Of a stretch of DNA of 64,000 bases, positions 1-64,000 are shown piece by piece (positions within the stretch are counted from its first letter, which is position 1; each line of letters begins with the position of its first letter). A program made the translations under genes and the position numbers. The stretch comes from an uncultured Campylobacterales bacterium. GTDB lineage: Bacteria; Campylobacterota; Campylobacteria; Campylobacterales; Arcobacteraceae. Under the pieces are notes generated by a model. That model did not search any database and was not told the DNA's origin. It worked only from the letters and a program-made list of their open reading frames with translations. The stretch covers positions 62,001 to 126,000 of the forward strand of contig CANLWY010000002.1 of assembly GCA_947494995.1 (NCBI GenBank), written 5' to 3'.

Positions 1-2
1 AA

Positions 3-1703
3 ATGATTATGCATCCTATACAAGAAAATTTAACAGATAGATTTTTTAGAAATAATGAAGATGTACCTTTTGTTGGTTTAGGAATTAAAAAGTTAAAGGA
101 TTCTAAAAAAGATGAAGGTTTTATTGAGTATTCATTTTATAGTCCAAGAAGCGAAAAAAGAGTTTTTAAAGCCTCTTTTGTAAAGGTATTTAAACCTTAT
201 AACTGGATTTTAGGAACAGGAGCTTATATAGATGATGTAAGTAAATCTATGAAAGAAGAGGCTTTAAAAGCAATCTTACAAATGGGATATGGCAAAGAGG
301 GTTATTTTTGGATTATTGATTCAAATCACAATCTTTTAATGGATGGAGGGAAGAAAACACTAGCTGTAGAAAATAAATATAATGTAAAAAATAGTAAAGG
401 ACAGTATATTTACAGGGATATTGTAAAAATTGCAAATAATAAAAATGAAGATGACTTTCTAACTTATCATTGGACAATTCCTGAAGAAGAGGGTGAATTT
501 GAGAAGTTATCTTTTGTAAAAAAGTTTGAGCCTTGGGATTTTATTATTGGAACAGGCGTTTATGTAAAAGATATAAATAAAAACTCAATTGAAATGAATA
601 AAGAGTTAGAGAGTAATACTAAGTATTTTTGGACTTTGATAATAATGTTTTTAATGATGGTCTATTTAATTATTACTCTTTTTATAAGTATACAAAAACG
701 AAGAAAAACACAAAAAAAATTAAAAAACAAGACTGTTGAATTAGATAATCTTAACAAAAATCTTGAAGAGAAAGTTTTAAACAGAACGCTTGAAATTAGA
801 GGGCAAAAAGTACTTTTACAAAGTATAATTGATTCTCAAGAGTGTATGATTGCAGTAACAGATTTTAAAAAGATATCTTTTACAAATCAGTCTTTTAAAA
901 ACTTTTTTTCTTTAAAAGATAAATCAGAATTTGAACAAAGGTTTGTATCTTTAGCTGATGTATTTTGTGAGTATGGAGAGTATATTCATAAAGAAAAAAT
1001 AGCAATATCAGTAAATAAAGATTCTTTTGCAAAAGCTTTTTATCAATATGTAGTTAATACTAAAGAAGATAAAAGAACTGTAATGATATTAAATAAGAAT
1101 TTAGAGCCAAAAACTTTTTTTATAAATATTAAAGCAGTTGACAAAGAAAAAGATTTATACTTAGTAAGTCTTATAGATATTACACGAATTACTTTAAGAA
1201 AACTATTAGCAGAACAAAAAGCTTATACTGATGAATTAACAGGTGTAGCAAATAGAAATAAATTTAATGAAGTATTTAAAAAAGAGTTATTGAGAGTAGA
1301 AAGATATGGTGGTATGTTTTCTATTGCTATTTTAGATATTGATAATTTTAAAAAGTTTAATGATAACTTTGGACATCTAATTGGAGATGAAGTGTTAATC
1401 TCTTTAGCTAGTGAGTGTAAAAAGAGTTTAAGAGCAGTTGATCTTTTTGCAAGATGGGGAGGAGAAGAGTTTATAATCTTATTCCCAGAAACAAAAATAG
1501 AAGATGCTATTATCTCTTCTAAAAAACTTAGAAAAAATATTGAAAATCTTAAGCATAAAACAGCAGGAAAAATTACTTGTAGTTTTGGAGTAACTTCATT
1601 TAAAGAGAATGATACTTTAGAAAAGATGTTTGAACGAGCAGATAAAGCTTTATATAATGCTAAGAAAAATGGAAAAAATAGAGTAGAAACTTTAGATGAT
1701 TAA
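3..1703 (+). CDS. Cache-domain GGDEF diguanylate cyclase, 5' truncated
   Basis: Membrane-bound sensor predicted to make cyclic di-GMP. The first ~200 residues look like two Cache modules, each ending in a W-x-[FI]-[IL]-GTG strand (near residues 67-73 and 178-184), so the visible ATG is probably internal and the true N-terminus lies before the window. A membrane helix follows at about 211-231, then a coiled coil, a PAS-like segment and a C-terminal GGDEF domain. The active-site motif reads GGEEF and is preceded by RAVD, the RxxD inhibitory site. The stop overlaps a putative operator for the response regulator downstream. Signal sensed is unknown. Confidence 0.85.
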   Translation: MIMHPIQENLTDRFFRNNEDVPFVGLGIKKLKDSKKDEGFIEYSFYSPRSEKRVFKASFVKVFKPYNWILGTGAYIDDVSKSMKEEALKAILQMGYGKEGYFWIIDSNHNLLMDGGKKTLAVENKYNVKNSKGQYIYRDIVKIANNKNEDDFLTYHWTIPEEEGEFEKLSFVKKFEPWDFIIGTGVYVKDINKNSIEMNKELESNTKYFWTLIIMFLMMVYLIITLFISIQKRRKTQKKLKNKTVELDNLNKNLEEKVLNRTLEIRGQKVLLQSIIDSQECMIAVTDFKKISFTNQSFKNFFSLKDKSEFEQRFVSLADVFCEYGEYIHKEKIAISVNKDSFAKAFYQYVVNTKEDKRTVMILNKNLEPKTFFINIKAVDKEKDLYLVSLIDITRITLRKLLAEQKAYTDELTGVANRNKFNEVFKKELLRVERYGGMFSIAILDIDNFKKFNDNFGHLIGDEVLISLASECKKSLRAVDLFARWGGEEFIILFPETKIEDAIISSKKLRKNIENLKHKTAGKITCSFGVTSFKENDTLEKMFERADKALYNAKKNGKNRVETLDD

Positions 1704-1716
1704 CTATAAATTAACT
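1700..1716 (+). promoter_or_regulatory. Direct repeat TTAACT-N5-TTAACT, putative response-regulator box
   Basis: Two identical TTAACT half-sites start at 1700 and 1711, exactly 11 bp apart, one helical turn. A -10-like TATACT lies at 1733-1738, 16 bp beyond the second half-site. OmpR/PhoB-family regulators bind such direct repeats. The same arrangement occurs ahead of the TonB-receptor operon and the NosL operon, so autoregulation of the adjacent regulator is inferred. AT-rich background makes single sites weak evidence. Confidence 0.5.
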
Positions 1717-1763
1717 AAAAAGTTATAGAATATATACTTAATAAAATAAATTTAGGTTATAGA

Positions 1764-2423
1764 TTGAATAAGATACTTGTATTAGAAGACGATACGCTTT
1801 TATTAGAGACTTTAGAAGATTTTTTAGAAGATGAAAGTTTTGAAATAAAAACTGCTGTAAATGGTGAAGAGGTTATTGAATTTGCCTATGAAAACTCTTT
1901 TGACTTATATCTTTTTGATATTAATGTTCCTAAGATTAATGGAATAGATTTATTAAAGGAATTAAGGAAAAATGGCGACAATACTCCTACAATATATTTA
2001 ACTTCTTATAAAGATAAAGAGAAATTAACAGAAGGTTTTTTAAGTGGTTGTGATGATTATTTAAAAAAACCTGTAGATTTAGATGAACTTTTACTTAGAA
2101 TAAACTCTTTACTAAAAAGAAGTGGAAAGTTTTTTGAAGAAGTAAAATTAAGTGAAGAGCTAAGTTTTAATCCTAAAAATAGAAGAATATTAAACAGTGG
2201 GAAAGATATTTATGCAGCCGCAAAGGTTATTGACTTACTTGAACTCTTTTTAGAAAATAAAGATTCTATTATTTCAAAAGATATGATAATCGATAAGTTA
2301 TGGAGTTTTGATGAAGAGTATAGTGAAGGATCAATAAGAGTTTATATAAATAATTTAAAGAAAATCATAGGAAAAGAAAAAATAAAAAATATAAAAGGAA
2401 TAGGGTATAAAATTGAATTATAA
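1764..2423 (+). CDS. OmpR/PhoB-family response regulator
   Basis: DNA-binding regulator of a two-component system. Residues 1-115 form a receiver domain with the acidic pocket D9/D10, phospho-acceptor D52 in FDINVP, T80 and K102 before P103. Residues ~125-219 form a winged-helix output domain ending in the typical GIGYKIEL. The start is TTG at 1764; no better ATG is available in frame without cutting the receiver fold. The kinase gene overlaps its 3' end by 11 bp. The 11-bp-spaced TTAACT repeat upstream suggests it controls itself and, by inference, the metal operons downstream. Confidence 0.9.
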   Translation: MNKILVLEDDTLLLETLEDFLEDESFEIKTAVNGEEVIEFAYENSFDLYLFDINVPKINGIDLLKELRKNGDNTPTIYLTSYKDKEKLTEGFLSGCDDYLKKPVDLDELLLRINSLLKRSGKFFEEVKLSEELSFNPKNRRILNSGKDIYAAAKVIDLLELFLENKDSIISKDMIIDKLWSFDEEYSEGSIRVYINNLKKIIGKEKIKNIKGIGYKIEL

Positions 2424-3267
2424 AAAAAGAAATTTTTTAATTACAAACGCTATTGTTGTTGTCTTTACTCTTCTTTTATCATTACTTTTAAATTTTTATT
2501 TAACTTCTTATTTTGGGTTTAATCATGATACTTTTATGTTAGTAACTCTATCAGTACTAGTATTTGGATTAGGTTTATATCTTCTTTTAAGTAAAACAAT
2601 TTTTGAACCTCTTTTTAAAAGTGATGAGAATCTCCAAAAGACTGTAAAAGAGACTCTTCATGAACTTAATATTCCTATCTCAACTATCAATTTAAATACT
2701 CAAATGTTAGAGAAGAATATAAGTGGAGAAAAAGAGTTAAAGCGATTAAAACGTATAAAACTAGCTTCTAATGAGCTTTTGAAACTTTATGAAGATATGG
2801 AGTATCAGATTAAAAAAGAGATTGATAAAGTTGATATTACTACTTTTGATTTAAAGCAACTTATACAAAAAAGTTTAGTTAAATTTGAAGATTTAAAAAA
2901 TGATATTACAATAGAGCTAGATATTGTAGATATTGAACTGCAAAGTGATATAAATGGTTTTCAAAAAATGATTGATAATCTTATTTCAAATGCTTTAAAA
3001 TACAATCTTAAAGAAAATGGTCAAATAAAAATTTCATATGAAAATAATAGTCTTATTATTTTTAATACTGGAAAAGAGATAGATACAAAAAACTTAATTT
3101 TAATTTTTGAAAAATTTTTTCAAGAAGACTTTTCAAAGGAAGGGTTTGGATTAGGTCTTTCTATGGTAAAAGATTTTTGTGATAAAAATAAAATTGGAAT
3201 AAAAATTCAACCATCAAAGAGTGGAAATAGTTTTATTCTGAATCTAAAAAAACTAATTAAAGAGTAG
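2413..3267 (+). CDS. Sensor histidine kinase partner of the OmpR-type regulator
   Basis: Small inner-membrane kinase of 284 residues. Two membrane helices (about 8-30 and 41-60) are separated by only ~10 residues, so there is no periplasmic sensor domain and sensing is probably within the membrane. The phospho-acceptor is H83 in the TLHELNIP box. The ATPase part shows the N-box (DNLISNALKYN) and a GFGLGL glycine-rich motif. It starts with TTG inside the regulator gene, with an 11-bp overlap that indicates translational coupling. It lacks a recognisable HAMP domain. The ligand cannot be read from sequence; metal sensing is only suggested by the neighbouring operons. Confidence 0.87.
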   Translation: MNYKKRNFLITNAIVVVFTLLLSLLLNFYLTSYFGFNHDTFMLVTLSVLVFGLGLYLLLSKTIFEPLFKSDENLQKTVKETLHELNIPISTINLNTQMLEKNISGEKELKRLKRIKLASNELLKLYEDMEYQIKKEIDKVDITTFDLKQLIQKSLVKFEDLKNDITIELDIVDIELQSDINGFQKMIDNLISNALKYNLKENGQIKISYENNSLIIFNTGKEIDTKNLILIFEKFFQEDFSKEGFGLGLSMVKDFCDKNKIGIKIQPSKSGNSFILNLKKLIKE

Positions 3268-3318
3268 TTATAATAATTTATATTATAATGATGAATAATT
3301 TTATAATAAAGGATGTTT

Positions 3319-4257
3319 ATGATAGTTGATGAAACACTGATTTTGCCTTTGGCTTTTATTATTTTTGCAATAATTATTATCGCAAAGGGAGTTACAATTG
3401 TTCCTCAATCAGATTTATATGTTGTTGAGAGATTAGGAAAGTTTAATACTGTACTTCATGGTGGTTTTCATGTGATTATTCCAGTAATTGATAGTATAAG
3501 AGCCAAACTTACTTCAAGAGAACAACTTGTTGATATTGAGAAGCAGTCTGTAATTACAAAAGACAATGTAAATATTTCTATTGATGGTATTGTATTTTGT
3601 AAAGTTGATGATGCAATGGAAGCCACTTATAATGTAGTTAGTTTTAAAAATGCAATTGCAAATTTAGCAATGACAACATTAAGGTCTGAAATTGGAGGGA
3701 TGGAGTTAGATGATACTTTATCAAATAGAGAAACTCTAAATGCAAAACTTCAAACAGAACTTGGAAGTGCAGCAGCAAACTGGGGTATAAAAGTTACGAG
3801 AGTTGAGATTTCTGATATTTCAGTTCCTGATGAGATTGAAAGAGCTATGAATATGCAAATGGAAGCTGAAAGAGAAAAAAGAGCTATTGAAACAAAAGCA
3901 AGAGCTGATAAAGAAGCGCAAATTAGAGAAGCAGAAGCATTTAAACAGTCTGAGGTTTTAAAAGCAGAAGCTATTGAAAGAATGGCAGATGCAAAAAAAT
4001 ATGAACAAGAAAAAATAGCTGCAGGTCAGCAAGAAGCAATGAGACTTATTAATGAAGCAATGGCTCAAAATGAAAAAGCAGCTGAGTTTTTATTAGCAAA
4101 AGATAGAATTGTTGCTTTTAAAGCTTTAGCAGAATCTTCTTCAAATGATAAAATGATTCTACCTTATGAAGTATCACAGATGATAGGAAGTACTTCTATA
4201 TTAGGAGAAGCGTTCTTTAGTGGTTTAAACAAAGGAAATACAAATAATGCTTCTTGA
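3319..4257 (+). CDS. SPFH/stomatin-like membrane protein (QmcA family)
   Basis: Integral membrane scaffold of the SPFH/band 7 family, usually paired with NfeD proteins and linked to membrane microdomains or membrane proteolysis. It has one N-terminal helix (about residues 5-22), an SPFH domain beginning at VPQSDLYVVERLGKF, then a long charged coiled coil rich in AE and KA. An ATG at 3313 is also in frame, but AAAGGA abuts it directly, whereas the ATG at 3319 sits 6 bp after that sequence; I chose 3319. The next gene, NfeD-like, overlaps by 11 bp, confirming a pair. No specific substrate can be inferred. Confidence 0.9.
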   Translation: MIVDETLILPLAFIIFAIIIIAKGVTIVPQSDLYVVERLGKFNTVLHGGFHVIIPVIDSIRAKLTSREQLVDIEKQSVITKDNVNISIDGIVFCKVDDAMEATYNVVSFKNAIANLAMTTLRSEIGGMELDDTLSNRETLNAKLQTELGSAAANWGIKVTRVEISDISVPDEIERAMNMQMEAEREKRAIETKARADKEAQIREAEAFKQSEVLKAEAIERMADAKKYEQEKIAAGQQEAMRLINEAMAQNEKAAEFLLAKDRIVAFKALAESSSNDKMILPYEVSQMIGSTSILGEAFFSGLNKGNTNNAS

Positions 4258-4675
4258 TGTAATTAACCCTTATATTTTAATAGGAATAGCAGTTGTTCTA
4301 ATTGGACTTGAAGCTGTTATTACATCTTTTATTCTTATTTGGTTTGGATTAGGATTTTTAATTGTTGGACTTATCTCTTTTTCATATGGTTATTCAGATG
4401 GTTTATGGCAACTAGGCTCTGTAGCTTTAATCTCTTTATTTCTCCTTATCCTTTTAAGAAAGAGAGCATTAGAAAAATTTTTAAAATCTGATAATAAAGT
4501 AAATGATAATTTTTTAGATGAAAAAGGAATTGGCGAAATTAAAAACTCAAAGGTTTTTTATAAGGGAACCTATTGGGAGATTGAGTTTTCATCTGATGAA
4601 TTTGACTTGGAAGAAGGGCAAAAAGTGGAAGTTTTAAAGACTTATAGAAACTCTGCAATAATTCAAAAAAAGTAA
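4247..4675 (+). CDS. NfeD-like membrane protein
   Basis: Short NfeD protein (142 residues) without the long form's ClpP-like protease domain. The N-terminal half carries two to three hydrophobic helices (about 5-25, 28-48, 55-70). The C-terminal half is a small beta-barrel (OB-like) domain with the expected G-x-G and EEGQKVEVL strands. It overlaps the SPFH gene by 11 bp and is its usual partner. A rho-independent terminator follows immediately, so the unit ends here. Confidence 0.87.
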   Translation: MLLDVINPYILIGIAVVLIGLEAVITSFILIWFGLGFLIVGLISFSYGYSDGLWQLGSVALISLFLLILLRKRALEKFLKSDNKVNDNFLDEKGIGEIKNSKVFYKGTYWEIEFSSDEFDLEEGQKVEVLKTYRNSAIIQKK

Positions 4676-4680
4676 ATTTT

Positions 4681-4708
4681 CTAAAGTAGAGTAATCTACT
4701 TTAGTTTT
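4681..4708 (+). terminator. Rho-independent terminator after the SPFH/NfeD genes
   Basis: A perfect 10-bp stem, CTAAAGTAGA with TCTACTTTAG, closes a GTAA loop and is followed by TTTTCTT. It separates the NfeD gene from the TonB-receptor promoter region. Confidence 0.8.
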
Positions 4709-4717
4709 CTTCAATAT

Positions 4718-4756
4718 TTAACATAAAATTAACACTTACTTAATTATTAATTAACA
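4718..4756 (+). promoter_or_regulatory. Four tandem TTAACA-type half-sites at 11-bp spacing
   Basis: Half-sites start at 4718 (TTAACA), 4729 (TTAACA), 4740 (TTAATT) and 4751 (TTAACA), each exactly 11 bp from the next. A -10-like TATAAA is at 4774-4779, 17 bp after the last repeat, much the same spacing as at the response-regulator gene. This is the layout expected for cooperative binding of OmpR/PhoB-type dimers. The receptor start codon follows at 4796. Which regulator binds is inference. Confidence 0.6.
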
Positions 4757-4795
4757 TAACTAGTTTAAAATCTTATAAAAGTTTTAAGGATAGAT

Positions 4796-6892
4796 ATGAG
4801 ATTAAGGTTTTCAATTTTTGCATGTATTGCACTTTGTACATCAATTAGTGCAAATGATAGTGTAGAGTTAGATAAAGTGTCTGTAACAGCAACAAAGGTA
4901 GAAAGAGTTACTAAAGAAGTAAGTCAAAGTATTGCGGTTGTTGATAAAAAAGAGATAGAAAATAAAAATATTGTAACTATCTCTGAGGCATTAAATACAA
5001 CTCCTGGTGTCAATATAGAGAGTTCTACAAATAGTTCAAGTCCAAGACTTATTATACGAGGTGCAGGACTTAAAGCAAGATATGGTGTAAGAGAGATTAT
5101 GGTTGTAAAAGATGGTGTTCCTATGACAGACCCAGACTCTTTTACAAGATTTGATTTTATTGATATGCAAGATGTTGAGTCAATAGAAGTACAAAAGGGA
5201 CCTGGTTCTATTCATGCTGTTAATAGTACAGGTGGAGTTATTCAGCTTATTACAAAATCTGTATTTGATGATAGTGAAAATAGAGTAAAGTTTGGAGTGG
5301 GTAAATATGGGAGTAATCAAGCAAACTTTAGATTTACAAAAGCATTTGATGATAGTAACTATATTTCAATAAATGCAAGTTCTACTAAAAATGATAATGA
5401 TTGGCGAAAGAATAATGATTTAGATACAAAGCAAATAAGTTTAAAATATGGTCATATTTTTGAAGATGAAGCTACTTTTGAAAGTGAGTTATCTTATACA
5501 GAATCGAATATGCAACTTCCTGCTTCAATGAATGAAGTAGAATATGAAGAGTTTAAAAAAACTGGGAAACAAGAAGATACGAGTTCTCCTTGGCAGCATA
5601 GTGCAAGAGATTCAAAAATACTATTTTTTAATGCAAAGTATGAAAAAGAAGTAGGTAATATAACTTATAGACCAAGAATTTACTTTAATACTTGGGAACA
5701 TTTCCATCCTGTAACAGCAATGATAAATGATAGCAATAATAATAAAGTATTTGGTACGGATTTAGAATTAAACTATGCTCACAAACTATTTGCAAATGAT
5801 GCAATTTTAGTTGCTGGTGTAACTGCCAAACAAGATAGAACAAGAGATTCTAAAAAGTATGCATATAAAGATTTTAATATTGTAGGAATGGGAAGATTTA
5901 ACATTAGTGAAACATTATCAGAAAAAAAAGGTGACTTGGCAAATGTTGAAGACTCTACTGCAACTTTATATGGATTCTATTTACAAGAGAGTTTCAAACC
6001 TTTAGAGAAAACCCTTGTAGATTTATCTTTAAGAGTGGATAGAGTTAAGTTTGATGTAGATGGAAACGAAATTTTAGAGTATAACTGGAGTGGTTTTGGC
6101 GGACAAACTTATAAAACAGGTGATGGAAGATATTCTATTAATGAAGCATATACTTTGGTATCTCCTAAAATAGGTGTTAGTTATGCCCTTAGTGACTCAA
6201 CTAATATCTATGCTTCAGTTGCAAGTGCAAATCAAGCTCCAACCGATAATGAACTTAAAACAAATAGAGTTGAAGATAAAGGAACTTTAGACAAAACTCA
6301 AAGTATAAATTATGAGATAGGACTAAAAACAAGAACAAAAGATTTCTCATATGATTTAGCAATTTTTCAAAATGATGTAAAAGATGAGATAACAGCTACT
6401 AAGGAAGGTTGGACAACTTTTTATCAAAATGCAGGAAAGACTCAAAAAAGAGGTTTAGAGTTTTCTGGACAATATAATTTAAATAAAAACTTATCTTTAG
6501 GTGCTTCTTATACATATAGTAATTTTAAGTTTAAAGAGTTTAAGGAAGATGGAACATTTAATAGAAGTGGAAACTACCTACCATATATTCCAAAACATCA
6601 ATACGCAATATTTGCAAACTTCAATTACGATAGATTTAAATCAAGAGTTCAGACAAGATCTTGGGGAAGTTATTATATGGACAATGCAAATAGTGAAAAG
6701 CACAGTGGTTATGAGTTTGTAACAGATGTGATGGTTGGATATGAATATAAAAATCATAATCTTCAACTAAATATAAATAATGTTTTTGATAAACACTATG
6801 CAATGTCAGCACAAAAAGATTTAGATGGAGATTATACATATAAAGCTGCAGCTCCTAGAACTGTAATGTTTACTTATTCATATAAGTTTTAA
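4796..6892 (+). CDS. TonB-dependent outer-membrane receptor, probable metal or metallophore substrate
   Basis: Outer-membrane gated channel of 698 residues. A signal peptide ends near SISA (about 19). A TonB box-like segment (DKVSVTATK) is followed by a plug domain (about 35-155, with RGAGLKARYG and the GPGSIHAVNSTGGVI strand) and a 22-strand barrel ending in the aromatic YSYKF. AAGGA sits 6 bp before the start. It is first in a run with the polyferredoxin-NosL fusion, exbB, exbD and tonB, all closely spaced. The NosL-like partner points to copper, but the barrel also resembles siderophore receptors, so iron uptake is the main alternative. Confidence 0.85.
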   Translation: MRLRFSIFACIALCTSISANDSVELDKVSVTATKVERVTKEVSQSIAVVDKKEIENKNIVTISEALNTTPGVNIESSTNSSSPRLIIRGAGLKARYGVREIMVVKDGVPMTDPDSFTRFDFIDMQDVESIEVQKGPGSIHAVNSTGGVIQLITKSVFDDSENRVKFGVGKYGSNQANFRFTKAFDDSNYISINASSTKNDNDWRKNNDLDTKQISLKYGHIFEDEATFESELSYTESNMQLPASMNEVEYEEFKKTGKQEDTSSPWQHSARDSKILFFNAKYEKEVGNITYRPRIYFNTWEHFHPVTAMINDSNNNKVFGTDLELNYAHKLFANDAILVAGVTAKQDRTRDSKKYAYKDFNIVGMGRFNISETLSEKKGDLANVEDSTATLYGFYLQESFKPLEKTLVDLSLRVDRVKFDVDGNEILEYNWSGFGGQTYKTGDGRYSINEAYTLVSPKIGVSYALSDSTNIYASVASANQAPTDNELKTNRVEDKGTLDKTQSINYEIGLKTRTKDFSYDLAIFQNDVKDEITATKEGWTTFYQNAGKTQKRGLEFSGQYNLNKNLSLGASYTYSNFKFKEFKEDGTFNRSGNYLPYIPKHQYAIFANFNYDRFKSRVQTRSWGSYYMDNANSEKHSGYEFVTDVMVGYEYKNHNLQLNINNVFDKHYAMSAQKDLDGDYTYKAAAPRTVMFTYSYKF

Positions 6893-6903
6893 GAGGAGTT
6901 AAT

Positions 6904-8736
6904 ATGGTAAATTTTATCAAAAGAGATAAAAATGATATATATGGGATTCCCGTTTTAGGTTATATATTTAAAAATCAAAAATTCTTATTAACTTTGAAAA
7001 TAGTACTTTTAGTACTGTTTTCATATGCAATAATTTTTGGGTTTACAAATAATACTGGAGATAATCTTTTTACTAGAGGACTTTTCTGGGGACTTTTCTG
7101 GCCTTTTTTTATGGTTGTCTCATTATCAACTTTAGGACGGGTCTTTTGTGGAGTTTGTCCTCATGGTTTTGTAGGTAAATATATTACAAAGTTTGGCTTA
7201 AAGAAAAAAATGCCTAAATCTTTAGAAAATCCTTTTATTGGTCTTATCCTTTTATTTATTGGCTGGTGGTTTGTTTATTATATGTTCCCAGGAGTTTATA
7301 AAACACCATTTGCTACAGCTTTAGTATTTTTAATTTTAACTATTTTTGCTTTTGTATTTTTCTTTATATATAGCAATATGTCTTATTGCAAATCTCTTTG
7401 TCCTATTAGTGCTGTAACAAGAGGGTTTTCAAAGATCGGATTTACTTGGCTTGGAACTTATAAAGAAGAATGTAACTCTTGCAAAACTTTTGATTGTGCA
7501 AAAGCCTGTTCTTATAATTTGAAACCATTTACTTTTGATAAGAAAAATTCAATGGAAGATTGTACTTTATGTATGGATTGTAGTTCGGCTTGTGAAGCAG
7601 TTAGTTTTAAATTAAAAAAGCCATCTTCTTCTCTTTTTAATAAGTTCAAATATAAGAAGTCAGAAGTTTGGGCATTTATTCTAATAACTGGTGCAATTAC
7701 AATTACTATGGGCTTTCATCATGCTCTAGGAAGAAGTGCTATTGTAGAAGAGTTTTTCTGGACAAAAACAGCAAGATATTTTGAAGGATTTATTAATTTT
7801 GGTTCAATTGATACAGTAGGTTTATTTGCTTTTATTTATGCGATGCTTATTGTGCTAATGTTATCTATTGTTGGGATGTTTATCTCTTCAAGAATTATGA
7901 AACTCTCTTATGAAAAAACTATGTATACTCTTGGTTTTGCTTTTGCTCCAATTTTTATAGTTGGGGGACTTTCTCATATTGGAGAGTTTTTCTTTTATCA
8001 CTATGCTTCGGACATTGTAAATGGTTTTATTCAAGCTTTTTATTTAAATATTGAATATATGGAACCTTTAGCTACAAGAAAAGATAAATGGGTACATATT
8101 TTTAATGCTTTTAAGTATATAGCCTTTATTTGGGCAATTATCATTATGATAGGAAGATTAAGATTATTAGATACATCAACAATTCGTAAAGTTATTGCAT
8201 TTCCTTTTGCATCTGCTTTAATTATCTTTTACATGGGATTAAATTTTTATACAGGATATGTATTTAAAACTTATGGAGCTATGAAAAGAGGTGGTCATTC
8301 TCATGGCTCTCATACAAGTGAGAAAATGTTTCAATCAGTATCTTTTAAAGAAGCAACTCTTTTACAAGAAGGTACAAATAAAGTTAGTGGTTCAGTATGT
8401 GGTATGAATTTACTTAAATCTTATAAAACAAATCATAGTGCTGTTGTAAAAGGAAAGGTTAAACAATATTGTTCACTACACTGTTTAGTAGAAGATTTAA
8501 AAGTTAAAAACTTAGTATTAGAAGACATTCAAGTTGTAGATGTAAAAACACTAAAATTTATTAATGCTAATAAGGCCTCATATGTAGTTGGAAGTTCTAA
8601 AAAAGGAACTATGACAAGAACAAGTAAATATGCATTTAAAAACTTAGATGATGCAAAAGAATTTATACACAAATATGGTGGAGAGATTGTATCTTTTGAA
8701 AATGCTGTATTAAAAGCTATATTAGATTTTAAATAG
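6904..8736 (+). CDS. Membrane polyferredoxin (NapH/NosR/CcoG-like) fused to a NosL-like domain
   Basis: A 610-residue inner-membrane protein. The N-terminal third has helices and an FCGVCPHG motif (C82, C85), a YCKSLCP motif (C162, C166) and two cluster-binding sets: C190-x2-C193-x4-C198-x3-C202 and C220-x2-C223-x2-C226-x3-C230. The middle holds about six helices. After a His/Met-containing linker (GGHSHGSHTSEKM), the last ~112 residues resemble NosL: CGM at 499-501, a CSLHC motif, and the YVVGS/KYAF strands. CcoG relatives reduce Cu(II), and NosL binds Cu(I). I infer metal reduction coupled to capture in the periplasm. It lies 11 bp after the receptor gene. Confidence 0.75.
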   Translation: MVNFIKRDKNDIYGIPVLGYIFKNQKFLLTLKIVLLVLFSYAIIFGFTNNTGDNLFTRGLFWGLFWPFFMVVSLSTLGRVFCGVCPHGFVGKYITKFGLKKKMPKSLENPFIGLILLFIGWWFVYYMFPGVYKTPFATALVFLILTIFAFVFFFIYSNMSYCKSLCPISAVTRGFSKIGFTWLGTYKEECNSCKTFDCAKACSYNLKPFTFDKKNSMEDCTLCMDCSSACEAVSFKLKKPSSSLFNKFKYKKSEVWAFILITGAITITMGFHHALGRSAIVEEFFWTKTARYFEGFINFGSIDTVGLFAFIYAMLIVLMLSIVGMFISSRIMKLSYEKTMYTLGFAFAPIFIVGGLSHIGEFFFYHYASDIVNGFIQAFYLNIEYMEPLATRKDKWVHIFNAFKYIAFIWAIIIMIGRLRLLDTSTIRKVIAFPFASALIIFYMGLNFYTGYVFKTYGAMKRGGHSHGSHTSEKMFQSVSFKEATLLQEGTNKVSGSVCGMNLLKSYKTNHSAVVKGKVKQYCSLHCLVEDLKVKNLVLEDIQVVDVKTLKFINANKASYVVGSSKKGTMTRTSKYAFKNLDDAKEFIHKYGGEIVSFENAVLKAILDFK

Positions 8737-8755
8737 ATTTATAAAAGGAAATTAT

Positions 8756-9181
8756 ATGAATATTGAATTGCTTAAAAACTTAGTTGATTATGGGGTTATT
8801 GCATTACTTGGAGTTATGAGTTTTATTGCAGTAATGCTTTTTTTTGAAAGACTATTTTTTTATAGAAAACTTGATGTAAATAAGTATAAAAATAAAAAAC
8901 AGTTAGATGTAGCATTAACAAAAAATCTTACTTTTATAGGAACTATAGCTTCAAACTCCCCATATATAGGACTATTAGGAACAGTATTAGCAATTATGCT
9001 TACCTTTTTAACTATGAGTGAAGGAGATATTGTTGCAACAAAAATTATGGCATCTTTAGCATTAGCATTAAAAGCAACAGCAATTGGACTTGTCGTTGCA
9101 ATTATATCTATGGTTTTTTATAATATTTTAGTAAGGTATACAGAAATTTTGGAAAGTAAATATGAAAATCAAGAAGTTTGA
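8756..9181 (+). CDS. exbB: ExbB-type proton channel subunit
   Basis: Inner-membrane subunit that, with ExbD, turns proton flow into movement of TonB. It is short (141 residues) with three helices: about 10-30, 65-85 and 98-120. The conserved region IASNSPYIGLLGTVLAIM and the following LALALKATAIGLVVAI helix are typical of the MotA/TolQ/ExbB family. Good AAAAGGAA ribosome site upstream. It overlaps exbD by 20 bp. Context makes it the energiser for the receptor at 4796. Confidence 0.9.
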   Translation: MNIELLKNLVDYGVIALLGVMSFIAVMLFFERLFFYRKLDVNKYKNKKQLDVALTKNLTFIGTIASNSPYIGLLGTVLAIMLTFLTMSEGDIVATKIMASLALALKATAIGLVVAIISMVFYNILVRYTEILESKYENQEV

Positions 9182-9542
9182 TTCTATAAATGTAATACCA
9201 TTTATTGATGTTTTATTAGTACTATTAGCAATAGTACTAATGACATCAACTTTTATAGCAAAAGGAGTAATTCCTGTATCTTTACCTAAAGCTTTATGTG
9301 CTGAAGATAAGAAACTAGAAAGAGAGATAACTTTTTATATTAAAAAAGATGGTTCAATATATCTTGGTAAAAACTTAGTTTTAAAAGAGCAGATTGAAAA
9401 GAGATTAAAATTGTTTAAAAAAGATAATCCAATCCTGATAAATAGTGATAAAGACTCAAAATTTGATGTTTTTGTATCTTTATTTGATTTATTAAAAGAG
9501 AATGGCTTCGAAAATATATCAATAGTGACAATAAAACAATGA
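9162..9542 (+). CDS. exbD: ExbD-type energiser subunit
   Basis: Single-span inner-membrane protein of 126 residues. The helix at about 11-30 contains the essential aspartate in NVIPFIDVLLVLLAI, and the periplasmic domain follows. Its start lies inside exbB (20-bp overlap) and its stop overlaps tonB by 4 bp, so the three are translationally coupled. It works with ExbB to drive TonB. Confidence 0.9.
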   Translation: MKIKKFDSINVIPFIDVLLVLLAIVLMTSTFIAKGVIPVSLPKALCAEDKKLEREITFYIKKDGSIYLGKNLVLKEQIEKRLKLFKKDNPILINSDKDSKFDVFVSLFDLLKENGFENISIVTIKQ

Positions 9543-10252
9543 GATATTTAGCTTCCTTTTTTTTAACAACTTTTATTTATACTGCACTTGCAGTTGTTTT
9601 TTTATTTGCCATACCCTTTAATACTCCTTCAATCAAGAATGAAAAAAAGAAAGAAGTATCTTTAAATTATGTAAAAATAATAAAGCCTAAAAAGAAAAAA
9701 GCAATCGAATCTATAGAAAAAAAACTTGAAAAACCTATAAAGAAACAGGAAATAAAAAAAGAATTAATAAAAGAGTCTAAGAGAATAGTCAAATCTAAAT
9801 CAAAAAAAGTAGTAAAGAAAAGAAATAAAAAAACTATTAAAAAAGTAAAAATAAAACAAAAGAAAATTGTTAAACAAGTTGAATTAAAAAAAACTATTAA
9901 AGAAAAAGTAGAAAAAACAGTATCAACAGAGATATATAAACCTTCTGTAAAAAAAGAGTCAAGAGAAGAGTATAAAAAAGCTTTTTTGAGAAGAAACTTA
10001 GCATTAATTAAAAAACATATCCAATCTCAGATAAAGTACTCTAAAAGAGCAAGAAGAATGAATATACAAGGTGATGTTAGAGTTAGATTTTTATTAAAAA
10101 AAGATGGTACGGTTATAAATATAGTAGCCTTGGAAGGACATAGACTTCTTAGAAAATCAACCATAAAAGCCATTAATGAAGCATCAAAATATTTTCCATC
10201 TGTACAAAAAAATATAACAATAACCATACCTATTCAATATAGATTAATTTAG
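9539..10252 (+). CDS. tonB: TonB energy transducer with a lysine-rich spacer
   Basis: Links the ExbBD motor to outer-membrane receptors. One N-terminal helix (about 6-28) anchors it; residues ~35-150 form an unusually long basic spacer of repeated K, KK and KE motifs where many TonB proteins have Pro-rich sequence. The C-terminal domain (about 165-237) shows ARRMNIQGDVRVRFLLKKDG and ends in the IPIQYRLI strand. It closes the receptor-polyferredoxin-exbBD unit, so it is probably dedicated to that receptor, though TonB proteins can be shared. Confidence 0.88.
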   Translation: MRYLASFFLTTFIYTALAVVFLFAIPFNTPSIKNEKKKEVSLNYVKIIKPKKKKAIESIEKKLEKPIKKQEIKKELIKESKRIVKSKSKKVVKKRNKKTIKKVKIKQKKIVKQVELKKTIKEKVEKTVSTEIYKPSVKKESREEYKKAFLRRNLALIKKHIQSQIKYSKRARRMNIQGDVRVRFLLKKDGTVINIVALEGHRLLRKSTIKAINEASKYFPSVQKNITITIPIQYRLI

Positions 10253-10276
10253 TTTTTAGTTTATATTAAAGATGTA

Positions 10277-10304
10277 TTAATATGGAGTTAAAATACAGTT
10301 AAAA
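10277..10304 (+). promoter_or_regulatory. Three TTAA-type half-sites at 11-bp spacing before the EF-hand gene
   Basis: TTAATA at 10277, TTAAAA at 10288 and TTAAAA at 10299 are spaced exactly 11 bp, with a consensus -10 TATAAT at 10314-10319. The half-sites lack the C of the TTAACA sites upstream of the receptor operon, so this is the weakest member of the proposed regulon. Confidence 0.3.
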
Positions 10305-10347
10305 AATTAGTTATATAATTACTATAAGTAAAGATAAGGAGGACGTG

Positions 10348-10719
10348 ATGAAAGCTTTAAAATTAATTTTAGCAGGTTTGATAGTAACTGGTGCAACTTT
10401 TTTGGTTGCTGAAACATTACCAACAAGAGGTCCTTTACCATTTTCAACTTATGATAAAGATAATAACAATGTCATTACCGTAAAAGAGTTTAATGTGATT
10501 AAAAAGCAAAGAATAGAGCAAAAGTATCAAGAAGGAAGATTAATGAGAAATGCCGTTGATTTTTCAGATATTGATACTAATTCTGATGGAATAATCACAA
10601 AAGAAGAATTAAAGATTCATCAAGATAAAAGGTTTATGAATAGAATGAATCAAAGAAATTTAAATAAACAAGGTGGAAGAGGTATGGGAATGGGACAAGG
10701 ACAAGGTCCAAATTGGTAA
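10348..10719 (+). CDS. Secreted EF-hand calcium-binding-type protein
   Basis: Small periplasmic or exported protein. A signal peptide (about 1-22, ending near FLVAE) precedes two EF-hand loops: DKDNNNVITVKE and DTNSDGIITKEE, each with ligands at positions 1, 3, 5, 9 and 12. The C-terminus is Gly/Met/Gln rich (GRGMGMGQGQG). A GTG at 10345 is in frame, but the AAGGAGG at 10336-10342 is better placed for the ATG at 10348. It has its own promoter and follows the tonB gene. The Met-rich tail could bind a soft metal; that is inference. Confidence 0.8.
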   Translation: MKALKLILAGLIVTGATFLVAETLPTRGPLPFSTYDKDNNNVITVKEFNVIKKQRIEQKYQEGRLMRNAVDFSDIDTNSDGIITKEELKIHQDKRFMNRMNQRNLNKQGGRGMGMGQGQGPNW

Positions 10720-10752
10720 AAAGAGAAGGAGATTTAGTTCTCCTCTCTTTTT
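10720..10752. terminator. Bidirectional terminator between convergent genes
   Basis: An imperfect stem (AAAGAGAAGGAGA against TTCTCCTCTCTTT, loop TTTAG) has A residues on one side and T residues on the other. It ends the EF-hand gene on the plus strand and overlaps the end of the 56-residue gene on the minus strand. Confidence 0.65.
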
Positions 10753-10904
10753 AATGTAACACTCCAACCTTTATATTTAGGGTCATTATTTATTTCATCA
10801 ATCTGTTTTTTTGTTAAATGTGGATAACTCATAGTTTTTCCATCCCAAACTATACAAGCAAAGGTTTTTTCTTTTTTGAAAATTGATTTAATTTTATCAA
10901 ACAT
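10734..10904 (-). CDS. Small hypothetical protein, 56 residues
   Basis: A short open frame on the minus strand that fills the gap between the EF-hand gene and dgt. It starts with ATG at 10904 after a good AAAGGAT ribosome site 4-5 bp upstream. The protein begins MFDKIKSIFKKEK, has one Cys (ACIVWDGK) and a charged C-terminus, with no signal peptide or membrane helix. The amphipathic N-terminus could associate with membranes. I do not recognise the family. The ribosome site and the terminator at its end support it being real. Confidence 0.6.
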   Translation of the reverse strand: MFDKIKSIFKKEKTFACIVWDGKTMSYPHLTKKQIDEINNDPKYKGWSVTLKREEN

Positions 10905-10964
10905 TTTTATCCTTTAATTGGTTAGTAGATAATATAATATCAAAAATATTTAAAGTAAAGATTT

Positions 10965-12404
10965 ATGATGATTGATTACAATAAAAAATTAACACTTCAT
11001 AGAGAAATGTATCCTATGAGTGATATTAATATCTCTGTTGAAAGTGATAGGGGAAGAATACTTTCTGCTCCATCACTTAGACGTCTTCAAAAGAAAACAC
11101 AAGTTTTCCCTCTAGAGCTTAATGCTGCTGTTAGAAGTAGGCTTACTCACTCGTTAGAAGTTTCTCAAACAGCAAGATTTATTTCAAAAACTATTCTAAA
11201 AAAATGTGAAGGAAAATTTGGTTTAGAAAATCTTAGTGATGCTTTTATTTCAACTGCTGAGATGACAAGTTTATTGCATGATATAGGTAATCCTCCCTTT
11301 GGGCACTTTGCAGAAGTTGCTATAAATAATTGGATGAAAACAAAAGGAATAAAAATCCTTGATGAATTAGTTGAAGTTGATGAAAAGAATCAAGAATTTA
11401 AAAAACTTTTATCGAATGATTTATGTAATTTTGATGGAAATGCGCAAGCAATTAGAGTTGTAACTAAGCTTCAAAGACTAAATCTATCTTTTTCTCAAAT
11501 AGCTTCTATCTTAAAGTATACAAGAGGTGCTTATGAAGAGAAACCATCTAAAAATGATGAGTTTTCATATTTAAAAAAGAAACCTGGTTTTTATTATTCT
11601 GAAAGAGAAATAGTTGAAAAGATAAAAGATGCTTTAGGGTTGGAAGATGGATGTAGATTCCCAATAACATATATTATGGAAGCAGCTGATGACATAAGTT
11701 ATTTAAATGCAGATATGGAAGATGCTGTAGATAAAGGTATAATTAAATTTGAGGATATATATACTCTTATAAAAGAAGAGTGTGAAAAGATGGGTGAAAC
11801 TTATCTTTTAGAACTTGTAGCGCAGTTTTATCAAAAAGCAAAAGATAAGGAGAGTGAACCATATCAATTTAATCTATTTTTGACTTTAACAAGAGCAAAA
11901 CTAACACACGCACTTGTAGAACATGTATCGGAAGTCTTTTTAGATAATCATGAAGATGTTTTTAACGGAAAATTTAATAACGCACTCTTAGAATATGATA
12001 AACAAAGTAAATATACAAAAGCAGTAGAAGTTTTACAAAATATCTCTATTAAGCATATTTATAATAATAAAGATATACAAACTTTAGAGTTAAAAGGTCA
12101 AAAAATATTATCATCTCTTTGTGAGAATTATGCAACACTTTTAAAACTTGAGAGTGAAGAGTTTGAAAAGTTAACTTGTGGAGAAAGAATCTCATGCTTC
12201 TTATCTCAAAGATTAATAAGAAGACTATCTGCAAAACATATAGTTGCTTATAAGGATTCTATATCAACTTTATCAAAAGAAGATATGACTAAATATAAAC
12301 TAGAAGAGTGGTATTATAGAGCTAGACTTATTATTGACTATATTTCAGGAATGACAGATGATTTTGCTTTAAATGAGTATAAAACTTTAGAAGCTTTGAT
12401 ATAG
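10965..12404 (+). CDS. dgt: dGTPase (deoxyguanosine triphosphate triphosphohydrolase)
   Basis: HD-domain enzyme that splits dGTP to deoxyguanosine and triphosphate, trimming nucleotide pools. Length (479) fits the family. Visible hallmarks are RRLQKKTQVFP near the start, RLTHSLEVSQ with the first metal His, the HD pair in LLHDIGNPPFGHFAE, and MEAADDISYLNADMEDAVDKG with the later Asp. Two ATGs are adjacent at 10965 and 10968; either could start it. It is convergent with the HAD phosphatase 1 bp away. It has no evident link to the metal genes around it. Confidence 0.9.
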   Translation: MMIDYNKKLTLHREMYPMSDINISVESDRGRILSAPSLRRLQKKTQVFPLELNAAVRSRLTHSLEVSQTARFISKTILKKCEGKFGLENLSDAFISTAEMTSLLHDIGNPPFGHFAEVAINNWMKTKGIKILDELVEVDEKNQEFKKLLSNDLCNFDGNAQAIRVVTKLQRLNLSFSQIASILKYTRGAYEEKPSKNDEFSYLKKKPGFYYSEREIVEKIKDALGLEDGCRFPITYIMEAADDISYLNADMEDAVDKGIIKFEDIYTLIKEECEKMGETYLLELVAQFYQKAKDKESEPYQFNLFLTLTRAKLTHALVEHVSEVFLDNHEDVFNGKFNNALLEYDKQSKYTKAVEVLQNISIKHIYNNKDIQTLELKGQKILSSLCENYATLLKLESEEFEKLTCGERISCFLSQRLIRRLSAKHIVAYKDSISTLSKEDMTKYKLEEWYYRARLIIDYISGMTDDFALNEYKTLEALI

Positions 12405-12405
12405 T

Positions 12406-13029
12406 TTAGTTAAACTTATCAAAGATTCTTTTCTCTAATTCTTCTATTGTTTCAATAGCATCTTTGTCATGATTTGAAAAACCCCAGTTTACAAGAACTG
12501 AGTCAATTCCTGCATTTGAAGCAGCCATTATATCTTTATGTGAATCTCCAATTAATTGAGCATTATGTTTTTGTATATTATGAGTATCTAAAATCTTATA
12601 CACCATTTCAGGATGTGGTTTTGCATTTACAACTGAATCATAACCTAAAATAGTCTCAAAATAATTACCAATACCCACATAATCAAGCATTTTTCTTGCA
12701 AAAGTTGAGTTTGCATTTGTTGCAACTGCTAGTGTAAAATCTGAACTTAAATCATCCATAAGCTTTTTTATACCGTCATATAGCTCTAAATCTTTTAAAC
12801 AGTTAGCATTATAATGGTCCTCAAAAAGAACCTTTTGCTCTTCTGTAAAGTCTGGTGTACCATAAAAGAATTGTGCAGCATTTATTTCTGGGTCATTTAC
12901 TTTTTCTAGAATATAGTTCTTTTCCATTTTTTTGAAGCCAAGGTTTTCTCTTACATGATTTATTGTATTTGTTATAGATGTTCCACTATCTATTAAAGTT
13001 CCATCCATATCAAACATAAGTAGACGCAT
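12406..13029 (-). CDS. HAD-superfamily phosphatase (phosphoglycolate phosphatase-like)
   Basis: Cytoplasmic hydrolase of 207 residues. The catalytic motif FDMDGTLIDSG places the nucleophile at D7 and acid/base at D9. The cap domain follows, then motif II near VATNAN, the lysine in VNAKPHPEM and motif IV in GDSHKDIMAASNAGI. This layout matches Gph-type HAD enzymes, but substrate specificity in this family cannot be read from motifs. AAAGGA lies 6 bp before the ATG. It ends tail to tail with dgt. Confidence 0.85.
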   Translation of the reverse strand: MRLLMFDMDGTLIDSGTSITNTINHVRENLGFKKMEKNYILEKVNDPEINAAQFFYGTPDFTEEQKVLFEDHYNANCLKDLELYDGIKKLMDDLSSDFTLAVATNANSTFARKMLDYVGIGNYFETILGYDSVVNAKPHPEMVYKILDTHNIQKHNAQLIGDSHKDIMAASNAGIDSVLVNWGFSNHDKDAIETIEELEKRIFDKFN

Positions 13030-13105
13030 AAAATTCCTTTATAGTTTTTATAGAGAGTATTATAGGGTTTTTATGATTAATTTTGTGAACGGTTTTAGAT
13101 ATAAT

Positions 13106-14593
13106 TTAATTGTTTAAAGGAATTGAAATTGTAAATTCTGCACCATCATATTTTTTATTTTTGTATTTAAAATTTACATTTTTTACTGAAATTGAACCTT
13201 TTAGGCTTTCTGTAATTATTCTATAGGTCATATATAATCCAAGTCCTGTTCCTTGAGATTGGTGTTTAGTTGTAAAGTATGGTTCAAATATTTTATTTAT
13301 AATGTTTTGTGGTATTCCTTTTGCAGTGTCTTTTATAATAATAATTAAATTATTTCCTTCTCTTTTTGTTTTTAAAAAGATATATCTTTTTTCTAATTTA
13401 TTTTCTTTAAAAGCATCCTTCGCATTGTTTATTATATTTATTAAAGCTTGAGTTAATTCATTTGGACATCCTTCAAGAGAGTACTCTATTGGTGTTTCTC
13501 TTATGATCTCTATATGAGAATAATTTAAAGAGCCTTTCATAAGTGAAATAATTTTATCAAGATGTGAGTTTATATAAAAGGTAACTACTTTTTTATTTTC
13601 TGTCATAAAACCTCTAAAGTCATCAATTGTTTCAGATAAATATTTTGTTGTGTTAATTATTTCATCCATTGTATAGTCAAGTTTTTTGTCATCTAATTTA
13701 CCAAACTCTTTTTGAACTTTTACTCCACTTGCTGCTGTAGATATTATACAAAGTGGTTGACGCCATTGATGGGCTATATTACCTAACATCTCTCCTAGAC
13801 TTGCCATCTTTGATTGTTCATGTAGGAGTTCTTCTTTTTCATGAAGCTTTTGATCTAAGAGTTGTTGTTTTTGTACATAACTTATTAATTTTCTATAGCA
13901 GAGAAATCCAATAATAATACTTATTATATAGAATAATAGATAGTTAAAAAAAGTGTTTTTATTTTCTAAATAGGTTCTTTTATTATATTCTTTTGTAGGG
14001 ATAGATATTGATACTCCACCTCGTATATCTCCTACTTTATACCCTTGAAAAGCATGACATTTTAAACAGTCTTGTTCTATTTTCATTGCAGACATAAATC
14101 TAAAATGTTCTTGATCATCTAATGTTGTAGTTTCATAATATTCTGTAATCTCTTTTTTTTCAAACTCTTTTAAAACCTTTTCTTCCCATGGGTCTGCTTT
14201 GTTATTTGGATTTAGTAGTTTTAAACTTGTGATATGTCCTTTTTGTCCATACATACCTGAAAAGTTATTCATTAGTTCTCTTAGTGTATATGCAGGGTTC
14301 ATAAGTGTTAGTTTCATTCCATTTGTTGTAACTACATCTCTATTTGGAATGTGAGAAAGATAAGGATTACTTGGTGTCTTTTCTGTTGGAGTTACATATA
14401 CTCCACCATGCATAGTAACCCATTGTCTAAACATCATATCTTTTTTAAAAGCATTTTTTGCATGATTTAAAAGTAAATCATCACGTTTTTTATTTGTATA
14501 GGAAATTGTATTGATTAAAGAAATAAGAATTACTAATGTCCAGATAGATAAAATTATAAAGCTATATGTTTTTATTTGTTTTAAATCTTTCAT
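13106..14593 (-). CDS. Histidine kinase with a CxxCH (Tll0287-like) periplasmic sensor domain
   Basis: Membrane sensor kinase of 495 residues. Helices at about 12-30 and 207-224 enclose a periplasmic Tll0287/DUF3365-like domain with a heme-c attachment motif CLKCH (C166, C169, H170). The cytoplasmic part has a coiled coil, the phospho-acceptor His near 275 in GNIAHQWRQP, an N-box (NIINNAKDAF) and GTGLGLYM. No response regulator lies next to it. It diverges from the NosL-like gene, with a TTAACA repeat between them. Covalent heme suggests redox or gas sensing; this is inference. Confidence 0.85.
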   Translation of the reverse strand: MKDLKQIKTYSFIILSIWTLVILISLINTISYTNKKRDDLLLNHAKNAFKKDMMFRQWVTMHGGVYVTPTEKTPSNPYLSHIPNRDVVTTNGMKLTLMNPAYTLRELMNNFSGMYGQKGHITSLKLLNPNNKADPWEEKVLKEFEKKEITEYYETTTLDDQEHFRFMSAMKIEQDCLKCHAFQGYKVGDIRGGVSISIPTKEYNKRTYLENKNTFFNYLLFYIISIIIGFLCYRKLISYVQKQQLLDQKLHEKEELLHEQSKMASLGEMLGNIAHQWRQPLCIISTAASGVKVQKEFGKLDDKKLDYTMDEIINTTKYLSETIDDFRGFMTENKKVVTFYINSHLDKIISLMKGSLNYSHIEIIRETPIEYSLEGCPNELTQALINIINNAKDAFKENKLEKRYIFLKTKREGNNLIIIIKDTAKGIPQNIINKIFEPYFTTKHQSQGTGLGLYMTYRIITESLKGSISVKNVNFKYKNKKYDGAEFTISIPLNN

Positions 14594-14673
14594 AGTAACC
14601 TCGAAATAATTTAATCTAAAAGTATCTTATCATAATAGTATAAAAATAACAAGTATCTATATTTTATTGTTGT

Positions 14674-14690
14674 TTAACACTTAATTAACA
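14674..14690 (+). promoter_or_regulatory. TTAACA-N5-TTAACA direct repeat upstream of the NosL operon
   Basis: Two exact TTAACA half-sites start at 14674 and 14685, 11 bp apart, matching the sites at the TonB-receptor operon. A -10-like TATAAA lies at 14715-14720 and a TATATT at 14695-14700; the spacing to either differs from the 16-17 bp seen at the other two promoters. The site could also serve the divergent kinase gene. Confidence 0.5.
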
Positions 14691-14726
14691 TTTGTATATT
14701 AAACTTTCAACACATATAAAGAGAAT

Positions 14727-14810
14727 TAAAACCTCCTACTACTAATATTTTAATTTTCTATAATTGAATAAATTTGAATATAAGCTTCACTTTTTAGTGA
14801 AGCTTTTTTT
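14727..14810 (+). ncRNA. Candidate small RNA or attenuated leader with a CCUCC motif
   Basis: A ~85-nt stretch between a -10-like element (14715-14720) and a strong intrinsic terminator (14782-14810) holds no open frame. It contains CCTCC at 14732-14736, a sequence complementary to Shine-Dalgarno sites, in an otherwise unstructured AU-rich context. It could be a trans-acting RNA, or the attenuated leader of the nosL-like gene downstream. The start is inferred from the -10 and no transcript evidence exists. Confidence 0.35.
14782..14810 (+). terminator. Intrinsic terminator ahead of the NosL gene
   Basis: A perfect 10-bp stem, AAGCTTCACT with AGTGAAGCTT, has a TTTT loop and is followed by TTTTT. 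No plus-strand coding gene lies upstream of it within this gap, so it ends either a small RNA or a leader transcript. Confidence 0.8.
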
Positions 14811-14813
14811 ATT

Positions 14814-14842
14814 TATAGAAAATATTAAATGAATTTTCTATA
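14814..14842. repeat. Inverted repeat just upstream of the NosL ribosome site
   Basis: Arms TATAGAAAAT (14814-14823) and ATTTTCTATA (14833-14842) are perfect inverted copies separated by 9 nt. It lies between the terminator and the AGGAAAG ribosome site at 14861-14867, so it may be an operator or a second leader hairpin. Confidence 0.5.
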
Positions 14843-14873
14843 TGATTACTTAAAATTTTTAGGAAAGAAGATA

Positions 14874-15377
14874 ATGAAAAAAGTTTTACCTATATTAACA
14901 GCTGTTGTTTTAATATTTATTATTGTTATGATATTTGCATCTATGGCAAAAGAGAAAAATATGATTGTAATAGAAGAGGGCAACCACTCTCATAAACCTC
15001 TTGAAGTAAAACTAAATCACCATCAAGACACTCAATGTGGAATGACTTTAACAACTTTAGTAGATTCTGCTCAAGCTATCTCTCCTGAAGGTAGAACTTG
15101 GTTCTTTGATGATACAGGGTGTTTAGCTTTATGGTATAAAGATATTGATTTTAAAGATAAAGCGGTTATTTGGGTATATTCACGTGATACAAAAGAGTAT
15201 ATTGATGGTAGAAAAGCTTGGTATGATAAAACTTCAAATACAACTATGGGTTATGGTTTTGGTGCTTATAAAGTGAAAAAGGAAGGTATGATACCTTTTG
15301 AAGAGATGCTTTTAAAAATGTATAGAGGTGAAAACCTTACAAATCCACTTATTAGAAAACAACTTTTAGGAAAATAA
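14874..15377 (+). CDS. NosL-like copper-binding protein
   Basis: Membrane-anchored periplasmic protein related to NosL, the Cu(I)-binding accessory factor of nitrous oxide reductase. From the ATG at 14874 (AGGAAAG 6 bp upstream) it has one helix (about 5-24), a His-rich stretch (GNHSHKP, LNHHQD) and the CGM motif at 55-57, followed by the TWFFDDTGCLALW and WVYSRDT strands. A longer frame opens at 14829, but that start lacks a ribosome site. No nosZ gene is in the window, so its client may be another copper enzyme. It overlaps the permease by one base (TAATG). Confidence 0.75.
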   Translation: MKKVLPILTAVVLIFIIVMIFASMAKEKNMIVIEEGNHSHKPLEVKLNHHQDTQCGMTLTTLVDSAQAISPEGRTWFFDDTGCLALWYKDIDFKDKAVIWVYSRDTKEYIDGRKAWYDKTSNTTMGYGFGAYKVKKEGMIPFEEMLLKMYRGENLTNPLIRKQLLGK

Positions 15378-16087
15378 TGGAAAGTGTAAGTATTCTAACA
15401 ATCATATCTATCGCTTTTCTTGGTTCTTTTGGTCATTGTATTGGTATGTGTGGTGGAATAGTTGTAGCTTACTCTAGTACTAAAATAGATTCAGGTTGGT
15501 CAAAAACAAAGCAGTCTATTTCTCATATTCTTTACTCTTTTGGAAGAATCACAACTTATATGATCTTAGGAGTTGTTTTTGGTTTTATTGGTGGTGTTGT
15601 AACTTTTGATAATATGACAAGTGGAATACTTCTTATAACAACAGGTCTATTAATGATACTTGTTGGTTTATCTTTAAGTGGAAAAATAAAATTCTTAACA
15701 TCTTTAGAACACTCTATGTCTAAATCACCACTATATCAATATACTTTTAAAGCTTTGATAGGATCGAATAGTTTTTCTAGTTTTTATCTGTTGGGGATGT
15801 TAAATGGTCTTCTTCCTTGTGGGTTTGTATATGTTTTTGCAATTACAGCTGCAAGTACAGGTTCTCCTCTTTGGGGTGCAATTGTTATGTTAATATTTGG
15901 ACTTAGTACTCTTCCTGCAATGTTTTCTTTAGGTTTTTTTGTTGGAGTTTTTAAGCAAATTACTTTAAGAAATCTTTTTATAAAGATTGCTTCAATCTTA
16001 GTAATTCTTTTTGGAATATATATTATGTATAGAGGTTATGAATATATATCTGATCCTACAAAATCTATTCTTAGTTGTCACATATAA
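15377..16087 (+). CDS. DsbD_2/TauE-SafE-like membrane protein, probable metal trafficking
   Basis: Polytopic inner-membrane protein of 236 residues with about six helices in two halves. Each half carries a conserved Cys motif: GHCIGMCGG near residue 20 and GLLPCGFVY in the middle. This pattern belongs to the UreH/DsbD_2 branch, whose genes are often beside copper ATPase and cbb3 oxidase assembly genes. It is translationally coupled to the NosL-like gene. I infer movement of copper or reductant across the membrane. Sulfite export, the usual automatic label, is not supported here. Confidence 0.75.
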   Translation: MESVSILTIISIAFLGSFGHCIGMCGGIVVAYSSTKIDSGWSKTKQSISHILYSFGRITTYMILGVVFGFIGGVVTFDNMTSGILLITTGLLMILVGLSLSGKIKFLTSLEHSMSKSPLYQYTFKALIGSNSFSSFYLLGMLNGLLPCGFVYVFAITAASTGSPLWGAIVMLIFGLSTLPAMFSLGFFVGVFKQITLRNLFIKIASILVILFGIYIMYRGYEYISDPTKSILSCHI

Positions 16088-16131
16088 TTTAACTTTTTAT
16101 TATTTAATCAATAAATTTAGACCTTTTTTAG

Positions 16132-16160
16132 TATAATGCAAAAATTTTTATAAAGGAGGT
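16132..16160 (+). promoter_or_regulatory. Promoter and strong ribosome site ahead of the leader ORF and btuB
   Basis: A consensus -10 TATAAT at 16132-16137 is followed by AAAGGAGG at about 16153-16160, which serves the 61-codon frame at 16168 rather than btuB. No cobalamin riboswitch B12-box-like sequence is visible here. Confidence 0.5.
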
Positions 16161-16167
16161 TATTGAA

Positions 16168-16353
16168 ATGATTACAAAAAAGAAGACTTACTTCTCATTT
16201 TTTGGTGTTTTAGCTGCAACTGTAAATAGAAAAATGCACTCACATTTTAGTGCAATAATTACAACAAATAGTCAAAATATACCAAAAATTACAAAACTGT
16301 TATTCGCAAAGCAGTTAAAACCAATCAAACAATATTCAACAAATAGTATATAA
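16168..16353 (+). CDS. Small ORF (61 residues) immediately upstream of btuB
   Basis: Basic peptide with a hydrophobic start (KTYFSFFGVLAATV) and no recognisable domain. Its ribosome site, AAAGGAGG with 7-nt spacing, is much stronger than that of btuB. An inverted repeat TGCACT/AGTGCA (16235-16254) lies within it. It ends 23 bp before btuB. It may be a leader peptide whose translation controls btuB, or a real small protein. Family unknown. Confidence 0.45.
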   Translation: MITKKKTYFSFFGVLAATVNRKMHSHFSAIITTNSQNIPKITKLLFAKQLKPIKQYSTNSI

Positions 16354-16376
16354 ATAAAAAATAGGGAACAATAAAT

Positions 16377-18203
16377 ATGAATAATAAAAAATTAACTACA
16401 AGTGTGGTTGCTTCACTACTATTAGCAACAAATCTTTACTCAGTAGAGTTATCTTCAATTACAGTTACAAGTGCAACAAAATCGGAACAGTCAATAAAAG
16501 ATGTTACATCAAATGTAGCAGTAATTACAAAAGAAGAATTAGAAGAGAGACATTTTACTACTGTTTCAGAAGCAATAAATACAATCTCAGGAATAAATGT
16601 AACTAGTAATGGTGGTTTAGGGAAAGCAACTTCAGTTTTTATGAGAGGTTTTGATTCTCAAAGAATTCTAGTGCTAATTGATGGTATCAGATACAATGAT
16701 ATTACAGGTATTAGTGGAGCTAGATTTGAACACTTAATGATAAGTGATATTCAGCAAATTGAGATTATTAAAGGGGCACAATCTGGTGTTTGGGGTGCAG
16801 ATGCAAATGCTGGTGTTATTAATATTATTACAACAAGTGCAAAAAAAGGTACAAGTGCAAGTGTTAATATAGAAGTTGGGTCTTTTTTAACAAAAAAACT
16901 TAATGCAAAAATTTCTCATAAGAGTGATAAATACGATTTTAAATTTGGAATAACAAAAATCGATACTGACGGATTTACAGCAAGATTACCTAAAGGTGAT
17001 GATGTTTCTAAATATGAAGATGATGGATATGTAAATACAACTATAAATGCAAAATTTGGGTATAACATTAATAGTAATAACAGAATAGAGTTATCTCATA
17101 ATAGATTAAAAGCAAAAAGTGAATATGATAATGGCCCTTGGGGAACAACAATAGCCCAAAAAGCTGATGGTGAAGGTTATGTTTTAGAGACTAAAAACCA
17201 TTATAGTTCTCTTGCTTATTTAAATAAAAATAAATATTCTGATATAAAAGCCTATGCAAACTATTCAAAAATAGATAGAGATGATGAAAAAGGTTATACA
17301 AAAGAGTTTGATGGAAATATGAAAGAGTATGGAGTAAATGCAAAAATCCCATATAATGTAGACTCTTTTATATTAGCGGGAGTTGACTATAAAGTATCAA
17401 ATCATAAAAATGATGTAGATAGAACACTTAGAAATAGAGGTGCTTTTATTACAAATAGTACTAAGTATGACAAACTTATTTTTACTCAGTCTTTAAGATA
17501 TGATAATTATGATTTATTTAACAATAAAACAACAGGAAAAGTTGGTGTTAGATATAACCATAACGAAAACCTTTATGTAACATCTAATATTGGTACTTCA
17601 TATAATGTTCCAACATTTTATAAGTTATATGATGCGTGGGCAGGTTTTGAAAACCTACAACCTGAAACAACAAAAAGTTTTGATTTGACTGTTTCTTACA
17701 AAGATTTATCTCTTACTTACTTTGATAATAAAATAAATAATATGATTGAATATAATAGTAATACTTACAAATACTTCAATATGGATGATGATGTAAGACT
17801 TAGAGGTCTTGAAGTTGGATATAAAAAAGCAGTTCTTGATGATTTATTATTGAGTTTAAATTATACATATACAGATGCAAAAGATGCAGAAAAGAAAAGA
17901 CTTCAAAGAAGAGCAAAACAGAGTATTAAATTCGGAGTTGATTATTATGGGTTTAAAGATTTTCATATTAATGTAAATGGTGAATATGTTGGAGATAGAA
18001 TTCAGTACGATTTTGGTACTTATAATGAATCTGCTCAAACAGGAAAATATACTGTATGGAATGCAGTAGTTAATTATGAAATTAATAGTCAAGCAAGTGT
18101 TTATTTAAAAGTTGATAATATCTTTGATAAATACTATCAAACAGTTGATACTTATTCATCAGCTCCAAGAAGTGCATATATAGGATTAAAATATAGTTTC
18201 TAA
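16377..18203 (+). CDS. btuB: BtuB-like TonB-dependent cobalamin receptor
   Basis: Outer-membrane receptor of 608 residues, the usual size for BtuB. A signal peptide (about 1-22) precedes a TonB box (LSSITVTSATK), a plug with FMRGFDSQRILVLIDGIRYND and GAQSGVWGADANAGVINI, and a barrel ending in YIGLKYSF. It starts a uptake operon with btuF (1 bp gap), btuD and btuC, and B12 biosynthesis genes follow. Cobalamin or cobinamide is therefore the likely ligand. It must use a TonB system such as that at 8.7-10.2 kb. Confidence 0.88.
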   Translation: MNNKKLTTSVVASLLLATNLYSVELSSITVTSATKSEQSIKDVTSNVAVITKEELEERHFTTVSEAINTISGINVTSNGGLGKATSVFMRGFDSQRILVLIDGIRYNDITGISGARFEHLMISDIQQIEIIKGAQSGVWGADANAGVINIITTSAKKGTSASVNIEVGSFLTKKLNAKISHKSDKYDFKFGITKIDTDGFTARLPKGDDVSKYEDDGYVNTTINAKFGYNINSNNRIELSHNRLKAKSEYDNGPWGTTIAQKADGEGYVLETKNHYSSLAYLNKNKYSDIKAYANYSKIDRDDEKGYTKEFDGNMKEYGVNAKIPYNVDSFILAGVDYKVSNHKNDVDRTLRNRGAFITNSTKYDKLIFTQSLRYDNYDLFNNKTTGKVGVRYNHNENLYVTSNIGTSYNVPTFYKLYDAWAGFENLQPETTKSFDLTVSYKDLSLTYFDNKINNMIEYNSNTYKYFNMDDDVRLRGLEVGYKKAVLDDLLLSLNYTYTDAKDAEKKRLQRRAKQSIKFGVDYYGFKDFHINVNGEYVGDRIQYDFGTYNESAQTGKYTVWNAVVNYEINSQASVYLKVDNIFDKYYQTVDTYSSAPRSAYIGLKYSF

Positions 18204-18204
18204 A

Positions 18205-19038
18205 ATGAAAAGCTTACTACTTACAATATTTTTTACTATAAACTTATTTGCAGGAGAGAGAATAATAACTCTCTCTCCTTCAATAAATGAAATTGTTTTT
18301 GCCCTTGGAAATGGTAAAGATATTGTTGCAAATACTGAATATTGTAATTATCCAGAAGAATCAAAAAAAATACCTAAAATTGGTGGTTATGCAAATGTCT
18401 CTTTAGAGAAAATGTTAATTGCTAAACCAACATTGATACTTGCACAAAACTATGATAAAGAGCTTATCTCAAATATAAAAAAACTAAATTTAAATGTTAA
18501 AACTTTTAAAACTAATAACTTAGAATCAATTAAAAATACAATTACATCTATAGGAACCCTTTTAAATAAAGAACAAAAGGCAAAAGAGTTAAATGAGGGT
18601 ATTGAAAATAGTTTAGAGAATATCAAAGGAATAGTAGCGAATAAAAAGATCTTGGTTGTAATTAGCCCTAGAGAAGACTTAAACAAACTTATTTATGTAG
18701 CAGGAAATAACCTCTATTTTAATGATATAATGAAAATTTCAGAAAATAAAAATGCATATGTTTCATCATCTTTATCTCAACCTATTGTAAATGTAGAGAA
18801 GATAATAAAAATGAACCCTGATATTGTAATTTTATTGGCTCCATATATAAAAGAGAGAGGAATTTCTCATTTTGATATGAAAAAGTCTTGGCTTGGCTTA
18901 CCAATTAATGCAGCAAAAGAAAAAAGAGTTTATATTATAGATAAAGAGTATGCAGGAATACCTAGTAATAGGGTAGTTCATTTTATAAATGATTATAGGG
19001 ATATATTGTTAGATGTTAGAAATAAACAGTTTTACTAA
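18205..19038 (+). CDS. btuF: Periplasmic cobalamin-binding protein
   Basis: Class III substrate-binding protein of 277 residues. It has a signal peptide (about 1-16), the RIITLSPSINEIVFALG strand, the E-Y-C-N-Y-P turn and PKIGGYANVSLEKMLIAKPTLIL, all characteristic of BtuF-type folds, and later KKSWLGLPI. It captures the ligand delivered by BtuB and hands it to BtuCD. It begins one base after btuB and overlaps the ATPase gene by 26 bp. Confidence 0.87.
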   Translation: MKSLLLTIFFTINLFAGERIITLSPSINEIVFALGNGKDIVANTEYCNYPEESKKIPKIGGYANVSLEKMLIAKPTLILAQNYDKELISNIKKLNLNVKTFKTNNLESIKNTITSIGTLLNKEQKAKELNEGIENSLENIKGIVANKKILVVISPREDLNKLIYVAGNNLYFNDIMKISENKNAYVSSSLSQPIVNVEKIIKMNPDIVILLAPYIKERGISHFDMKKSWLGLPINAAKEKRVYIIDKEYAGIPSNRVVHFINDYRDILLDVRNKQFY

Positions 19039-19711
19039 TCCAATTTTACAAGAGATATCTTTTAAACTTGATATTGGTGAAAATCTTATTATCTTGGGTA
19101 AAAATGGTGCTGGAAAATCAACACTTGCAAAGGTTTTATGTAACTTAATACAAAATGATAGAGTAAAACTTTTTGAACAAAGCATTTCAAGTTTAGAAGA
19201 GAGAAAAAGAACAAAGTTCATAAACTATATACCACCAAAACTTGAAATCTTTGATGAATATATTACTACAAAAGAGTTTTTAGAAATGTCTTCTATAAAC
19301 AAAGTAAGTAAAGAGAAAGTTGATGAAGTTATAACTATATTAAAGTTAGAAAATGTAAAGAATAGATATTGTGTAAACCTAAGTAGTGGGGAGCAACAGT
19401 TATTACTGTTAGCCTCAGCATTAATTCATAATGCAGAAATTACAATATTTGATGAGCTTACTGCAAATTTAGATATATCAAGAGTAAAAGAGGTTTTTGA
19501 TATATTTAAGTCTGTAACACTAAAACAAAAGATTATCATAACACATAATTTAGATTTAGCCTATAATCTAAAATATAAAATACTATTTTTAGAAGATGGG
19601 GAAGTTAAGTTTTTTGGTTCAAGTAGTGACTTCTTTCAAATGGAAAATCTTAATAAGTTTTACAATGATAGTATAAAAATAGTAGATAATCACTTGGTAG
19701 TAAATTTATGA
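19013..19711 (+). CDS. btuD: Cobalamin ABC transporter ATPase
   Basis: Cytoplasmic ATPase of 232 residues. Walker A is GKNGAGKST (about 33-41), the signature is LSSGEQQLLLLASAL, Walker B plus catalytic Glu is ITIFDE, and the H-loop is ITHNLD. The Walker B follow-on reads DELTANLD instead of the common DEPT. Its start lies inside btuF and its stop overlaps btuC by 4 bp, so it is coupled to both. BtuD role is inferred from neighbours. Confidence 0.87.
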   Translation: MLEINSFTNPILQEISFKLDIGENLIILGKNGAGKSTLAKVLCNLIQNDRVKLFEQSISSLEERKRTKFINYIPPKLEIFDEYITTKEFLEMSSINKVSKEKVDEVITILKLENVKNRYCVNLSSGEQQLLLLASALIHNAEITIFDELTANLDISRVKEVFDIFKSVTLKQKIIITHNLDLAYNLKYKILFLEDGEVKFFGSSSDFFQMENLNKFYNDSIKIVDNHLVVNL

Positions 19712-20667
19712 AAAAGTTTTTTTATATCTTTGGGTTTTTTATTATAGCTTTTGCTCCTTTTTTAGGGGATACCTCAATTATATATAAGGATGTATTTGAT
19801 TCTAGTACAACTTCATATACCATATTCTGGGATTTAAGAGTTCCTCGAATTATATTGGCTTTTTTTGTAGGAGCCATATTAAGTCTATCTGGACTTATTT
19901 TTCAAACAATCTTTAAAAATGCACTTATAACTCCATATACTCTTGGAATTGCAAGTGGAACTACACTTTTTACAGCTGTATCTATTGTGTTTTTTCCAAC
20001 TGTTATGTTAGCTATTTCAGGAGTTTTAGGTTCTTTTGTTACTATTATAATTTTATATTTAATTTCACAGAAGATAAATAAAAGTTCTATTGTAGTTTCA
20101 ACTAATTCTATTCTTTTAATTGGTATTGCTTTGTCTTTTTTCTACTCTTCAGGGCTTATGTTAGTTTTTTATATGAGTGATTTACAGGAAAACTATTCGA
20201 TTGTGAGATTTACTCTGGGAAGTTTAGATGTAGTAGGCTTTAATAGTGCAGTAATAGTTTCAAGTATCTCTTTAATTTTATTAGCTGTAGTTTTATCTTT
20301 TAAAGAAAAAATCAAACTTCTTTTAATATCAAATGATACAGCCTTTTTAAAAGGTTTAAATGTAAATAGAATAAATCTAACACTTTTGATAGTTATATCA
20401 CTTGCTGTTGGAATAAGTATTAGTTTTGTTGGACCTATTGGTTTTGTGGGGCTTGTTATTCCTCATATTATAAAACTGATTTATAAACAAAGTGCTCATA
20501 AACTTTTAATCCCTGTATTTTTTTATGGGGGACTTTTTTTAGTAGTTGCTGATTTTATTTCTCGAAATTTAAATACTGCTTCTTCTTTACCTATAGGTGT
20601 TGTAACTTCATTTATAGGAGCACCATTTTTTGTATATTTACTTATTAGAAGAAATACTAAAAAGTAG
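19708..20667 (+). CDS. btuC: Cobalamin ABC transporter permease (FecCD family)
   Basis: Inner-membrane permease of 319 residues with about nine to ten helices. FecCD hallmarks include LRVPRIILAFFVGAILSLSG, the GIASGTTLF loop and FVGPIGFVGLVIPHIIK, the helix region contacting the ATPase. It overlaps btuD by 4 bp and is convergent with cbiB, sharing 11 bp at the 3' ends. Iron-siderophore permeases are the same family; the B12 assignment comes from context. Confidence 0.86.
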   Translation: MKKFFYIFGFFIIAFAPFLGDTSIIYKDVFDSSTTSYTIFWDLRVPRIILAFFVGAILSLSGLIFQTIFKNALITPYTLGIASGTTLFTAVSIVFFPTVMLAISGVLGSFVTIIILYLISQKINKSSIVVSTNSILLIGIALSFFYSSGLMLVFYMSDLQENYSIVRFTLGSLDVVGFNSAVIVSSISLILLAVVLSFKEKIKLLLISNDTAFLKGLNVNRINLTLLIVISLAVGISISFVGPIGFVGLVIPHIIKLIYKQSAHKLLIPVFFYGGLFLVVADFISRNLNTASSLPIGVVTSFIGAPFFVYLLIRRNTKK

Positions 20668-21544
20668 AGATAAAATAAGCTAGAGCACAAAAGGCTAAAA
20701 GCAAATCTAGTTTTGATTTAAATTTTAGTGCTTTTAATACATCTATTTTAGAGATGTTCTTTTCTCCTTCTCCAAAATATGGTTTATCTTTAATCTTACC
20801 AAAGTAAGAAGTAGGTCCTCCAAGTTTTATTTTTAAATATAAAGCCATAGCTGATATTGGATGACCAGCATTTGGACTATCATGAAGTTTTCCAAAAGAG
20901 TAGAAGCTTTTAAGTGCTTTTGTTGATTTAAAAGTTAAAGCTATTAAAATAGCTGTTAATCTTGAAGGTATAAAATTTACAATATCATCAAGTTTTGCAG
21001 AAAATTTTCCAAATTTTTCATATTTTTCATTTTTATATCCAACCATTGAATCAAGGGTGTTAATAGCTTTGTAGATAAAAGCTCCAACAATTCCAAATAA
21101 AAGAAGATAAAACATAGGAGCAATTACACCATCACTTAAGTTTTCTGCATAGGTTTCTATTGAAGCTTTATTTATATCAGAATTATTCATATCTTTTGTA
21201 TCACGACTTACTAACATAGATATTGATTCTTTAGGATTTGAAGAGTCTAAAACTTGTTTTACACTATCATATAACATTTTTGATGAGATTGTAAAAGAAG
21301 CGATAAGGGCTTGGAAATAGATATTTTCAATTAGACTAAGAATAAAAGCAGAAAATCCTACTACGAAAATAGTTGATGTTGTAAGAAAAAAACCTCTAAA
21401 GATTGAGTCTTTATAAAAGTTTTTTTCAAACCAAGAGATAAAGTTTCCTATTAATATAATAGGGTGTTTTAGATATTTTACTTTCTCAAACTCTCCAAAA
21501 AAATAGTCAATAAAGTATGCTAGAAATAGAAGTTCAAAATACAA
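20657..21544 (-). CDS. cbiB: Adenosylcobinamide-phosphate synthase
   Basis: Membrane enzyme of 295 residues that joins aminopropanol phosphate (or a related arm) to adenosylcobyric acid. Recognisable features are the DYFFGE start (family D-x-x-x-G-D/E), HPIILIGNFISWFEK, ETYAENLSDGVIAPMFYLLLFG and the late SPNAGHPISAMA motif. It starts with TTG at 21544, 2 bp after cobD ends. It lies on the opposite strand from the btu operon but is functionally matched to cobD beside it. Confidence 0.87.
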   Translation of the reverse strand: MYFELLFLAYFIDYFFGEFEKVKYLKHPIILIGNFISWFEKNFYKDSIFRGFFLTTSTIFVVGFSAFILSLIENIYFQALIASFTISSKMLYDSVKQVLDSSNPKESISMLVSRDTKDMNNSDINKASIETYAENLSDGVIAPMFYLLLFGIVGAFIYKAINTLDSMVGYKNEKYEKFGKFSAKLDDIVNFIPSRLTAILIALTFKSTKALKSFYSFGKLHDSPNAGHPISAMALYLKIKLGGPTSYFGKIKDKPYFGEGEKNISKIDVLKALKFKSKLDLLLAFCALAYFISTF

Positions 21545-21546
21545 AT

Positions 21547-22557
21547 CTATATCCTATTTAAAGCTTTTTTTAGAATCTTGATACTACTTTTGCTTTTTAC
21601 AGCAATTCGTACGTATGAAGTATCAAGAAAATCAAAATTTGAGCAGTTTCTTATCATGATTTTTTCTTTTTCAAGTACTTTTTGTAACTCTTTAGCCTTT
21701 ATATTTTTTAGTTTTATTAATAAAAAATTTGCATCACTTTTATAAACTTTTTCTATAAAAGAGTAGTTTTTTAAAAGGTTTATTAAAAGTTTTTTATTTT
21801 GTTTGTTTTTTTTAATTGTAGTTTTTTTAAACTTTTTATCTTTTAAAGCCTCTATTAAATAGTTCATATCAAAAGTTGAGAGTTTCCACAAAGGCTCTTT
21901 TTCTCTTAGTTTTTTTATGTTCTTTTTTGTTGAAATTATAGTTCCGACTCTAATACCTGCACTTGAATAAAACTTTGTCATAGATTTTAGAATATATAGG
22001 TTTTCATATGACTTTAGGTATTTTATGGCTGATTTTTTTTGAGAAAATTCTAAAAAACTTTCATCTATAAGAAGTGTACAGTTTTGCTTTTCCCATATTT
22101 TAAAAAGTTTATTTAAATTATAGTATTTTCCATCAGGAGTAGAAGGATTTACAAAAATCACAAGGGAGTTTCTTTTAGGTTTTTTATAAATATCTTCAAA
22201 TCTATTTATGAGCTCTATTTTATAGTTATATTTTTTTGCAGCTTTTTTATATTCTAAATAAGCTGGAGAGTAAATAATACATCTTTTTAAACCTAGGTTT
22301 TCAAACAATCTAAAGATAGCAGAACTTCCTCCATTATATAGTTCAATTTGAGAATTCAAAATGTTATAATGGTTTGAAATAGCCTTGTAAAGTCCCTTAT
22401 AATCAGGGTATGAAGAGATACTTATACTATTGAAATCAATTTGAATGTTTGGTTTTATAAAGTTTATATTTGAAGATAAATCGATTATCTCATTTTCTTT
22501 ACAGTTTAGTTTTTTTGCAAATGAGTTTATATCTCCACCGTGTTTAAACTCTTTCAT
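21547..22557 (-). CDS. cobD: CobD-like threonine-phosphate decarboxylase (PLP enzyme)
   Basis: Fold-type I PLP enzyme of 336 residues that decarboxylates L-threonine phosphate to the aminopropanol arm of B12. HGGDINSFAKKL opens the protein as in CobD; NPSTPDGKYY binds cofactor; the Schiff-base lysine is in LKSMTKFYSSAGIRVG; the C-terminal Arg is in SYVRIAVKS. Histidinol-phosphate aminotransferases are close relatives, but the pairing with cbiB favours CobD. It overlaps the phosphoesterase gene by 14 bp. Whether it prefers threonine or serine phosphate cannot be told. Confidence 0.85.
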   Translation of the reverse strand: MKEFKHGGDINSFAKKLNCKENEIIDLSSNINFIKPNIQIDFNSISISSYPDYKGLYKAISNHYNILNSQIELYNGGSSAIFRLFENLGLKRCIIYSPAYLEYKKAAKKYNYKIELINRFEDIYKKPKRNSLVIFVNPSTPDGKYYNLNKLFKIWEKQNCTLLIDESFLEFSQKKSAIKYLKSYENLYILKSMTKFYSSAGIRVGTIISTKKNIKKLREKEPLWKLSTFDMNYLIEALKDKKFKKTTIKKNKQNKKLLINLLKNYSFIEKVYKSDANFLLIKLKNIKAKELQKVLEKEKIMIRNCSNFDFLDTSYVRIAVKSKSSIKILKKALNRI

Positions 22558-23215
22558 CTAGCCAGTTATCTTTACCATTTTCTTTTGCTTTTTTTGCAGC
22601 TGCTTTATAATCATAAGCAACTTTTATTTGTTCAAGATTATATTGATTATCTTCTAGTGTTAATATTGTGTATGAAGCTTCTTTTTTAAGTCCAACTGAT
22701 CCAGGGTTTATTACAATTTGTCCACTATTTAATTTTTGAAAGCTTGGAGTAATAGAGTTTCCACAAAAAATAAAAGGTGCTTCAATATTGTCAGTTAGTT
22801 TAATAATCTCTTCATCACTTCTTTTCTCTTTTTTATCATTTTCCAGTAAGCTTTGTGTATCATCAAAATATGTTCCATGAATCATATAATAAGTTCCACC
22901 AATAATTTTTTCAAAAGGTAAGTCTTGAATCCAGTATAAAACATCTTCACCTAAATCTTTGTAAACATATTTTAAAATGGGGTTATCTTCAAGCTGTTCT
23001 AGAGAAGCTTCAAGTATTTTTCTATCATTATCTCCTAAGATATTGATAAATTTACTTTTTCTAATTAAACCATAGGTAGCTCTTGGCTCAATTGGTCCAT
23101 AAAACATATCCCCAAGGTTTAAAACAACCTCTATATCTTTACTTTTAATATCATTTAGAACTTCTTTTAAAGCATAAATATTTGAGCGTATATCAGATAA
23201 AATTGCAATTTTCAT
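22544..23215 (-). CDS. YfcE-like metallophosphoesterase with substituted metal-site residues
   Basis: Cytoplasmic protein of 223 residues with the calcineurin-like fold. Several metal ligands are changed: the usual D-x-H is SDIRSN (residues 8-13), the GNHD motif reads GDND, and the GHTH motif reads CGNSITPS. LGDMFYGP, MIHGTYF and the closing VINPGSVG remain. It may therefore be catalytically altered or dead. It leads a minus-strand unit with cobD and cbiB, overlapping cobD by 14 bp, so a role in B12 arm synthesis is possible but unproven. Confidence 0.8.
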   Translation of the reverse strand: MKIAILSDIRSNIYALKEVLNDIKSKDIEVVLNLGDMFYGPIEPRATYGLIRKSKFINILGDNDRKILEASLEQLEDNPILKYVYKDLGEDVLYWIQDLPFEKIIGGTYYMIHGTYFDDTQSLLENDKKEKRSDEEIIKLTDNIEAPFIFCGNSITPSFQKLNSGQIVINPGSVGLKKEASYTILTLEDNQYNLEQIKVAYDYKAAAKKAKENGKDNWLDERV

Positions 23216-23317
23216 TAAATGGTTCCTTTTTGGTATCTTTTAGAAGCTTTTACACTATATATTTTAGATATAATTCCGATAAAATTTTCAAGAATATTAC
23301 TATAAAAAGGCTTATTT

Positions 23318-24172
23318 TTGGGTGTATTAACAAAACTCACTCTTGAAGAAATCAATAATCTTATAAAAGATACAAATATAGAGTTTCTTTCTTTACAAGA
23401 AACAGCAAATGGAATTACTGATTCTACTTATATTGGAACTACTAAAGACGAAATAAAATATATCTTTAAAATCTTTGAAACTTCTACAAAAGAGCATATT
23501 GAAAATGAAATAGCTATTTTAAAAACTTTAGATGATTTAGATGTTCCTCATCCTTTATCTAAAAATATCATTTTATATGAAAACAAACCCACTGCGCTTT
23601 TTTCTTTTATAAAAGGAAAAATATCAAAAGATATAAATATAAAACAAATAGAAGAAATATCAAAGTTTTTAAAAGAGCTTCATAGTGTAAATACTATAAA
23701 GCCTACAAATGAAAATATTTATGATAAATATCATTTTCAAAAGTTGCTTAGGCAAGTTGAGTCTTCAAATGATGAGTTTAAAAGTAGATTTGAGTTTATT
23801 AAAGATATTGATTTAGAAAATAATTCACTTATTCATGGAGATTTATTCCCTGATAATGCAAAGTTTATTGATGATAACTTGAGTGGGGTATATGATTTTG
23901 CGCAAAGTTGTTATGGAAATAAGTATTTTGACTTTTCTGTTATGATTGTTTCATGGTGTTTCAAAGGGCATGATTTTAGATTTGATTTCTTAGAAAAAGC
24001 ATTAACTAGTTATGATGAAAAACTTACTATAAAAACAATAGAGCCATATATTTTATATGCTTGTCTTTATTATGCACTTCAACGATATACACGAGTAAAT
24101 AAAGCAAAAGATTATAAAGAGATGATTAAAAAATTTGATATATTAAAAGAGATTTTAGATGCACATATTTGA
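23318..24172 (+). CDS. APH/homoserine-kinase-II-like kinase heading the B12 assembly operon
   Basis: Kinase of 284 residues with the aminoglycoside/choline kinase fold. The Brenner-type catalytic loop is IHGDLFPDN (H, D and N present) and the metal-binding Asp follows in GVYDFAQS. The start is TTG at 23318 with AAAAGG 7 bp upstream. It overlaps bluB by 14 bp. Family members include type II homoserine kinase. In this operon an L-threonine or aminopropanol kinase role, supplying CobD/CbiB, is attractive; no PduX or BluE homologue is visible here. That role is inference. Confidence 0.7.
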   Translation: MGVLTKLTLEEINNLIKDTNIEFLSLQETANGITDSTYIGTTKDEIKYIFKIFETSTKEHIENEIAILKTLDDLDVPHPLSKNIILYENKPTALFSFIKGKISKDINIKQIEEISKFLKELHSVNTIKPTNENIYDKYHFQKLLRQVESSNDEFKSRFEFIKDIDLENNSLIHGDLFPDNAKFIDDNLSGVYDFAQSCYGNKYFDFSVMIVSWCFKGHDFRFDFLEKALTSYDEKLTIKTIEPYILYACLYYALQRYTRVNKAKDYKEMIKKFDILKEILDAHI

Positions 24173-24782
24173 TGATACTAGTATTGAGGTTTTACGTGAG
24201 ATAATGATTTCTCGTAGAGATGTTAGAGGTAATAAGTTTATTGATAAAGAAGTTGATGATGAAGTTTTAGATGAAGTACTAAACGCAGCAAATTCTGCTC
24301 CTTCTGTGGGTTTCTCTCAGCCTTGGAAATTTGTTATTGTGAAAGATAAAAATAAAAGAGAAGAGATTTATCAAGAGTTTTTAGAAGAGAATAAAAAAGC
24401 AAAAAAGATTTTTAAAGATAATGAACTTTATCCTAAACTAAAACTTGAAGGAATAAAAGAATCATATTTAAACTTAGCTGTTTTCTATGAAAAACCAAAA
24501 AGAAAAATATTAGGACAAACAAGTCAGAAAAAAATGGGAGAATATAGTGTAGTTTGTGCAGTCCAAAACTTATGGCTTATGGCAAGAGCTTATGGTGTAG
24601 GAGTTGGTTGGGTTTCTATTTTAAAACCTAAAAAAGTAAAGAAGATACTTGGTATAAAAAAAGAGTATAAATTAGTAGCTTATTTAACTGTTGGTTATGT
24701 AGATGAGTTTTTAGATGAACCAGAACTGCTAAAGCTTAATTGGGAAAAGAAAAAGAGTTTAAAAGATATAAAGATTATATAG
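24159..24782 (+). CDS. bluB: 5,6-dimethylbenzimidazole synthase
   Basis: Flavin-destroying nitroreductase-fold enzyme that makes the B12 lower ligand from FMNH2 and oxygen. BluB-type motifs are SRRDVRGNKF near residue 20, ANSAPSVGFSQPWKFV and the C-terminal ARAYGVGVGWVSI. Length 207 is typical. It shows that the organism makes true cobalamin under aerobic or microaerobic conditions rather than only scavenging bases. It overlaps the kinase gene and precedes cobT. Confidence 0.9.
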   Translation: MHIFDDTSIEVLREIMISRRDVRGNKFIDKEVDDEVLDEVLNAANSAPSVGFSQPWKFVIVKDKNKREEIYQEFLEENKKAKKIFKDNELYPKLKLEGIKESYLNLAVFYEKPKRKILGQTSQKKMGEYSVVCAVQNLWLMARAYGVGVGWVSILKPKKVKKILGIKKEYKLVAYLTVGYVDEFLDEPELLKLNWEKKKSLKDIKII

Positions 24783-24790
24783 GGATTTTA

Positions 24791-25849
24791 ATGATTAAAA
24801 ATATTATAGGAAAAGTTGATTTTTGTGAGAGTTTAAGAGGGAAAAGTGCTACTTTTTTATTTGCTTTGAGTAATACTCAAACTGCAAATATTCAAGGAAT
24901 TACACAAGCTGGAATTCCAGGAAAAATATATTTAACTCCAACATTAGATAGTGAGTTTGTTTGTACAGGTGAAGTTAGAAGCTTAGAGAGTATTGCAGAA
25001 ACACCAAAAGGTGTCCCAACTCCTGCTTTAATAACAAGGGCAGTACATCTTTTAAAACCATATTCAAATATAGAGCTTCTAAACTTAGGATTAGAAGTAC
25101 ATCCAAAAGTAAATTATTTTGATATTCATGAGTTTGGAATAAAGCCATCAAGATCAATTGCACTTGATGCAAATATTGATGCAATGAAACTTTTTCAAAA
25201 GGCTTTAGAGTTTGGCCAACACTTTGAGTGTAAAGATGATTATGTAATTTTAGGAGAATCTGTTCCTAGTGGTACAACAACAGCAAGTGCTACAGCACAA
25301 GCCTTAGGATATGAGTGTAAAAACTTTTTTAGTAGCTCTTTTAAAAATGTTCCAAATAAAGTAAGAGAAGAGACAATATTAAATGCTCTTAAGAATATAA
25401 AAGATGAAGATGATTTATTTACAATTCTAGGAAAAGTTGCTGATAATATGTTGATTTTTAATGCTGGATTTATTTTGGGACTTAATAATAAAATAAAACT
25501 AGTTTTAGCTGGTGGAACACAAATGGCGTGTGTTTTACTTATTGTTAATTCTATTTTAAAAACAATGGGTGGTGAATTTGAGACTTCAAATTTAGCTCTT
25601 TGTACTACAAAGTGGGTTTATGAAGATGAAAATTCTGATATTAAAGCACTTTTAGAACTTCTTGATTTTAAGATTAATGCTTATTATTCAGATTTTGATT
25701 TTTCAATATCAAAACATCCTGCTTTAAAACTTTATGATGAAGGTGAGGCAAAAGAGGGTGTTGGTGCTGGTGGAGCACTTATGTATGGTCTTCTAAATGG
25801 TTTAGAAAAAGAAGAGATTATAAAAAAAGTAGAAAGTTTTTTAGGATAA
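24791..25849 (+). CDS. cobT: CobT-like nicotinate mononucleotide phosphoribosyltransferase
   Basis: Activates dimethylbenzimidazole to alpha-ribazole phosphate. The sequence belongs to the archaeal/cyanobacterial CobT subgroup rather than the E. coli type: FLFALSNTQTANIQGITQAG, LGLEVHPKVNYFD, GESVPSGTTTASA and LVLAGGTQMACVL. A longer frame opens at 24740 inside bluB, but AGGGA at 24781 favours the ATG at 24791, which begins MIKNIIGKVDF. The gene sits directly after bluB, the source of its base. Confidence 0.82.
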   Translation: MIKNIIGKVDFCESLRGKSATFLFALSNTQTANIQGITQAGIPGKIYLTPTLDSEFVCTGEVRSLESIAETPKGVPTPALITRAVHLLKPYSNIELLNLGLEVHPKVNYFDIHEFGIKPSRSIALDANIDAMKLFQKALEFGQHFECKDDYVILGESVPSGTTTASATAQALGYECKNFFSSSFKNVPNKVREETILNALKNIKDEDDLFTILGKVADNMLIFNAGFILGLNNKIKLVLAGGTQMACVLLIVNSILKTMGGEFETSNLALCTTKWVYEDENSDIKALLELLDFKINAYYSDFDFSISKHPALKLYDEGEAKEGVGAGGALMYGLLNGLEKEEIIKKVESFLG

Positions 25850-25853
25850 TAGT

Positions 25854-26345
25854 TTGAAAGTATTATATTTTGGGGGACAAAAATCTGGAAAGTCAACACT
25901 TGCTGAACAAAAAGCATTAGAGATAGCAAGTTCTAAACCATACTATATAGCTACATATGATAATAGTTTTGATGATACTGAGATGAAAGATAGAGTATTA
26001 AAACATCAAATACAAAGAGAAGATAGTTTTATTACTATAGAAGAGCCAAAAGATTTTATATCAAAAATAGAAAGTGGTAATACTTATTTAATAGATTGTG
26101 TTTCTATGTGGATATTAAACTCTTTAGAAAATGAGGAAGAAGAGTTATTAGAAGAGCTTGAAAAATTAAGAGATATAGAGGCAAACATTGTTTTTGTACT
26201 AAATGATGTAAATTCAGGAGTTATTCCTTTTGATAAAGAGTCACGAAAATTTGTTGATTTGACAGGTATTATTGGACAAAAACTAGCTTCACTTTGTGAT
26301 GAAGTTTATGAAGTGAAATTAGCTCTTCAAAATAGGTTAAAATAG
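25854..26345 (+). CDS. cobU: Adenosylcobinamide kinase/guanylyltransferase
   Basis: Bifunctional P-loop enzyme that phosphorylates adenosylcobinamide and adds GMP. The P-loop is GGQKSGKS (residues 7-14); IATYDNSFDDTEM and HQIQRE hold the nucleotide-binding and guanylylation region, with the expected His; DCVSMWILN is the later motif. At 163 residues it is slightly short. It starts with TTG at 25854, 4 bp after cobT, and ends directly against cobQ. Confidence 0.88.
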   Translation: MKVLYFGGQKSGKSTLAEQKALEIASSKPYYIATYDNSFDDTEMKDRVLKHQIQREDSFITIEEPKDFISKIESGNTYLIDCVSMWILNSLENEEEELLEELEKLRDIEANIVFVLNDVNSGVIPFDKESRKFVDLTGIIGQKLASLCDEVYEVKLALQNRLK

Positions 26346-27740
26346 ATGAAAAATATCTCTATCTTCGGTACAAGTAGTGATGCAGGAAAATCAACTATCA
26401 CTTTTGTTATTGCAAAAATACTGCAAGATTTAGGTGTAAAAGTTGCTCCTTTTAAAGCTCAAAATGTTTCAAACAACGCTTTTGTTTGCGATGATGGAAG
26501 TGAAATAGCAGTTGCTCAATATTTTCAAGCGGGTGTTTTAGGAGTTGAAACTTCATATCATCTTAATCCTGTACTTCTTAAATCAGGACGTGGAAACTCT
26601 GCTTCACTTATCGTAGAAGGAAAAGTTGCAACGAACAAAGATGTAAGAGAGTATTATCGAGATTTAGACTCGTTAAAACCTGCTGTAAAAAGATGTTTTG
26701 AATATCTTGACTCTAAATATGATTGTGTAGTTTGTGAAGGTGCAGGAAGTCCAGTGGAGCTTAATCTTATGGATAAAGATTTATCTAATATATTTATTGC
26801 AGATGAATATAATACAAAGATAATACTTGTTGCTGATATTGAAAAAGGTGGGGTTTTTGCTTCTATTTATGGGGTTTATCATCTTCTTCCAAAAAAATTA
26901 CGTAAAAATGTAATAGGGGTTATTGTAAATAAGTTTAGAGGAGATATGACTCTATTTGACGAAGGTGTTAGGATTATTGAAGAGGATTTTAACATTCCTG
27001 TTTTAGGAGTGTTGCCGTATATTCCTTTTAATCTTGGGTTTGAAGACTCTCAAAGCTTAAAAAACTATGTTCAAAATGCTAAAGAAAGCATATTAAAAGT
27101 AGGAGTGATTGCATATCCATATATGAGCAATTATAATGACTTTGAGCCTTTGATTGCTGATAAAAACATAGAATTAGAGTTTGTTGAAGCAAATATCTCT
27201 TTAGAAAAGTTTGATATGATAATTTTACCAGGTTCTAAACTTGTGATAAAAGATTTAAGATGGTTAAAAGAAGTAGGACTTTTTGATAGAGTTTTAAATT
27301 ATAAAAAACAGATTTTAGGTCTTTGTGGTGGCTATGAAATGATGTTTGAAGAGTTACAAGATAATGAACTAATCGAAAATGATGAAGAGACAATTGAAAA
27401 AGGTTTTAGTTTTATTGATGATGTGATTTGTTTTGAAAAAGATAAAACCCTAAAAAAAGGAAGTTATAATCTTTTTGCTTGTGAAATTGAAGGTTTTGAA
27501 ATACACCATGGGCAAAGTTCAAAATACCCTTTATCTTTTGAGAAGGAGAATATAAAAGGAACTTTTGTTCACGCAATATTTGACAACGACAATCTAAGAA
27601 ATAAAATCTTTTTAGAAGTAAATAAAAACTATAAAGAGTTTAATTTTTCTAAGCATAAACAAAATGAAATAGATGGGTTTATCTCAAACTTAAAAGATAG
27701 GCTTGATGTTAAAAAAATTATGGAGTCTATAAATGAATAA
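26346..27740 (+). CDS. cobQ: Adenosylcobyric acid synthase (glutamine-hydrolysing)
   Basis: Amidates four side chains of adenosylcobyrinic acid a,c-diamide. The N-terminal ATPase begins with GTSSDAGKST (8-17) and contains PFKAQNVSNNAFV; the glutaminase half has the nucleophile in LGLCGGYEMMF and the His in EIHHGQSSKYP. Length 464 is a little under the usual ~485. It begins the base after cobU and overlaps cobS by 8 bp. Its presence implies de novo corrin synthesis elsewhere in the genome. Confidence 0.92.
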   Translation: MKNISIFGTSSDAGKSTITFVIAKILQDLGVKVAPFKAQNVSNNAFVCDDGSEIAVAQYFQAGVLGVETSYHLNPVLLKSGRGNSASLIVEGKVATNKDVREYYRDLDSLKPAVKRCFEYLDSKYDCVVCEGAGSPVELNLMDKDLSNIFIADEYNTKIILVADIEKGGVFASIYGVYHLLPKKLRKNVIGVIVNKFRGDMTLFDEGVRIIEEDFNIPVLGVLPYIPFNLGFEDSQSLKNYVQNAKESILKVGVIAYPYMSNYNDFEPLIADKNIELEFVEANISLEKFDMIILPGSKLVIKDLRWLKEVGLFDRVLNYKKQILGLCGGYEMMFEELQDNELIENDEETIEKGFSFIDDVICFEKDKTLKKGSYNLFACEIEGFEIHHGQSSKYPLSFEKENIKGTFVHAIFDNDNLRNKIFLEVNKNYKEFNFSKHKQNEIDGFISNLKDRLDVKKIMESINE

Positions 27741-28479
27741 CTTCTATCTTGGATTAAAGTTTGCAATAAGTTATTTTACAATTTTTCCTGTAAAGTTTAA
27801 AGAGAGTGACGATTTATCAAAAAAAGAGATTTTAAGCTCTATGGTTTTATCTTTACCTATAAATGGTTTACTTTTAGGCTTAGCTACGATTTTAATATAC
27901 TTATTTTTAAATTCAATTTCTATTTTGGGTGCAATTATTGCATCTTGTCTTTATATGGTTTTATATGGCTTTATTCATACAGAAGCAATAGCAGATGTTG
28001 CAGATGCCATATATGCCAAACATGGTGGGAAAGATGCTTATGAGGTCATAAAAGAGCCTACTATTGGTGCTATGGGACTTTTGTATAGTATAGTTTTTGT
28101 TATTTTAAAAGTTTCTGCTTTATCTTATCTTTTTTACAATAATTTAATTTTAGAGTTTTTATCAATTTTGATTATTAGTAGAGTTTGTATTCAATTTATT
28201 ATCTATTTCTTTGAGTTTAAATCATCATTTCTAAGTTCTTTAAAAGACTCATTTTCTTTTAAGAGATTTTTATTATCTGTTTTTATTACTTCTATTTTTA
28301 TTGTTTTACTTACAGATTTTAGCTTTTTATTGATTTATCTATCTTCATTTTTAGTAGCTTTCTTAAGTGCAAAGTTTATTAGAAAAACTGTAGGTTTTCT
28401 AAATGGAGATGCTTTAGGAACTATCTTAGAGTTTACGGAATTAGTTTTAGCACTTATGGTTTGTTATTTATGGCTATAA
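27733..28479 (+). CDS. cobS: Cobalamin 5'-phosphate synthase
   Basis: Inner-membrane enzyme of 248 residues that joins adenosyl-GDP-cobinamide and alpha-ribazole phosphate. The signature region reads HTEAIADVADAIYAKHGGKD, keeping the D-x-x-D pair though the usual DGLAD is altered, followed by PTIGAMGLLY. About six helices fill the rest. It overlaps both cobQ and cobC, so the late pathway is coupled. Confidence 0.88.
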   Translation: MNNFYLGLKFAISYFTIFPVKFKESDDLSKKEILSSMVLSLPINGLLLGLATILIYLFLNSISILGAIIASCLYMVLYGFIHTEAIADVADAIYAKHGGKDAYEVIKEPTIGAMGLLYSIVFVILKVSALSYLFYNNLILEFLSILIISRVCIQFIIYFFEFKSSFLSSLKDSFSFKRFLLSVFITSIFIVLLTDFSFLLIYLSSFLVAFLSAKFIRKTVGFLNGDALGTILEFTELVLALMVCYLWL

Positions 28480-28979
28480 CACTTTTAAGACATGCTCCTT
28501 TAGCAAAAAAATATCAAAAACGTTTTGTAGGGCATAGTAATATAGATATCGATTTAACTTTAACAGATGTCTCTAAACTAGATGAAATCAAAAGTAGAAA
28601 ATATGATTTAATTTACTCTTCCGATTTAAAAAGATGTACTCAAACCTTGGATTTAATAGACTTTACATATCAAGCAGACAGTAGATTAAGAGAAGTAATG
28701 TTTAAAAAAGAGTTTGAGTTAAAAAACTTTGAAGAGATAGAAAAGCTTGATTGTTTTGATAATAAATATTTAGATTCAAAAGAGTCTTGGCATAAGTTTA
28801 TATGTGAAGAGAGTTTAAATAGTTTTGAAAGTAGAGCAATCTCTTTTTTAAACGATCTTCCAAAAAATAAAGAGACTCTAATCTGTTCCCATGGAGGTAT
28901 GATAAAAGTTATTTATGAACAACTTTTAAAAAAAGAGATTTATAAAGTCGATTATCTTGAATCAATAATTATAACTTAA
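28470..28979 (+). CDS. cobC: Alpha-ribazole phosphatase-like histidine phosphatase
   Basis: Removes the phosphate in the last step of nucleotide-loop assembly. The phospho-His is in ITLLRHAP at the N-terminus, SSDLKRCTQTL carries the second basic motif, and the second His is in ICSHGGMIKV. I chose the ATG at 28470 over an in-frame TTG at 28461; either way it overlaps cobS. It ends the B12 operon. Phosphoglycerate mutase relatives are common, so the B12 role rests on position. Confidence 0.85.
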   Translation: MAITLLRHAPLAKKYQKRFVGHSNIDIDLTLTDVSKLDEIKSRKYDLIYSSDLKRCTQTLDLIDFTYQADSRLREVMFKKEFELKNFEEIEKLDCFDNKYLDSKESWHKFICEESLNSFESRAISFLNDLPKNKETLICSHGGMIKVIYEQLLKKEIYKVDYLESIIIT

Positions 28980-29043
28980 ACTTATGAAATAAATATAAGT
29001 TTACTTAATGATATATTCAAGTTAAATTTATTATAATCCATTA

Positions 29044-29247
29044 TTATAATGGTTTGATAATAGATTTAACACTTTTTGGCAAGTGGGCAAAGACTATATT
29101 ACTATTTTTGATAAATTCACCTTTTTCATATATAGCTATATCTAAAGTCATATTTGACTTTTTAAAAGAGAGTAGTTTTATAGTTTGATTATTTTGTTCA
29201 TATGTGATATTCTTAGACTTTAAATCGATTATTGGTTTTTTAGCCAT
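29044..29247 (-). CDS. Small conserved-looking hypothetical protein, 67 residues
   Basis: Short soluble protein starting MAKKPIIDLKSK, with no Cys, signal peptide or membrane helix. The ribosome site AAGGAGAAGT is well placed before the ATG at 29247, which supports a real gene. It is divergent from the SLAC1-like transporter. I do not recognise the family; the alternating hydrophobic pattern suggests beta strands. Confidence 0.65.
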   Translation of the reverse strand: MAKKPIIDLKSKNITYEQNNQTIKLLSFKKSNMTLDIAIYEKGEFIKNSNIVFAHLPKSVKSIIKPL

Positions 29248-29301
29248 ACTTCTCCTTATATCAAGCCATTATAAGACAAGATTTCTTAAAGGATATAATA
29301 A

Positions 29302-30279
29302 ATGATAAATACAGAAGAGATTAAATCAATTCCATCAAATAGATTACAGTTTTTCCCTATTATGATGTTTGCTATTGTTATGGGGTTTTCAGGCTTAACT
29401 TTAGTTTTAAAAAAATTAAACGAAGTTTTGTTTTTCCCTCAATTTATAGCTTCATTTTTTAGTTTTGCTACAACAGTTATATTTTTTGTTATAGTTTATT
29501 TCTATTTTAAAAAGTTTGTTTTGTATAAAGAGGAAGTAAAAAAAGAGTTATCTCATCCAATAAGAATAAACTTTTTTGCTGCATCATCAATTTCTATGCT
29601 TCTTTTATCACTTATATATAAAAATTCAATTGTAGAATTGTCTAATATTTTCTTTATATTAGGTGCAAGTTTACATATTTTTTTAACATTTTATACTATG
29701 AAATTTTGGATAAATAATAATCTTGAGGTTCAACACTCAAACCCTGCTTGGTTTATTCCAATTGTTGGAAATCTGATTGTTCCAATTGCTGGTGCAGGTT
29801 TTGCAGGAGAAACTGTTTTATATTTCTTTTTTTCTATTGGTATTTTCTTTTGGATTATCCTTTTTGCAATAATTTTAAACAGAGTGATTTTTCATAAGCA
29901 GTTTGCTCCAAAATTTATGCCAACACTTTTTATATTGATTGCACCTCCAGCAATAGGGTTTTTAGCATATATAAAACTAGAAGGGCACCTAGACTTTTTT
30001 GCACATATTCTTTATAGTCTGGGACTTTTTTTTACAATCTTAGTTTTTACTATGTATAAAAATTATATAAATATCAAGTTTTTTATCTCTTGGTGGGCAT
30101 TTACCTTTCCTATGGCTGCAATTACTCTTGCAACACTTTTAATGTATGAGTTAACACATAATTTGATTTATGCTATGTTAGGTTATTTTCTAGCTTTAGT
30201 TACAGTTATAGTGGTTTATAAAGTTGCAAGGGAAACAATATTACATATGAGGAAAAAAGAGATATGTATTATGGAGTAG
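29302..30279 (+). CDS. TehA/SLAC1-type anion or dicarboxylate transporter
   Basis: Polytopic membrane protein of 325 residues with about ten helices, beginning RLQFFPIMMFAIVMGFSGLTL, the entry motif of the TDT family. NPAWFIPIVGNLIVP and FAPKFMPTLFILIAPPAIG are further family motifs. TDT proteins include the anion channel TehA and sulfite or malate exporters. With sulfur oxidation in this genome, sulfite export is one possibility, but position gives no support. AAAGGA precedes the ATG. Confidence 0.85.
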   Translation: MINTEEIKSIPSNRLQFFPIMMFAIVMGFSGLTLVLKKLNEVLFFPQFIASFFSFATTVIFFVIVYFYFKKFVLYKEEVKKELSHPIRINFFAASSISMLLLSLIYKNSIVELSNIFFILGASLHIFLTFYTMKFWINNNLEVQHSNPAWFIPIVGNLIVPIAGAGFAGETVLYFFFSIGIFFWIILFAIILNRVIFHKQFAPKFMPTLFILIAPPAIGFLAYIKLEGHLDFFAHILYSLGLFFTILVFTMYKNYINIKFFISWWAFTFPMAAITLATLLMYELTHNLIYAMLGYFLALVTVIVVYKVARETILHMRKKEICIME

Positions 30280-30284
30280 TTTTT

Positions 30285-30317
30285 AATTTAAATAAGAGGA
30301 GACCTCTTATTTAAATT
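30285..30317. terminator. Bidirectional terminator between transporter and chemoreceptor
   Basis: Perfect 15-bp arms (30285-30299 and 30303-30317) around an AGA loop, flanked by T-rich sequence on both outer sides. It separates two convergent genes and abuts the chemoreceptor stop codon. Confidence 0.8.
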
Positions 30318-32441
30318 TTAGCTTTCTCTAAACTTCTTTTGATTTACAGCTTCTAAAATTTTAGATGCAATTCCTGAAGTGTTTTTAGCTACTGCATGTG
30401 TTTGATTTGCAACAGAAGCATTACTTTGAGATTGTTGATCTAATCTATTTATTACGTCATTTATTTGTTCAATACTTGTTTTTTGCTCTTTTGAAGCTTC
30501 CGAAATATCAACAATAGCCTCAGTTGTTTTAGAGATATTTTCATTTAGTTTTTCATATCCTGAAATCATAGTATCAGCAATTTGTTTACCATTATCAGTT
30601 TTTAAAGTTGCATTTTCAACTAAATCTTTAATCTCTTTTGCAGCTTCAGCTGATCTTGCTGCTAAGTTTCTTACTTCTTGTGCAACAACAGCGAAGCCTT
30701 TTCCTGCTTCTCCTGCTGTAGCTGCTTCAACAGCAGCATTAAGAGAAAGGATATTTGTTTGAAATGCAATTTGATCAATTACGGTAATGGCTTCTGCAAT
30801 AGCTTGTGTTTGTTCATTGATTTCATCCATTGAAGTTACTGTAGAACTTGCTAATTTTTGACCTTCTTTAATTGAGTTAGATAATTCATTAGAGTGGTTT
30901 GACATCTCAGTTATTCTATTTGTATTGCTTACAACAGTACCTGTTATCTCTTCTAATGCGGCAGCTGTTTCTTCTAAAGATACTGCTGTTTCATTTGAAG
31001 ATTTATTTAAGATATCTACGTTTTCTAGTAGACTTTTTGAGCTATCTTCTAAAGCTAAACCATTTTCTTTGTTTTCTCGTAGCATTTGTGTGATGATTTC
31101 ACATAAATTGTTTAGTCCCTTTGATATATTTCCATTTGCATTTGGAATTGTTTCTACAAAATTTAAGTTTGAATACTCTTTTAGCTGAGATAAAATAGGG
31201 TTAATATCGTTATTAACATTATTACTAATTGTTTCAATCATTTCATTGATAATATCTTTTAGTTCATCTAGTGATTTTGTAGATGTTGAATTGTTAACTT
31301 TAACATCAAGTTTTCCTTCTTTTACTTGTGCAACTACATCTTTTACGTTATTGATTAAGTCTCTATCTTCATTGATGTTTTCAGAAATAGTTTCCATTTG
31401 AGTATTTATTACTTTTGCCATATTTCCAAATTCATCATTTGTATTTAGGTTGATTTTTTTAATATCATCTTCTTCACCTTTTAAGTATCTAAAGAAGAAG
31501 TCAAATCCACTTTGTAGCTCTTTTAATGGAGCAAGGATTTTTAATAATGAATAGAAAAGTATTCCTAAAATAATAACAAGTAAGACAATATATAAAACAG
31601 CTTCTTTAATTATATTATTGTTAATATCTTCAAATACTAACTCTTTATCAAGTTGTATTAAAACCTTCCAGTTAGTATTTTCTATTGTACTAAAAGAGAC
31701 AAGTTTTTCAAGGTTTTTATCTTTTATCTCTGAAAAACCTGCTTTATCACTGTTTTTTAACTGTGTAAAAAGAGTATCTTTTTTGTTAAGTAGCTTTTTA
31801 TCTTTATGAATGATTATTTCAGCTTTTTCATTTATTAGATATGCAAAACCTTTTTTATCAAGGTCTATATTTAAAATACTATTTACAATAGTATCAATAA
31901 AAATATCAGAACCAATAACACCAACTATTTTATTATTCTGTATAAGAGGTGTATAAACTGAAACTACAAGTTTCTTTGTTGAAACGTCAACATAAGGGTT
32001 TGATACTCCAGATTTCTTCTTTTTTATTGCATCTTTATACCATGGTCTTGTTCTTGCATCATAACCATCTTTTTCAATATTTAAGATTTGTTTATTAGAT
32101 AAGACAAGTGATCCATCCTTTTCAAACCCAACATATACATCAACAAACTTACCAGCCTTTGTACCTAGGGCAAGTTTTCTTAGCATTACATCATTTTGAG
32201 GATTAGCATCAACTTCTTTTAATTCGTCAGCTATTGCTTCAACAATATCTATTTTTGACTGTAGGTAGCTATTAATGAATTTTGAGCTTCCTTTTGCTAA
32301 ATTTAAACTACTTTGTTCTACAGAATTACTTTCTGTAATATAACTATTTCTTGTATTATAGACTCCTAATATACAGAACGATATAAATGTACTTATAAAG
32401 ATAAGTAATAATAATTTTCCTTTTATGCTTGAGGTATTCAT
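30318..32441 (-). CDS. Methyl-accepting chemotaxis protein with a dCache sensor
   Basis: Transmembrane chemoreceptor of 707 residues. A first helix (about 9-29), a large periplasmic dCache_1 domain (to about 280, with [11 protein letters not shown] and [13 protein letters not shown]), a second helix and a HAMP-like region lead to the signalling coiled coil with its hairpin tip [19 protein letters not shown]. No C-terminal CheR-binding pentapeptide is seen. dCache domains commonly bind amino acids or other small ligands. GGAGAC precedes the ATG. Confidence 0.92.
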
Positions 32442-32588
32442 TTTGTCTCCTTCATCAAATCTCTACTAAAATAATAACATAAAAACCCCGAGAAATAAGA
32501 ATAAATAACGTTTTTTATTTATGGGATTATCTATTTTAAATTCATAAAGGGTTATAATGTTACTTTATTTAAGATATGAGGTATTATT

Positions 32589-33608
32589 ATGGAATATAGA
32601 TATATTGGAAAAAGTGGGCTTAGAGTAAGTCCTATTTGTATGGGAACAATGACTTTTGGTTCTACTACTTCAAAAGAAGAAGCCTTTAAAATACTTGATA
32701 AAGCTTATGATAGAGGAATAAACTTTTATGATACAGCAGAGATTTATCCTGTTCCTCCAAAAACAAAATATGAAGGTACAACTGAAAAGTGGGTAGGGGA
32801 ATGGCTTCAAACAAAACCAAGAGATTCAGTAATCCTTGCAACAAAAGTTTCAGGAGCTGCTTCTGGTTGGTTTGTCCCTTGTACAAGGCATGGATTAACT
32901 GCAATTGATTCTTTTCATATTAAAAGAGCTGTAGAAGGTAGTTTAAAAAGACTTAATACTGATTATATAGATCTTTATCAAATGCATTGGCCTGATACAG
33001 TTGTTCCTATAGAAGAGAGTATAAAAGCTTTTGATGCACTTGTAAAAGAGGGTAAAGTAAGATATATAGGGAGTTCAAATGATAGTGCATATGGACTTAC
33101 AAAAGCAAATGAAATTTCAAAATATGAAAAGTTGTCAAGATTTGAATCAATTCAAAATAATTTTTCACTTTTAAACCCTAGATTTCATGACGAATTAGCA
33201 AATGTTTGTAGAAGAGAGAATATTTCACTACTTCCATACTCTCCAATTGGTGGTGGTATGTTAAGTGGTAAGTACAATAGTGGATTATTTCCTGAAGGGT
33301 GTAGATTTACTGCATATAAAAATAATTCTAGTGCTAGAGTTAGAGCTATGACAGACAGGTTTGTAAATGAAAAAACTATTGAAGCTACAAAGAAGTATAT
33401 GATATTAGCTGAAGAGTATGGAGTTTCTTCTGTTACATTAGCAGTTGCATATTCAAAACATTTTGATTTTGTTGCTTCAACTATTATTGGTGCTAGAAAG
33501 TTTTCTCAACTTGAAGAATCCTTAGCAGCTTTTGATTTTAAAATTGATGATGAATTATTAAGTAGAATTGAAAAGATTCAAAAAGAGATTTTATACCCTA
33601 TGGGATAG
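32589..33608 (+). CDS. Aldo/keto reductase
   Basis: NAD(P)H-dependent oxidoreductase of 339 residues with the TIM-barrel AKR fold. The catalytic tetrad is visible: D48 and Y53 in FYDTAEIYP, K86 in LATKVSG and H133 in YQMHWPD. The length and the inserted PPKTKYEGTTE segment resemble the Tas subgroup. NADPH binding is expected near IIGARKFSQLEESL. It stands alone, converging with the GGDEF gene 4 bp away. Substrate unknown. Confidence 0.9.
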   Translation: MEYRYIGKSGLRVSPICMGTMTFGSTTSKEEAFKILDKAYDRGINFYDTAEIYPVPPKTKYEGTTEKWVGEWLQTKPRDSVILATKVSGAASGWFVPCTRHGLTAIDSFHIKRAVEGSLKRLNTDYIDLYQMHWPDTVVPIEESIKAFDALVKEGKVRYIGSSNDSAYGLTKANEISKYEKLSRFESIQNNFSLLNPRFHDELANVCRRENISLLPYSPIGGGMLSGKYNSGLFPEGCRFTAYKNNSSARVRAMTDRFVNEKTIEATKKYMILAEEYGVSSVTLAVAYSKHFDFVASTIIGARKFSQLEESLAAFDFKIDDELLSRIEKIQKEILYPMG

Positions 33609-33612
33609 AAGA

Positions 33613-34878
33613 TTAGATAAGTACAGGGGACAACTCTGTACCATCATCAAAAACTACTCTGTCTCTTCCTTCATCTTTTGCCTTCAAAAGTAAATTATCT
33701 ACTTCCCTTCTTGCTTCATCTATTGAGTTATAATTGTCTCTAAAAACCACACCTGCACTAAATTTTAAAACTATTTTATGCTCTTCATATTTGAAATGGT
33801 TTTTTTCTATAATCTTTTTTAGTCTATAAATATATTTTTTAATCTCATCTTTATTATTATAATTTATAAGAGCAAAAAACTCTTCTCCACCATATCTTGC
33901 AATAATATCTTCTTGCCTAGTAAGTTCAGATAAAAGGTTTGCAAAAGCTTTTAATACGAAATCTCCACATTCGTGACCATGTTTATCGTTTATTATCTTG
34001 AATTTATCTAAATCTAAAAAGATAATCGCATATTTAGTTTTAAATATAGAGTGTTTCTTTTCAAATTTTATTACTTCATCTTCTAATGATCTTCTATTTA
34101 ATATTCCTGTTAAGTAATCTTTTGATTTTTCTTCTTTTACTTGTATTAGTTCTTCTTGAAGTTTTTCAATAGTATTGTGAAGTTCATCGAATTTTTCTCT
34201 ATTTTTATCTAGTTCCTCATTGCTTTTTTTCATAGAGTTTTCAATATTAAAAAGAGAGTCCACTAAATTAGATTGTAAAATACCTATTTCTCTTTGAGAT
34301 GCATTAGATATATTTAGAGCTTGTAGTTCTTCTTTTATTTTTGTTATCTCTTCTAAAGAGTCAGAACTTTCAATTAATGTTTTGTCATATTGTTTACTAA
34401 GTAATGAGATTATTTTAATAATATCATCAGTTTTTTGTCTTAGTACCAATCTATCCGAATCAATTCTTTTATATGTAATCTCTTTTAGTTTCTTTATTGA
34501 GTCTCTTTGAAATAGTTTTTGAGGATCATCAGATATACTTTTTAAAAAGCTATTTACTTCTTTTTCTATATCGCAATTAACAGATGGTTTTAATATATCT
34601 TCTAATATAAATAATAGTTTTTTTAAGTCATCATTCGGGATTCTTCTAGATAAAAGTAGTGCGAGGTCATTAAAACTTTCAATTTGATAAAATGATTTTT
34701 GCTCATCATCTGTAATCTTTTCCAAAAGTTCATTAAAAAGATTTATTTCGTCAATTTCAGTATTTGTTATTTTTACTTGTTTTTTAAATTCTTTAAAATA
34801 ATTCTCTGGGGTAGAAAGATGTTTATTCTTCCTTAGCTCTGTTAAAACATCTTTTGTTATTTCTTTTATGATTTCCAC
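33613..34878 (-). CDS. Cytoplasmic GGDEF diguanylate cyclase with a long helical N-terminus
   Basis: Predicted cyclic di-GMP synthase of 421 residues with no membrane helix. Residues 1-140 are helical with no known domain, followed by a coiled coil (about 150-250) and a GGDEF domain from LTGILNRRSLEDE. The motif is GGEEF with an RQED inhibitory site upstream. The start is GTG at 34878. The N-terminal part may bind a partner protein. Input unknown. Confidence 0.87.
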   Translation of the reverse strand: MEIIKEITKDVLTELRKNKHLSTPENYFKEFKKQVKITNTEIDEINLFNELLEKITDDEQKSFYQIESFNDLALLLSRRIPNDDLKKLLFILEDILKPSVNCDIEKEVNSFLKSISDDPQKLFQRDSIKKLKEITYKRIDSDRLVLRQKTDDIIKIISLLSKQYDKTLIESSDSLEEITKIKEELQALNISNASQREIGILQSNLVDSLFNIENSMKKSNEELDKNREKFDELHNTIEKLQEELIQVKEEKSKDYLTGILNRRSLEDEVIKFEKKHSIFKTKYAIIFLDLDKFKIINDKHGHECGDFVLKAFANLLSELTRQEDIIARYGGEEFFALINYNNKDEIKKYIYRLKKIIEKNHFKYEEHKIVLKFSAGVVFRDNYNSIDEARREVDNLLLKAKDEGRDRVVFDDGTELSPVLI

Positions 34879-35152
34879 TTAAACGTCCCATTTGTGTATA
34901 TAAGTTATAAATATTATATAAAAAAAAGATAATAAATACAAGAAAATTTATTAATTTTTTTAATTATTTAAAAAAAAAGCCAAAGATAAAAAATTAAATT
35001 TATTATTTTATTTCTTTATTATAAATAATTGAAAAAATATAAATATTATGAAAGATATTATGAGGATTATTATATTAAATTAATTAAAATATGTAATTTG
35101 ATACTGTTGTAGAATATAAATTAAAGAGGCTTTGATGGAATGAAAAAAGAAT

Positions 35153-35611
35153 CTATTCTTTTAATTCTTTAATTACTTGTTTGACATCTTTTAAACAACA
35201 TTTTCCTGATGGATTATTGATTTCACAATCACACTTATCAGTATTCATTCTTGTTTTAATATCTTCAAGAGCATTTGTTTCTCCTGTTTTGGTAATTTGT
35301 TCATTCATTTTTTCTTTTGTCCAATTAAAACAGTAACAAATAGTAGAAGGATTAGTCCAGTCTTTTAATCCAACTTCTATATTTAATATATCTTGTTTAA
35401 TTGTTTCAAATCCTTTAAAATAAACTACTTTACAGTTAGAAGTTTTACAAAAATAGAAACCATTTAAAGACTTAAATTCCTTTTGATGTTTTTTCTTAAT
35501 TATACTAGATAGAGTAATTATAGATACATCTTTAGCTTTTTGTTTACAAACAGGACAAGTATCTTGTGTGAAAAATTTAGGACTGTAACAGTTGTCTTTT
35601 TTACTTTCCAT
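35153..35611 (-). CDS. CopZ-like [2Fe-2S]/zinc-binding metallochaperone protein
   Basis: Cys-rich soluble protein of 152 residues that resembles the N-terminal domain of Archaeoglobus CopZ. The first part has a zinc-type pair CPVCKQK (about 19-22) and a later CKTSNC; the second has a BFD-like set with CYC, CDC and CC (ICYCFNWTKE, DKCDCE, GKCCLKD). No HMA copper-binding domain follows. The CopZ N-domain is linked to copper reduction and delivery. No copper ATPase is beside it. It lies just before the ybgC-repeat region. Confidence 0.75.
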   Translation of the reverse strand: MESKKDNCYSPKFFTQDTCPVCKQKAKDVSIITLSSIIKKKHQKEFKSLNGFYFCKTSNCKVVYFKGFETIKQDILNIEVGLKDWTNPSTICYCFNWTKEKMNEQITKTGETNALEDIKTRMNTDKCDCEINNPSGKCCLKDVKQVIKELKE

Positions 35612-35772
35612 GATTTACTCTTTTCAATGGGATATATATAAATTGATAATTTCATCATTTTAACATTATTAAGTTTGAATATCTTTAGCATTTACAATTG
35701 TAATCTGTTTTTTACTTTTATCTTTTATAAAATAGTCTCTATAATAAAGAAACAAAATATTTATTATTGATA

Positions 35773-35858
35773 TATATGGGTATACAATATAAATCCTGAT
35801 ACAATTTAACATTCGATTTAAAGGGATTTATTGTAATGAGGGTAAGAGTTTATTATGA
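35773..35858 (+). repeat. Decayed copy A of the ybgC promoter and first codons
   Basis: Closely matches the sequence at 39054-39138: TATATGG, AATATAAATCCTGATA, AACATTCGAT, AAAGGGAT and an ATG at 35836. The frame reads MRVRVYYD, like the YbgC start, then stops after 15 codons. The -10 has changed to TACAAT. It marks the left edge of the patchwork region. Confidence 0.85.
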
Positions 35859-36045
35859 TTATATAATAGACTTAATTTTTTAACAAAACTACGAAAAATG
35901 GAGATGTTTGCACTTGTTTTCTTCAATTTTTAGCAAAAATCATTCAAACTCGAGGCATAGTTTGGGCATACTTTCATGACTTTATACGAATGTTTAGCAC
36001 CAAAATATAATAGTTGAATAAGTTATTCATACTTATATATGAATA

Positions 36046-36209
36046 GATAATATACCGGGATATATTAAGTCCTTACTTTTAAGAGTTTCTGTAATGATTC
36101 CTATTAGCAATAGAAAGCTAAAATTAGGTATTTGGCAAGGTATTTGCATGGGTGAATATAGAAATTCTGAAGTGCAAGAGAAATAGTTGTGACAATTATG
36201 GGAATATAA
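36046..36209 (+). pseudogene. C-terminal remnant of a UPF0047/YjbQ-family gene
   Basis: Translation from 36046 gives DNIPGYIKS, LLLRVSVMIPI and KLKLGIWQGICMGEYRNS, matching the end of YjbQ proteins (DN-A-H-IK, S-LLG-S-IP-I, L-LGTWQ-I, EFR). After about 36170 the match moves to another frame, SAREIVVTIMGI, ending with TAA at 36207-36209, so a frameshift has broken it. Upstream, stop codons and no start remain. The stretch 35884-36045 shows nothing else I can identify. Confidence 0.7.
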
Positions 36210-36211
36210 AA

Positions 36212-36236
36212 AGACCACAATAAAAATATGTGGTCT
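36212..36236 (-). terminator. Terminator of the PhzF-like gene
   Basis: Read on the minus strand, AGACCACA and TGTGGTCT form an 8-bp stem around an A/T loop, followed by TTTTTATA. It lies 18 bp beyond the stop of the gene at 36255. Confidence 0.75.
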
Positions 36237-36254
36237 ATCTTAGTTTTTTTAATA

Positions 36255-37088
36255 TTATTCTTTTATAATCCTGCTTGTACCTGATACATTTATTGAACTA
36301 TTTGGAACACTACTAAAGCTTACAAATAATTGAGATGGTTGTTTCATGTCAAAACCTTGTAGAATTTCAATATTTCCTGATTTCTTGAAACCTGTATCTC
36401 TTAAGTACTCACCTAATGCAATAGCAGCTGAACCTGTTGCTGAATCTTCTATTACACCACCATAAGCAAAAGCATTTCTTGAGTGATATAGGTTTTCGTT
36501 TTCTGCCCATAAGATACTAATTGTAACAATATTTTCTTGTTCCATCAATTTTTTAACTTTTGCAAATTCATATTTCATCTCTGATAGTTTTTGTTTCTCT
36601 TTAAGAAAGATTATTAAATGATTATTACCAGAAAATGAAATTTTAACTGGATATTTTTCATTTAGATCATCTTTGTTGAACGAAAATGATTCAATAATAC
36701 TATTAATAAAGTTTTCCTCTACATCTATGGAGTGTGTTTTAACAGAGCTGATACTAGTAAAGCTCTCTCCATTATTTTTACCAACTTCAATTTGTATATT
36801 TCCGTCATTTATAATTAAATTATATGTGCCTACACCAAACTTTTCACCAATACAATAACCACTAGCGACTGTTGCATGACCACAAAATGCAATTTCAGTT
36901 TCAGGAGAAAAATATCTTATTCTAAATGAATTCCCTTGCTTAACTATAAAAGCTGTTTCAGAATAATTAACTTCTTTTGCAATTTTTAGCATTTCTTTAT
37001 CACTTAACATTTCATCACTAAATAATACACCTGCTGGATTACCGCCTTTATTCTTATATGAAAATGCTGATATTTTTTCTACTTTCAT
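36255..37088 (-). CDS. PhzF-family isomerase-like protein
   Basis: Two-domain PhzF/diaminopimelate-epimerase-fold protein of 277 residues. Family motifs are FSYKNKGGNPAGVL at the start, NYSETAFIV with the catalytic Glu equivalent, FCGHATVASGYCI and EDSATGSAAIALGEYL. Despite the name, most members do not make phenazines and their substrates are unknown. It diverges from an AraC-type regulator 126 bp away, which probably controls it. The pair lies between two ybgC-promoter copies, suggesting a transferred cassette. Confidence 0.87.
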   Translation of the reverse strand: MKVEKISAFSYKNKGGNPAGVLFSDEMLSDKEMLKIAKEVNYSETAFIVKQGNSFRIRYFSPETEIAFCGHATVASGYCIGEKFGVGTYNLIINDGNIQIEVGKNNGESFTSISSVKTHSIDVEENFINSIIESFSFNKDDLNEKYPVKISFSGNNHLIIFLKEKQKLSEMKYEFAKVKKLMEQENIVTISILWAENENLYHSRNAFAYGGVIEDSATGSAAIALGEYLRDTGFKKSGNIEILQGFDMKQPSQLFVSFSSVPNSSINVSGTSRIIKE

Positions 37089-37214
37089 TTTATTTCCTTA
37101 ATTTTTTTATAATTATAGAGAAGTTTGAAAATTAATTCTACATTATATTTTACATTTTAAATGCTATATATTGCTATTTTTTGTGCTTTAAATTGTTATT
37201 TGATACAATTAATT

Positions 37215-38081
37215 ATGAAAAAAGATACTAAACATACTCATGCAGATATTGTAAATAAGTCTTTATCCTATATTTATAAACATATTGATGCAAATATCAC
37301 CTTAGATGATTTAGCAAGACTAAACAGTGTCAGTAAATATCACTTTCATAGAATATTTAAAGAAGAAACTGGGGAGAATTTATTTGAAAGAATTATTTCT
37401 ATTCGTTTGCAAAAAGCTGCGAATTTACTTGTAAGTAATAGTTATTCAACAATCAGTGAAATTAGAGAACAATGTGGATATAGTTCACATTCTTCATTTG
37501 TTAAAGCATTTAAAAATAGATTTGCATATACACCCAGTCAATGGAAAAAAGGCAGTTATATTGATTATTCAAGAAAAAATATCTCATTTGATGTTACTAC
37601 TAACGAGGATTTTTTAAGTCTTACACCAATTATTAAAGTAGCTCCAAAAAAAGTTTGTGCCTATATTAGACATAAAGGTTACGATTTATCTGTAACTAAA
37701 ACTTGGCAGAAGTTGATGGCTTACTCCTATGAAAAAAAACTTGATAGTGCTACTCAAATTGGAATATTCCACGATAACCCTGTTATCACGCCATATGAAG
37801 ATTGTCAATATATTGCTGCTTTAGAAGTAGACAATATATTTATTGCAACAAATTCTATTAGTAAACTAGAAATTGAAGAATCATTGTGTGCTATTTTTCA
37901 TTATGAAGGTATATATGGAGATGTAACTAGACTGATGGTTTATATTTACAATTATTGGTTGCCAAATAGTGAATATGAAGCAAAGACACTGCCACCTTAT
38001 GTAATCTATCATAAAAACCATTTGTTAGAAGAAAATAATCATTTTAATTTGGATTTTTATATCCCCATTCAAATTGTTTAA
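37215..38081 (+). CDS. AraC-family regulator with a GyrI-like effector domain
   Basis: Transcription factor with the DNA-binding domain first: two helix-turn-helix units (about 22-110), with LDDLARLNSVSKYHFHRIFKEETG and ISEIREQCGYSSHSSFVKAFK. The C-terminal ~150 residues look like a GyrI/SbmC small-molecule-binding domain ending in FYIPIQIV. The frame extends to an ATG at 37161, but that adds a hydrophobic stretch not usual in the family, and a promoter-like GATACAAT overlaps it; I chose 37215, although its ribosome site is weak. Likely controls the divergent PhzF gene. Confidence 0.82.
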   Translation: MKKDTKHTHADIVNKSLSYIYKHIDANITLDDLARLNSVSKYHFHRIFKEETGENLFERIISIRLQKAANLLVSNSYSTISEIREQCGYSSHSSFVKAFKNRFAYTPSQWKKGSYIDYSRKNISFDVTTNEDFLSLTPIIKVAPKKVCAYIRHKGYDLSVTKTWQKLMAYSYEKKLDSATQIGIFHDNPVITPYEDCQYIAALEVDNIFIATNSISKLEIEESLCAIFHYEGIYGDVTRLMVYIYNYWLPNSEYEAKTLPPYVIYHKNHLLEENNHFNLDFYIPIQIV

Positions 38082-38302
38082 AAATGTATATATCTAAAGC
38101 TCTTATTCTAAAGGCTATTTAGTATTTTATAATATTGATATATCACACATATTAAATCATAAATCATAGGTGTTTCATTAACTATCTAATTACTGATGAA
38201 TACTAAATTTGTTGACTTAGCAGGGTGTTTGTCTGGCAGAAAATAGAGGTTTTGCAGTAACAAGAATATAATGATTAGTGAATAAAAAATTATATTAAAA
38301 TG
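38082..38302. other. Gene-free spacer between the AraC gene and repeat copy B
   Basis: AT-rich with no convincing gene. A short stretch near 38216-38272 can be read as QGVCLAENRGFAVTRI before a stop, possibly the end of a decayed gene, but I cannot assign it. Confidence 0.4.
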
Positions 38303-38372
38303 TAAATCCTGATATAATTTAACATTCGATTTAAAGGGACTTATTGTAATGAAGATAAGAATTTATTATGAG
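38303..38372 (+). repeat. Decayed copy B of the ybgC promoter and first codons
   Basis: Matches 39072-39138: TAAATCCTGATATAATT, AACATTCGAT, AAAGGGA and an ATG at 38349. The frame reads MKIRIYYENRFIL and stops. The first seven codons are closer to a typical YbgC start than the intact gene's own. The consensus -10 TATAAT is kept, so it may still be transcribed. Past 38390 to 38476 I see no gene. Confidence 0.85.
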
Positions 38373-38476
38373 AATAGATTCATACTATAATTTTCTATAA
38401 AAGTTCTTTTTATAGTATTTCTTTGTTTGAGATTGTTAAGTAATTTACTAATTTATGCAATATTTTGGGCATGATT

Positions 38477-38956
38477 TTAGGCAAAAATTTTATATGGCCA
38501 ACAATCATCATCTTTTCCAACATCTAAGTTTTTATCAATAAACATTTTTCTAATATCATCTAAGTGTTCATAATCCAATGGAAATATTGATATATTCATA
38601 AATAACCAGCTCTTAATAGGTTTTTGTTTATTTTTAATCGAAAATAAACCTCCCCATCCTATTCCTTGTTTTAACATTACAAATAAATCTTGATTATCTA
38701 TAATCTCACTGTTAAAACAATACCAGTTAAAAACAAGTTTTTTTTCATATATTTCTATGGATTTAAAGAAAATTGCATTAAGTACAGTTAATAACAAAAA
38801 TAATGTAATTAAAAATCCTAGAAGTTTTGCAAACCAATTTTCCATTAAAAGTACAAAAATTCCTCCAATAGAACACATGATTAAAAAATAGTATACGACA
38901 TATAAAACACGACTTAAACCAATATAAGTAAGTGTATAGTTTTGATTGTTTTTCAT
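38477..38956 (-). CDS. Hypothetical membrane protein, 159 residues
   Basis: Two adjacent hydrophobic helices (about 13-33 and 43-64) are followed by a soluble, aromatic-rich domain containing WYCFNSE, GIGWGGLFSI and a C-terminal DDDCWPYKI. This layout, with paired helices then a beta-rich tail, resembles PH-like membrane proteins, but I cannot assign a family. It lies alone between repeat copies B and C, opposite to ybgC, so it may be the cargo of a second insertion. Confidence 0.7.
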   Translation of the reverse strand: MKNNQNYTLTYIGLSRVLYVVYYFLIMCSIGGIFVLLMENWFAKLLGFLITLFLLLTVLNAIFFKSIEIYEKKLVFNWYCFNSEIIDNQDLFVMLKQGIGWGGLFSIKNKQKPIKSWLFMNISIFPLDYEHLDDIRKMFIDKNLDVGKDDDCWPYKIFA

Positions 38957-39053
38957 TTTAGAACTTTTTAATGTTTATAATATAGAGAATTATATCTGTA
39001 TAATTATAAATCTATTATTTTCTATGACTTAAGTAAAAACAAGAAGTTATGCC

Positions 39054-39138
39054 TATATGGATATACAATATAAATCCTGATATAATTCAACATTCGATAT
39101 AAAGGGATATACAGTAATGAAGTTGAGAATTTTTTATG
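39054..39138 (+). repeat. Copy C: functional ybgC promoter and gene start
   Basis: Reference copy of the repeat, with -10 TATAAT in CCTGATATAATTC, ribosome site AAAGGGAT and the ybgC ATG at 39117. Copies A and B lie 3.3 kb and 0.77 kb upstream in the same orientation. Confidence 0.85.
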
Positions 39139-39479
39139 AAGATACAGATATAGGTGGTGTAGTTTATTATGCGAACTATTTAAAGTTTTGTGAGAGAGCA
39201 AGAAGTAATATATTTTTTGAAAAGGGTTTATCTCCCCATAATGAAGATGAATTTTTTGTTGTAAAAAAAGTTGAAGCAGATTATATTAAGTCAGCTACTT
39301 TTGCAGATGTTTTAGATGTTACTTCTAGAGTTGTATCTCAAAAGAGTGCTTCTTTGGAGATTTTTCATGAGATATTTAGGGGTGATGAACTTCTTTTTAC
39401 TGCGAAAATAAAGCTGGCATATTTAAAAAACTATAGACCTACTAAAATTCCAAAAGAAATATTAGAAGTTTTTCAATAA
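39117..39479 (+). CDS. ybgC: YbgC-type acyl-CoA thioesterase
   Basis: Hot-dog-fold thioesterase of 120 residues, often associated with the Tol-Pal system or phospholipid metabolism. The active-site motif is YEDTDIGGVVYYANYLKFCERA, with the catalytic Asp in D-T-D and Tyr in VVYYANY. The first codons (MKLRIFYEDTD) define the repeated sequence found twice upstream. No tol or pal genes are adjacent. Confidence 0.88.
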   Translation: MKLRIFYEDTDIGGVVYYANYLKFCERARSNIFFEKGLSPHNEDEFFVVKKVEADYIKSATFADVLDVTSRVVSQKSASLEIFHEIFRGDELLFTAKIKLAYLKNYRPTKIPKEILEVFQ

Positions 39480-39658
39480 GGATATAATCATTAAATAAAG
39501 CTTAAAAGTAAACTATATAGAGCTTTATAAGCAATTATTAATTTTTGGATAATTTAAAAATAATTCATTTGGTGATTTGTTACCAATCTTTTACTTTATA
39601 ATTTAATTTAATATCTGATATTATTTTAATTTTATTTGAAATAGGATTTAAACAACTA

Positions 39659-40669
39659 ATGAGTAAATATGTTATTGCGTGCATCGAAAGTGATGTAGAA
39701 ATACTTGATTCTTTATATAATAAAATTGCAAGAATTGTAGATAGTGATTATATAATAGAAAGTTATATAAATGCAGAACAAGCCCTTATAGGCTGTTATA
39801 ACTATATTATAGCAGGTAATGAGATCTTAATCACTATTATTGGTTCTGATACTTCGGGTATGAAAATTGACGACTTTATAATTGAATTACATAAAAACTC
39901 TCCAAATACTAAAAATATACTTTTTAAAGAGGTTACAACTGTTGAATCTTTAGAGAGAATTATAAATGAAGCCTCAATTTATCAAATGATTCCAAAAAGG
40001 TTTGATAGGGTAGATTTTGAGTTAATCATATTAGAAGCAATTAAGCAAAATGCTCAAGAAAGAAGACTAAAAGATTATCAAAAAGTTTTAGAAAGTGCCG
40101 TTGAAAAAAGAACTAAAGAATTAAACGACATAAATGTAAAACTTGAAATTTTAGCTACTACAGACTCTTTATCTGGAGTAAAAAATAGAAGAAGTTTCTA
40201 TGAATCTTCTGCTCCAATGCTTAAATATACTAGAAGAGAAAATAAAAAACTAGCTGTTCTTATGATTGATATAGATAAATTCAAAATGATAAATGATATT
40301 TATGGACATTCTGTAGGTGATGATGTTATTAGGCTTATGGCTCAAAAAACAAAAGATACTTTAAGAAACTCAGATATTTTTGGAAGACTTGGTGGTGAAG
40401 AGTTTGCAGCAGTTTTACCAAATACTTCCCAAAGAGGTGCTTTAAAAGCTGCTGAAAATATTAGATTTGAGATAGAAAATTTAGAGTATAGAACAGCAAA
40501 AGATGAAAGGATAAAATTCACTGTAAGTGTAGGAGTTGCATTACTTCATTCAAATGATCCTGACTTAGATACACTCCTTCATAGAGCAGATTTAGCCCTT
40601 TATGATGCCAAGCGAGCTGGTAGAAATAGAGTAATTCTTTCAAAAGATGATGAAAATATAGAAGACTAA
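39659..40669 (+). CDS. GGDEF protein with a degenerate receiver-like domain
   Basis: Cytoplasmic diguanylate cyclase of 336 residues. Residues 1-125 look like a response-regulator receiver, but the acidic pocket and phospho-site are poorly kept (IIGSDTSGM carries the only candidate Asp; the KP motif reads PKRFD). A coiled coil (about 130-165) leads to the GGDEF domain from TTDSLSGVKNRRSF, with GGEEF and an RNSD inhibitory site. Cyclase activity looks intact; control by phosphorylation is doubtful. Confidence 0.85.
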   Translation: MSKYVIACIESDVEILDSLYNKIARIVDSDYIIESYINAEQALIGCYNYIIAGNEILITIIGSDTSGMKIDDFIIELHKNSPNTKNILFKEVTTVESLERIINEASIYQMIPKRFDRVDFELIILEAIKQNAQERRLKDYQKVLESAVEKRTKELNDINVKLEILATTDSLSGVKNRRSFYESSAPMLKYTRRENKKLAVLMIDIDKFKMINDIYGHSVGDDVIRLMAQKTKDTLRNSDIFGRLGGEEFAAVLPNTSQRGALKAAENIRFEIENLEYRTAKDERIKFTVSVGVALLHSNDPDLDTLLHRADLALYDAKRAGRNRVILSKDDENIED

Positions 40670-40741
40670 TTTAACTCTTCAATTTACAACAAGCTTAAAA
40701 CGATAAAATATACCTTTTATATTATATTTAAAGGATTTTTA

Positions 40742-41992
40742 GTGTTAGAAATTTTCGTTGTAGGATATTGTCTATTTTTCCTATTTACTATATATACTTC
40801 ATTTATGCAAATTGGTTTTGTAAAAAATGCAAAAAATTTAAAAGCAATCATTTTAGATAAGGACAAATATCAAGAGGCTGCAAACTACTCTATAGAAAAA
40901 GAAAAACTTGCTATTGCATCATCTTTTTATAGTTTTGTTTTATTTATTATGTGGATTGGGTTTGGGCTAAATGTTTTAGATTCAATCACAAGTTTTGAAT
41001 CAGCTTGGTTAAAAGCAGTAGTTTTTGTAAACTTGTTTATAATTGTAAATTGGTTACTAGGGCTTCCTTTTGAACTTTATTCAACATTTAAACTTGATAA
41101 AAAATATGGTTTTTCGAATATGACACCAGCACTTTATATTAAAGATACTATCAAAACAGGAATTCTGTTTTTAGTTTTTGGTTCTGCTGTTATTGCCGCT
41201 ATTTCTTGGATAATTAGTATTTTTTCAGCTTGGTGGATTTGGGGATTTGTATTTATTTTTGCAGTGATAATTTTAATAAATATGCTTTATCCTGTAATTA
41301 GAGATAAAATGTTTGATAAATTTGAGTCTTTAAAAGATAAAGAACTAGAAGCAAAAATTGAGAATCTTTTAGACCAAGTAGGATTTAAAAGTTCAGGTGT
41401 TTTTTCTGTAGATGCAAGTAAAAGAGATAATAGATTAAATGCATATTTTGGAGGACTTGGTAGCACAAAAAGAGTTGTTTTATTTGATACCTTAGTTGAA
41501 AAATTAAGTCATAATGAGCTTTTAGCTGTATTAGGTCATGAACTAGGACACTTTAAAAATGGAGACATCTTAAAAAATATCGGTATTATGGGTGTTGTAA
41601 TGTTTGTATTTTTTGCAATTTTTGGAAATCTTAGTGAAGAGATTTTTTTAGGTCTTTCTTTAAAAAATGAGCCTTATGCCATCATTACACTATTTTTGAT
41701 ATTTTCACCTATTTTATCGTTTTTCTTAATGCCTTTAATTTCATTAATTTCTAGACATAATGAATATGCCGCAGATGAATTTGGTTCTGATTTACAAAGT
41801 AAAGAAGATTTAGTTAGTGCTTTGTTGAAACTTGCAAATGAAAATAAATCATTTCCTTTATCACATCCTTTATATATTTTCTTTTATTATTCTCATCCTC
41901 CTTTAGTTGAGAGATTTAAAGAGCTTGGATATGATGTTCATGATGATACCAATGAGGCATTAAAAGATAGTATATTCAAAAATGCAGATTGA
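40742..41992 (+). CDS. M48-family membrane metalloprotease (Ste24-like)
   Basis: Integral membrane zinc protease of 416 residues. The zinc site is HELGH within LGHELGHFKNGD and the third ligand Glu is in HNEYAADEFG. About seven helices and the long N-terminal membrane region before it match CAAX-protease/Ste24 relatives rather than the shorter HtpX. The start is GTG at 40742 with AAAGGA 6 bp upstream. It overlaps rmuC by 11 bp. Role in membrane protein quality control is the family expectation. Confidence 0.9.
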   Translation: MLEIFVVGYCLFFLFTIYTSFMQIGFVKNAKNLKAIILDKDKYQEAANYSIEKEKLAIASSFYSFVLFIMWIGFGLNVLDSITSFESAWLKAVVFVNLFIIVNWLLGLPFELYSTFKLDKKYGFSNMTPALYIKDTIKTGILFLVFGSAVIAAISWIISIFSAWWIWGFVFIFAVIILINMLYPVIRDKMFDKFESLKDKELEAKIENLLDQVGFKSSGVFSVDASKRDNRLNAYFGGLGSTKRVVLFDTLVEKLSHNELLAVLGHELGHFKNGDILKNIGIMGVVMFVFFAIFGNLSEEIFLGLSLKNEPYAIITLFLIFSPILSFFLMPLISLISRHNEYAADEFGSDLQSKEDLVSALLKLANENKSFPLSHPLYIFFYYSHPPLVERFKELGYDVHDDTNEALKDSIFKNAD

Positions 41993-43379
41993 TAATACGA
42001 ATTTAATTGCAATTGTAGCTCTTCTTATAGGGCTTATTGTTGGAGGTTTAGTTCTTTGGCTAATCCTTCGACAAAAAATTAATCTTTTAGAAGAAAAAAT
42101 TGAGTTAACAAAAAATTCTTATAGTTCTTTAATTGATAAGTACGAAGAAAATATCACAAAGCTAGAAGATGATTTACTTTCAAAAGATGATATTTTTGAA
42201 GATAAAATCCAATTAATAGAAGCAAACTTTGGTGAAACTTTAGCATATGAGAGAAGTAAGTCAGATTTAGAAAAAAAGTCTTTAATAAACTCTTTTGAAG
42301 ATAAAAAAGAGCAAATGCAAAGTGAATTTACTTTAAAAGAAGAGAATCTAAAAGAGAAAATTGAACTTTTAGAGTCTTCAAAGGATAGATTAAAACAAGA
42401 GTTTGAAAATTTAGCAAATAAACTTTTTGAAGAGAATGCAAAAAAATCATCTACAAATTTAACACAGATGTTAACTCCTTTTAAAGATCAACTTACTTCT
42501 TTTGGTAAAAGAGTTGATGATATTTATAATGAAGAAACAAAACAAAGAACATCTCTTTTAACTGAGATTAAAAACTTAAAAGATTTAAACAATCAAATTT
42601 CACAAGATGCTATAAATTTAACAAAAGCATTAAAGGGCGAAAATAAAACCCAAGGTGATTGGGGTGAGCTTATTTTATCAAAGATATTAGAACAAACTGG
42701 ATTACGTGAGGGAGTAGAATACTCAACACAAGGCTCTTATACTGATATTGATGGCAAAAGATTAAGACCTGATGTTATTGTACACTTACCTCAAGAAAAA
42801 GATATAGTTATTGATTCAAAAGTGTCTTTAACAGCTTATTTAAAATATACAGAAGCTGATAATGATTTGGAAAGAGATTTAGCAACAAAAGAACTTATCA
42901 AATCAATTTACGCACATATAAAAGGTTTAAGTGTTAAATCATATGAAAATATTGATGCAGTTAAAACTTTAGATTTTGTACTAATGTTTATACCTATTGA
43001 GGGTGCTTTTATGTTAGCAGCTTCTGAAGATAATAATCTCTTTAAAACAGCTTTTGAAAACAATATTATGCTTGTTTCTCCTTCAACTCTTTTTGCAACT
43101 TTAAGAACAGTAGAGAATATTTGGAGATATGAACATCAAAATGAAAATGCTTTATTAATTTCAAAAAAAGCAGCGGATATGTATGATAAGTTTGCAGGTT
43201 TTGTATCAGATATTGAAGCAATAGGTTTAAATATAAATAGAACACAAAAAGCTTATGATGATACAATGAATAAACTAACTTTAGGTAAAGGAAATTTACT
43301 TAGACGAAGTGAAGAGTTTATAGAACTTGGTGTAAAAGCCAAAAAGAAAATAGACTCTCAAAAACTATTAGGTGAATAA
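41982..43379 (+). CDS. rmuC: RmuC-family protein
   Basis: Membrane-anchored protein of 465 residues. One N-terminal helix (about 8-29) is followed by a long coiled coil (about 32-150) and the RmuC domain with GDWGELILSKILEQTGLREGVEY, RPDVIVHLPQEKDIVIDSKVSL and FIPIEGAFMLA. The D-x-K motif resembles restriction-nuclease folds; RmuC limits DNA inversion or recombination in E. coli. It is coupled to the M48 gene upstream and ends directly before the metal permease. Confidence 0.92.
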   Translation: MQIDNTNLIAIVALLIGLIVGGLVLWLILRQKINLLEEKIELTKNSYSSLIDKYEENITKLEDDLLSKDDIFEDKIQLIEANFGETLAYERSKSDLEKKSLINSFEDKKEQMQSEFTLKEENLKEKIELLESSKDRLKQEFENLANKLFEENAKKSSTNLTQMLTPFKDQLTSFGKRVDDIYNEETKQRTSLLTEIKNLKDLNNQISQDAINLTKALKGENKTQGDWGELILSKILEQTGLREGVEYSTQGSYTDIDGKRLRPDVIVHLPQEKDIVIDSKVSLTAYLKYTEADNDLERDLATKELIKSIYAHIKGLSVKSYENIDAVKTLDFVLMFIPIEGAFMLAASEDNNLFKTAFENNIMLVSPSTLFATLRTVENIWRYEHQNENALLISKKAADMYDKFAGFVSDIEAIGLNINRTQKAYDDTMNKLTLGKGNLLRRSEEFIELGVKAKKKIDSQKLLGE

Positions 43380-44516
43380 ATGAATATTTTAATAGATTTT
43401 TATAACAATTATTTTTTACTGATTGATGCAATGTCAATCTATATAATTATTGGGCTATTTTTTGCTGGAGTTTTAAAACAACTTATTTCTGATGATTTTG
43501 TAGCTAGAAATTTAGGTAAAGACTCAACAGGATCAGTTATAAAGGCAACAATATTTGGAATACCTCTTCCTGTTTGTTCTTGTTCTGTGATTCCAATTGC
43601 TCAAGGTCTTAAAAAAGAGGGTGCTAGTAAAGGTGCTGTGCAGAGTTTTTTAATCTCAACACCTATAACTGGAGTTGATTCAATTTTAGCAACATTTTCA
43701 TTTTTTGGATTAGTATTTACTATTTTTAGAATTATTAGTTCAGTAATTATTGCAATTACTGTTGGTCTTATTCAAAATTTTATACAAGCAAAAGATAAAA
43801 TTCCAGAAAAACCAAATCCAATGGTTTTCTCAACTGCTCAAATGGCAAATAATCACGCCTTTACTGTAAATAAACCAAAAGAAGAGAGTAGTTCTTGTTG
43901 TAGTTCAGCAACTTCTTGTTGTGATACAAAAGAGAAAAAGAGTTTTTCTATAAAAGCTGTTTTTACATATGCCTATAAAACACTTTTTGAAGATATGGTA
44001 AAAGCTTTGTTTATTGGACTTTTATTGGGAGCATTATTTACAACTTTTGTACCAAGAGAATATTCTTCATTGCTTTTTGAGAATGAGATTCTTACATATT
44101 TTGTAATTCTCCTTGTTGCGATACCTTTATATACTTGTGCTACAGCTTCTCTTCCAATAGCAGCAGCTTTTATGCTACAAGGAATGAGTGGAGGGGCAGC
44201 ATTTATATTTTTAACAGCAGGACCAGCTACTAGTGCTGTTACAATGAGTGTTGTTTACAAAATGCTTGGAAGAACTTCTTTACTGATTTATGTTACAACT
44301 ATTTCTATTATGGCTTTAGCTTTTGGTTTTATTTTTGATTTAGTTTTTGATAACTTAGAAATTTTAAATATTTCTCCTGATACGGAAGATATTTCTATTA
44401 TAAATAGGATTTTTTCTTATATTTTATTGGCACTTATTGCTTATTATTTATTGAAACCATTCTTTACAAAGAAACAAGAGTCTTGTTGTAGTTCAGAAAG
44501 TAATTGTTGTAAATGA
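43380..44516 (+). CDS. SO_0444-type permease, probable Cu/Zn exporter
   Basis: Polytopic permease of 378 residues with about eight helices in two halves. PLPVCSCSVIPIAQGLKKEGASKGA is the family signature, with a second CATASLPIA in the other half. The central loop carries SSCCSSATSCCD and the C-terminus CCSSESNCC, two near-matching Cys clusters that probably bind metal. Family members export copper, zinc or organoarsenicals (ArsP). The gene follows rmuC without a gap and overlaps the next gene by 4 bp. Confidence 0.82.
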   Translation: MNILIDFYNNYFLLIDAMSIYIIIGLFFAGVLKQLISDDFVARNLGKDSTGSVIKATIFGIPLPVCSCSVIPIAQGLKKEGASKGAVQSFLISTPITGVDSILATFSFFGLVFTIFRIISSVIIAITVGLIQNFIQAKDKIPEKPNPMVFSTAQMANNHAFTVNKPKEESSSCCSSATSCCDTKEKKSFSIKAVFTYAYKTLFEDMVKALFIGLLLGALFTTFVPREYSSLLFENEILTYFVILLVAIPLYTCATASLPIAAAFMLQGMSGGAAFIFLTAGPATSAVTMSVVYKMLGRTSLLIYVTTISIMALAFGFIFDLVFDNLEILNISPDTEDISIINRIFSYILLALIAYYLLKPFFTKKQESCCSSESNCCK

Positions 44517-45079
44517 AGCTTTTGTTATTATGGGCTTTATTGATAAGTTTTTCTTTTTCTAAACCTTTAGTTGAAACGAATTATGAGTATTATAATATTT
44601 ATCCAACAAACAAACACAAGTTGGAGGATAGTATGGATAACACTTCTCCAATTTTTACTTTTGGAGAAGTTAGACATGGAACAGTAAATTGGAAAATTAA
44701 ATATTATTATAAAAGAGAAAGAATAGATGGTATTTGCTCAATTACAGCTGTTAAGACAAAAGTAAATGTAATCTATCATGTCCCAAAAATTGCGAAAAAT
44801 TATAAATCGCCTAAGGGAACAAGACAAGTGTTTCAAAGATATTATGAAATATTGAAAACATATTTAAAAAAACATGCAGAAATTGCAGTTGAAGCAGCAG
44901 ATGAAATAGAAAAAGAATTAGTAAAGATTAAACCTTTAAATAATTGTGAGCTTATAAAAACTGATGCTAAAAGAGTTGCAAAATCAATTTTAGTAAAATA
45001 TAAAAAGAAAAACAAAGATTATGAAATACGAACATATGAAGGTTTCTTAGAAGGTGTCCGTGTTGCAAAGTTACTATAG
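44513..45079 (+). CDS. DUF922-like exported protein lacking the protease motif
   Basis: Periplasmic protein of 188 residues with a signal peptide (about 1-16). The overall plan fits DUF922 zinc-protease-like proteins: two Cys (GICSI and NNCELI), a W-x-I-K-Y strand and a C-terminal DYEIRTYEG in place of YD-T-HG. The expected HExxH is HAEIA in LKKHAEIAVEA, so a catalytic zinc site is probably lost. It overlaps the metal permease and precedes another metallopeptidase gene. Confidence 0.6.
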   Translation: MKLLLLWALLISFSFSKPLVETNYEYYNIYPTNKHKLEDSMDNTSPIFTFGEVRHGTVNWKIKYYYKRERIDGICSITAVKTKVNVIYHVPKIAKNYKSPKGTRQVFQRYYEILKTYLKKHAEIAVEAADEIEKELVKIKPLNNCELIKTDAKRVAKSILVKYKKKNKDYEIRTYEGFLEGVRVAKLL

Positions 45080-45089
45080 GAGTTAGTAC

Positions 45090-45974
45090 ATGAAATGGGA
45101 AGATAACAGAGAAAGTTCAAATATAGAAGATAGAAGATCTTCTTCAAATTATGGAAGTTCAAGTCGTAGTGGAAATATGGCAATGCTACTTCCTATAATA
45201 AAAATGCTTTTAGGTACAAAAATAGGAAGGATTGTTCTTGTAGTAGGTGTAGTTGCTTATTTTTTTGGATTTAATCCTTTAGCTTTATTAGATTCAAGTT
45301 CTTCAACTCAAAATCAATCAAAAGTAGTAAATCAAGAAGTTGATGATAGAAGTGCAAGGTTTGTATCTGCTGTTTTAGCTCAAACAGAAGATATTTGGGC
45401 ACAAGTGTTTAAAAAATATGGAGCTACTTATGAAGAACCAAAACTTGTGCTTTTTAGAGGAAGTACAAGAAGTGGATGTGGTTTTGCTTCTTCTCAAACT
45501 GGACCGTTTTATTGTCCTGCTGATAAAAAGATATATTTAGATTTATCTTTTTTTGATGAGTTATCAAAAAAATATAATGCACCTGGAGATTTTGCTTCCG
45601 CATATGTAATAGCCCATGAGGTAGGACATCATGTACAAAATCTTGTGGGAACATTAGATAAGGTTCAAAAAGCAAAGCAGAGTTTTGGAAACGATAAAAA
45701 ATCTAATGCACTACAAGTAAAAGTTGAACTTCAAGCGGATTGTTATGCAGGGCTTTGGGCTTATCATAGTAAGAAAATATTTAATTCTTTAGAAGAAGGA
45801 GATATTGAAGAGGCCTTAAATGCTGCAAGTGCAATTGGAGATGATACTTTGCAAAAAAGAGCACAGGGATATGTTGTTCCTGATTCTTTTACTCATGGAA
45901 GTTCGGCTCAAAGAATGGCATGGTTTAAAAAAGGGTTTGAAAAGGCTACTTTAGAGGCTTGTAATAGTTTTTAA
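45090..45974 (+). CDS. YpfJ-type putative neutral zinc metallopeptidase
   Basis: Membrane-anchored protein of 294 residues. A Ser/Arg-rich N-terminal segment leads to one helix (about 46-63), then the metallopeptidase domain with SGCGFASSQTGPFYCPADKKIYLDLSF, the zinc motif HEVGHH in VIAHEVGHHVQN, and ELQADCYAGLWAY, carrying the third ligand. It ends with SSAQRMAWFKKGF, as usual in YpfJ. Substrates are unknown. It lies 10 bp after the DUF922-like gene. Confidence 0.9.
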   Translation: MKWEDNRESSNIEDRRSSSNYGSSSRSGNMAMLLPIIKMLLGTKIGRIVLVVGVVAYFFGFNPLALLDSSSSTQNQSKVVNQEVDDRSARFVSAVLAQTEDIWAQVFKKYGATYEEPKLVLFRGSTRSGCGFASSQTGPFYCPADKKIYLDLSFFDELSKKYNAPGDFASAYVIAHEVGHHVQNLVGTLDKVQKAKQSFGNDKKSNALQVKVELQADCYAGLWAYHSKKIFNSLEEGDIEEALNAASAIGDDTLQKRAQGYVVPDSFTHGSSAQRMAWFKKGFEKATLEACNSF

Positions 45975-46013
45975 TATACAATATTCGATTAAATTTAAAT
46001 AAAGAATGGATGA

Positions 46014-47669
46014 ATGACAGATATACTACACTATTTAAATGAAAGTCCTACTGTATTTTTTATACTTAAGAAAAAAGTAAACAGATGGGAATTAGAGTAT
46101 GTAACAGATAATGTAGTAAATATTTATGGGAAAAGTTCTATTGAGTTTTTAAATGGTAAATATTACCATGAAGACTTCATTCATAAAGTAGATTTAAAAA
46201 AGTTTACTGAGCAAGCTTCTTTAATCTCTAAAACAGATAAAAAAGAGTTTACTTATGAACCCTATCGAATTATGAAAGGCAATGATATTGTCTGGATTAA
46301 TCATACTACAAAAATTATACGTGATGAGGATGGACTTGTTAGTTCTTATTATGGATATATAACTGATATTACAAAACAAAAAGAGTTATATAATAAATTT
46401 ACTGCCACAAGTAATATTTTAGACTCAAGTTTTAATAACTCTTTTAATTTTATTCTTTTATTAGATAGCAGAGGAAAACTTCTTAAGGCAAATCAGACTG
46501 CACTTGATATAGCAGGAATAAAAGAAGAAGCTGTTTTAGGAAAATATTATTGGGAATTGCCTTGGTGGAGTCATTATCCTGAAGAAGAGAGAAATTCATT
46601 ACGTGATGATATACTTTCTGTAGTAAGAGGCTCTTGTTTGAAAAATCATAAAATCTATTATAATAAAGAGGGCAAAAGAATTGAATCAGACTGTAGTTTA
46701 ACTCCTGTCTTTGATGATGATAAAAATGTTTCTTATATCCTTTGTGAAGCACATGATATTACACAAACTATAAATACAAAAAGAAGTCTTGATCAGTATA
46801 TGAGAATAGTAAATGAAAATGTTTATATCTCTATTTCTGATTTAAAAGGTAATATATTAGAGATTAGTGATGCTTACTGTAGACTTACAGGATATAATAG
46901 AGAAGAATTAATTGGTCAAAAACATTCTATTTTTAAACACCCTGATAATGATAGCTATATTTTTAAAGAATTGTGGAATACTATTGTAAAAGGTAGACTT
47001 TGGAAAGGTGAGCATAGAAATGTAAAGAAAAATGGAGACGTTTTTTGGGTTGAAAACTCAATTACTCCAAATTTAGATGAAAATAAAAGAGTAACAGGTT
47101 ATACCTCAATTTACAATGATATTACTGATAAAAAAGAGATTTCAGAACTTTTAATTACAGATTATTTAACAAAAATATTTAATAGAAGACACTTTAATGA
47201 TATTTTTGGAACAGAACTTAAAAGATCAAAAAGAGATAATACAAATTTTGCATTAATTATTTTAGATATAGACTATTTTAAACAATATAATGATACTTAT
47301 GGACATGATTCTGGAGATAAAACTTTATATACTGTTGCAAATACAATAAAACATGCTTTACATAGAGCAAGTGACTTTGTTTTTAGATTAGGTGGAGAAG
47401 AGTTTGGTGTAATTACTTCAAATATTGATGAAGATGGAGCTAAAACTTTAGCTCAAATGATAAAAAAGAGTATAGAAGATTTAAAAATAGAGCATAAAAA
47501 TAGTCAAATTAGTGATTATCTAACTATTTCAATAGGCATAAAGTTAGTTAAACCAGAATCAATACTATCTAAAAATGAGATATATAAATTAGCTGATTTA
47601 GCACTTTATGAAGCGAAAACTAAAGGGCGAAATCAAACAGTTATTTCCCAAACAGATATTTTGGCTTAA
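46014..47669 (+). CDS. PAS-PAS-PAS-GGDEF diguanylate cyclase
   Basis: Soluble sensor of 551 residues. Three PAS domains cover about 1-120, 125-255 and 260-375; the third resembles Aer-type PAS (GYNREELIGQKHSIFKHPDN, KNGDVFWVENSITP). The GGDEF domain begins at LITDYLTKIFNRRHF and shows GGEEF plus an RASD inhibitory site. The last 29 bp overlap the 3' end of the convergent exporter gene. Input is likely redox or small-molecule sensing, unproven. Confidence 0.9.
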   Translation: MTDILHYLNESPTVFFILKKKVNRWELEYVTDNVVNIYGKSSIEFLNGKYYHEDFIHKVDLKKFTEQASLISKTDKKEFTYEPYRIMKGNDIVWINHTTKIIRDEDGLVSSYYGYITDITKQKELYNKFTATSNILDSSFNNSFNFILLLDSRGKLLKANQTALDIAGIKEEAVLGKYYWELPWWSHYPEEERNSLRDDILSVVRGSCLKNHKIYYNKEGKRIESDCSLTPVFDDDKNVSYILCEAHDITQTINTKRSLDQYMRIVNENVYISISDLKGNILEISDAYCRLTGYNREELIGQKHSIFKHPDNDSYIFKELWNTIVKGRLWKGEHRNVKKNGDVFWVENSITPNLDENKRVTGYTSIYNDITDKKEISELLITDYLTKIFNRRHFNDIFGTELKRSKRDNTNFALIILDIDYFKQYNDTYGHDSGDKTLYTVANTIKHALHRASDFVFRLGGEEFGVITSNIDEDGAKTLAQMIKKSIEDLKIEHKNSQISDYLTISIGIKLVKPESILSKNEIYKLADLALYEAKTKGRNQTVISQTDILA

Positions 47670-48531
47670 GATCATTTAAAATATAAATAGCTGTTATTGT
47701 ACAAACTGTTCCAAGAAGAGTATTAAAGCTTATTTTCTCACCTAAAAATAGGGCGCTTAAAACTAAGGCAGAAACTGGAACTAAAAATATAAAAGAGCTA
47801 ACTTTTTTAGTTCCTAACTTTTCAATTCCTATAAAATAAATTGAAGTTGCAAATGTTGTAGCTAAGACACTTAGAGAAAATATATTTACCCAGAAAATCC
47901 AATTAAAACTAAAACTTTTTTCTATAATTTGAATATCAATAAAGAAAACATAAACAATTAGTGTCGAGATAAGATATAAATAGAATGTAAACACAAGTGG
48001 GTTTGTATTTGTTGATTTAGAACTAATAATTGTTAACATAGGCCAGAGTAAAGAGGCTATAAGAAAATAGATGTTTTGTGTTGAAAAAATTTCATTTATA
48101 TCAAATTGCCATATATTTAACATTGTTAAAACTCCAAAAGCACCAAGTGTAAGTGCAAATGAATGTTTTAAAGAGATTGTTTTTTTGTATAAAAGAGCTA
48201 ATATAACAAAGGTATTTATAGGGATTAGTGTTGTTACAAGTGCACCTCCCAGTCCAGCTGTACCATGTTCTACACCAATAAAGAAAAATATTGAATATAA
48301 TATTAATGATAAAGAAGCAAGAGTGATTAAAAATATTGCTTTCAGATTTATTTTAAAATCTAATTTTAAATATAAAAGTATAGGAATCATAGTAATTACA
48401 GAAAGTCCTAATCTTAAAAAAATTACTTCATATTCATTTATATATTCTGTTAATATTTTTACATTTATCCATGATGCACCCCAAAAAATCATTGATAATA
48501 TTAATAAAAAATAGAAAAACTTTTTATTCAT
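47641..48531 (-). CDS. EamA/DMT-family transporter (second of a pair)
   Basis: Ten-helix drug/metabolite transporter of 296 residues built from two EamA repeats. The N-terminal helix contains MIFWGASWINVK and the second repeat LLWPMLTIISSK; GEKISFNTLLGT is the usual end of the last repeat. It overlaps the upstream homologous gene by 8 bp and the GGDEF gene at its 3' end. Substrate unknown; amino-acid or metabolite export is typical. Confidence 0.87.
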   Translation of the reverse strand: MNKKFFYFLLILSMIFWGASWINVKILTEYINEYEVIFLRLGLSVITMIPILLYLKLDFKINLKAIFLITLASLSLILYSIFFFIGVEHGTAGLGGALVTTLIPINTFVILALLYKKTISLKHSFALTLGAFGVLTMLNIWQFDINEIFSTQNIYFLIASLLWPMLTIISSKSTNTNPLVFTFYLYLISTLIVYVFFIDIQIIEKSFSFNWIFWVNIFSLSVLATTFATSIYFIGIEKLGTKKVSSFIFLVPVSALVLSALFLGEKISFNTLLGTVCTITAIYILNDLKPKYLFGK

Positions 48532-49426
48532 ATTTTTTACTTTTTATAAATAGGGATAGATATATTCCAAAGGCAATGAATAATGCACCTATTAAATGAA
48601 AACCTTCAAGTCTTTCACCTAAAAATATAAAAGCTAATGTTGCTCCAAAGATTGGCATTAGATGTGTAAATTGTCCTGTTTTATCTGCACCAATTTCATC
48701 AATACCTATATGCCAGAAATAGAATGATAATAAAGAAGCAAAAACTGACACATATATAAAGAAGTACCAATTATCTTTCAATATAACTAACTCTCTTTCT
48801 AAACTGTACCCTTGATAAAAGTACCAAGGCAATAAGAATAGGTATCCAAGAAAAACAATAACTATAAAAAGTTCTAAATGACTCAATCCTTTTGGTTTTA
48901 GTTTTACTATTGTTGAGTATGTTGCCCATGTAATTGAACTTACTATAACCCAAAAGTCACCTTTTGAGAACTCTATACTTGAGATATTTGAAAGGTTACC
49001 TTTTAATACTAAGAAAACAACACCAAATGTTGATAGTAAGATGCCTATTGTTTGTACAAAGCTAATCTGTGTTTTTAGAATAAAAAAAGAGAACAACAAA
49101 ATCAGTATAGGAATAATTGAATTAATTAAAAGTGCATTTGTTGCTGTAGTTGTCTGTAAAGCAATATATAAAAAAGTATTAAATAGTGTAATTCCTAAAA
49201 GAGACAAAAAAGAGAGAAAAATAAAATTCTCTTTAAAGATTCTAAGCACCTTTTTTATATCAATTATAAAAAGAGCAGGACTTAACAATATTAAAGTAAA
49301 AGTCCATCTAAAAAAGGCAAGTTCTATAGGTTCAATATTACTACTTACAAATCTACCTAAAATAAAATTACCAGACCAAAAGAGCACACAAAGTGCCAAT
49401 AATATATAGACTCTTTGCGTACTCAT
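48524..49426 (-). CDS. EamA/DMT-family transporter (first of a pair)
   Basis: Ten-helix transporter of 300 residues, related to the gene it overlaps. Motifs include LFWSGNFILGRFVS, IEPIELAFFRWTF, ITWATYSTIVKL and LGERLEGFHLIGALFIAFGIYL. The pair may act independently or as a heterodimer; larger EamA proteins usually function alone. It lies 4 bp after moeA ends on the same strand. Confidence 0.87.
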   Translation of the reverse strand: MSTQRVYILLALCVLFWSGNFILGRFVSSNIEPIELAFFRWTFTLILLSPALFIIDIKKVLRIFKENFIFLSFLSLLGITLFNTFLYIALQTTTATNALLINSIIPILILLFSFFILKTQISFVQTIGILLSTFGVVFLVLKGNLSNISSIEFSKGDFWVIVSSITWATYSTIVKLKPKGLSHLELFIVIVFLGYLFLLPWYFYQGYSLERELVILKDNWYFFIYVSVFASLLSFYFWHIGIDEIGADKTGQFTHLMPIFGATLAFIFLGERLEGFHLIGALFIAFGIYLSLFIKSKKYE

Positions 49427-49430
49427 ACAG

Positions 49431-50651
49431 TTATTTCAATTCATTTAAAAGTAAAATATCTACAAGCTCTCCAGCTTTTATATCTTTTGAATCATCTTTT
49501 TGAATTAATAGAGCAGGGCTACCTAGCATATTTGTTAAGATGGCACTTGTTCCTTGCTTTTTACCTTCAAAATCAATTTTATATTCATTTTCTTCATATT
49601 TTACATTACAAGCTGTAAATATAGTTTTTTTCATTTTAAGTGGGAAGTCTTGATTTATTCTTGCTTTTACAATTGGAAGTTTTTTATTAGAGCCTTCATA
49701 TTTATATATCATAGGAAGAAGATATAAAATAGCACATACTGTTGAAGAGTATGCAAAACCTGGAAGAGCAATAATAAGTTTGCCATCTTTAATAGCAGCA
49801 AGTAAATGCATACCTGGTTTAATAGTTACTCCATGAAATAAAACTTCTGCATTTAACTTATCTTTTATTACATCTTGCACAAAATCATAATCACCAACAG
49901 AAACTCCTCCTGTTGTAACTACAATATCTGCTTTTTCAAGAGCTGTTTCTAAAAGTTCCGTAATTGAATCAATATCATCTTCAACAATACCCATTTGAAT
50001 AGTATTTGCACCAGCTTTTTTTGCTAAGGCTTCAATTGTTAGATGATTTGAACTTCTAATTTGAGAGTCATTAGTTTGAACTTCACCTAAGTCTAAAATT
50101 TCACTACCTGTACTTGCAATTGCAACGGAAGGCTGTGCAAAAACAGGAACTTGCGTAATATTAAGTGATGCTAATACTCCAATTTCAGCAAATCCAATGA
50201 TTGTACCTTTTTTTATAAGTACTTCATCTTTTTTATAATTTTCTCCTACTTCTCTAGTAGCAAAGCCAAAAGGAACCTCTTTAGTGATTTTAATCTCATC
50301 ACCACTTACTTCAACATTTTCTATCGGTATTAATGTATCACTACCTTCAGGCATTAGTGAACCTGTAAAGGTTTTTATACATACACCATTTTCAACTATT
50401 GATTCAACTACTGAACCAGCAGGATTTTTATCTATTATTTTAATAGTTTCATTTTTTTGATCTTCAAACTTTATTGCATATCCATCCATTGCAGAAGTAG
50501 GGTACTCTGGTGAATTGTCATTCGCTATAATGTCCGATGCCAGCACTCTTCCAATAGAGTTTGTCAAAAAAAGTTTTTCCTTAATACTGCCTTTAAAATT
50601 TAACTTAGATAGCAAAGTTAAAGACTCATCATAATTTATAAAATTTCTCAT
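49431..50651 (-). CDS. moeA: Molybdopterin molybdenumtransferase
   Basis: Inserts molybdate into adenylylated molybdopterin. Motifs include SAMDGYAIKFEDQ near the N-terminus, PSVAIASTGSEILD, DIVVTTGGVSVGDYDFV and FHGVTIKPGMHLL, in MoeA order. I chose the ATG at 50651 (MRNFINYDES) with GGAGA upstream over a TTG at 50663. It diverges from the sox genes, whose SoxC subunit needs molybdenum cofactor; a link in supply is plausible. Confidence 0.92.
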   Translation of the reverse strand: MRNFINYDESLTLLSKLNFKGSIKEKLFLTNSIGRVLASDIIANDNSPEYPTSAMDGYAIKFEDQKNETIKIIDKNPAGSVVESIVENGVCIKTFTGSLMPEGSDTLIPIENVEVSGDEIKITKEVPFGFATREVGENYKKDEVLIKKGTIIGFAEIGVLASLNITQVPVFAQPSVAIASTGSEILDLGEVQTNDSQIRSSNHLTIEALAKKAGANTIQMGIVEDDIDSITELLETALEKADIVVTTGGVSVGDYDFVQDVIKDKLNAEVLFHGVTIKPGMHLLAAIKDGKLIIALPGFAYSSTVCAILYLLPMIYKYEGSNKKLPIVKARINQDFPLKMKKTIFTACNVKYEENEYKIDFEGKKQGTSAILTNMLGSPALLIQKDDSKDIKAGELVDILLLNELK

Positions 50652-50761
50652 ATATTTCTCCAAAAAAGGTTAAAAGAATATTACCATAGCCATTAAAAAA
50701 ACTAACTTTAAAGCATTTTTTTAGTTCTAAAACAGCACCAAGGTAGCAAAAAGTGTACATG

Positions 50762-50778
50762 TGACATTAAAATGACAA
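50762..50778 (+). promoter_or_regulatory. Direct repeat TGACAT-N5-TGACAA in the sox promoter region
   Basis: TGACA half-sites start at 50762 and 50773, 11 bp apart, in the moeA-soxC intergenic region. The layout again suggests an OmpR/PhoB-type regulator, but the half-site differs from the TTAACA sites. The whole gap 50652-51002 (351 bp) holds regulatory sequence and no gene. Confidence 0.4.
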
Positions 50779-50804
50779 ATTTTAAAAAAAACCTAGTAAA
50801 ATTA

Positions 50805-50818
50805 TTGACTTAAGTCAA
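50805..50818. promoter_or_regulatory. Palindrome TTGACTTAAGTCAA, CRP/FNR-like site, in the sox promoter
   Basis: A perfect 14-bp palindrome fits the TTGA-N6-TCAA pattern of CRP/FNR-family sites. A -10 TATAAT lies at 50847-50852, so the palindrome centre is roughly 47 bp before the expected start, near an activator position. A hairpin (arms about 50857-50867 and 50873-50890) follows in the leader. Confidence 0.5.
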
Positions 50819-51002
50819 AAAAGTAGTAATAATTTATCCATCGTTATATAATAAATACTTATATAACCACATGTTATATTATATATAAGTTTAAATAAAT
50901 AAAATGATTAGAAGTGCGAAATTATCGAAACTTATAATTATTATAAAAAAAATTTATTTATTTTTTCTTTTTTATGAAATAACATATTTTGAAGGAGGAA
51001 CG

Positions 51003-52343
51003 ATGACAAAAGTAACTAAAACTTCTGAAAAAGAGTTAGCAAATACCTCTGAAGAGAAGTTAAGTAGAAGAGACTTTTTTAGAAAAACTGCAACATATTC
51101 TGTTGGTGCAATAGCGGCAGCTAATGTATTATCACCAGTTGATGTTAAAGCTGATGATCCAGCTATTATAAATGAAGCACCATGGGGTCAGAAACTGGGA
51201 GACCCTGTAGATAAAAACCTTTATGGTATACCATCACCTTATGAGCACAATAATATAAGAAGAACTCACCCTATATTTTCATCTGGTGACTATTATGCCT
51301 CTGTATCAATGTGTCCAATTCATGAATCAGATGGAATTATTACTCCCAATGGACTTTTCTTTACAAGAGACCATGGTGGGACAGCTCATGTTGATCCAAA
51401 AGAGTGGAGATTAATGATATGTGGGGATCAGGTTGAAAAGGATATTGTTTTAACTTTAGATGATTTAAAAAAGTATCCAAGGGAATCAAGAATCTATTTT
51501 ATTGAGTGTCCAGCAAATGGTGCACCTGAGTGGAGAGGACCTCAATTTAACTCATTACAATTTCAAAAAGGTCTTATGAGTGCGGCTGAATGGACAGGAG
51601 TTATGTTAAAGACTATTTTAGAAGATGTTGGTCTTAAAAAAGATGCTGTTTGGATGTTAGCAGAAGGAAGCGACAATGCTTCTAACCCAAGAACTATTCC
51701 TGTTGAAAAAGCAATGGATGATGTAATGGTAGTTTGGGCTCAAAATGGAGAAGCATTAAGACCTGAACAAGGTTACCCTGTAAGACTTATTGTTCCAGGT
51801 TGGGAAGGTAACTTAAATACTAAATGGTTAAGAAGATTAGAAATTTCTGATAAGCCTTGGCACTCTAAAGAAGAGACTTCTAAGTATACAATGGTACAAA
51901 GAGGTGGTAAAGCTATTAGATACTTCTGGGTAAATGAAGTTAATTCTGTTATAACTTCTCCATGTCCTGAAAAGCCATGGACTCATCTTAAAAAAGGTGA
52001 TATGGTAGAAATTGATGGTCTTGCATGGACTGGTCATGGAACAATTACTGGAGTTGATATCTCACTTGATGGTGGTGACAACTGGGTAGAAGCAAAACTA
52101 AAAGGTCTTGTATTACCTAAATCATGGACAAGGTTTTCTTATATTATGAAATGGGATGGGAAGCCATTATTATTAGCATCAAGAGCTAGAGATGATTTTG
52201 GAAATATTCAACCAACAATTGATGAAGAAACTGCTGCTGTTGGTGTTGAGTCTGTTTATCACAGAAATGCAATTGTAACTTGGGAAATTACTAAAGAAGG
52301 AGTGTGTAACAATGTTCAAATTAGAAAACACAAAAAAGCTTAG
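51003..52343 (+). CDS. soxC: SoxC, molybdenum subunit of sulfane dehydrogenase SoxCD
   Basis: Periplasmic enzyme that oxidises the sulfane sulfur on SoxY. A Tat signal SRRDFFRKTA lies near residues 21-30. The sulfite-oxidase fold shows the molybdenum-ligand Cys in IECPANGAPEWRG and GYPVRLIVPGWEG. AAGGAGG ends 2-3 bp before the ATG at 51003; an in-frame upstream start at 50904 adds a Lys/Ile-rich leader that is not plausible. soxD overlaps the 3' end by 32 bp. Confidence 0.93.
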   Translation: MTKVTKTSEKELANTSEEKLSRRDFFRKTATYSVGAIAAANVLSPVDVKADDPAIINEAPWGQKLGDPVDKNLYGIPSPYEHNNIRRTHPIFSSGDYYASVSMCPIHESDGIITPNGLFFTRDHGGTAHVDPKEWRLMICGDQVEKDIVLTLDDLKKYPRESRIYFIECPANGAPEWRGPQFNSLQFQKGLMSAAEWTGVMLKTILEDVGLKKDAVWMLAEGSDNASNPRTIPVEKAMDDVMVVWAQNGEALRPEQGYPVRLIVPGWEGNLNTKWLRRLEISDKPWHSKEETSKYTMVQRGGKAIRYFWVNEVNSVITSPCPEKPWTHLKKGDMVEIDGLAWTGHGTITGVDISLDGGDNWVEAKLKGLVLPKSWTRFSYIMKWDGKPLLLASRARDDFGNIQPTIDEETAAVGVESVYHRNAIVTWEITKEGVCNNVQIRKHKKA

Positions 52344-53523
52344 TTCTGTTTTAGCAGGACTTGGATTATCTGCAATCTTAGCTACCTCTTTAGTTGCAAA
52401 AAATGAAATGTCTATAGATGGAGCCGTTAAGTATCCAACAAAAGATGGTAAATATGGTCCATATCATGTAAATGATCAAAAAGTAAAGTATAACAATGGT
52501 AGAGCAGCTACTAAACTTGAAGTTAAAGTATGGAATTTAGATGTTAGACCGGATGGGGAAGGTCTTCCTAAATATGACATGAAACATGGTAAACCAGTTA
52601 TGGAAAATGGTAAACCAAAAATTGCACAGGGTTCAGTAGAATGGGGTGAAGAACTTTATGATGCACAATGTGCAATGTGTCATGGTGAATTTGGTGCAGG
52701 TGGTAAAGGTTATCCAACACTTGCAGGTGGAGATGTTGCTGATTTACATATTCAAAGACTAAATCCAGCAGATAATCCTCCTAATCCAGATGTAGCATTA
52801 AAAACTATTGGTTCATATTGGCCTTATGCAAGTACGTTGTATTGGTATATTCAAGAGTCTATGCCTTTTACAGCACCTAAAACATTAAGCAATAGTGAAA
52901 CTTATGCTATTACAGCTTTTCTACTTTCTGCAAATGGAATTACTGTTGATGGTGAAGAGATTGATGAAGAGTTTGTTTTAAGTAAAGCAAATTTTAATAA
53001 AATTGAAATGCCTAATGTTAATGGTTTCTATCCAGAAGTTGATACAAAAGATCCTCATCAAGGACCAAAAAACATGCAAAAACTTTTATCTGACCCAACT
53101 ATTTATGGTAAGGGTACTAGATGTATGAGTAATTGTTTTGAAAAACAGTTTGGTAAAGGTAAAAAAGCTGAGGATTTATTATTGAGAATAAAAATCGATT
53201 TAGCTGAAAATATTAATGAACCATTATCTACTGAAAGATCTTGGAAAGAACCTGCAAAGGCTGCAAGTGCAAGTGGTGCAGATCCAGTTGTAGTTGAAAA
53301 TTATGCAACTTACTGTTCAGCTTGTCATTCTAATAAAGCTATTGGAGCACCTGTTCCTGGAGATAAAGCTACTTGGGAAGAAGTTCTTGAGAAAGGGATA
53401 GATGCTGTTTATGAAAATGGTATTAATGGTATTAATGCAATGCCTCCTATGGGGACTGCAATGAATATGCCTGTAGAAGACTTCAAAAAGATTGTTGATT
53501 ATATGATTAACGAGAGTAAATAA
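52312..53523 (+). CDS. soxD: SoxD, diheme cytochrome c subunit of SoxCD
   Basis: Electron-accepting partner of SoxC, 403 residues. A signal peptide (about 1-29) is followed by two heme-c sites, CAMCH in the first domain and CSACH in the last. The middle includes an extra Cys pair RCMSNC. Both hemes make it the full-length diheme type. Start overlaps soxC by 32 bp with AAGGAG nine bases upstream. Electrons probably pass to SoxX/A-type or other periplasmic cytochromes. Confidence 0.92.
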   Translation: MFKLENTKKLSSVLAGLGLSAILATSLVAKNEMSIDGAVKYPTKDGKYGPYHVNDQKVKYNNGRAATKLEVKVWNLDVRPDGEGLPKYDMKHGKPVMENGKPKIAQGSVEWGEELYDAQCAMCHGEFGAGGKGYPTLAGGDVADLHIQRLNPADNPPNPDVALKTIGSYWPYASTLYWYIQESMPFTAPKTLSNSETYAITAFLLSANGITVDGEEIDEEFVLSKANFNKIEMPNVNGFYPEVDTKDPHQGPKNMQKLLSDPTIYGKGTRCMSNCFEKQFGKGKKAEDLLLRIKIDLAENINEPLSTERSWKEPAKAASASGADPVVVENYATYCSACHSNKAIGAPVPGDKATWEEVLEKGIDAVYENGINGINAMPPMGTAMNMPVEDFKKIVDYMINESK

Positions 53524-53532
53524 GGAGAGAGT

Positions 53533-53883
53533 ATGAAATTAATCAAAAATTTAGTTTTAGCTGCTGCTGTAAGTGGTTTAGCTGTAACAAGTTCTTACGC
53601 TGGTGATGATTTAGTAAAAAAAGGTGAAAAAATCTTTATGACTAAGTCTCTTGGTAACTGTATTGCATGTCATGATATCAATGGTAAAACATTGGATGGT
53701 CCAGGAAGTATGGGACCAAAGTTACAATATTTATCAGTATGGCCAGAACAAGCTCTATTTGATAAAGTTTATAACCCATATTCAACTAATCCAGTTTCAC
53801 AAATGCCTGCATTTGGTAAAACAGGTTGGTTAAGCGATGCTGAAATTAAAGCAGTTGTTGCATTTTTAAAAACTATTAATTAA
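53533..53883 (+). CDS. soxX: SoxX, cytochrome c subunit of SoxAX
   Basis: Small monoheme cytochrome of 116 residues with a signal peptide (about 1-23) and heme motif CIACH near residue 44. SQMPAFGKTGWLSDAEIKAVVAFL supplies the distal Met ligand and closing helix. With SoxA it starts the pathway by attaching thiosulfate to SoxY. AAGGAGAG precedes the ATG, 9 bp after soxD. Confidence 0.92.
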   Translation: MKLIKNLVLAAAVSGLAVTSSYAGDDLVKKGEKIFMTKSLGNCIACHDINGKTLDGPGSMGPKLQYLSVWPEQALFDKVYNPYSTNPVSQMPAFGKTGWLSDAEIKAVVAFLKTIN

Positions 53884-53905
53884 TAAGATATAAAAGGAAA
53901 TTACA

Positions 53906-54355
53906 ATGATGAAAAGAAGAAATTTTTTAGGTTTAGGTTTAGGTGTATTAGCAGCGTCAGTTGTTCCATCTTCATTAAGCGCAGTTAACTATAGAACAGA
54001 AAAGCCAAAGGCATGGGATGCTGATAAAGTTGATACAGCAATTAAAGAAATTTTTGGAACAAATGCAACTTCAGAAGGAAAAGTTAAATTAAAAGCTCCA
54101 GATATCGCTGAGAATGGTGCTGTTATTCCTGTAACTGTTTCTGCAAAAGCTGGTTCAAGAGTAGCAATTTTACAAGATGCTAACCCAGAAACTCTAGTTG
54201 CAGTATTTGATGTTCCAAAAGGTGGAATCATTGATTACTCTATTAGAATTAAAATGCAAAAGACTGGAAATGTTTTTGCAATTGTTGAAGATGCTGGAAA
54301 ATTATATAAAGCTTCAAAACAAGTTAAAGTTACAATTGGTGGATGTGGAGGTTGA
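53906..54355 (+). CDS. soxY: SoxY, sulfur-carrier subunit
   Basis: Periplasmic carrier whose C-terminal Cys bears the sulfur intermediates. The sequence ends KVTIGGCGG, the invariant SoxY swinging arm. A twin-arginine-like start (KRRNFLGLGLGVLAAS) is present, consistent with export as a folded SoxYZ complex; ATGs at 53906 and 53909 are both possible. soxZ follows 71 bp later. Confidence 0.94.
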   Translation: MMKRRNFLGLGLGVLAASVVPSSLSAVNYRTEKPKAWDADKVDTAIKEIFGTNATSEGKVKLKAPDIAENGAVIPVTVSAKAGSRVAILQDANPETLVAVFDVPKGGIIDYSIRIKMQKTGNVFAIVEDAGKLYKASKQVKVTIGGCGG

Positions 54356-54426
54356 TTTATTTCAGCTGTTTACACACATAAATAAAAAATTTATAAAATA
54401 TTAGAAAAAAGAAAAAGGAATTTATA

Positions 54427-54750
54427 ATGGCAAAAACTAAAAAAACTAGAATTAAAGCAAAATTAAAAAAAGGTGTAGTAACTGTAAAAGCTCTTGCTAA
54501 TCATGAGATGTTATCTCACCAAGAAGCAAAAAGAGCAAAGAAAGAAGCAAACTGGATTAACTACATTGTTGCAAAAGTTAATGGTAACGTAGTATATGAA
54601 GTATCTACTTCTCAATTCCTATCTAAAAATCCTTACTTTAAATTTCAATTTAATGCAGAGGCTGTTGGAGCTAAAAAAGGTGATAAATTAGAGTTTACTT
54701 GGGTTGATATGAAAGGTACAACAAGAACTGATAAAGGGAAAATTAAATAA
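54427..54750 (+). CDS. soxZ: SoxZ, partner of the sulfur carrier
   Basis: Beta-sandwich protein of 107 residues that forms SoxYZ. It has no signal peptide, as expected, because it is exported with SoxY. Family motifs are KALANHEMLSHQEAKR, NYIVAKVNG, PYFKFQF and KGDKLEFTWVD. AAAAAGGAA precedes the ATG. Confidence 0.93.
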   Translation: MAKTKKTRIKAKLKKGVVTVKALANHEMLSHQEAKRAKKEANWINYIVAKVNGNVVYEVSTSQFLSKNPYFKFQFNAEAVGAKKGDKLEFTWVDMKGTTRTDKGKIK

Positions 54751-54774
54751 TTAATCACTCTTTTGAGTGATTAA
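54751..54774. repeat. Hairpin between soxZ and soxA without a U-tract
   Basis: Perfect 10-bp arms TTAATCACTC and GAGTGATTAA around TTTT, starting at the base after the soxZ stop. Lacking a T-run, it more likely stabilises or processes the message than stops it. Confidence 0.6.
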
Positions 54775-54800
54775 TAAGATACTTATAATAGGAGATATGT

Positions 54801-55739
54801 ATGTTATTAAAGATTGCTAAGACAACAGCATTAATTGCGTTAACTGCTACAGTATTAAATGCAGGTGATTTCAATGCACAAGCTGAAAAAGATAGACTTG
54901 CTTTAATTAAATATTTTGAAGCAAAATTCGAAAATCCTGAAAAAGATAGAAATACTTTTTTCCCATACTCTACAGATGATGAGTTAAAAAATAACATTAT
55001 TGGTGGATTAAAGCATGAAGATTTTGCATTAGGAAACTATGCTTTTTCTAAGAATGGTAAAGCTTCATATGATGAGATTAAAGAGTTCCCTCCAACTGAA
55101 GAATGGATTGAGGTAGGTGAAGAGTTATACAATAAAAAATTTGCTAATGGTAAATCTTTTGCTAACTGTTTTCCTGATCCAGTAGCTGCTGGATCTATGT
55201 ATCCTATGTTTGATGAGAAGAGAAAAGAAGTTGTAACTCTTACTGTAGCAATTAATGATTGTTTAAAAGCTAATGGTGAGAAAAAATGGAATACTTCAAA
55301 AGGTAAAATGCCAACACTTCAAGCATTCTTTGTAGCATCAGCAACAGATGAAGAAAAAATTGTTGACGTTAAAATTGCAAGTAAAGCAGCAGCAGATGCT
55401 TATGAAAGAGGAAAAGAGTACTATTATACTCAAAGAGGTTACTTAAAACTTAACTGTGCAAACTGTCACGTACAAGGTGCAGGACAAAGAGTTAGAAATG
55501 AATCTTTATCTCAACTTCTTGGTCATACTACACACTTTCCCGTATATAGACTTAAATGGGGTGCAAAAGACAAGAACAACAATGGTCTAGGTACTTTAGA
55601 AAGAAGAATGGGTGGATGTGTTAAAGATGAAGGTCAGGTTCCACCAAAAGCTGAATCACAAGAGATGAGAGAATTATTGTACTTTATGGCATATATGTCA
55701 AATGGTATGAAAATTGATGGTCCAGACTTTAGAAAATAA
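54801..55739 (+). CDS. soxA: SoxA, catalytic cytochrome c subunit of SoxAX
   Basis: Catalyses oxidative joining of thiosulfate to SoxY. It has a signal peptide (about 1-20). The N-terminal cytochrome domain has lost its heme site (ANCFPDP remains), while the C-terminal one keeps CANCH; the active-site cysteine heme ligand is in RRMGGCVKDEG. This is the single-heme SoxA type. AGGAGA precedes the ATG. It is followed closely by the small Sox-associated gene. Confidence 0.93.
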   Translation: MLLKIAKTTALIALTATVLNAGDFNAQAEKDRLALIKYFEAKFENPEKDRNTFFPYSTDDELKNNIIGGLKHEDFALGNYAFSKNGKASYDEIKEFPPTEEWIEVGEELYNKKFANGKSFANCFPDPVAAGSMYPMFDEKRKEVVTLTVAINDCLKANGEKKWNTSKGKMPTLQAFFVASATDEEKIVDVKIASKAAADAYERGKEYYYTQRGYLKLNCANCHVQGAGQRVRNESLSQLLGHTTHFPVYRLKWGAKDKNNNGLGTLERRMGGCVKDEGQVPPKAESQEMRELLYFMAYMSNGMKIDGPDFRK

Positions 55740-55750
55740 GGAGAGATGAA

Positions 55751-56161
55751 ATGAAAAAATTACTTAACTTAACAGTTGTAGCTGCTACAGCATTAACATT
55801 GACAACATCTCTTCATGCAATGGATGAAAGAAAAGATTGTGATGTAAAAGCAAATGGTATTGAAAAAGTTATTGCTACAGCAAAAAAATATAATGCAATT
55901 GCAAAAGAGAAGGGTTTAGAGTTTAGAAGACTAAACGTAAACAATACAGATTTGATTATATCTGTTGAAGAAGCAATCAAAACTGGTGCAAAAGAAGTTA
56001 ATCCGATGCACTTTAAAGGTAAAAAGAAATCTAAAACTAAATTAGAGACTAATTATGCCGCAACAAGAGCTTGTAAGTTTGCAATTACTGCATTAACACA
56101 AGCCGAAGAAGCAAAAACTACTTGGAGACTAGCTGTCCCAGGTGATGGATATAAGTACTAG
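55751..56161 (+). CDS. Sox-cluster periplasmic protein, possibly SoxAX-binding (SoxK-like)
   Basis: Exported protein of 136 residues with a signal peptide (about 1-23). Two Cys (KDCDV and RACKF) may form a disulfide. The C-terminus RACKFAITAL, TQAEEAKTTWRLAVPGDGYKY is distinctive and looks conserved. It lies 11 bp after soxA and ends the first sox transcript. A SoxAX-binding (SAXB/SoxK) role is suggested by position and size only. Confidence 0.6.
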   Translation: MKKLLNLTVVAATALTLTTSLHAMDERKDCDVKANGIEKVIATAKKYNAIAKEKGLEFRRLNVNNTDLIISVEEAIKTGAKEVNPMHFKGKKKSKTKLETNYAATRACKFAITALTQAEEAKTTWRLAVPGDGYKY

Positions 56162-56178
56162 AAACTTATATTACTAAA

Positions 56179-56208
56179 AAGTCAAGATTTTATATCTTGG
56201 CTTTTTTA
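56179..56208 (+). terminator. Intrinsic terminator in the middle of the sox cluster
   Basis: AAGTCAAGAT pairs with ATCTTGGCTT (one G-U pair) around TTTAT, followed by TTTT. It follows the SoxA-associated gene and splits the cluster into two units or attenuates the second. Confidence 0.7.
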
Positions 56209-56245
56209 CTTTAGATATGACAGGGAATTAAGGAGAGAGATAAAA

Positions 56246-56899
56246 ATGATAATTCTAAAAAGAGTATTAATTGCATCAGTAGTAGCTAGTATTTGTTCAA
56301 CAACTATTTTAGCATCAGAAGGAAGTGACAAATTTGTTGCTATTTCACCAGGTGTTAAATCTATTGAGATGAATTTAAATGAAGAAAAATTTACATTAAT
56401 GAGAAATCAAACAGCAGGGAATAAAATTTCTGTACTTTATGAAACAACAAACAGAGGAACTCCTCAACCTATAAAGTTAGCTAAAAATGTTGAGACATTA
56501 GGTGAAATTGAATTCATTGAATATATGAAAAAAGCTCAAACTGATGAAAATATTGCGATTATTGACTCAAGAAAGCCAGGATGGTTTGCAAAACTTAGAA
56601 TACCAGGAGCAGTAAATGTTCCATTTACTAATTTTGATGAAGAAGATACCTCTATTGAGATGATGGAAGATGAAATGGGAGTAGTTCAGAAAGAAGATGG
56701 AACACTTGATTTCTCTAATGCAAAAACAGTAGCTTTATATTGTAATGGTTACTGGTGTGGTCAAACTCCATCAATGGTTAAAAATGCAAAGTATTCACTT
56801 TTAAATATGGGATATCCAGCAGAAAAGATTAAATACTATAGAGGTGGTATGCAAGCTTGGGCTTCTTTTGGATTCACTGTAGTTGGTGAAGATCAATAG
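56246..56899 (+). CDS. Periplasmic rhodanese-domain protein of the sox cluster
   Basis: Exported single-domain sulfurtransferase of 217 residues. A signal peptide (about 1-23) and ~70-residue N-terminal region precede the rhodanese domain with IAIIDSRKPGWFAKLRIPGAVNVPF. The catalytic loop reads CNGYWCGQTP, so the active Cys is followed by a second Cys five residues later. It lies between soxA and soxB, and may handle sulfane sulfur or thiocyanate-like species. Confidence 0.83.
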   Translation: MIILKRVLIASVVASICSTTILASEGSDKFVAISPGVKSIEMNLNEEKFTLMRNQTAGNKISVLYETTNRGTPQPIKLAKNVETLGEIEFIEYMKKAQTDENIAIIDSRKPGWFAKLRIPGAVNVPFTNFDEEDTSIEMMEDEMGVVQKEDGTLDFSNAKTVALYCNGYWCGQTPSMVKNAKYSLLNMGYPAEKIKYYRGGMQAWASFGFTVVGEDQ

Positions 56900-56941
56900 T
56901 TTAGATTTTTTATTTCTAAATTAAAATAAAGGGATTGATTA

Positions 56942-58711
56942 ATGAGTAAATTAAGTAGAAGAGAATTTGTTTATATGATGGCAGTGTTAGGAGCTGCTCC
57001 TGTATTTGCTAATTCACATACAAGAATGATTGATACAACTAATAAACTTGAAGATTACTATAAGTTAAAGCCATTTGGTAATGCAAGGTTTATGCATATG
57101 ACAGATTCTCATGCACAACTTTTACCTGTATATTTTAGAGAACCAAGTGTAAACTTAGGTTTTCATGGTAATTTTGGTAAGCCACCACATATTGTAGGTG
57201 ATAGATTATTAGACTATTATGGAATCAAAGGAAATAAGAGACTTGAGTATGCATATTCTTGTGTAAATTTTGAAAAACATGCAGAAGCTATGGGTAGAAC
57301 AGGTGGTTTTGCACAAATTAAAACTGTAGTTGATTTCCTAAGAAAGTCTTATGGTGAAGATAAGACATTATTAATGGATGGTGGTGATACTTGGCAAGGG
57401 TCTTGGACTGCACTTCAAACTAGAGGTAAAGACATGGTTGGTGCTATGAATTTACTTGGTGTTGATGTTGCTGTTGGACACTGGGAGTTTACATATGAAG
57501 CAAAAGAAGTACTTGAAAATGCAAAAGCTTTAAATGCTGAGTTCTTAGCTCAGAATGTTATGGTAAAAGAAGATGCTTTATTTGAAGGTACAGCAGAAGC
57601 ATATGATGAAGATACGGGACATGCATTTAAACCATATACTATTAAAAAAATGGGTAATGCTAGAGTTGCAGTTATTGGTCAAGCTTTCCCTTATACAACT
57701 ATTGCTAATCCACAAAGATTTATTCCAGATTGGACTTTCTCTATCAATGATGATGGAATGCAAGAATTAGTTGATGAAGTAAGAGAAGAAGAAAAACCTG
57801 ATGCAGTAATTGTACTATCTCACAATGGTTATGATACAGATAAGAAAATGGCAGAAGTTGTAACTGGTATTGACTTTATTATGGGTGGACATACACATGA
57901 TGGTGTTCCTGAAGCATATCCTGTTAAAAATGAAGGTGGTGTTACATATGTTTGTAACGCAGGTTCAAATGGTAAATTTTTAAATGTATTAGACTTAGAT
58001 ATTCAAAATGGAAAAGTAGTTGACCACAAGTTTACACTTCTTCCAATTTTTTCTGATTTAGTTCCAGAAGATCCGTCAATGAAAAAATATATCGAAGATG
58101 TGAGAGCTCCATTCAAAAAAGATTTAGATAGAGTTATCGCTACTACTGAAGATACATTATTCAGAAGAGGTAATTTCAATGGTTCTTGGGACCAAATTAT
58201 CTGTGATGCTTTAATGGATGTAAAAGGGGCAGATATTTCACTTTCTCCAGGATTTAGATGGGGAACATCAGTAATGCCAGGTCAAGATATTACTTTTGAT
58301 GATTTAGCAACGCAAACTGCTATGACATATCCAGAAACTTACGCAAGAGATATTTCTGGTAAAGATATTAAATTGATTTTAGAAGATGTTGCTGATAATT
58401 TATTTAACCCAGACCCATTTTATCAACAAGGTGGAGATATGGTTAGAACAGGTGGTATTTCATATAAAATTGATCCTACTGCTTCTATGGGTAATAGAAT
58501 TTCAAATATTACACTTACTAAAAATGGTCATAAACTTGACCCAAGTAAATCTTATAAGGTTGCGGGTTGGTCAACTGTTGGTGCTAAATCACCAGGTGAA
58601 CCAGTATGGGAAACTGTTGAGACATATCTTAAAAATGTTAAACATATTGCAAACCTTAAAGTTGATACACCGGATATCGTTGGTATCAAAGGTAATCCAG
58701 GAATCGTATAG
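56942..58711 (+). CDS. soxB: SoxB, thiosulfohydrolase
   Basis: Dimanganese periplasmic enzyme of 589 residues that releases sulfate from SoxY. A Tat signal (LSRREFVYMMAVLGAA) is at the start. The 5'-nucleotidase-like fold shows MTDSHAQLLPVYFREPS, LMDGGDTWQGSWT, VLSHNGYDTD and GGHTHDG, supplying metal and substrate ligands. Full length for the family. Confidence 0.95.
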   Translation: MSKLSRREFVYMMAVLGAAPVFANSHTRMIDTTNKLEDYYKLKPFGNARFMHMTDSHAQLLPVYFREPSVNLGFHGNFGKPPHIVGDRLLDYYGIKGNKRLEYAYSCVNFEKHAEAMGRTGGFAQIKTVVDFLRKSYGEDKTLLMDGGDTWQGSWTALQTRGKDMVGAMNLLGVDVAVGHWEFTYEAKEVLENAKALNAEFLAQNVMVKEDALFEGTAEAYDEDTGHAFKPYTIKKMGNARVAVIGQAFPYTTIANPQRFIPDWTFSINDDGMQELVDEVREEEKPDAVIVLSHNGYDTDKKMAEVVTGIDFIMGGHTHDGVPEAYPVKNEGGVTYVCNAGSNGKFLNVLDLDIQNGKVVDHKFTLLPIFSDLVPEDPSMKKYIEDVRAPFKKDLDRVIATTEDTLFRRGNFNGSWDQIICDALMDVKGADISLSPGFRWGTSVMPGQDITFDDLATQTAMTYPETYARDISGKDIKLILEDVADNLFNPDPFYQQGGDMVRTGGISYKIDPTASMGNRISNITLTKNGHKLDPSKSYKVAGWSTVGAKSPGEPVWETVETYLKNVKHIANLKVDTPDIVGIKGNPGIV

Positions 58712-58718
58712 ATTCACT

Positions 58719-58746
58719 TTGAAAGAAGAGTTTTCTCTTCTTTCAA
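58719..58746. repeat. Strong hairpin after soxB
   Basis: Perfect 12-bp arms TTGAAAGAAGAG and CTCTTCTTTCAA with a TTTT loop, starting 8 bp after the soxB stop. The T-tract is poor, so partial termination or message protection is likely. Confidence 0.6.
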
Positions 58747-58794
58747 TTCAATAGATGTTTTATAGAAAATATCTGTTGAGTTGAAAGGACGACA

Positions 58795-59595
58795 ATGATT
58801 AAAAAAGGTTTTGCATTCTTTTTTGCCTGTTTTATGTCTGTTAATCTATTAGCAGATTTTAAAGAGGGAAAAAAACTATTTACAGATAAATGTGCTTCTT
58901 GTCATAAGGAGTATATCTCTTTTGATAAATTAAAGATTAATTTTTTTGAAAGAAAAAACAAGCTTTTAAATCTAACAATACCAACAGAAAATATGCTTGC
59001 GTGGGCTATTATGGATAGTGGAAATAAAATTGGTGACCCCAATGACCCTGAAATGAGAGTAGATGAAATAGCAATTTATTTACAAGAGTATTTAGAGAAT
59101 CCAGATTTAACTAATAGTATTTGTGATCAAAGTGCATTAAAGTATTATGAGCAAAAGAAGCCTATGAAAATTTCAGAAGAGGAAGCTGAGTTATTAGCTT
59201 ACTATTTTATGGGTTATAAAGAAGATAGGTTAAAGAATCTTCCAGATGAACAAAAAAGTGTGTCTGATACAACAAATGAGAAAGAAGTTTTAGAAAATGC
59301 AGTTAAACAAGGAAAACAAATACTTGTTTATACAACATCTGAGACTTGCTATTATTGTAAGAAAATGGATAAAGAGGTTTTTTCTTTAAAAGAGATTCAA
59401 AACACGATGAATAAAGATTATATCTTTTTAAAAATAGATGTTGATCATGAAGAGATACCTTTTGATTTAAAGAAACATTTTAAAGGTATGACCCCAACAT
59501 TTTTTGTATTAACAAGTGCTGGTGAATTAATAAGTACATATCCAGGTTCTTGGAATAAAAGAGACTTTTTAAAAATATTAGAGGAAAATTTATAA
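58795..59595 (+). CDS. Cytochrome c-thioredoxin fusion (SoxW/SoxS-like)
   Basis: Exported two-domain protein of 266 residues. After a signal peptide (about 1-20), a cytochrome c-like part has CASCH (33-37); the C-terminal ~100 residues form a thioredoxin domain with CYYC in SETCYYCKKMDKEVF and a cis-Pro in GMTPTFFVL. SoxW/SoxS thioredoxins keep the SoxY cysteine reduced. Fusion to a heme domain suggests a built-in electron route. It overlaps the MOSC gene by 1 bp. Confidence 0.85.
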   Translation: MIKKGFAFFFACFMSVNLLADFKEGKKLFTDKCASCHKEYISFDKLKINFFERKNKLLNLTIPTENMLAWAIMDSGNKIGDPNDPEMRVDEIAIYLQEYLENPDLTNSICDQSALKYYEQKKPMKISEEEAELLAYYFMGYKEDRLKNLPDEQKSVSDTTNEKEVLENAVKQGKQILVYTTSETCYYCKKMDKEVFSLKEIQNTMNKDYIFLKIDVDHEEIPFDLKKHFKGMTPTFFVLTSAGELISTYPGSWNKRDFLKILEENL

Positions 59596-60071
59596 TGAAA
59601 GATTTAGGAAAAGTAATAGCTACATTTAGTGCTAAAAAGGGACAAAGTGGACTTCCTAGACCAAAAGTAGATAATTTGAATTTAATTTATGGTTTTGGAA
59701 TTGAAAATGATAAGTTCGCAGGAACTGATGAAAATAAAGCAGTTATGATTGTAGGGAAGTATGCATATGATTTAGCAAAAGAAGAGGGTATAAAACTTGA
59801 GTTAGGAAGCTTAGGGGAAAATATTCTTTTTGATTTTAATCCGCACGATTTTCATATTGGAGATATATTTCAAGTGGGTCAAACAGTAATTCAAATAACT
59901 GAAGCATGTACCATTTGTAATCATTTAGCTGTATTTGATGATGATTTACCTATTATAGTACAAGATTGTAGAGGACTTTATTGTAGAATCCTTGAGGGTG
60001 GAGAAATAAAAGAAAATTCTTCAGTTAAATTATTAAAAAACTGGCAACCTGAAAAAGTAGTTGCTTCATAA
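59595..60071 (+). CDS. MOSC-domain protein
   Basis: Soluble protein of 158 residues. The MOSC beta-barrel shows GIENDKFAG, LELGSLGENIL and FQVGQTVIQITEACTICNHL; the Cys pair in CTIC is where MOSC proteins bind cofactor or sulfur. MOSC domains carry sulfur or molybdenum cofactor. Beside SoxC-containing genes, molybdenum-cofactor handling or sulfur transfer are both plausible. Coupled by TAATG to the preceding gene. Confidence 0.85.
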   Translation: MKDLGKVIATFSAKKGQSGLPRPKVDNLNLIYGFGIENDKFAGTDENKAVMIVGKYAYDLAKEEGIKLELGSLGENILFDFNPHDFHIGDIFQVGQTVIQITEACTICNHLAVFDDDLPIIVQDCRGLYCRILEGGEIKENSSVKLLKNWQPEKVVAS

Positions 60072-60084
60072 AAAAGGATAATTC

Positions 60085-60522
60085 GTGAAAAAAATTTTAG
60101 TTTTATTATTTGTATCAATTTTTACATATGCTGAATCTACATTTAGTAACCCGCAGCCAACTTTTGATGAGCCAAGAAAAGTTGCTATTCAACTTTATGA
60201 TTCGGATTTAAAGAAAGTTGACCACAACTTAAGTACTATTTATAATATCTTAAAAGAGTATCCAGAAGAGAGTTTAAAAGTAGTAGTTATTGCTTACGGA
60301 AATGGTGTTAGAGCTTTAAAAAAAGATTATGATAAACGATCATTAACTAGAATTAATTCATTAATGGAATATGATGTTGAGTTTATAGTTTGTAGAAATA
60401 CAATGGAGACTATGAAGTGGACGGAGAGTGATTTTATTGATGATGTTTCTTATGTTCAAGCTGGTATTGTGGAGCTTGTTGAGAGACAAGTTGCAGGGTA
60501 TGTAGGAGTTATTGCCTATTAA
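60085..60522 (+). CDS. Exported DsrE-like protein
   Basis: Periplasmic protein of 145 residues with a signal peptide (about 1-17) and a DsrE/F-like fold (RKVAIQLYDSD, LKVVVIAYGNGV, DVEFIVCRNTME). The single Cys in IVCRNTM is at the position used for sulfur binding in the family. The start is GTG at 60085. It is the last plus-strand gene of the sox cluster, so periplasmic sulfur trafficking is likely. Confidence 0.8.
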   Translation: MKKILVLLFVSIFTYAESTFSNPQPTFDEPRKVAIQLYDSDLKKVDHNLSTIYNILKEYPEESLKVVVIAYGNGVRALKKDYDKRSLTRINSLMEYDVEFIVCRNTMETMKWTESDFIDDVSYVQAGIVELVERQVAGYVGVIAY

Positions 60523-60529
60523 TTAAAAC

Positions 60530-60567
60530 TTTTTGTTGTGCCAAAGCAAGAAGCTTTGGTCACAAAA
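60530..60567. terminator. Bidirectional terminator at the end of the sox cluster
   Basis: CCAAAGC pairs with GCTTTGG around AAGAA, extended by GTG/CAC and TTTTT/AAAAA arms with a small bulge. It separates the convergent DsrE-like and rhodanese-MBL genes. Confidence 0.7.
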
Positions 60568-60571
60568 ATAT

Positions 60572-61882
60572 TTATTCAAACTCCATTCTTTTAAAAGTTC
60601 TAGCTATGTTTTGACGTCCAAGCTCTTTGTATGTATCTAGATGTTTATATTTATCCATATTAATTTCATATGCTTCTGTTAAATCACCATCTTCATCTAA
60701 AATCTTTTCTATTTCAGTTCTTAGATATACAAGATAGTCTTTAGTATATTTTCTAACTGTAGCCATATTTGTAACATCACCATGTCCAGGAATTACAATA
60801 TTTGCACCTAGTTCTTCAACTTTTTCCCATGCTTCAAGCCATTTGTCAGTTTCTGTAATTTCAAAGATAGGTAAAAGTCTATTATTAAAAGCTAAATCCC
60901 CTGCGAAAAGTATTTTTTCTTTAGGAAGCCAAATTGCAATATCACTATGTTCATGCGCATATCCAAAATACTTTGTTTCTACGATTTTTTCTCCTAAATC
61001 AAAGCTCATTGTCTCTTTAAAGGTTTTATCAACAGAAGTTAGTTTTGTTCCATCAAATTTATCTCTTAAAACCTTTTTTAGTCTATTAAAAACCCATTCT
61101 CCTTTTTGTTCTATCTCTTTTTTGGCAATTTCATGGGCAACTATTTGTGCCCCTTGTTCTTTCCAATAGTTTGAACCTAGCATTGCGTGACCTTGAGAGT
61201 TTTCTAGAACAACATATTTTACTGGCTTATCAGTAATTTTTTGGATTTCTTTATGAAATGACTGAGCTAAAAGATATGATGAACCTGCGTTCCAAACTAA
61301 AACAGAATCATTTCCTACAATAAACCCTAGGTTATTATTATGTGCTGTTGATTCATACCAATATGGAGCAGTAATGCCAATCGATGTATAAACACCATCA
61401 GCAATTTTTTCTATCTTATTATAAAGTAGTGAGTTAGGATACTTGTCAAGAGAACTTGTTTTTAAACCTGCTTTATTCCAACCATTGAAACTATCTTTAT
61501 ACCAAATAACATTTTTATATCCCATATCTTTCAGTGTTTTTGTAGCAAGTAAAGATCTATTTCCATCCAAGCAATGGACAACAAATCTTTCATCTTTTTT
61601 TGCATATTCTGCAATTAAAAACTCTAGTTTATCTCTTGAAATATTTGTATAATTATTTGTTTTAATATATCCTCCATCCTTATTTATCTCCTCTTTGTTT
61701 CTTACATCAATTATTTGAAGATTAGGTTCTTCTTTTAAAAGTTTAACAAGTGCTTTTGTATCAATTGTATTAACTTCTTTTTTGGCTTCAACTATCAAAT
61801 CTTTTACTTCAACTGCATGTATTATTGTTGCTGTTGAAATAGATAGAAACAGTGAAGTTATCAAAGCTTTTATATTTAGCAT
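60572..61882 (-). CDS. Exported rhodanese-metallo-beta-lactamase fusion (SoxH-like)
   Basis: Periplasmic protein of 436 residues. After a signal peptide (about 1-23), a rhodanese domain carries the active loop CLDGNRS (near 104). The rest is an MBL fold resembling SoxH-type proteins, with AHEHSDIAIWL, FAGDLAF and PGHGDV. The key HxHxDH motif is replaced by NSQGHAMLG, so one metal site is altered. It is convergent with the sox operon. A role in persulfide handling is inferred. Confidence 0.8.
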   Translation of the reverse strand: MLNIKALITSLFLSISTATIIHAVEVKDLIVEAKKEVNTIDTKALVKLLKEEPNLQIIDVRNKEEINKDGGYIKTNNYTNISRDKLEFLIAEYAKKDERFVVHCLDGNRSLLATKTLKDMGYKNVIWYKDSFNGWNKAGLKTSSLDKYPNSLLYNKIEKIADGVYTSIGITAPYWYESTAHNNNLGFIVGNDSVLVWNAGSSYLLAQSFHKEIQKITDKPVKYVVLENSQGHAMLGSNYWKEQGAQIVAHEIAKKEIEQKGEWVFNRLKKVLRDKFDGTKLTSVDKTFKETMSFDLGEKIVETKYFGYAHEHSDIAIWLPKEKILFAGDLAFNNRLLPIFEITETDKWLEAWEKVEELGANIVIPGHGDVTNMATVRKYTKDYLVYLRTEIEKILDEDGDLTEAYEINMDKYKHLDTYKELGRQNIARTFKRMEFE

Positions 61883-62023
61883 TTTCTCCTCCTTTAGTAT
61901 AATTTTTTATTATATGTAAGCATCTCTTGTTTATTTCTTATTTTTATAATTTATATCTCTCTTTTAATTGCAGATATATTTAAAAATGATTAAATATTTA
62001 TAAATAAAATAGAGGGAGATAAA

Positions 62024-62812
62024 ATGAGAAATAGACTGTTACTTTTTAGTGCTTCACTTTTTTTAGCATTAAATCTGGAAGCGAAAAAAATAGATGAAAG
62101 CACATGTTCTTCAATGGGAGAAGGATTTATATTTGCAGGTGGTGAGTGTATAGAAACAAGAGCTTTTGAAGGAGATGATAATAATCATATATTGATATTA
62201 GTTCACGGTGTTTGGGATGAAGGTTCAAATACACTTGGAAGATATGGCCCTTTTGCAGAGTCAATGAATATGAATACTGATTTAACAACTATTGCAATTG
62301 CATTGCCAGGTTATGCAAAATCTTCAACAAACAATCTTTTATCACTTGCAAGTAAGGAAAAGAAAAATCAAGCTGCAACAAAAGAGTATGTTCTATTTCT
62401 AGGGGAAGTGGTAAAAGCTTTAAAGAAAAAGTATGAAGCTAAAATAGTAACTTATGTAGGGCATAGTGCAGGAGCAAGAATGGGAGCAACACTGACTGCA
62501 CTTGAACCAGAACTTATTCAGAATATTGCACTAGTAGGTGGAAGATATGAAGTAAGAAAAGAAAATAAAGGCAAAGGTTTTATCTCTTTTGCTAATGTTA
62601 TAGATAAAGCAAATAAAAATACTAATTATTTATTTGTATATGGAACAGAAGATAAAATTTCGAAGCCAGAAGTTACTACAAAATTTTTTAAGATAGCACA
62701 AGAAAAAGGTTTAAAAGTAAAGTTAATAAAAGTAGAAGGTGCTGCGCATATTGATTTAGATATGACTGATGAATCTGTAGAGGCAATTTCTGCAATGATA
62801 GAAGAAGAGTAA
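62024..62812 (+). CDS. Exported alpha/beta hydrolase
   Basis: Periplasmic hydrolase of 262 residues with a signal peptide (about 1-20). The nucleophile elbow is GHSAG, the oxyanion region is LVHGVWDEG, and the late acid and His are in VYGTEDKIS and GAAHIDLD. A Cys pair (STCSSMG and GGECIE) may form a disulfide. Substrate unknown. AGAGGGAGA precedes the ATG. It stands alone after the sox genes. Confidence 0.85.
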   Translation: MRNRLLLFSASLFLALNLEAKKIDESTCSSMGEGFIFAGGECIETRAFEGDDNNHILILVHGVWDEGSNTLGRYGPFAESMNMNTDLTTIAIALPGYAKSSTNNLLSLASKEKKNQAATKEYVLFLGEVVKALKKKYEAKIVTYVGHSAGARMGATLTALEPELIQNIALVGGRYEVRKENKGKGFISFANVIDKANKNTNYLFVYGTEDKISKPEVTTKFFKIAQEKGLKVKLIKVEGAAHIDLDMTDESVEAISAMIEEE

Positions 62813-62842
62813 TTTTTACTTTTCTTCTTAAATCAAGCAATT

Positions 62843-62962
62843 TTATGAAAAGATAAGAGAACAAATAACAAAATTAAGACTTATAGATAAGACTAAAGAT
62901 GTTGCAGAAATCTCAAATGCACTATTCTTTTTTCCAATGGTGATACTTTCTAAAGTTTTCAT
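62843..62962 (-). CDS. Very small membrane-type protein, 39 residues
   Basis: A short minus-strand frame beginning MKTLESITIGKKNSAFEIS and ending in a hydrophobic helix (about 20-38, LVLSISLNFVICSLIFS). A strong ribosome site AAAAAGGAGA lies 6 bp before the ATG at 62962. Single-span small proteins are often regulatory or complex subunits. No family recognised; the ribosome site is the main support. Confidence 0.5.
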   Translation of the reverse strand: MKTLESITIGKKNSAFEISATSLVLSISLNFVICSLIFS

Positions 62963-63147
62963 ACTAATCTCCTTTTTAAAGTTTAATTAAATAATGATAA
63001 CAAAAGAGTGTCTCTTGATTGTCTCATTTTATTATTTTTATAAAAAAATTTTGAAATTTATATGCCATTTTCTTGATAATTAAGTCAAGTTTATTGATAT
63101 TAATTAAAATAACTATATAATAAAATAATTACAAATTAGGATTTTTC

Positions 63148-64000
63148 ATGGATAAGAAAAAACAGATACAATTTAACTTAAATAATTTTTTATTATCAAT
63201 TTCTTTAGGGCTTGAGTTAGTAGAAAAAGATATTCATAAAACGACAAAAAATCACTCTAAAAGAGTGGCTTATATTAGTTTAAAGATAGCAGAAAAGTTT
63301 AAATTAACTCCACAAGAGATGGGTGATTTATGTGCTTATTGTTTAGTGCATAATATAGCATTGAGAAAAGAGAGTGAATATACAAAAGAGCATTTTGAAT
63401 TAGCTCAAACTTTAGTTGATAAACTACCGTTTTTATGTGGCTATAAGGATGTGATAAAATATCAAGGTGAATATTTTGATGGAAGTGGAGTTTTTGGTTT
63501 AAAAGATGATGATATTCCTTTTTTCTCTCAAATTATATCATTTTCTCATCTTTTAGATGAAAAGTTTGATTTATCAAGTGATGATATAGAGAGTAGAAAA
63601 GGTATTATAGAGTTTTTGGAACAGAGTGAAAATGTACTTTTCTCTGCTGATTTAATTGATAAGTTTTTAGATACTGCTTCTAGTATTGATTTTTGGTTAG
63701 ATATGCAGAGTGAAAATGATATTCTGTACTATATTTTTGGTTCTTTACATGATTTTACTATTACACCAACTTTTGAAGAGGTACTTGAGTATACATCAAT
63801 ATTTAGTAATTTAGATAATGAAAATGAAAACTTTTTAGAAAAGTGTTCAAAAATGGCAGACTTTTATGAGTTTGAACATAAAGACAAACAGACTTTTTTA
63901 ATAGCAGCATCTTTACATAATATTGGAAAACTAGCAATTCCAAAAAGAATTTTAGATAAACAGAGTGAACTAACAGCAGATGAATATGAAGTAATAAAGT
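63148..64000 (+). CDS. Tandem HD-GYP-like protein, 3' truncated by the window
   Basis: Cytoplasmic protein, 284 residues visible. A first HD-GYP-like module (about 35-125) shows NHSKRVAYIS, LVHNIALRKE and GEYFDGSGVFG; a second begins near 225 with ASLHNIGKLAIPKRIL, typical of HD-GYP cyclic di-GMP phosphodiesterases. In both modules the HD pair reads HN, so metal binding is doubtful. The frame stays open at the window end. Confidence 0.8.
   Translation, partial: MDKKKQIQFNLNNFLLSISLGLELVEKDIHKTTKNHSKRVAYISLKIAEKFKLTPQEMGDLCAYCLVHNIALRKESEYTKEHFELAQTLVDKLPFLCGYKDVIKYQGEYFDGSGVFGLKDDDIPFFSQIISFSHLLDEKFDLSSDDIESRKGIIEFLEQSENVLFSADLIDKFLDTASSIDFWLDMQSENDILYYIFGSLHDFTITPTFEEVLEYTSIFSNLDNENENFLEKCSKMADFYEFEHKDKQTFLIAASLHNIGKLAIPKRILDKQSELTADEYEVIK

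Follow-up and report, generated by a model that had tools for sequence, protein, structure and literature searches.

A candidate copper scavenging system of an uncultured Campylobacterales bacterium that joins a TonB-dependent receptor, a polyferredoxin–NosL fusion and a shared promoter box

Results and Discussion

Analysis of the window (the whole stretch of 64,000 nucleotides) revealed a gene group whose sequence suggests a hitherto undescribed system for scavenging copper. We give a probability of about 0.7 to the explanation that the operon at 4796–10252 would serve copper acquisition as a whole, including import, reduction, Cu(I) capture and regulation through a promoter box, and the operon is probably induced by copper shortage. 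The gene content, motifs, box and co-occurrence set out below are read directly from the DNA and its relatives.

Layout of the locus

The genes named in a preliminary description of this DNA were all present and complete in the window, as determined by profile searches and ORF reading. A core unit (TonB receptor, polyferredoxin–NosL fusion and exbB-exbD-tonB) is followed by genes for a dGTPase, a HAD hydrolase and a histidine kinase, and then by a second unit encoding a NosL-like protein and a DsbD_2 permease. The features are as follows.

1764–2423, plus strand: OmpR-family response regulator, RR (Response_reg, Trans_reg_C)
2413–3267, plus strand: histidine kinase, HK (HATPase_c, HisKA), whose two likely membrane-spanning helices, read by eye from the sequence and its homologues, leave a very short loop in the periplasm
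4718–4756, plus strand: promoter array of four 11-bp units (TTAACA 4718, TTAACA 4729, TTAATT 4740, TTAACA 4751)
4796–6892, plus strand: TonB-dependent receptor TBDR1 (plug PF07715, E 2.6e-20; barrel PF00593, E 4.9e-44)
6904–8736, plus strand: membrane polyferredoxin (residues 1–470) with a fused NosL domain in the periplasm (about 485–610), from profiles, fold and motif
8756–9181, plus strand: ExbB (TIGR02805, an ExbB2-type TonB energiser, 145.4 bits, above the cut-off of 135.35)
9162–9542, plus strand: ExbD (PF02472, E 2.2e-26)
9539–10252, plus strand: TonB (PF03544, E 2.1e-15)
10345–10719, plus strand: small EF-hand protein (Pfam; conserved position), probably exported
14674–14690, plus strand: second exact box, TTAACA-N5-TTAACA
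14700–14811, plus strand: candidate small RNA, a hairpin with the loop CCUCCUACUACUAAUA followed by an intrinsic terminator at 14782–14810
14829–15377, plus strand: NosL-like membrane-anchored protein NosL2 (profile–profile comparison, kept residues)
15377–16087, plus strand: DsbD_2-type permease (PF13386, E 2.6e-50)

The conserved position of the EF-hand gene suggests that it is a member of the operon; in genome G225 a homologue of 65% identity likewise lies 3' of tonB.

The receptor

The preliminary description had likened the receptor to OprC/NosA (PMC8610252), which import copper across the outer membrane. That identity was not borne out, as the TonB-copper model TIGR01778 (cut-off 472.45 bits) gave no match to TBDR1 at E <= 0.001. 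The best NCBIfam model was instead TonB-siderophor (TIGR01783), yet its 210.6 bits fell below the cut-off of 223.5, such that homology did not clearly assign the receptor to siderophores. This score, and the report of reductases next to siderophore receptors such as FoxB (PMC12914433), would fit a system in which the receptor imports a ferric siderophore, the polyferredoxin reduces it and the NosL domain is a module of general use for metals or redox reactions. We consider that unlikely: the copper ligands of the NosL domain are conserved, the box regulon includes copper chaperones, copper-type receptors and cuproenzymes, and none of the 19 box-near proteins scanned had an iron-uptake family as its best match.

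The solved receptors nearest to TBDR1 were YncD/PqqU, neither of which is a copper receptor, and 9rvq, a 732-aa receptor, matched at E 3.6e-17. A search with the TBDR1 fold model found BtuB, FhuA, YncD and PqqU, all at Z 28–29; the fold is thus generic and names no ligand. The pair H302-x-H304 was invariant in 11/11 and then 28/28 receptor homologues, and M102 and M691 were also invariant among the homologues aligned. W266 was rejected as a receptor signature, being invariant in 11 receptors and absent from the invariant list of 28. We propose that TBDR1 is an importer of a copper complex.

The polyferredoxin–NosL fusion

The fusion is 610 aa long and also occurs in Sulfurospirillum cavolei UCH003 (L156). 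Its polyferredoxin part matched Fer4_5 (E 8.1e-9) and its C-terminal domain matched NosL (PF05573, residues 492–600, E 9.6e-16, 58.8 bits, above the cut-off of 24), with a fold matching 7og7 (Z 14.0, rmsd 2.5, 118 aligned). NosL is described as the copper chaperone of N2O reductase, in which a CXM motif is accompanied by a second invariant Met (PMC6530538). Alongside the fold, the fusion domains keep this Cu(I) motif, C499 and M501 in 24/25 and the second Met, M570, in 25/25. They are unlike NosL in being tethered to a membrane polyferredoxin, in having the further invariant residues H511, C523, H526 and C527 (25/25), and in occurring in genomes without a nosZ match. Comparison of homologues suggests that NosL is an optional module on the polyferredoxin; in class A it is lacking from the polyferredoxins of 21/29 loci, and polyferredoxins with neither NosL nor DUF4198 have His-rich tails, at least two His occurring in the last 35 residues in 33/34.

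The CxxCP, CxxxCP and two Fe-S motifs of the polyferredoxin we take to resemble those of the CcoG/NapH/NosR ferredoxin-type membrane proteins, and NCBIfam searches found a weak NapH similarity. In contrast to those proteins, it has some five additional helices that carry conserved His, as well as C-terminal periplasmic modules. The three most distant of 32 homologues lack H273 and H358 (H273 is present in 29/32). The reductase had been considered CcoG-like, but the CcoG model TIGR02745 (cut-off 316.7 bits) left 6904–8736 unmatched and picked out other genes of this genome, C7:17868 and C1:120480 above the cut-off and C1:275565 weakly. A fold search with the membrane part found no match beyond Z 5, which should not be taken to mean that the fold is new; the Fe-S region was modelled poorly (pLDDT < 50 at 181–246).

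The promoter box and its regulon

The box TTAACA-N5-TTAACA, with an 11-bp period, begins at 4718 and again at 14674, and these two promoters account for two of the three exact boxes in the 3.17-Mb genome. A similar array was seen by eye in loci L077 and L079. Among related loci (those named being the best 80 of 98 relatives), an exact box lies 5' of 36/69 receptor ORFs, compared with 3/656 other ORFs, a set of ORFs of at least 90 aa unmatched to the reference set that may include false ORFs. At 11 of 12 bases these counts were 59/69 and 6/656; both comparisons leave out L136 (identical to L093) and any ORF whose start is no more than 180 bases from the end of a locus. The spacing was specific, since a spacer of 5 found 36 receptor ORFs and other spacers found 0–2. 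The receptors of G078 and G160 have no exact box.

Ten related genomes contained 47 exact boxes, 16 of which precede independent copper genes by 6–84 bases: NosL (6), receptors with TonB-copper as best family (5, one above cut-off), PCuAC (2), nosZ (2) and ccoN (1). The TIGR01778-best receptors are separate members of the box regulon. Nine of the 47 sites belong to the receptor–polyferredoxin system itself, and 31 lie away from independently copper-annotated genes, five of these inside ORFs. The reversed box, as a control, gave 17 sites, none adjoining a gene that matched the reference set. The boxes of nosZ and ccoN in relatives are on the opposite strand. In the genome of the window, one-mismatch boxes on contig C4 face both divergent NosL genes, and upstream of its own nosZ and ccoN no box reaches 11 of 12 bases.

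The presence of NosL, PCuAC, TonB-copper-like receptors, nosZ and ccoN in one box regulon favors copper over iron or N2O alone, and supports a response to copper, probably to its starvation. The copper acquisition proposed in the preliminary description therefore gained support from the shared box, whereas the OprC/NosA and CcoG identities included in it did not stand.

A candidate regulator

The two-component system at 1764–3267, upstream of the region covered by the preliminary description, may belong to this picture, and its RR could be what activates the box regulon. At 40% identity or more, an RR adjoins 8/29 class A, 6/25 class B and 2/12 class C loci (16/66), counted without L136, eight loci lacking a usable receptor–polyferredoxin pair and five with cut receptor starts. 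Upstream of the 16 linked RR genes there is an exact box in two and an 11-of-12 box in four more, and the remaining ten fall short of 11 of 12. An exact box also precedes the RR gene of G096 (L214), and the best score upstream of the window's own RR gene is 10 of 12.

Alternatively, a regulator of the HP1043/CosR type, with a general role in respiration or redox control, could act at the box, the copper genes being regulated as part of respiration and the receptor cargo perhaps cobalamin, PQQ or a nickel compound. In Helicobacter, HP1043/HsrA is reported to bind TTTAAG-N5-TTTAAG, likewise a direct hexamer repeat with a 5-bp spacer and the same period (PMC5253667); the nearest solved receptors are, as noted, YncD/PqqU; and DUF4405 and cytochrome-c-like genes carry our box too. 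However, the hexamer differs (TTTAAG versus TTAACA), as do the targets named in the same account (PMC5253667), and the spacing and letter order are specific. The CosR consensus, as given in PMC3139631, is also unlike the box, and the RR-HK pair adjoins 16/66 classified loci, with some RR genes preceded by the box. We therefore regard this alternative as quite improbable.

The second unit and a candidate small RNA

The description of 14829–15377 as NosL-like failed in direct profile searches, no Pfam or NCBIfam model matching NosL2 at E <= 0.001, and stood in profile–profile comparison, where hhalign matched its profile to the group's own NosL proteins (probability 94%, E 1.5e-7); C70-x-M72 and M140 are kept in 6/6. 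Based on a translated LGKKIM stretch, its true start is probably the ATG at 14874.

The fold of the candidate small RNA has a z of -4.98, with 0/200 shuffles equally good. As this RNA and its terminator stand between the box at 14674 and the NosL2 gene, box control of NosL2 is uncertain, and a second unit plainly controlled by the box became a weaker reading once the terminator was found. The layout is alike in L077 and L097 and weaker in G164 and G243. Seven other stretches were folded: L080 is without the loop layout and G164 reached a z of only -1.62; the second hairpin of G243 is without a T run, and L187 (G083) folds no better than shuffles. Rfam matched only Phe_leader within 14500–14950, at 20.3 bits where the gathering score is 55, and this was taken as chance. 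The box closest to NosL2 in G225 points the other way, to the tandem NosL gene. In the preliminary description the second unit would pass copper on, perhaps to the cbb3 oxidase; with a terminator between its box and its gene, such a role is conjectural.

Co-occurrence and nitrous oxide reduction

The receptor clade was found in at least 12 of 248 genomes of the order and adjoins the polyferredoxin in 12/12 among the matches listed, which argues that this gene order is not due to chance. The absence of nosZ from the window was upheld among the window genes scanned; the genome does, however, have nosZ on contig C1. Contig C4 was rejected as a nos cluster, its 737-aa protein being PurL. This PurL was the nosZ-labelled entry of the BLAST reference set, and none of the tabulated loci received that label.

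The nosZ of its own genome, the box before nosZ in G160 and G240, and the chaperone role described for NosL (PMC6530538) would suit a nos accessory that serves nitrous oxide reductase only. Against this, nosZ was unmatched at E <= 1e-50 in 5/12 receptor-clade genomes among the matches listed (one, G167, being 82% complete), and two single-contig genomes, G078 with this receptor and G096 with another, have a fused NosL and no nosZ match. In addition, G083 has the receptor, the polyferredoxin and a box-linked PCuAC, with neither nosZ nor NosL matched at E <= 1e-20. An assignment to N2O reduction only, which the preliminary description had named as grounds for rejecting its proposal, thus failed, and we consider it very unlikely.

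Sister loci of class B share the box and encode an ATP-driven, double-cubane-type reductase, as in L059. The best family for that reductase was NF040772, at 314.0 bits and below the cut-off of 350; the locus also has an HGD-D match (PF06050, E 1.1e-87) and an activase (TIGR00241, 211.4 bits, above 125.4).

Proposed mechanism

In the copper acquisition that we propose, the metal, the direction of regulation, the electron path, the reduction and the delivery are inferred. The TonB receptor, energized by its own ExbB-ExbD-TonB, would import copper to the periplasm as a Cu(II) complex. The polyferredoxin would pass cytoplasmic electrons via its Fe-S clusters across the membrane, perhaps through the two conserved histidines, and reduce Cu(II) on the periplasmic side. 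Capture of the released Cu(I) would fall to the His-rich tail and to the tethered NosL domain (CxM...M), which would pass it on to cuproenzyme assembly. An OmpR-family regulator, probably that of the neighboring RR-HK pair, would activate the operon through the TTAACA-N5-TTAACA boxes and co-activate stand-alone NosL proteins through the same boxes.

Relation to known systems

The known system nearest in logic is CrtA-CrpH of Bordetella (2026). In Bordetella pertussis it is described as a copper-complex TonB receptor and a membrane reductase in one operon, some loci including ExbBD and TonB genes, and as serving heme-copper oxidases (PMC12914433, PMC13038864). Its reductase is a PepSY_TM protein, as opposed to the Fe-S polyferredoxin, sometimes with NosL, found here; the PepSY_TM model of Pfam was unmatched among 20 window proteins scanned. 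The CrtA family is summarized as having two conserved His and no conserved Cys/Met, whereas TBDR1 has the invariant H302-x-H304, M102 and M691. As a point of likeness, OprC is described as having an HxM pair within a CxxxM-HxM site (PMC11836926). The likeness of these residues to CrtA or OprC is only suggestive. Among the titles and abstract starts listed from open-licence PMC literature, the system, the box and the RNA were not found described.

More tentatively, and with considerable doubt, these observations may be read jointly as a Campylobacterota copper-starvation regulon with a dedicated two-component system acting at TTAACA-N5-TTAACA, interchangeable receptor/polyferredoxin modules, a class B double-cubane feed and a small-RNA arm. 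If this is true, interchangeable TonB-receptor/transmembrane-polyferredoxin modules would reduce imported copper complexes in the periplasm, the class B double-cubane-type reductase and its activase would supply the polyferredoxin with electrons of very low potential, thereby giving this enzyme type a physiological role, and the box-driven small RNA with its anti-Shine-Dalgarno loop would be a copper-sparing arm.

The copper supply of Gram-negative bacteria is poorly characterized by the account of the 2026 CrtA paper, and CrtA-CrpH itself was described only in that year. The system proposed here would be a second solution beside it, one whose reductase is unrelated and whose chaperone is tethered. 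The promoter box would make a copper regulon readable in a group that includes microaerobic, denitrifying and vent organisms, the double-cubane reductase type would gain a plausible physiological setting, and the predictions as to who supplies copper to the cbb3 oxidase and N2O reductase are testable.

Distribution and organization of the module

All of the genes named in the preliminary description were confirmed in the window, which lies at C2:62001-126000 (contig C2) in a genome of 3.17 Mb and 31 contigs. Among the best 80 of 98 relatives, the nearest named relatives of the fusion, a polyferredoxin with a C-terminal NosL domain, were from Halarcobacter, Arcobacter and Campylobacteraceae MAGs, which makes Arcobacteraceae the most likely family of the organism. 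We surveyed 248 genomes of the order, an even draw from a larger group. At least 40 carried the polyferredoxin half, in one case only partially, and the receptor clade was found in 12 (E ≤ 1e-60). The polyferredoxin gene adjoined the receptor in all 12 of these genomes, in the same direction in 11 and divergently in one (G089).

The 80 named loci, of which one had no called polyferredoxin ORF, seven had no nearby receptor and one (L136, the same as L093) was dropped, were sorted into three classes, counting loci with a complete receptor start. Class A (n = 29) has this clade's receptor and the polyferredoxin, with NosL fused in eight and the double-cubane gene in none. Class B (n = 25) has another receptor, a DsbD_2-like permease and a polyferredoxin whose C terminus is DUF4198-like, sometimes with NosL, and further a NapH-like protein, a relative of double-cubane reductase from the HGD-D family, its BadF-type activase and often an RND pump; these families were assigned from L059, L046 and L048, and in the remaining loci by similarity. 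Class C (n = 12) has another receptor and the polyferredoxin.

L059:8185-14346, L150 and others: class B loci under a TTAACA box, many with an RND pump

In G225, a genome of the same genus, class B stands in place of class A at the same chromosomal spot (RR-HK-band7-NfeD ... exbB-exbD-tonB-EF-hand), which is a cassette swap.

A repeated promoter box upstream of the receptors

Side-by-side comparison of receptor promoters revealed TTAACA repeated at 11-bp steps. Within the window the exact box, TTAACA-N5-TTAACA, occurs just twice, at 4718 and 14674; the mean was 0.11 exact boxes in dinucleotide shuffles of the window, and 1 of 100 shuffles reached two. The whole genome has three exact boxes, the third within an ORF, and seven copies of the reversed control pattern, so the number of exact boxes is not enriched genome-wide, only their placement.

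Counting boxes up to 200 bases before an ORF or inside its first 60 bases, we found the exact box at 36 of 69 receptor ORFs versus 3 of 656 other ORFs in 79 named loci (Fisher p 4e-38, which overstates independence because the ORFs compared share descent), and an 11/12-base box at 59/69 versus 6/656. By class, the 11/12-base box was present in 26 of 29 A loci (L091, L120 and L144 lacked it), 22 of 25 B loci and 8 of 12 C loci. Spacer lengths of 0-15 other than 5 yielded 0-2 hits, and the next best of 60 permuted hexamers, a one-base shift of TTAACA, yielded 10.

Targets of the box

Ten related genomes contained 47 exact boxes and 17 copies of the reversed control.

Table. Exact box sites in ten related genomes, assigned by manual reading of neighboring genes (target: sites of 47; remarks).
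Module receptor: 8; 338 bases off in genome G096, inside the called start in G240
exbB: 1
Response regulator (RR): 2; one ambiguous
NosL or tandem NosL: 6
PCuAC: 2
Receptors with TonB-copper as best family: 5; one over the cut-off (649 vs 472.45 bits), four at 190-204 bits
Another receptor, family not scanned: 1
nosZ: 2; box on opposite strand
ccoN: 1; box on opposite strand
HAD/DsbD_2 spot with candidate RNA: 2
DUF4405 proteins: 7; EF-hand gene alongside in four; two identified by scan, the others by size and neighborhood
Cytochrome-c-like: 2
Inside ORFs: 5
Other: 3

The nosZ and ccoN boxes were 47-84 bases upstream. None of the 17 control sites was beside a gene matching the reference set, from which PCuAC and ccoN are absent. 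Taken together, the targets are explained most simply by copper, and the regulon makes iron uptake a less probable reading. We infer from the target genes that the regulon would answer to copper shortage rather than excess, because they are uptake, chaperone and enzyme genes.

Besides nosZ (C1:955947-957740, on contig C1) and a single ccoN, the window's genome contains two genes that exceed the CcoG cut-off. Of its six NosL matches one falls inside the window, and the search for PCuAC gave no match. The upstream stretches of its own nosZ and ccoN contain no 11/12-base box. On contig C4, the gap of a divergent tandem NosL/NosL pair holds two one-mismatch boxes, each facing its gene. A nosZ match was obtained in 7 of 12 receptor genomes versus 94 of the remaining 236, and the proposal that the system serves N2O reduction only fails because some receptor genomes give no such match.

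Several box loci had further genes:

L057:7087-12655 (C4, ~197-203 kb): genes for an ABC permease of the MacB/FtsX type and an ATPase accompany the tandem-NosL gene, which diverges from the single NosL gene
L218, L221, L227, L231 (four Sulfurospirillum cavolei-genus genomes): DUF4405-type membrane protein and EF-hand gene under the box (Pfam scan covering L218)
L199:3124-5660 and L228:410-2980: box placed 67 and 21 bases before the gene for a 447/455-aa protein whose C-terminal part resembles cytochrome c; also a 397-aa protein without a Pfam match (L199 scanned)

An EF-hand gene likewise follows tonB in the window.

Predicted copper ligands and proposed mechanism

Residues 1-470 of the 610-aa fusion form the membrane polyferredoxin half. 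Its C82xxC85P and C162xxxC166P motifs and the ferredoxin-like motifs C190/C193/C198/C202 and C220/C223/C226/C230 were invariant in 32 homologues and also in a set of 33. H273 and H358 were invariant in the set of 33 and present in 29 of the 32, the three most distant homologues lacking both. Charge distribution and helix count in the sequence and model suggest that the N terminus and Fe-S clusters face the cytoplasm and the C terminus the periplasm.

Residues 485-610 form the NosL domain (PF05573, E 9.6e-16), for which the fold search gave convincing matches only to solved NosL structures (7og7, Z 14.0, rmsd 2.5, 118 aligned). In the NosL-bearing fusions, the Cys and Met of CxM were conserved in 24 of 25 (L105 was not scorable in the slice examined) and the second Met in 25 of 25; H511, C523, H526 and C527 were also invariant. 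Among polyferredoxins without NosL or DUF4198, 33 of 34 had at least two His within the last 35 residues and three had MKCxxGKC-type C-terminal stretches. The MKCxxGKCxxxM-type tails in L112, L113 and L115 resemble the copper-binding GKCG motifs of bufferins.

The H302-x-H304 pair was invariant in receptors (11/11 in one set, 28/28 in another) and terminates a barrel strand in the predicted model, probably on the outer side. OprC and CrtA are likewise reported to use His near the outer binding site (PMC11836926, PMC12914433), a suggestive likeness.

Based on these parts and the parallel with CrtA-CrpH, we propose that the receptor would import a copper complex, the polyferredoxin would reduce the copper in the periplasm and the NosL domain would then capture it. 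For CrtA-CrpH, the reductase role is itself a proposal by the authors (PMC12914433, PMC13038864).

Second unit and candidate small RNA

The second unit, which the preliminary description proposes to pass copper on, consists of NosL2, a divergent relative of NosL, and a DsbD_2-type permease. An intrinsic terminator (14782-14810) separates the box at 14674 from the NosL2 start and is preceded by a hairpin with the loop sequence CCUCCUACUACUAAUA; the fold z of this hairpin-terminator stretch is -4.98. The same order of box, CUCC-loop hairpin and second hairpin, adjoining a homologous HAD gene, was found in L077 (z -4.39) and L097 (z -5.08) and, in a weaker version, in genomes G164 and G243; the HAD homologues share 60-77% identity.

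Positions of the candidate small RNA, which follows the box immediately and has a CUCC-type loop and a terminator:
Window 14700-14811
L077 13884-14018
L097 14259-14378

We consider this a candidate small RNA under the control of the box, with the potential to base-pair with Shine-Dalgarno sequences. Expression of NosL2-DsbD_2 may depend on read-through or on a different promoter. Two features adjoin this region:

13106-14593 (-): running away from the second box, the gene of a histidine kinase that has a Tll0287-like domain and a CxxCH haem motif
16377-20667: cobalamin-type uptake operon adjoining the NosL2 unit (BtuB-like receptor, BtuF-like protein, ABC ATPase, FecCD permease)

Candidate regulator

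OmpR/PhoB-type regulators bind sites of this form. HP1043 is reported to bind TTTAAG-N5-TTTAAG (PMC5253667). The RR-HK pair upstream of the operon, whose kinase has almost no periplasmic loop, is the most obvious candidate. Of the 66 classified loci, 16 contain an RR with 40% identity or more; an exact box stands before two of these genes and an 11/12-base box before four more, and G096 also has an exact box before its RR. Counting against the pair, the other 10 of the 16 fell below 11/12, and the window's own RR has a 10/12 box.

Significance

No published description of the module, box or candidate RNA was found among the literature matches listed. A TonB receptor with a dedicated reductase for copper has been known since 2026; the class B loci and the candidate RNA would, if confirmed, go beyond that known kind.
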